A stretch of 21,653 nucleotides of DNA from a virus. Shown in pieces: positions 1 to 21,653 of the stretch (positions are counted from its first letter, which is position 1; every line of letters starts with the position of its first letter). The stretch covers positions 1 to 21,653 of IMG/VR virus record IMGVR_UViG_3300033155_003174; one strand, given 5' to 3'. The position numbers and the translations under genes were made by a program. The notes under the pieces were generated by a model. The model worked only from the letters and a program-made list of their open reading frames with translations, was not told the origin of the DNA and did not search any database.

Positions 1-663
1 GGAGTTCATTATATACTTTCGGAAGATGCAAAAATTTATAAAACGGGAGGTTGGGACAAGATTCTTGCCCATGCAGGGGGAGTACATAATCGGAAATCAA
101 TCGGGGTGGAGGTGGTAAGCCCTTTTTACGGAGCGGTTTACAAAGGTCCGCATGCCGCCGATGTAGCTACATATTGGCCCATTCCCCCGATTAGAGCACC
201 TTGGGCTCATTACAATGTCGGCCAAGAGCAAACATATCTTTTACCATCAGAGGCACAATTTGAATCAACATGGCAACTAACACTACAAATTACATCATCT
301 CCACTAATTAATGTACCTTTAAAATTTTTAGGGCTCGACAAAGCAAATAACAGATTTGTTATTACTGGTCTTCAAAATTATCGAAAAGCAAAGGGCCCAG
401 GTATTTACGCGCATTCCTATATTGGCCACTCAGACGGAGCCGTCTTGGTATTATATTGTTATCTTAGATCTAAATTTGGTGTAGATAAGGGTCCTGGACT
501 TGAACCAGCAGTGGCTTTTAATTTAGTGAGGGAGTTGATGAAAGCAACAAACTTACATAAAACCCCAACTAATTATTGGGCAGATTTAAATTTAATTCCC
601 AATTTTAACGATCTTGTGGCCACCAGTTTTGTCCCTGGACAAGTAGCCACAGAACTTGGTTGA
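1..663 (+). CDS. N-acetylmuramoyl-L-alanine amidase (Amidase_2 type), 5'-truncated
   Basis: The reading frame is open from base 1 and ends at TGA 661-663, so about 220 C-terminal residues are visible and the true start lies upstream. A GTG at 106 is only an internal Val codon: the upstream in-frame residues continue the same domain. The block GVHYILSEDAKIYK, then HAGGVHNRKSIGVEVV (about residues 24-39 of the fragment), matches the Amidase_2 pattern of a substrate-contacting His followed by N-x-x-S-I-G-[IV]-E. Further on, GIYAHSYIGHSDGA supplies a likely second zinc His (codon 412-414) and an Asp in the position of the third ligand (codon 433-435). The first zinc His would lie upstream of the window. 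The family cleaves the amide bond between N-acetylmuramic acid and the peptide stem of peptidoglycan. Placed just before baseplate genes, it may be a tail-borne wall-degrading enzyme, but a free endolysin is equally possible. Confidence 0.72.
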   Translation, partial: GVHYILSEDAKIYKTGGWDKILAHAGGVHNRKSIGVEVVSPFYGAVYKGPHAADVATYWPIPPIRAPWAHYNVGQEQTYLLPSEAQFESTWQLTLQITSSPLINVPLKFLGLDKANNRFVITGLQNYRKAKGPGIYAHSYIGHSDGAVLVLYCYLRSKFGVDKGPGLEPAVAFNLVRELMKATNLHKTPTNYWADLNLIPNFNDLVATSFVPGQVATELG

Positions 664-692
664 GACGGAATCAGAAATAACATAGCATAATG

Positions 693-697
693 AGGAA
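693..697 (+). promoter_or_regulatory. Ribosome binding site for the 321-residue protein
   Basis: AGGAA stands 7 bases before the ATG at 705 and supports that start. It sits in the 41-base gap after the amidase gene, the longest non-coding stretch in the window. The gap shows no hairpin followed by a T run and no convincing -35/-10 pair, so transcription probably reads through. Confidence 0.6.
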
Positions 698-704
698 ATT
701 TTAA

Positions 705-1670
705 ATGGGGAAAACATTAAATAAAATAGGCGGTGGAAATTCTGGTAAAAAAATGAGGACTGTTGGTGTTAAAAAATTATTACCACAAGAAATACAAGAT
801 CAGATTCAAGAAAATAAACTCACAACTGCTCAACGCGCCGCTTGGTTGGGGGTAAACGGGAATAATTATCCCAATCCGTCTCCGACCTATTTGCCTATAA
901 AAAGAGCAAAAGTCATAAAAAAATATGACTCCTATATAACTTTGGGCGGAGACGCCCCGCAGGGCCCTGGAAGTGGATATTCTTCGCTAGGCGGCCGATG
1001 TTCTAGTATTGATCTTGTTACAGGAAGATTGTCTTCTGTCATAGATGCATCGACAGACCCAAAATTATATGCATTAGACAACTTTGATTTAGATGCTGCA
1101 AGAATTTATATATGCCAGAGAACAGATGTTGATGATAACTTCGGTTTTGTCGATGGAAATGTGGGTAATTCCAAAGCTAGATCCGCGATCGCCGCAAAAG
1201 CTGACGCAATTCGTATACATGGTCGAGAGGGTATCAAACTTATAACTTCGGCCCCAGGCGATGCAAACTCTGCGGGTGGAGAAATAAATACTATATATGG
1301 CATCGATCTTATAGCTGGGAATAATGATAGCGATCTTCAACCGATTCCAAAGGGGGATCACTTGGTAAAGGTTTTAGAAGAGACTATATATCATATAGGT
1401 ATCCTTTATAGTACAGTGTTTTCTATATCTCAGGCAATAAACTCCTTTTCTATATCTTTGGCCTCGCATACTCATATCGGTAATATTGGGGCGCCGACAG
1501 CCCCCTCTATTGAATTAATACCCGCCGCCTTAAAATTGGGCAAAACCATAGTTCAGGATGGATTGTTGAGTAGTATGCAAGAGAGATTAAATTCAGCAAT
1601 CCTTGAATTAAATACATTATATTCTTTGGGATCCGATTATATTAATAGCGATCTAAATAGGACAAACTAA
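705..1670 (+). CDS. Putative baseplate- or spike-associated virion structural protein, 321 aa
   Basis: I do not recognise a named T4 counterpart. The N-terminal 40 residues are basic and Lys/Gly-rich. Residues about 75-105 have a glycine-rich SGYSSLGGRCSSIDLVTGR block. The middle (about 160-215) alternates short beta-type stretches with Gly/Asn turns (ADAIRIHGREGIKLITSAPG, IYGIDLIAGNN), as in beta-helical or prism-like phage spike and hub parts. Residues about 250-270 contain ASHTHIGNIGAPTAPS; a His-Thr-His motif followed by a G-x-PT turn recurs in phage baseplate spike and hub proteins. The C-terminus is helical. The start has an AGGAA site 7 bases upstream, and the stop directly abuts the next ATG. 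From memory similar proteins occur in marine myoviruses, where they are labelled only as structural. A role at the baseplate is inferred from position and composition; the specific role is unknown. Confidence 0.55.
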   Translation: MGKTLNKIGGGNSGKKMRTVGVKKLLPQEIQDQIQENKLTTAQRAAWLGVNGNNYPNPSPTYLPIKRAKVIKKYDSYITLGGDAPQGPGSGYSSLGGRCSSIDLVTGRLSSVIDASTDPKLYALDNFDLDAARIYICQRTDVDDNFGFVDGNVGNSKARSAIAAKADAIRIHGREGIKLITSAPGDANSAGGEINTIYGIDLIAGNNDSDLQPIPKGDHLVKVLEETIYHIGILYSTVFSISQAINSFSISLASHTHIGNIGAPTAPSIELIPAALKLGKTIVQDGLLSSMQERLNSAILELNTLYSLGSDYINSDLNRTN

Positions 1671-4600
1671 ATGTCATCACTTGGAGATATTAAAACTCTT
1701 ATAGAAGAAATTTTTATAAAAGAGGGAATAAAAAAAGAATTTATTAATGCATCTTCTATGAAAGGGATAATAGAAAACGACTACTTAACCCCAGAATTTC
1801 GTCCGTGGGAGGAGTTTACGGAGGAAGAAAAAGGAAACGTTCTTCCTCCTGGCCTTGAACCGGAGGGCCGCGAAAGAGACCGGAGAAAGGCTTGGACAGG
1901 AAAAAATACAGAGTCTTCTTTGAGCCCCGAAGAAAAGAAATCTCTAAAAGAATTAAAGACAGCAAGGACTATTTCATACGCACTCCTCATCGCTGCCGGA
2001 GCCTCCACCATCGGAGGAGGCGGCATTGCCGCGCCGGCGGTTGCCACACATTCGAATGCGGTCATACAATTAACTAAAAAAATAAGAGCCCTAGAGGGCG
2101 CCGTAGCTATTAAAAATCAATTAGATAGATTTTTATTGATTTCAGATGACACTCTCCAACTTAATGGTTTTTTAAATAAAAATGATGTTAACTCTAATTT
2201 AAAATCTTTATTATTAAAATATTTTTATGAAAGACTTCTAAAAGATGCTAGCTTAAAAAGACTGTTGATCTTTCTGACAGCATTATTCAGCGCAGAAATC
2301 GATGATATATCCATTTATACTCCGTATATTACTCTTGATGGTTTATTTTTAAGTTATTTTAATAATTCTCATAGTAGTTTGGAATCTTTTTTCAAAAGTA
2401 TTGAAGTAGATGAAGACAAGAAGAGAATGTATAGAAGTATAGGGTATTCTAATCCTGGTGTACAGGCGAAAAACCACATCCCAGTTCTCGGCCTTATTCC
2501 CACGGACATATCATCAGGTTATTACGAACAGGGCGATACGCTTAGTTCTTATATCTCTGATGGCTTGGAAAAAATAATTGAAGAACAAGAGCTTCCCCTA
2601 ATAGATCCAAATGGGGAATATTTTAGAAAATATTTTGATAATGATTTTGCTAATAATTTAGCTTCTACTCTGGCGAAACAATATGGTGACGATGACGAAA
2701 TAAAAGCGCTTTATGGGAATTTTTTAAAATTAATAGGATACACTCAAGAAGAAGTCGATAGATTTTTATATCTTTTTGTGTTCCCAGAACTTGATTTCAG
2801 CGAATGTTCACCAGAACCAGAAATTGTAGAAGAAGTTCCGGAAGATGAGTCAACTCCAGAAGATAGCTATGAACCAATTCCTCCTGATTGGACCACAATG
2901 GAGTCGGAAAAAATTTATTATAATGAGTCCGAGCTTTCTTATGCCCTATCTTTTGTAACAAATTACGAAACCACTACTGATAAAAATATCGAAGATATTA
3001 AAAAAGAATATAAAAATCAGATAACTGAGGAAATGCTACGGCTCTTAAACAAGGATTATGATCAAAGCGAATTTGATAAAATGGTTTCAAAATTAAATAT
3101 AAAATCATATTATATTAACCCGACTCCGCTTTTAAAAATAAAATTATTAGCCTATTTGCATAAAACAGATGTGAATTCTTTAGAAGACACTGTTGATGCT
3201 CCTTCTGAGGTTGAAGAGACATTAATATATAACATCAAGGATCTTTTTGGGAATTTAGAATTTTTTGTAAATTTAATGAAGACCTATGAGCAACGCCTTA
3301 TAGTGGATCTTTTAAGGGGAAATTCTCTATATTATGTCGGGCTTAATTTTTCTCAAGAAGCCAATTTTGTGAGTGAATTTTCTGATAATTTAAATCAACT
3401 AATTAAATCTAATATAAAAAATTCTGATCCTTTTGACTTTATTCAAATTTCTTTTGTAGGTACATCAATAACCTCTGCCGTCTTAACGAGAGATGGATAT
3501 AAAAATAAAAAAATTATTAGTGGCCTTAAATCATTTTCCTCAAGCTCTCCCCAAACTAGAGAGAGGACTATAAATTTTGTTAAAAATATAAATATAATAG
3601 TGGAAACAATCAATGAGAAAACAGATTTAAAGTACAGTGAATTTATAAATTTATTTTTCAACCCGCGCCCGATAGTAAAAGAGACAAAAAATACCTTACA
3701 AAGCTATTCGTCGGGCATTTCTCAGCCAAACAAACTTGCTTCCTTGGAGGAGGTTGGAAAAAGATCTCTTGATGCACTAGCTAGCGAAGTAAAGAGGGGG
3801 TATGTACAATTTTCATGTCTTACTGAAGATCAAAAGAAAGAATTAGATAAAAAGATAGACGATGACGAAAATTTAGAAAAAAAGGAAAAATTTGGAGAAC
3901 AATTCCAGGTAGCTTTTGAAGATAGATTTTTTAATGAAGTTCCTGATGTTTTTAAAAAAATATCCAAAGAAGGCGGTAAAAAAGCAGTTGATGCTCTAGG
4001 CAAGGAGTTATTATCAAGACTTGGATTATGCGGCCTTGGTGATTTAGCTTCTTTAGCATCAAACTCATTATTTGCCTTTTTAAATCCTCAAGAATATAAT
4101 GATGAAATGATTAAATGTGCAATTTCAAAGTTGGACCCTGAAACGGCCAGAAAATTTTATAACAAAGTGAAAGGCGCCCAAATATTAGCTAGTGCTGAAC
4201 AGGGAACAGGATTTTTAGAAACTTACAGAACTCTTGTCGGAGACACTTTATTACCCTGGGATGCAACTGTTCCAACTGGAAGGAGGAATGTCCCAGAATC
4301 AGAAGCCAATTTATTGGCCAACTTGCCCGGTGATTATGATCTGAGAATACGAGCATTCGCAGATGCCATTACTTTGAGTTTTGATACAACACAATTATTA
4401 CAATTATTTAGTAGTATTCAGGGGGGAGAATGGATAAAGTATTTTATAGAAATCTCAGATTCAATTATAAGAGAATGTAAAATTATTGGAGGAGAAGGGG
4501 TCTTAACAACCGTTAATCCAAAGGCAACAGGTCAAGCTTTTAATTTTTGCTCCGATGAAAAGGCAAAAATTAAGTGGCCAAAATTACCAAAGATTCCCAA

Positions 4601-7496
4601 GACTAAATCATCAACCATAGCCGACGCAATTGCTGATAACGCCAAAGAAATAATTATAAATTTGGCAATTAAGCTCATAATTGCAGCTTTTAAAACATTA
4701 CTCAAAAGTGTGGCGGCAACTCTTTCTGGGGATGCTAATTCTCTCAAGCAAGGAAAAACAATACCGGATTTTTTCCAAGATGGTACATATTTTTATAGAG
4801 TTATTAGAGAATCATCTGAAAAGGCCAGCATTACAGAGGAAGAAATAAATGAGAGCGTACTGGAAACGCTACAAGAGTTACAAATTGTCAATGGTGATGA
4901 AATTTCTGCTGATTCTGTGGGGAAATTTATATCCAATACCTCCATTGTTGTCGGAGAGAGACAAAAAATAGATTTGCTAAAAGGAGAATCAAGTCGATCT
5001 ACCAAAAAAGACATCTTAGAAGCTAATCAATCCAATAATCTTGGAGAAATTTTAGCGAAAGATTCTTCAAAAATTGATGATTTATTCAGTGCCATTGGTC
5101 AAAATGTTAATTTACAAAAACAAGAAGATAATCTTACAGATCAAATAGAAAATGCCAATGTAAGCTCTATTTTTTGTTTCGAAGATGACGATCCTTTTTC
5201 ATCTGCTTTAAAAGAAAACAAAGGTATCGGAGAAGAAGAAGCAGAAGAACAAAAAAAAGAGAAACTAGAAAGAGAAAAAGAGAAATTATGCAATTATATG
5301 GATATGATTTCTAGTCCAATAGCTCCCATATTCGGAAAGGCATTTCAGAAAGTTCTTGGAAAAGATGGACCCATTTACGGAACTCTGGAGGCAGAAAAAT
5401 TTAATATTTTTAAAGATAGTTTAAAAAAATCGTATGCTTTAATGGCAAACCCCTTTTCGGCAGATCTTTACGATCCAAAAACAGGACTTTTAGAATTAAT
5501 ATTACACAGCGATGATGGATATGGTTATACCAGAAGTGATTCCAAAGGAGACCCTATCGCAGGCGATGCTCTGGAAACAATATCATCGAATATTAGAGAT
5601 GGAACAAATTTTGTTTATCAACCAGTGATTTCAGATGGAGAAGAAAAAAAATTATCTTATGAAAAAGAATTTAATATATATTCTTTTGGTTTTACGGCTA
5701 TTGGCGGTACTTCTGGGGGGACTGGTAAGGCGGGTATTACTGAAACGCTCTCAAGCGGTGCTAGTACCGGCGGAGAGCGAAAGCTACGATTGGAAGAATA
5801 TTCGAATGGGAATATAAAAATTTATATTGGTCCTCAGCTTATTGTAGAATATACTCTTAAACAAAATCTTGTATCACAAACATCTATTCTTCCCCCTTAT
5901 TTAATATGGCCTCCTCCACCTGATTATTCACGAAGCGCCAGCAGGATGTACGAGATATTATTAGAAAATTTAAATATTTCAAATGAAGATTTTGATAAAG
6001 AGTCTATCGCATCTGATATAATAGAAAATAATTTTACTTGGTTAATAGAAAAATATTATTCATATGTACAAGGCGCCATGTTGGATAGCGCTTCTTTTAC
6101 TTTTAATGATTGGAAGAATATTTATCCCAAATTTACACAAAGTAAAATACAAAAATTATTAGGCATTGATGATATAATAGAAAAAAGTTCCTTTCTGTAT
6201 CAAAGAATGGACATAGATCCGAGAGTGGTGGAGACTAAAAAGGATTTATTTTATGAATCTCCATTCGATATTGTTTTATCCAAAGAAGATTCTGTAAGCG
6301 TTTCAATCTTAACCGAATTGATGGTTAGAACTTATGCATTAGAATTTATGTTGAAATCATTCTTCACTTTCAGAGCATTTTCAGAAAAGTTTTTTGAAAA
6401 GCAGGATATAATTTCAAATTATATTATAAGAGAGATGAAAAAAGACCTTGGAGATAATTATAATTTTTTTGTGAACTTGGCAATGCAGCTTTATTTACAA
6501 AAGATCAATCTTGGAATAACTGATTTTAATAATCCAGATACCTCAGAATCTTATAGTAAATTAAGTGAAAATTTGGTAAATTTTCGTTTTGAACAAAGAA
6601 CAGATATAGATAATTTTTTAAATGATAATTCAAAATCGATCACGGCTTTAATGTCGGATTTTTCAGAAGATATTATATCACAAACTATAGCTAGCTTCAG
6701 AGATGTTTTTAGTTCTTTTCTAGTAGTGCTCGATCAATTTATTTTAGGCCCCCTATTACAGAATCGTGCCTATGATGTTGTCGACACTATTATAGATGCC
6801 AATCCGGATTTACCACAGCATGCTATTTTTAAGAGCAGCACTGCGAGTGATTATAAAAAAACTAATATTATTTTAGAAAAATATATTATAATTGAAGATA
6901 AAGAAAATGTTCCAGATAGTGTCTCCAGCATTGTAAAAAATAGGAGCGAAGAACTCTTTGGAGTTGTTAATTTAAATTCGTGGAAAACATATTTAGATGC
7001 TAATAAAGATTCTTTTGAATCTTATCAAATAGGTGACCTGTGGAAATCATGGAAATTCGGAATAAGATTATCATATGTGATGCCACCTTTCATAAATTCA
7101 GATTCGGGAGTTACCAGAGAAGAAAGACAGCGAGATAAAGCTTATAGAATCTCTATACGAGTCTCATCGGGTGGCTTATCTTACACTCTCATACCACTTG
7201 TTAAGGCGGAAATAGAAATCAACGAACAGAAGATTATACCGGGCGTTGTTAACCAATTTGATTTATCGTGTTTAATCTATGATTTATCTAAAAAAGAAGA
7301 ATATAAAAAATTATTCACAGATGCCATAGACATTGAAACTTTAATTTCTTTATTAACTATTTATAGTGTGGATAATTTTGTACCTTTATTGGGAGAAGCG
7401 GGAAATCCAAGTTCTGACTTAGATGAGTGGAACAAAAACCCGCAAACTTTTCAAAATATGAAAAATACTATTTTAGAACTTTTGGAGGATTTTTAA
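1671..7496 (+). CDS. Giant virion structural protein of unknown function, 1,941 aa
   Basis: The ATG follows the previous TAA with no gap; a weak AGGAC (about 1658-1662) precedes it. It is mostly helical and AT-rich in coding. Visible features in order: a charged N-terminus; a hydrophobic Ala/Gly segment at about residues 101-127; an acidic Pro/Glu linker at about 379-405; a block with CGLGDLASLASNSLFAFLN near 787; a hydrophobic or amphipathic helix at about 991-1017; a Glu/Lys-rich probable coiled coil at about 1188-1207; a Gly/Ser/Thr-rich loop at about 1344-1370; and a C-terminal beta-rich region (about 1793-1910) with GIRLSYVMPPF and LLTIYSVDNFVPLLG. It lacks the long uninterrupted coiled coil typical of tape measure proteins, so I do not call it one. 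It sits directly upstream of gp25 with a one-base overlap, so a baseplate-associated role is likely, but only by context. Predicted mass is above 200 kDa. Confidence 0.6.
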   Translation: MSSLGDIKTLIEEIFIKEGIKKEFINASSMKGIIENDYLTPEFRPWEEFTEEEKGNVLPPGLEPEGRERDRRKAWTGKNTESSLSPEEKKSLKELKTARTISYALLIAAGASTIGGGGIAAPAVATHSNAVIQLTKKIRALEGAVAIKNQLDRFLLISDDTLQLNGFLNKNDVNSNLKSLLLKYFYERLLKDASLKRLLIFLTALFSAEIDDISIYTPYITLDGLFLSYFNNSHSSLESFFKSIEVDEDKKRMYRSIGYSNPGVQAKNHIPVLGLIPTDISSGYYEQGDTLSSYISDGLEKIIEEQELPLIDPNGEYFRKYFDNDFANNLASTLAKQYGDDDEIKALYGNFLKLIGYTQEEVDRFLYLFVFPELDFSECSPEPEIVEEVPEDESTPEDSYEPIPPDWTTMESEKIYYNESELSYALSFVTNYETTTDKNIEDIKKEYKNQITEEMLRLLNKDYDQSEFDKMVSKLNIKSYYINPTPLLKIKLLAYLHKTDVNSLEDTVDAPSEVEETLIYNIKDLFGNLEFFVNLMKTYEQRLIVDLLRGNSLYYVGLNFSQEANFVSEFSDNLNQLIKSNIKNSDPFDFIQISFVGTSITSAVLTRDGYKNKKIISGLKSFSSSSPQTRERTINFVKNINIIVETINEKTDLKYSEFINLFFNPRPIVKETKNTLQSYSSGISQPNKLASLEEVGKRSLDALASEVKRGYVQFSCLTEDQKKELDKKIDDDENLEKKEKFGEQFQVAFEDRFFNEVPDVFKKISKEGGKKAVDALGKELLSRLGLCGLGDLASLASNSLFAFLNPQEYNDEMIKCAISKLDPETARKFYNKVKGAQILASAEQGTGFLETYRTLVGDTLLPWDATVPTGRRNVPESEANLLANLPGDYDLRIRAFADAITLSFDTTQLLQLFSSIQGGEWIKYFIEISDSIIRECKIIGGEGVLTTVNPKATGQAFNFCSDEKAKIKWPKLPKIPKTKSSTIADAIADNAKEIIINLAIKLIIAAFKTLLKSVAATLSGDANSLKQGKTIPDFFQDGTYFYRVIRESSEKASITEEEINESVLETLQELQIVNGDEISADSVGKFISNTSIVVGERQKIDLLKGESSRSTKKDILEANQSNNLGEILAKDSSKIDDLFSAIGQNVNLQKQEDNLTDQIENANVSSIFCFEDDDPFSSALKENKGIGEEEAEEQKKEKLEREKEKLCNYMDMISSPIAPIFGKAFQKVLGKDGPIYGTLEAEKFNIFKDSLKKSYALMANPFSADLYDPKTGLLELILHSDDGYGYTRSDSKGDPIAGDALETISSNIRDGTNFVYQPVISDGEEKKLSYEKEFNIYSFGFTAIGGTSGGTGKAGITETLSSGASTGGERKLRLEEYSNGNIKIYIGPQLIVEYTLKQNLVSQTSILPPYLIWPPPPDYSRSASRMYEILLENLNISNEDFDKESIASDIIENNFTWLIEKYYSYVQGAMLDSASFTFNDWKNIYPKFTQSKIQKLLGIDDIIEKSSFLYQRMDIDPRVVETKKDLFYESPFDIVLSKEDSVSVSILTELMVRTYALEFMLKSFFTFRAFSEKFFEKQDIISNYIIREMKKDLGDNYNFFVNLAMQLYLQKINLGITDFNNPDTSESYSKLSENLVNFRFEQRTDIDNFLNDNSKSITALMSDFSEDIISQTIASFRDVFSSFLVVLDQFILGPLLQNRAYDVVDTIIDANPDLPQHAIFKSSTASDYKKTNIILEKYIIIEDKENVPDSVSSIVKNRSEELFGVVNLNSWKTYLDANKDSFESYQIGDLWKSWKFGIRLSYVMPPFINSDSGVTREERQRDKAYRISIRVSSGGLSYTLIPLVKAEIEINEQKIIPGVVNQFDLSCLIYDLSKKEEYKKLFTDAIDIETLISLLTIYSVDNFVPLLGEAGNPSSDLDEWNKNPQTFQNMKNTILELLEDF
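7484..7488 (+). promoter_or_regulatory. Strong Shine-Dalgarno setting the gp25 start
   Basis: GGAGG lies 7 bases before the ATG at 7496, inside the last codons of the 1,941-residue gene. It decides between this ATG and an in-frame GTG at 7427, which would overlap the upstream gene by 70 bases, has no comparable site, and would add 23 residues not expected in this family. Confidence 0.75.
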
Positions 7497-7879
7497 TGGC
7501 TAGTGGTCTTTCTGTTTTTTTGCCATTAACTTTTAGCGAGAAGGATGGGCCTTATTTTTTGAATAAGACTATCAAAGAGTTAGCAAAACAAAACTTGAAA
7601 ATGGTTATTCTCACAAATCCCGGTGAAAGAATGATGAATCCAGAATTTGGAGTGGGAATTAGTAGATTTATATTTGAAAACAAAGAATCTGGTTTTGAAT
7701 CGGATATAATTGGAAAAATAAACTCACAAGTTTCAAAACATATACCCTATGTGAATTTAATATCTGTAGATGTCCGGGATTCTACTGAATTTGGGGATCA
7801 GATATTGGTTACTATCGAATATTCCATTCCAACCGAACAAAAAAAACAGATTTTAAACTTAATGTTGAATAACACTTAA
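7496..7879 (+). CDS. gp25: Baseplate wedge protein, GPW/gp25 family, 127 aa
   Basis: This is a member of the GPW/gp25 family, the small wedge protein that in contractile tails sits at the baseplate inner ring and helps nucleate sheath assembly. The family core is clear: LKMVILTNPGERMMNPEFG at residues 34-52, with the PGER (42-45) and PEFG (49-52) motifs, followed by a C-terminal beta hairpin (residues about 85-112). At 127 residues it is close to T4 gp25 (132). The ATG overlaps the preceding TAA by one base (TAATG) and has a strong GGAGG 7 bases upstream, which fixes the start. It is followed 24 bases later by the gp6-like gene, matching the usual W-J order. In T4 and related injection machines gp25 packs against the gp6 dimer and gp7. 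The assignment rests on motif, length and neighbours. Confidence 0.9.
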   Translation: MASGLSVFLPLTFSEKDGPYFLNKTIKELAKQNLKMVILTNPGERMMNPEFGVGISRFIFENKESGFESDIIGKINSQVSKHIPYVNLISVDVRDSTEFGDQILVTIEYSIPTEQKKQILNLMLNNT

Positions 7880-7890
7880 TATTAAAGGGC

Positions 7891-7895
7891 AGGAA
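7891..7895 (+). promoter_or_regulatory. Ribosome binding site for the gp6-like gene
   Basis: AGGAA lies 8 bases before ATG 7904, in the 24-base gap after gp25. The gap is too short to hold a terminator and has no visible promoter. Confidence 0.6.
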
Positions 7896-7903
7896 TTTAT
7901 AAA

Positions 7904-9697
7904 ATGGCTAAAAAAATAACACCAATTAATTATACTAGTAGAGATTTTGATTCAATTAAAGAGGAATTGGTCGATTATACAAAGAGATATTATCCTGATT
8001 CTTTTAAAGACTTTAACGAAGCCTCTTTTGGTTCTCTGATGCTGGATACGGTTTCTTATGTTGGTGATATACTTTCTTTTTATCTAGATTATCAGGTAAA
8101 TGAATCTTTTCTTAATACGGCAACAGAAAGAGAGAATGTTATAAAGTTGGCCAGACAGGTTGGCTATAAATATAGAGAGACATTTACTTCTAGTGGAGAA
8201 GTAAGTTTCTTCGCATTAATACCTAATTTGATGGCCCATCCTGGTCCGGATACCACTTATTATCCCATAATAAAAGAGGGAACTACCTTTTCAGCAGAGG
8301 GGGGCTCATCATATATTTTGACAGAGGATATAAATTTTGATAGTCCCGATACGGAAATAGTCGTGGGAAGAGTTGATCCAGCTACTGGACAACCAACCTA
8401 CTATGCTGTCAAAACAAAAGGGAAGGTAATTTCGGGACAAATTGTGGAAGAATTAGTTAATGTAGGTGAATTTAAAAGATTTAGAAAAATTATTTTAGAA
8501 ACTCCAAATATTGTAGAAATAATTTCAATTACAGATACTGATGAAAATGAATATTATGAAGTTGGAAACTTATCTCAAAATACAGTTTTTAAGAACATAT
8601 CAAGAGATAATTCAACAAATACAGACTATAAACAACTTTTAAGGCCCATAATGGTACCACGTCGCTTTGTTTCAGATTACGACGGACAAAATTATTTTAT
8701 TCAATTTGGTTATGGTTCAGAAGATGAAATTCTAGATGATCCAGTGGCAGACCCATCTTCAGTTGTTTTGAAGCAAGTTGGAAAAAATTATATTTCCGAT
8801 GAGTCTTTTGATCCATTTAAGTTATTACAAACCGACAAACTCGGAGTTGCTCCCTCCAATACCTTGCTAACAATTAAAATGAGAGTAAATACCGGTAATA
8901 ATGTAAATGCTCCCGCCGGCACCATTACTAAAATAAACGGCCTTGATGTTGATTTTGCAGAAAAAACAACCTTAGACAGTGATAAATTGTTATTTGTTAT
9001 TAATTCTATAAGTGTTTATAATGAGAAGTCTATAACCGGTGATGCAGAGCCAATTACGGCGGATGAAATCCGCGTCCGCGCCATTTCTAATTTTTCTACT
9101 CAAAATAGGGCAGTTACTGCTCGGGATTATGAAACTATAACATATGGAATGGCAGCAAAATTCGGATCCATCAAAAGGTGCAGAATAGTGGTAGATGAAG
9201 ATTCTTTTAAAAGAAATTTAAATCTTTATGTTATTGCAGAAGGAAATGGTGGAAAATTAGCCACAGCTAGCCAGCCGATTAAAAATAATTTAAGATTCTG
9301 GCTATCAAACTATAAAATGATAAATGATACTATTGATATATTAGATGGTAAAATAATAAATATAGGCATAAATTTTGAAGTAATAGCCGATATGAATGTT
9401 TCTAAAGAGGATATTTATGTCGGATGCGTTCAAAGAATACAAGAAAAAATAATGAACCCCCTTCAAATGGGAGAGCGATTTTATATTACCGATATATATT
9501 CTCAATTAAACAAGGTGCGCGGTGTGGTAGATACAAAAAATGTAACAATCACGAATAAAGTTAACGGCTTATATTCTGGTGTTAGTTATTCTATAACCGC
9601 TAATATGTCACCAGATGGGAGATACTTAATATGTCCTTTAAATGCTTGTTTCGAAATTAAATTTCCCAATACTGATATTACTGGAGTTGTTAGATAA
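7904..9697 (+). CDS. gp6: Baseplate wedge protein, T4 gp6 / Baseplate_J-like, 597 aa
   Basis: In T4, gp6 forms the inner ring of the baseplate as a dimer that, with gp7, makes the wedge core; P2 gpJ is the simpler homologue. The N-terminus has the characteristic INYTSRDFDSIKEELVDY and then the helical SYVGDILSFYLDYQVNESF block (residues about 45-70), followed by a conserved TATERENVIKLARQVGYK stretch. Residues about 380-430 carry the J-type signature: acidic TADEIRVRA, then NRAVTARDYETI. The C-terminal part (about 475-590) is alternating alpha/beta, as in the J/gp6 dimerisation region. Length is somewhat below T4 gp6 (660). The start is supported by AGGAA 8 bases upstream. The TAA overlaps the next ATG by one base. 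Family assignment is firm; exact ring geometry is inferred from homologues. Confidence 0.9.
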   Translation: MAKKITPINYTSRDFDSIKEELVDYTKRYYPDSFKDFNEASFGSLMLDTVSYVGDILSFYLDYQVNESFLNTATERENVIKLARQVGYKYRETFTSSGEVSFFALIPNLMAHPGPDTTYYPIIKEGTTFSAEGGSSYILTEDINFDSPDTEIVVGRVDPATGQPTYYAVKTKGKVISGQIVEELVNVGEFKRFRKIILETPNIVEIISITDTDENEYYEVGNLSQNTVFKNISRDNSTNTDYKQLLRPIMVPRRFVSDYDGQNYFIQFGYGSEDEILDDPVADPSSVVLKQVGKNYISDESFDPFKLLQTDKLGVAPSNTLLTIKMRVNTGNNVNAPAGTITKINGLDVDFAEKTTLDSDKLLFVINSISVYNEKSITGDAEPITADEIRVRAISNFSTQNRAVTARDYETITYGMAAKFGSIKRCRIVVDEDSFKRNLNLYVIAEGNGGKLATASQPIKNNLRFWLSNYKMINDTIDILDGKIINIGINFEVIADMNVSKEDIYVGCVQRIQEKIMNPLQMGERFYITDIYSQLNKVRGVVDTKNVTITNKVNGLYSGVSYSITANMSPDGRYLICPLNACFEIKFPNTDITGVVR

Positions 9698-11172
9698 TGG
9701 CTATAAAAAAATATTATGCCAACAAAGATAATACTATAACAAATGCTTTCGAGTCTAATCTGCAAACCCGTGGCTCAGGCGCGAATATGGGCCTCTCAGA
9801 TATATTGGAAACATTTTCAATTTATGGACAAGCCACTTCGGGTTCAACCGAACTTGAAAGAATACTGATTGAATTTCCAATTAATCAAATCACAGCAGAT
9901 AGAACAAATAATATTCTGCCCGGCTCGGGTAGCATAGGCTTTTATCTTAATATGTATAATGCACGTCACAATCAAACATTACCACGAGACCTTAATTTGG
10001 TCGTTCTCCCCATCTCACAATCTTGGCAAGAAGGCACTGGCCTCGATATGGAAGAATATAAAGACGTTACAAAGGGAAATCCTGGCTCCAACTGGATTAA
10101 TGCAGGACAAAGTGATCCTTGGACAAAAGAAGGGGGTGATTACTTAACTTCTCCGGTTTATTCTCAAACTTTTCCAATAGGAAATGAAGATTTAGAAATT
10201 GATATAACTCCACTTGTTGAAGACTGGATTGCTGGGACAATTACAAATTACGGCATTGGAGTTCATATAACATCTAGTCAAGAATCTTATTTTTCTAGCT
10301 CGACCGGGCTAGACAGTGGCAGCCAATTGGTAAATCTGGCGGGAGTAACAGATACTTACTATACAAAGAAATTTTTTGGAAGAGGTTCTGAATTCTTTTT
10401 CAAACGCCCGGTAATTGAAGCTCGATGGGATTCCTCAATAAAAGATGACAGGGGAAACTTCTATGCAAGTAGTTCTCTAGTTCCCGCAGTGGATAATACA
10501 AGAACACTCTATCTTTATAATGTGATAGGTGGAAGATTAAGAAATATCCCAGCAGTTGGAACCGGTGAAATTTATGTTAAAGTATATACATCATCATCAG
10601 CAGGGACAGATTTAACCCCGACTCCTATAACAGGAGGCTATGTTTCGCTTGGAATTTATTCGGCATCTTTTGCCTTGAATACAACCGCGAGCGCTGGTTA
10701 TGATAGGTGGTATAGTGCGGGATTGGCAGATGTTTATCATACTGGGACTTTTGATATAAAACAATATGCAGCAAGCACATATAACCCATATGGAAACTTA
10801 GTAACAGCACTTACAAATCTCAGGTCGGTTTATACAACTTCTGAAACGGCAAGATTCAGATTTTATGAACGAGAAAAAGATTGGAGTCCAACTATTTACA
10901 CCGTGGCCACTACGGTAACTGATACACTTGTCAATGAAAGTGCATCTTATCAGGTTCATAGAATAATCGACGATTTAGTTGTAATTCCATATGATACAGG
11001 AAGTTATAAAGGAACGCAAATGTCTTTTGATGTAAGTGGAAATTATTTTGATTTTAAAATAGATCTTTTAGAGCCTGGGTATTCTTACGGGATAAAAATC
11101 GCGTATTATAATGAAACAGTGAACAGTTATGTAGAGCAGCCGTATGAATGGAAATTTAGGGTAGAAGAATGA
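9697..11172 (+). CDS. DNRLRE-like beta-sandwich virion protein, 491 aa
   Basis: The first ~200 residues fit the DNRLRE (carbohydrate-binding-like) fold: an N-terminal KDNTITNAFESN stretch, then GSGANMGLSDILETFSIYG, then ERILIEFPI, later a WQEGTGLDMEEY loop, and the closing IDITPLVEDWIAGTITNYGI with GVHI. These correspond to the family's typical 'tI......g...N.G....L.v', 'R.l..F', 'W.EG' and 'dvt..v..W..G...nyG' segments. Residues about 225-245 have KKFFGRGSEFFFKRPVIEARWD, which joins to beta-rich C-terminal domains with many Tyr, Ser and Thr residues. No catalytic motif is visible. It overlaps gp6 by one base and the next gene by four (ATGA), so it is translated with the wedge genes. T4 has no such gene between gp6 and gp7. 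A peripheral baseplate decoration or a glycan- or surface-binding part is a reasonable inference. The fold call comes from pattern recall and was not computed. Confidence 0.6.
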   Translation: MAIKKYYANKDNTITNAFESNLQTRGSGANMGLSDILETFSIYGQATSGSTELERILIEFPINQITADRTNNILPGSGSIGFYLNMYNARHNQTLPRDLNLVVLPISQSWQEGTGLDMEEYKDVTKGNPGSNWINAGQSDPWTKEGGDYLTSPVYSQTFPIGNEDLEIDITPLVEDWIAGTITNYGIGVHITSSQESYFSSSTGLDSGSQLVNLAGVTDTYYTKKFFGRGSEFFFKRPVIEARWDSSIKDDRGNFYASSSLVPAVDNTRTLYLYNVIGGRLRNIPAVGTGEIYVKVYTSSSAGTDLTPTPITGGYVSLGIYSASFALNTTASAGYDRWYSAGLADVYHTGTFDIKQYAASTYNPYGNLVTALTNLRSVYTTSETARFRFYEREKDWSPTIYTVATTVTDTLVNESASYQVHRIIDDLVVIPYDTGSYKGTQMSFDVSGNYFDFKIDLLEPGYSYGIKIAYYNETVNSYVEQPYEWKFRVEE

Positions 11173-14100
11173 GTATCAGGGATCTATTTTTAGATAACGA
11201 TAATTACAAATTATTATCAAAAGATCCTACCGATCTAAGAAGGGACGGTGAGTCTCTTGGTAATATTAGCGATACTTTTAAAAACAGAGAAAAATTCATA
11301 CCCAGAGTTGATTTTAGTGAACCAGAAAACTTTGCTCATTATGGATCTGCTGAAGAGTATTATGAAAATGCCATTACTAGAATATATGGGAATTATCCTT
11401 ATGATGGATCCTCGAAAGAAAAACAAATATTCTTAAATAAATCAACATATGTTGATTTATGGGTGTTAAATAATAAATATCCAAGAACAAATGGATATAT
11501 AAACCATGGTTTAATGGGTGGATATACTGGTACGACCGGCACCACAGTCGCATGGGCTCTCACTAATGATAATGAATATATACATATGGTCGGTGGTCCC
11601 CATACTGCATCCCAAGGAATGATTGGGAAGCCACTACAGGAAACTTTCGACGATTCAAATGTATACGATGAAAATATATACGACGATGTGGGATATATAG
11701 GAAAGGGAACACGAGAGAGTAATCTTAAATGCGATCCAGATAACGGTGTAACAGTTGAATTTTGGTTGAAAAAGCCAACGTGGGCCCCCGCTTTTCTCGC
11801 CACTGATCCAGTCGGAGAATCCATTTTTGATTTAAGTGGAACAAACGATGGTCGGTTCAACGTTTCTATTACAAGTGGGTCTGGCCCCGTAGTAAGATTT
11901 AATTGTCTTTATCGAGCACAGACCCTTTCTAATTCTTATACTCCCGATGTTACTACCTTAATCTCAACTGGTTCCTGGAATCATGTTGCTGTTTCTTATG
12001 CCAATTCTGGATCGGTGGCGGAGTGGAAATTATATTTAAACGGCAATTTGGTAGATACAGAAGCCGCCGCAAGCCAGCCTGTAGAAATAACTGGCTCACT
12101 TCAAGCTAATATTGGCGCCTTGGTGGCCGCCTATCCAGGTGAAGCAGGAACTGCCTTGGCTGATGGCAAACTAACTGGCTCCCTTGACGAATTTCGTTAT
12201 TGGAAAACTCAGAGAACTTCGGAAGATATTGGTCGATATTGGTTCACACAGGTTTACGGAGGGACCAATACAGATATAGCAAATGCTACGCTTGGTGTTT
12301 ATTATAAATTTAATGAAGGAATCACAGGAGATTCTTCAATCGATTCTAGCGTCCTTGATTATTCCGGCCGCATTTCAAATGGAGCGTGGACAGGCTATAC
12401 TACAAATTCCAGAACCACAGCTTCTGCGATGGTAGAGGCCGGCGCCACCGCAGAAGAGTTTTTAGATCCTATTATTTATTCCGAAAATCCATTAGTTCAG
12501 TCTGTTTTAGCAGAAATGAAAAGTTCTGGCTCTTTTCACGATGTCCAAAACGGAACTTCTCTATATAATTCTTTTCCCACTTGGGTAGTAGACGGTGACG
12601 ATGATGGAGACGGGGATCTAAAAAAACTAACTCAAATAATGTCAAGTTATTTAGATACTCTATACTTGCAAATTCAAGAATTGCCAACTTTTAAAAATAT
12701 AGAATATTTTAGTGGAAGTTATGCCAAAGAACTTCCATTTATCGCGGAGATCCTTGAAGGCGCGGGATTCGTGGCTCCTGAAATTTTTGCGAACGCCTCT
12801 GTTTTGAGTCAAATTTTTCAAAGATCAGAGACAGAAAAGTATGAAGAAAATCTAACAGAAATTAAAAATTTAATTTACAGAAATATCTACAACAACCTTT
12901 TATACATCTATAAATCAAAGGGAACTGAGAAGTCATTTAGAAATCTAGTCCGTTGTTACGGAATAGATGATTCATTGGTAAAAATTAATCTATATTCAAG
13001 TAACTTGACCTATAAATTGGAAAATACTTATGAATATACAACAGAAAAGAAAAGATATGCCGAGTTTTATAATAGTGCCTATTTTAACGCGACTGTTTAT
13101 CAACAAACATCGAGTTTAATATCTGATAGTATATCTTATATTTCTGCATCGTCTACAGATTTAGAGAAATATACCTCCTTTACACTAGAAACAGATATTA
13201 TTTTACCAAAAAAGAGAAAAGAAACGGATAGAAGTTATTTTTCTACTCCATTTATCACATCTTCTATTTTTGGATTTCACACTGCCGATCCAACAACACC
13301 AACAGATTTTACATGGGCAACAACAGATTATGATTTGCAGGTATATGCCGTAAGACCTCCCGAAAATAATAATACGCAAGATGCCTATTTTATGTTAACC
13401 AGTTCTCAGTTTGGGGTAGAATTAAGGACTAATGTTTTTAAAGATGCGTATGATAATAAGAAATGGAATATTTGTGTTAGGCTTAAACCAGAGAAGACTC
13501 ACGCCGATCTTGTTTCTGGCTCTTCGGTAACAAATTATTCTTTAGAATTTTACGGAGTTCAATCAGAATTAGATGTTGTGAGATCTGAATTTTCTTTATC
13601 TTCTTCGTTATCTGGGCCCGAATACCTAACAGAGCCAAAAAGAATTTATGCTGCAACCCATCGTCAGAATTTCACAGGATCCGCCATTCATGGAACAGAC
13701 TTGCGACTGGGCACAATTAGATATTGGATGAGTTATTTAGATAATGATGTTATCCAGTCGCACGCCAGAGACTCTTTCGACTTTGGAGTAAAAAATCCTT
13801 ATTTTGGAGAATATCCTTTCGTAACTTCTCTTTTACAGACACAAATACCGGAAATAGAGACATTAGCCCTAAATTGGACATGGGATGTTGTTTCCTCTTC
13901 TAACAATTCGGGTCAATATCTTGTATATGATGTGTCATCGGGCTCCTCAAATGCCCTAGATAAATATTCGTGGCTTAGTAATGTAACTCAAAAACAACAC
14001 ACAGCGATTGGAGATTTTTATCCGGCGGCCTCAACCGTAGTTAATGAAGAATATATACCTCTTGCAAGAAAGAAAAATCCAGAATCTTTAAATCCTACGT

Positions 14101-17100
14101 TTAATTCAATAAAAATTTCCAGTCTTGAAGACGAAGAGGCCTTTACTAGAAATCGTAGACCAGTTAATTATTATTATACACTAGAAAAAAGTATGTATGA
14201 AACTATTTCGGAAGAAATGTTGAGATATTTTTCTACAATTGTGAGTTTTAATAACCTAATAGGAGAACCAGCCAACCAATATCGTTCTGAATACAAAGAT
14301 ATAGAAAAATTGAGGGCCCTTTTCTTTGAAAATATTGAAAATGATCCAAATATTGAAAAATATATTGAATATTATAAGTGGATAGACAGTTCTTTATCAA
14401 CAATGCTCACTCAATTAATCCCCGCCAGTTCTAATTTCACTGATGGTATTAGAACAATAATAGAAAGTCATGTTTTGGAGAGAAATAAATACAGAAATAA
14501 ATTAGTTACTCTGGGAAGTATTAATACAGATATTGGATCCGGACTTCATGGAATAGGAATAGGCACTTATGATTGGGCCATTGGTTCTCCAACGCTCCCT
14601 AGTTCTCCTCCTCCCACTAACGAGCATTGTTTTTGGTGGAAAAATAGAACAAATAGAACAAATCCTCAAATAACTTCCGGAGATACAGCAGTTGATGCTA
14701 ATAGGAATGCTTATTTATCTGCCAGCTTATCAGTTTTAGTAAGGAGTTATTCCACCCCTCTTAAATTTTCTATGAAAAAAGAAGAAATTTATGGCACGGG
14801 GCTCACTTCCAATAACAATAATCTAACAAATTATATAAAATCATCAACCGAATTTGGATCTTCGGATGGATATTTGATTGAAGAGTCCAAAGTAAAGGCA
14901 TTTTTAGATTGTAATGATGTAATTGATCCTCAAGAAAAGAAAAAGTGGTCTTTTGAAGGCAAAAATCAAATAAAAAGTGGAGATTATTATACAACAGAGG
15001 GGGATTTAACGGCTCCCTTTGTCGCAGTTAGCTCTTCAGTCACTACTGGTTATAATAGTTTGGTCAATTCCCAGTTTAAGTCTGGATTTGGAATAGAAAA
15101 CCTCCATTTAGATACATATACTCAGGGGAATGTACCCTTGCAGGGCCCATTTACTGAAAAATACGTCGGAGGTAATCAATATAGGCACGTTTCTTTAAAT
15201 CAAGGGAACGATGATCAAACTAACAGACCAGAAGGCTGGAATATCCAATTTCAAGCGGCGCCAACAGCACTAAAAATAATTCATCAGCCAATAAATTTAC
15301 CTCGTGCAACATTTTATCGTGATTTGATTGCAAAAAGGCCCGTTAATATTAGAAATATCAAGGATAATGCTGCTAAAAATGAAATAGGGAATTATAGCAA
15401 AGATTATCAAATAGTTCAAACATGCGGCCGAAAAATTAACAACGTGGCCTTCGTAAAGGCTGGAGGCTTCAATATTGTTTATATCCCCTCTCCTTATGTG
15501 GCAGGAATGGACGATTATGCAAAACCCCAACGTGGAAGAACCGAACATGTCTTTGTTAATCGTTTCTCTTCTCCAGGATCCCCCGAAACAGCAGGAGATT
15601 CAAATGGTGGCCCAGGATTGGATCCCACATCAGCCGAATATTCTCCCTATAATGATTTAAATTATAGAAATACATCAGTTCGAGACCCCTATAGGCTTCT
15701 CTTGTCTTCACACGTTAACCAATTTGGTTTTTATTCTGATGAATTTGGAATAGGAAATGGCCCTTCAGTCGTTAATTCGCTAAATTATATCGGAACGGGC
15801 AGTATTTATCAAGTAAATAGAAACCCCATCAAACAAATTAAGGGATCTGGGCCGACTACTATAACGGCATCTGTTTACGATAACTATTGGATCCAACATC
15901 CGATCCCGAGAACTGATATGCAGTATGCGTGGATAACGGCATCAGCCACTTCATATAATACCTTTGGTTATCTTCCTTACTCGGGCGAAGTTTCTTCGTC
16001 TAGTGGGCCCATTTCTCTTGTAACCTTTTCTTCTGCGAGTGATTATGTTTCTTATTTCCGAGATGAGACGGGTCCAAATTCTTTTATCTTCTTTGGAGAA
16101 GACCAGCTTTTATTGCCGATTGAAACTGTTAATTTTACTTCTTCTTATTATATACCCACTGTCTATAACGGTTTAAATTATAATATTTATGAGCCCCTGA
16201 ATTCTACGGGTTTCTTTATCGGCCACCCGGCCAATTCAACGGTCGACGCCTATCTTAATAACACATTAATACCGGGCACGATCGTCGGCCCACCTGCTTC
16301 TGGGTTGAGAGGCAACGGGCAGGCATCTCTATTGAATGCCATTCTTCTTAAAAGAAACGGCCCCTACCAGCACCCAACATGGAAACAAATCCGAGGTAAT
16401 GAAAATCCATTAGTGAGACATTGGAATAATACAGCAACCACAGCCTATGTTCTTTCGGGTCCATCTTACGTTGATCCGGTAGGTAATAGAAAGATAGTGA
16501 AATTTGGAGAACAAAAGATATTAAAGGATCCTCCTGTTGTTTCTAAATATAATCCTATCCGAATGGGATTCAAAGTAGCAGTTGAAGTAGAGAGCGATAA
16601 ATATCCTCCCTATGTTACTCTAGAAACGGTGCGCCTAAAAAATACTTATGGTAATGATTTCGGACAATTTGCCAATCAAGAAATAACAAACGATCTTAGA
16701 AAACAAAATGCAGCCGATAATTTGTGTGATGAGGATTCTTCTTATAAAGCCATCTTGAGTTTATATATCAATGGCGCCCTCGATCAAGATGAGAGTCCGA
16801 TCACAGAGCTTCTATACTTATCTTATCCTGAGCAAGTTTATCCTGCAACAATAAACTGTTATACAAAAAGAAATCGAGAAAGGTTGGGATATCAGAACAC
16901 ATTTTGGAAAGATTCTCGGCTGGAAAGAACAACTCTTGGAGAATCTAAATTCGGAGGAGATAATTCACAAGGATTCCCCCGAGTTCAGAGCGCTTGGGCA
17001 CTTGACGCCGCACAACAATTTGGAGATGTTTGGACCGGAGGGATAACGGGTCTAGCTTCTTACCCTATATGGAGCTATTCCGTTGGCGCCTCGGGAGAAT

Positions 17101-19925
17101 TGCAAAATGATTACACATTTTTTTGGGATGCTATCTTTTTTGTCTCTTCCTCTTTAATTAGACCATCTCCTATTCTTTCGAGAAAGCAAGAGATTCAAAG
17201 TAAATATTCAGTTGTAACCCCTACTGGGATGGAATCTCTCGTATTGGCGTCCACAAGTCCCACTTATTTGAGTACTTATGAAAATGCGTTTTCGTCCGCC
17301 TTTCCTCTGGGAAGAATACAGGGATGGGGAGGAAACGCTAAATTTGAGGCTGATAAGTTCGCGGGCTATGTTGAAGATGGAATTTTTACTTCAGCTTCTG
17401 CTACTCCATTTTACGATAAATATGAATTATACAATCTCAATATGAGATTAAAAAATAAGGATATGTCACTAATCCCAGAATTTAGAATTGGAGAGCATAT
17501 TCAAAAATATTTAACGGATTCAAATGGCTTTGTCTCCGAAAATACGGCATCGTTTTCAATTTTTGGTGTGGATTCTTCATTGGCGCCCCGAAATAGCTCA
17601 GAGGATAATTTTTATCGCATTTATTCTTTCTCTGATTTTATGGAATATTTTGAAGTTTTTGATGAAGATCACAAAGAGTTTGATTTGCCAAAAACACTAA
17701 CGCTTTCTTGTAAGGCGTTGATGAAGTTTATTCCTTACGACGGGTTTTATCCAGCGGAAAGGACATTGGATATAGCCAGTTCCTTTTCTCAATCATACTC
17801 TTCTTATATTTCTTGTTCCGGAGGTACTCTCACCAACGGCTCCCTTTCGGATCCTCTTCGCATGCGCCCCGTTTACGAGCCTCTGTTTTCGCCAGGAATT
17901 TTATTTAATACTATTAAATCCGGTGTTGCTGTGGATTATCCTGTGTATAGTTCTCCATTTCGCAGGATAACTTACCAGACCGGCAGCGATCCCCTCGCCC
18001 CCGGCGCCTCAGGTTATCCCCAAGCAATTGGAGAGAGGGTGTCTGGAGAGGATGGCTGGTCCCATAGATTTAATTTTGAGAAATTATTAAATCCAGAAGA
18101 AATAAATAATATTCCGCTAGTTGATATGAACGGATCTGATAAAATAAGATTAGACATTACTTCTTCCTTATCCGATGCACCTTCTGGTCGCAATCAATAT
18201 AAAATGATGATAAATAACTTTTTGGGAGAAGTGCCAAGCTTTTTCTTAAATGAATTGACAACTCAAAAATCAAATAAAGAAGAAGAATTTATATTTAAGC
18301 CAGGAACGTCGTATGGAATGAGGGTCAAGATGCATCGGAGCATGAATCAAGAAAGAACCGGTTCTGTATCTTTTGGCCTCGGAGGCGGGAAATTTCAAGT
18401 ACCCCAAGATGTTCCAACGGCCGATCCTGATCTTTACGAAACAATTACAATGTATAGTCGCCCATCGGCATTTGGCCCTCCTGTGGCAGGTACAGATCGT
18501 ACCTTAAGTGGTACTATAAATTCCGATAGTATGGGTGGAGTTAATCCGTCCTTTACCCCTCCTTATTACAACGGGGAATCATGGGCAGATATTCTATATA
18601 ACAGCGGCCCAAGCACGGGTTCTGTCACACTTGATGAGGTTCTTGCTTCTGCATCTGTAAAGTTTTTAAGAATATTTCCTGACACAGACGCTTGGCCAAA
18701 TCCGGAGTTTTCATCGCTCACTGTGGGTGATTATCCTATGCGCGCCGCGAATGCGGATAAATACGCCATGCAATTAAGTGCTTCTGTTAATTTATTTAGA
18801 AAGGACTCTGATAATCGGTGGACCATTCAAACTAAATTTGAAACTCCAATTTTAAATTTTGGTGACAAAACTAAAAGACCACTAGGATTAGAAGAATTGG
18901 CTCTTCCTTCTTCCGGATCCGGAGACGGTCCCGCCTTTCTCCTTGGATTTGGAGGACAAACCAGTACTCCCATAGGAATGTGGCACCAATTTGGTCTAAT
19001 TCCAGAAGAAAATCAAGGAATTTATTTAAGCATCGGAGATATACCATCCGCCTTCCTCAGTTATCAGGAGCTACCGCCTTTTTATCCTACTTCTTTGGAT
19101 TCTCTAGCTGATATTGTGGGCTTTGAAAAGACGGGTCGAAAGCTGGGCCAGTTAAGGGACTCTAAAACTGTTTATGAGGCAATAGTGGCAGTTCCATTTA
19201 TTGAGCAACCGGATACAAATCAGGAAAAGACATTTTTTGAGCTTCCGAAAATAGCCTCTTTCGATCCTGCTTCTAAAATAGAAGATAGGGATCCAAGTGT
19301 TTTATTCCCGTCGAGCACGAGTCAAGACATTCTGGATATGGCCGACAAGATTAAGAATAAATATGTTTTCCCGCCACAATTTGACTTTATAAGAAACCCG
19401 ATGGCACTACCGGTCGCGATGTACATTTTTGAATTTAAACACACTTTTGATAAAAATGATTTGTCCCATATATGGCAAAATCTTTCTCCTAAGTTTGGAA
19501 CTCAATATAAGGAAGCACTATCAACAATCTCTCATCCACTTCTAACGGGCCAAATGCTTAAGTCTATGGAGGGAAAAGTAAGATGGATGGTTTTCAAGGT
19601 GAAACAAAGAGCAAAGGCCGATTATTATAGCAATATTGTGGGCGCCCCGAAAACAGAAGAGCACCTATTTGGTTATAATTGGCCTTATGACTATTTTTCA
19701 ATGGTTGAGTTTGCAAAAATAGATGCAAAGGTAAATTTTGGGAAGGAACCAGATATACCAATTAGAACGCTTTCAACAGCCTCTTCTGGATTGTTGAGAA
19801 CTACCTTTAGCAGTGATGTATCGCAAACTTCGATAAGAACAACTCAAGATATACGCACATCACAAGTGGAAGCTACGGCAGTAGTAGATGCAGCTAAAGA
19901 AATAAAGAAGAGGGAAATTAAATAA
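11169..19925 (+). CDS. Giant baseplate protein with LamG domain and gpI/gp7-like segment, 2,918 aa
   Basis: Domains in order: an acidic N-terminus (1-190); a LamG/concanavalin-A-like domain (about 190-405) with VEFWLKKPTW, SWNHVAVSY, WKLYLNG and GSLDEFRYW; a helical block (about 490-615) with LPFIAEILEG, NIYNNLLYIYKSKGTEKSFR and LVRCYGIDD, which resembles P2 tail protein I and its T4 counterpart gp7; a helical IRTIIESHVLERNKYRNKL element near 1097-1116; a very long beta-rich, Ser/Tyr/Asn-rich middle; a C-terminal block (about 2745-2860) with MYIFEFKHTFDKNDLSHIWQ and VRWMVFKVKQRAKADYY; and a Ser/Thr-rich tail. It follows gp25 and gp6 as gp7 does in T4, but is nearly three times the length of T4 gp7 (1,032) and about 320 kDa. 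By family it should clamp the gp6 dimer and link to peripheral parts; the LamG and middle regions may bind host surface glycans. The wedge assignment is moderately sure; the receptor role is speculative. Confidence 0.65.
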   Translation: MSIRDLFLDNDNYKLLSKDPTDLRRDGESLGNISDTFKNREKFIPRVDFSEPENFAHYGSAEEYYENAITRIYGNYPYDGSSKEKQIFLNKSTYVDLWVLNNKYPRTNGYINHGLMGGYTGTTGTTVAWALTNDNEYIHMVGGPHTASQGMIGKPLQETFDDSNVYDENIYDDVGYIGKGTRESNLKCDPDNGVTVEFWLKKPTWAPAFLATDPVGESIFDLSGTNDGRFNVSITSGSGPVVRFNCLYRAQTLSNSYTPDVTTLISTGSWNHVAVSYANSGSVAEWKLYLNGNLVDTEAAASQPVEITGSLQANIGALVAAYPGEAGTALADGKLTGSLDEFRYWKTQRTSEDIGRYWFTQVYGGTNTDIANATLGVYYKFNEGITGDSSIDSSVLDYSGRISNGAWTGYTTNSRTTASAMVEAGATAEEFLDPIIYSENPLVQSVLAEMKSSGSFHDVQNGTSLYNSFPTWVVDGDDDGDGDLKKLTQIMSSYLDTLYLQIQELPTFKNIEYFSGSYAKELPFIAEILEGAGFVAPEIFANASVLSQIFQRSETEKYEENLTEIKNLIYRNIYNNLLYIYKSKGTEKSFRNLVRCYGIDDSLVKINLYSSNLTYKLENTYEYTTEKKRYAEFYNSAYFNATVYQQTSSLISDSISYISASSTDLEKYTSFTLETDIILPKKRKETDRSYFSTPFITSSIFGFHTADPTTPTDFTWATTDYDLQVYAVRPPENNNTQDAYFMLTSSQFGVELRTNVFKDAYDNKKWNICVRLKPEKTHADLVSGSSVTNYSLEFYGVQSELDVVRSEFSLSSSLSGPEYLTEPKRIYAATHRQNFTGSAIHGTDLRLGTIRYWMSYLDNDVIQSHARDSFDFGVKNPYFGEYPFVTSLLQTQIPEIETLALNWTWDVVSSSNNSGQYLVYDVSSGSSNALDKYSWLSNVTQKQHTAIGDFYPAASTVVNEEYIPLARKKNPESLNPTFNSIKISSLEDEEAFTRNRRPVNYYYTLEKSMYETISEEMLRYFSTIVSFNNLIGEPANQYRSEYKDIEKLRALFFENIENDPNIEKYIEYYKWIDSSLSTMLTQLIPASSNFTDGIRTIIESHVLERNKYRNKLVTLGSINTDIGSGLHGIGIGTYDWAIGSPTLPSSPPPTNEHCFWWKNRTNRTNPQITSGDTAVDANRNAYLSASLSVLVRSYSTPLKFSMKKEEIYGTGLTSNNNNLTNYIKSSTEFGSSDGYLIEESKVKAFLDCNDVIDPQEKKKWSFEGKNQIKSGDYYTTEGDLTAPFVAVSSSVTTGYNSLVNSQFKSGFGIENLHLDTYTQGNVPLQGPFTEKYVGGNQYRHVSLNQGNDDQTNRPEGWNIQFQAAPTALKIIHQPINLPRATFYRDLIAKRPVNIRNIKDNAAKNEIGNYSKDYQIVQTCGRKINNVAFVKAGGFNIVYIPSPYVAGMDDYAKPQRGRTEHVFVNRFSSPGSPETAGDSNGGPGLDPTSAEYSPYNDLNYRNTSVRDPYRLLLSSHVNQFGFYSDEFGIGNGPSVVNSLNYIGTGSIYQVNRNPIKQIKGSGPTTITASVYDNYWIQHPIPRTDMQYAWITASATSYNTFGYLPYSGEVSSSSGPISLVTFSSASDYVSYFRDETGPNSFIFFGEDQLLLPIETVNFTSSYYIPTVYNGLNYNIYEPLNSTGFFIGHPANSTVDAYLNNTLIPGTIVGPPASGLRGNGQASLLNAILLKRNGPYQHPTWKQIRGNENPLVRHWNNTATTAYVLSGPSYVDPVGNRKIVKFGEQKILKDPPVVSKYNPIRMGFKVAVEVESDKYPPYVTLETVRLKNTYGNDFGQFANQEITNDLRKQNAADNLCDEDSSYKAILSLYINGALDQDESPITELLYLSYPEQVYPATINCYTKRNRERLGYQNTFWKDSRLERTTLGESKFGGDNSQGFPRVQSAWALDAAQQFGDVWTGGITGLASYPIWSYSVGASGELQNDYTFFWDAIFFVSSSLIRPSPILSRKQEIQSKYSVVTPTGMESLVLASTSPTYLSTYENAFSSAFPLGRIQGWGGNAKFEADKFAGYVEDGIFTSASATPFYDKYELYNLNMRLKNKDMSLIPEFRIGEHIQKYLTDSNGFVSENTASFSIFGVDSSLAPRNSSEDNFYRIYSFSDFMEYFEVFDEDHKEFDLPKTLTLSCKALMKFIPYDGFYPAERTLDIASSFSQSYSSYISCSGGTLTNGSLSDPLRMRPVYEPLFSPGILFNTIKSGVAVDYPVYSSPFRRITYQTGSDPLAPGASGYPQAIGERVSGEDGWSHRFNFEKLLNPEEINNIPLVDMNGSDKIRLDITSSLSDAPSGRNQYKMMINNFLGEVPSFFLNELTTQKSNKEEEFIFKPGTSYGMRVKMHRSMNQERTGSVSFGLGGGKFQVPQDVPTADPDLYETITMYSRPSAFGPPVAGTDRTLSGTINSDSMGGVNPSFTPPYYNGESWADILYNSGPSTGSVTLDEVLASASVKFLRIFPDTDAWPNPEFSSLTVGDYPMRAANADKYAMQLSASVNLFRKDSDNRWTIQTKFETPILNFGDKTKRPLGLEELALPSSGSGDGPAFLLGFGGQTSTPIGMWHQFGLIPEENQGIYLSIGDIPSAFLSYQELPPFYPTSLDSLADIVGFEKTGRKLGQLRDSKTVYEAIVAVPFIEQPDTNQEKTFFELPKIASFDPASKIEDRDPSVLFPSSTSQDILDMADKIKNKYVFPPQFDFIRNPMALPVAMYIFEFKHTFDKNDLSHIWQNLSPKFGTQYKEALSTISHPLLTGQMLKSMEGKVRWMVFKVKQRAKADYYSNIVGAPKTEEHLFGYNWPYDYFSMVEFAKIDAKVNFGKEPDIPIRTLSTASSGLLRTTFSSDVSQTSIRTTQDIRTSQVEATAVVDAAKEIKKREIK
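11745..12384 (+). other. LamG / concanavalin-A-like domain inside the giant wedge gene
   Basis: Residues about 193-405 show the order expected of a LamG (Laminin_G_3) jelly roll: a first strand with VEFWLKKP, then the central SWNHVAVSY followed by WKLYLNGNLVDT, then GSLDEFRYWKTQRTSEDI near the end and a closing YYKFNEG strand. Such domains often bind carbohydrates in phage fibres and tail proteins. Confidence 0.75.
12645..13013 (+). other. gpI/gp7-like helical segment of the giant gene
   Basis: Residues about 493-615 hold consecutive amphipathic helices, an LPFIAEILEG turn, and LLYIYKSKGTEKSFRNLVR, the 'y..KGT..s.r.l...yG' pattern of tail protein I (P2 gpI). This is the main evidence for the wedge role, along with position after gp25 and gp6. 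Confidence 0.55.
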
Positions 19926-20897
19926 ATGAGGTTTATGAACAAAAAAGAAGAAGTACTTGACATAAAATTAACACAGTATGGTAAAAAACTTCTTTCCGAA
20001 GGAAAGTTGGACCCGGTATACTACGAATTTTTCGACGACAATATTCTTTATGATGCTCAATACGGTGGCGTTAGCGAAATTCAAAACGATATTGAAAATA
20101 GAATACTTTACGATACCCCTCAATTGCGAACTCAACATAAATTCACATCAGCTTCGGACAAAATTTCAGATATCTACATAAAGCAACCCGATGGAAAAGT
20201 GGTTACAATCCCCATTACCCAAGTAAAAGAAAATAATACTTTAGTTAGCCCGCTAGGAACATCAGAAGTAGATAATAATAAATTTCCTGCCTTTAAGCTA
20301 AAAATTTATGATGGAGAAATAACAAGCGTCGATACCGACTATACTTCTTCTTTTGGAAAGAGAATTCCGCAAATTAATTGCAAAATCGAAGCAACCGTTA
20401 ATATAAAAAGCATAGATGATTTTCAACACATTCAAGAATTCTCCACAGTAATGTCTCCTACAGATACCAATGGTAATTTTTTAACCGTCAACGTCCCGAC
20501 TTTTTTGCTGGAGTTAGAAGAGCAAAATGTTGAATTTTCAAATGAAAATTTTGAAATTGAAGTATTTTCTTTCTTCACTTCCTCGGGAGATCTCATGCCG
20601 TTAAGCTTTTTAACAAAAGAAAAAAATAGCAATATAGTAAATGGAATTTTAGGAGATGACATTGATGAGAACGAGGATTTTCGCTTACCTTCTAATTTAA
20701 ATACAGAATATTATTTCGATGTTGTTTTAGACGGAGATATTCAGCCCGTTGTATTTTCGAATTTATCTGCCCGGTTTAAATCTTCCGGTCTTTATGATAA
20801 TTCTGCAATGGGATCATATAAAAAAGATACAATTTTAGAAATTGCAGATATTTATTCTACTAATGTAACTGATGGTGATATAGAGGATTGCAGTTAA
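19926..20897 (+). CDS. Putative virion structural protein, 323 aa
   Basis: Function is not known. The N-terminus MRFMNKKEEVLDIKLTQYGK, then a helix, then PVYYEFFDDNILYD (residues about 36-49), is a pattern I recall at the start of unnamed structural proteins in marine myoviruses, next to large tail proteins. The rest is mainly beta-type with acidic loops: a central region (about 120-215) with repeated KIYDGEIT and TVNVPTFLLELE strands and a C-terminal block ending in Asp/Glu/Cys-Ser. The ATG directly abuts the previous TAA; a GAGGG site (about 19911-19915) lies about 10 bases upstream. A second in-frame ATG at 19935 could serve, but the first preserves the MRF start seen in relatives as I remember them. 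No enzyme motif, signal peptide or membrane segment is seen. A baseplate or tail-associated role follows only from context. Confidence 0.6.
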   Translation: MRFMNKKEEVLDIKLTQYGKKLLSEGKLDPVYYEFFDDNILYDAQYGGVSEIQNDIENRILYDTPQLRTQHKFTSASDKISDIYIKQPDGKVVTIPITQVKENNTLVSPLGTSEVDNNKFPAFKLKIYDGEITSVDTDYTSSFGKRIPQINCKIEATVNIKSIDDFQHIQEFSTVMSPTDTNGNFLTVNVPTFLLELEEQNVEFSNENFEIEVFSFFTSSGDLMPLSFLTKEKNSNIVNGILGDDIDENEDFRLPSNLNTEYYFDVVLDGDIQPVVFSNLSARFKSSGLYDNSAMGSYKKDTILEIADIYSTNVTDGDIEDCS

Positions 20898-21653
20898 TGG
20901 CTACTTTTACAAAACAAATATTGAGACAACAAAATTCTATTTCGAAACAAAGGAAGGGCGCCCCATCGCGAGTGCCGACCAAAAAGATTAAAAAATCATC
21001 ACTTTCTTTTAAAAAGTGCACATTATCTAACGTTAGTTTACTTTTTTCCCTTTCTTTAGATATAATTCTATCGGTTTCTAATAGCGGCAACCTTCCATCG
21101 ATTAACATGTCGGGGAAAAATAATATTACTCTTTTTACAATAAGCGTCTATGATTCATCCTTAAGGGACCTTTTAATATCTTCTGTTTCCGATACAACAT
21201 CTTTTTTGCAGATTGTCGATCAAAATAAAGATAAAATTGATATATCATCTATGGGATGTAAAAAGAAAATAACAGATTCTACAGTAATTAAGAATCCTTC
21301 AAGAGCAGCCACTACCACAAGAACGCCAAGTGCGACATTTTTATATCCCTATGGAGTAAAATTTGATCCAAAATCTTTTAAAGATCGTTCGTCTCCTGCC
21401 GATTTAACAATTTTTTGTTATATAATGAGAGAAACAGCCGGCTCAGGAGGAGATATTCTAGTTGACAACATTATTTATCAAAATCTCATAGTAGGCAATG
21501 CTCTTATAGCGTCTCCAAATATTATTGATCTGAGAACAAAAAAATATGATGAATATTTAGATTTTAGCATCATTAATCAGGTAGTTCCTGGAAGTGAGGC
21601 ATATTTTTCTGATCAATTTTATAGTTATGACCCTAATCAATTTTTAAAATTTA
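20897..21653 (+). CDS. Probable phage structural protein, 3'-truncated (252+ aa)
   Basis: The frame opens at ATG 20897, overlapping the previous TAA by one base (TAATG), with AGAGGA (about 20883-20888) upstream, and runs without a stop to the window end. I do not recognise a family. The first ~40 residues are strongly basic and Gln/Ser-rich (KQILRQQNSISKQRKG, then TKKIKKSSLSFKK), followed by beta-type strands (VSLLFSLSLDIILSVSNSG, NITLFTISVYDSS). After about residue 130 come a Thr/Arg-rich turn (SRAATTTRTPSATF) and then alpha/beta-type segments such as ADLTIFCYIMRE and ILVDNIIYQNLIVGNALI. The early hydrophobic stretch looks like beta strands rather than a signal peptide. Same-strand overlap with the preceding structural gene suggests another virion part. 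The C-terminus is missing, so total length is unknown. Confidence 0.6.
   Translation, partial: MATFTKQILRQQNSISKQRKGAPSRVPTKKIKKSSLSFKKCTLSNVSLLFSLSLDIILSVSNSGNLPSINMSGKNNITLFTISVYDSSLRDLLISSVSDTTSFLQIVDQNKDKIDISSMGCKKKITDSTVIKNPSRAATTTRTPSATFLYPYGVKFDPKSFKDRSSPADLTIFCYIMRETAGSGGDILVDNIIYQNLIVGNALIASPNIIDLRTKKYDEYLDFSIINQVVPGSEAYFSDQFYSYDPNQFLKF

Follow-up and report, generated by a model that had tools for sequence, protein, structure and literature searches.

In phage T4, the baseplate has six copies of the wedge protein gp7, which touches gp6, gp8, gp9 and gp10 (PMC3004832). In phage XM1, gp17 does the wedge-scaffold job in 242 amino acids, the tail spikes being bound by an insertion loop and by the C-terminal tail (PMC10457771). 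P2 gpI (Tail_P2_I, PF09684), XM1 gp17 and pyocin R2 PA0619 are scaffolds of about 176–242 amino acids, with separate fibre proteins, and occur after gp25/gp6-type genes. That gp7 is highly divergent was noted by Sullivan et al. 2010 (PMC3037559).

Annotated genomes of ocean cyanophages already include oversized proteins at the gp7 position. In isolates, a giant gene after gp6 specifies 4,307 amino acids in P-TIM68, 4,067 in SynMITS9220M01, 4,120 in S-SCSM1, 4,314 in S-CAM7, 4,454 in P-HM2 (gp7), 5,195 in P-SSM2, 5,422 in S-CREM1 and 7,019 in ACG-2014g (lengths for incomplete records were computed from the annotated coordinates). Several of these giant proteins are annotated as gp7 or baseplate wedge initiator, and PHROG 2885, “baseplate wedge subunit”, is a model of 4,179 positions. 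We found no papers that discuss the giant gp7-position proteins of cyanophages.

The window analysed here is a marine IMG/VR virus record of 21,653 bases, a fragment of its genome. It includes one uninterrupted open reading frame of 2,918 amino acids (11169–19925, + strand), whose ATG start overlaps the preceding gene's stop codon (ATGA). Its length and coordinates are as first reported; the approximately threefold length relative to T4 gp7 comes to 2.8 times (2,918 versus 1,032 amino acids), and the 2 MDa or so calculated for six copies to 1.96 MDa, at a computed mass of 326.7 kDa each. We conclude, at a probability of roughly 0.8, that we have here a T4-superfamily phage whose giant protein is a gp7/gpI-type baseplate-wedge scaffold subunit made larger by integral domains. 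This version of the oversized protein, and its extension, are undescribed.

Gene neighbourhood and the gp7/gpI signature

Upstream of the giant gene, the window carries a gene for a gp25-like baseplate protein (7427–7879, +; PF04965, E 5.7e-10) and one for a gp6-like baseplate wedge protein of 597 amino acids (7904–9697, +; PHROG 219, E 1.1e-27), both of which had been recognised from the sequence alone. The place of T4 gp7 in the gene order, also claimed, holds as to the strand and the cluster following gp25 and gp6 but not as to the position directly after gp6, where a conserved gene for 491 amino acids (9697–11172, +) intervenes; it separates gp6 from the giant gene in all of the relatives read. 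A conserved gene of the same module, for 323 amino acids (19926–20897, +) and without Pfam or PHROG family, begins at the base directly after the stop of the giant gene; its N-terminal motif, FFNKKEEVLDI.LTQYGK.LLS.GK..P.YYAFFDDDILYD, is conserved in some 70 relatives. The order gp6, 491-aa gene, giant gene, 323-aa gene is conserved, and the module is common to about 80 loci, as far as the contigs extend. The 323-aa gene has no detectable similarity to gp8, and neither it nor the C-terminal unit of the giant protein gave a signal that would identify it as such. PHROG searches on the genes downstream in two relatives were uninformative. Ahead of gp25, the window harbours an open reading frame of 1,941 amino acids without family match (1671–7496; 1,500–1,878 amino acids in relatives), and the leftmost part of the contig (1–663) holds an Amidase_2-type, endolysin-like fragment.

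The single sequence of the giant protein found no match in Pfam, in PHROGs (including the gp7 families) or in 50,697 phage records. Profile comparison with hhalign did relate helical core 1 (residues 433–640; 12465–13088, +) to gpI (P 9.5e-5) and to gp7 (P 1.3e-4), where the benchmark, gp7 against gpI, accepted relatives of each other, yields P 1.6e-4; core 1 is as near to gpI and to gp7 as these two are to one another. The alignments are short (27–65 columns), with hhalign probabilities of 43–60%, that of gpI and gp7 with each other being no higher. The gpI/gp7-like segment extends over residues ~526–651 and includes K584-G585-T586, which sits between two helices of core 1; the corresponding helix-KG(I/T)-helix signature lies at residue ~738 in T4 gp7, and a KGT helical signature is likewise shared, at comparable profile strength, with P2 gpI, XM1 gp17 and PA0619. 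When the protein was divided into sliding segments of 201 residues, only 451–651 and 526–726 scored (P 8e-5 to 2.5e-4), all others remaining at P 0.05 or above against gpI and gp7; helical core 2 (see below) showed no signal by itself, and the C-terminal unit, used as a control, gave P 0.35 and 0.39. The gp7/gpI-type segment announced in the preliminary description is thus supported at the level of profiles, and unique within the protein.

The signature is also the only one of its kind in the longer contigs of the family. We screened 13 contigs of 78–205 kb at E values up to 1, using profiles of gpI and gp7 that exclude the giant family (gpI relatives from viral contigs, all of them near-copies of P2, were also left out). 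The gpI profile matched in six contigs and the gp7 profile in two, seven contigs in total, and every match fell inside core 1. A separate gp7 homologue, which had been named as grounds for abandoning the gp7/gpI assignment, was found in none of these 13 contigs, a result that holds only within the sensitivity of the profiles because six of the contigs had no match whatever; the window's own contig is a fragment of 21.6 kb. The window protein does not reach the cut-off of PF09684, nor does the giant family, unlike P2 gpI, and the giant protein stands outside the Pfam family Tail_P2_I; sub-threshold matches (E ~0.025) lie inside the giant gene in two records, one of which is new. The PF09684 model misses T4 gp7 as well, so that falling short of it does not exclude a gp7-type protein.

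It could be argued that the 491-aa gene, which follows gp6 immediately as gene 7 does in T4 and gene I in P2, is the true counterpart of gp7/gpI, and that the giant protein has a gp10-like role, as a pin or fibre-network subunit of the periphery, and just happens to contain a KGT-like helix pair. This is improbable: the gp7/gpI signature is confined to the giant protein, whereas the 491-aa family yields no signal with either profile (hhalign P 0.21 and 0.37), which led us to reject it as gp7, and has the look of a beta-sandwich, with Disaggr_repeat or CBM96 matches in some relatives and a Laminin_G_3 match in 2 of the 27 members scanned (a subset of the family is ~240 amino acids longer). In BRock, moreover, the Tail_P2_I-matching gene (gp126) is likewise separated from gp6 by another gene.

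Domain architecture of the giant protein

Sequence conservation in the profile of relatives spans the entire giant protein up to residue ~2880. The C-terminal block at 2745–2860 is conserved, as had been noticed, but it is not the only such part: residues 361–440, 561–600, 1001–1120, 1321–1360 and 2161–2200 are conserved as much or more. The N-terminal conserved region (residues 1–165; 11169–11663, +) is of no known family. It is followed by a LamG/concanavalin A-like domain (residues 167–431; 11667–12461, +), where Laminin_G_3 (PF13385) matched in 10 of 15 family members, with a best E value of 1.3e-31 and, in one member, 32.3 bits against a cut-off of 27.6. The family profile detects LamG at 167–431 in every member, and the window protein matches only in this way; five relatives have additional LamG-like stretches elsewhere in the protein. 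Most of the additional sequence had been described as beta-rich and of no recognised family; the LamG domain had been missed.

Nor is there one continuous helical core at residues 490–1120. In the AlphaFold2 (AF2) model of residues 440–1160, helices at ~441–600 (low pLDDT) and at ~1009–1083 are split by a beta domain at ~605–970; the helices occur at the places expected for a gp7-type core, but with low pLDDT. The beta domain (residues ~640–975; 13086–14093, +), with pLDDT mostly 76–95, bears only a weak likeness to LamG (hhalign P 0.0038 over 54 columns), which makes it at most a weak candidate for a second LamG domain. The gap between cores 1 and 2 is only ~40 residues wide in the homologue of Flavobacterium phage immuto. 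Helical core 2 (residues ~981–1125; 14109–14543, +) is conserved into isolated phages and has its helices at ~1009–1018 and 1062–1083. While the open reading frame, its size and the gp25/gp6 neighbours stand as originally described, the core, the extent of conservation and the LamG domain required correction.

A conserved region without known family (residues 1165–1720; 14661–16328, +), which has extra LamG-like domains in some relatives, leads to the C-terminal unit (residues 1721–2870; 16329–19778, +). AF2 folds these ~1,150 amino acids into a compact, mixed alpha/beta structure (pLDDT 80.9; pTM 0.86), for which there is no sequence relative in Pfam, PHROGs or the PDB, and internal repeats were not found in the giant protein. 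The extra part therefore does not look fibre-like, contrary to what the preliminary description had envisaged for the periphery. Against PDB sequences, the family profiles of the LamG and middle domains found no match, and those of the core and the C-terminal unit only matches at chance level (for the core, IcmE and a SNARE), which we discarded.

The LamG domain in every member, the extra LamG-like domains in some and the shortness of the gp7/gpI match would also suit a structural protein of the tail-fibre or adhesin type that has no part in the wedge, its likeness to the KGT segment being convergent. We consider this very unlikely, since two independent family profiles match only the helix-KGT-helix segment, in seven contigs, the linkage with gp25 and gp6 is strict, no other gp7/gpI candidate was found, and the C-terminal part is compact rather than fibrous.

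Relatives and the fused or split gene

In viral contigs, the N-terminal query identified five relatives and the C-terminal query 243, of which 80 were kept. The giant gene is conserved in about 80 marine viral loci, in single-ORF forms of 2,787–4,028 amino acids; close relatives are 56–69% identical over the full length. Family contigs reach up to 205 kb. A T4-type gp23 capsid gene is present in 9 of 12 long family contigs and in both isolated relatives, which identifies the relatives as T4-superfamily phages. Neither virion proteomics nor a structure turned up for this phage group.

Through gp6, we found three outside relatives: Microcystis phage Mel-JY01, Flavobacterium phage immuto and an uncultured phage of 484 kb. 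In all three, gp6 is followed by a homologue of the 491-aa protein (369–420 amino acids) and then by a homologue of the giant protein (1,265–1,400 amino acids), matching core 1 with E 1e-13 to 1e-18 and core 2 with E 1e-4 to 1e-12. The proteins of the two isolates, WWT39511 of Mel-JY01 (1,336 amino acids) and immuto_161 (1,265 amino acids), are annotated as hypothetical protein; they are true homologues, with cores 1 (E 1e-15 to 1e-18) and 2 in the same gene cluster. The three outside homologues stop at the equivalent of residue ~1,290 and do not have the C-terminal ~1,600 amino acids, implying that residues ~1–1,290 are a shared unit and ~1,290–2,918 an addition; loss of the latter elsewhere would explain the pattern less simply. 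A search for the C-terminal unit in isolated relatives and cyanophages, run without a positive control, found none.

The giant cyanophage proteins resemble the window protein in being oversized and encoded after gp6; the KGT segment is seen in P-TIM68, at ~200, and in S-CREM1 and ACG-2014g, at ~700, and the S-CREM1 protein has a LamG-like stretch. Full-length or C-terminal similarity between them and the window protein is not significant, and the additions of the latter are another set, including the C-terminal unit not found in theirs. In Synechococcus phage ACG-2014g (L096, 2078–23137), the structural protein of 7,019 amino acids after gp6 carries the segment at ~696. The existence of such larger gp7-position proteins (4,067–7,019 amino acids) in isolated cyanophages takes away some of the initial surprise and weakens the claim of an unusual architecture.

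In 13 relatives, which constitute one clade (SH-aLRT 99), the giant protein is specified by two genes, divided at residues ~1600–1720 (15966–16328, +, in the window). The two are mostly closely spaced or overlapping, with a ribosome-binding-type sequence ahead of the second start. The split clade sits among fused forms, although support for the deep branches is weak. The C-terminal unit can thus exist as a protein of its own. The same two-gene clade might suggest that the giant length is an artefact, with a fault in assembly or sequencing having fused two genes, but this can be dismissed, as fused forms account for 38 of the 53 rows of the tree and occur on many independent contigs, including those of the 56–69% identical full-length relatives. 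L018 was not taken for a genuine split (a 234-base gap, with its near-identical sister L019 fused), and L037, split at another position, was set apart. In L026 and L021, the giant gene occurs in several open reading frames, the breaks probably being sequencing or assembly errors.

Candidate role in the baseplate wedge

The earlier interpretation is supported in part: the gp7/gpI segment is borne out, the fibre-like periphery is not, and the claim of unusualness has lost force. Compared with T4 gp7, the giant protein has LamG and C-terminal units that are undetected there; in common with it, it would be a large monomer, expected in six copies. For its copy number, gp6 contact, position in the baseplate and sugar binding, we infer an arrangement in which core 1 would come together with helices from the N termini of two gp6 molecules to make a (gp6)2-gp7 core bundle, core 2 probably taking part in the same bundle, each wedge having one such bundle and the baseplate six. 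The LamG domain at 167–431 and the adjacent 491-aa protein may present surfaces of the carbohydrate-binding type at the rim of the baseplate. Together with the C-terminal unit, they would form the outer part of the wedge, in contact with host glycans or fibres. In the way that smaller relatives use insertions and tails at the C terminus (XM1 gp17), the C-terminal unit may be a covalently attached peripheral subunit that connects the wedge with baseplate or fibre proteins further downstream.

More tentatively, and with the odds against it, the periphery might largely be one covalent chain with an absorbed lectin-type domain and a new fold of ~1,150 residues, instead of separate subunits of the gp8, gp9 and gp10 types. 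In that case, a single polypeptide would couple the sensing of receptors to the opening of the wedge in these marine T4-superfamily phages, a widespread group with almost no references, and the C-terminal unit, which has its own gene in one clade, would be a new structural family. The natural fused/split pair makes the stoichiometry and the role of the large subunit testable. Reference databases barely cover these marine phages, and the giant family supplies a gp7-type anchor for annotating their baseplates.

As weak host evidence, relatives are also found on short contigs in a Maricaulis MAG (L197, 7081–9333) and a Poseidoniales MAG (L198, 2390–4660), which are probably viral contigs within the bins.
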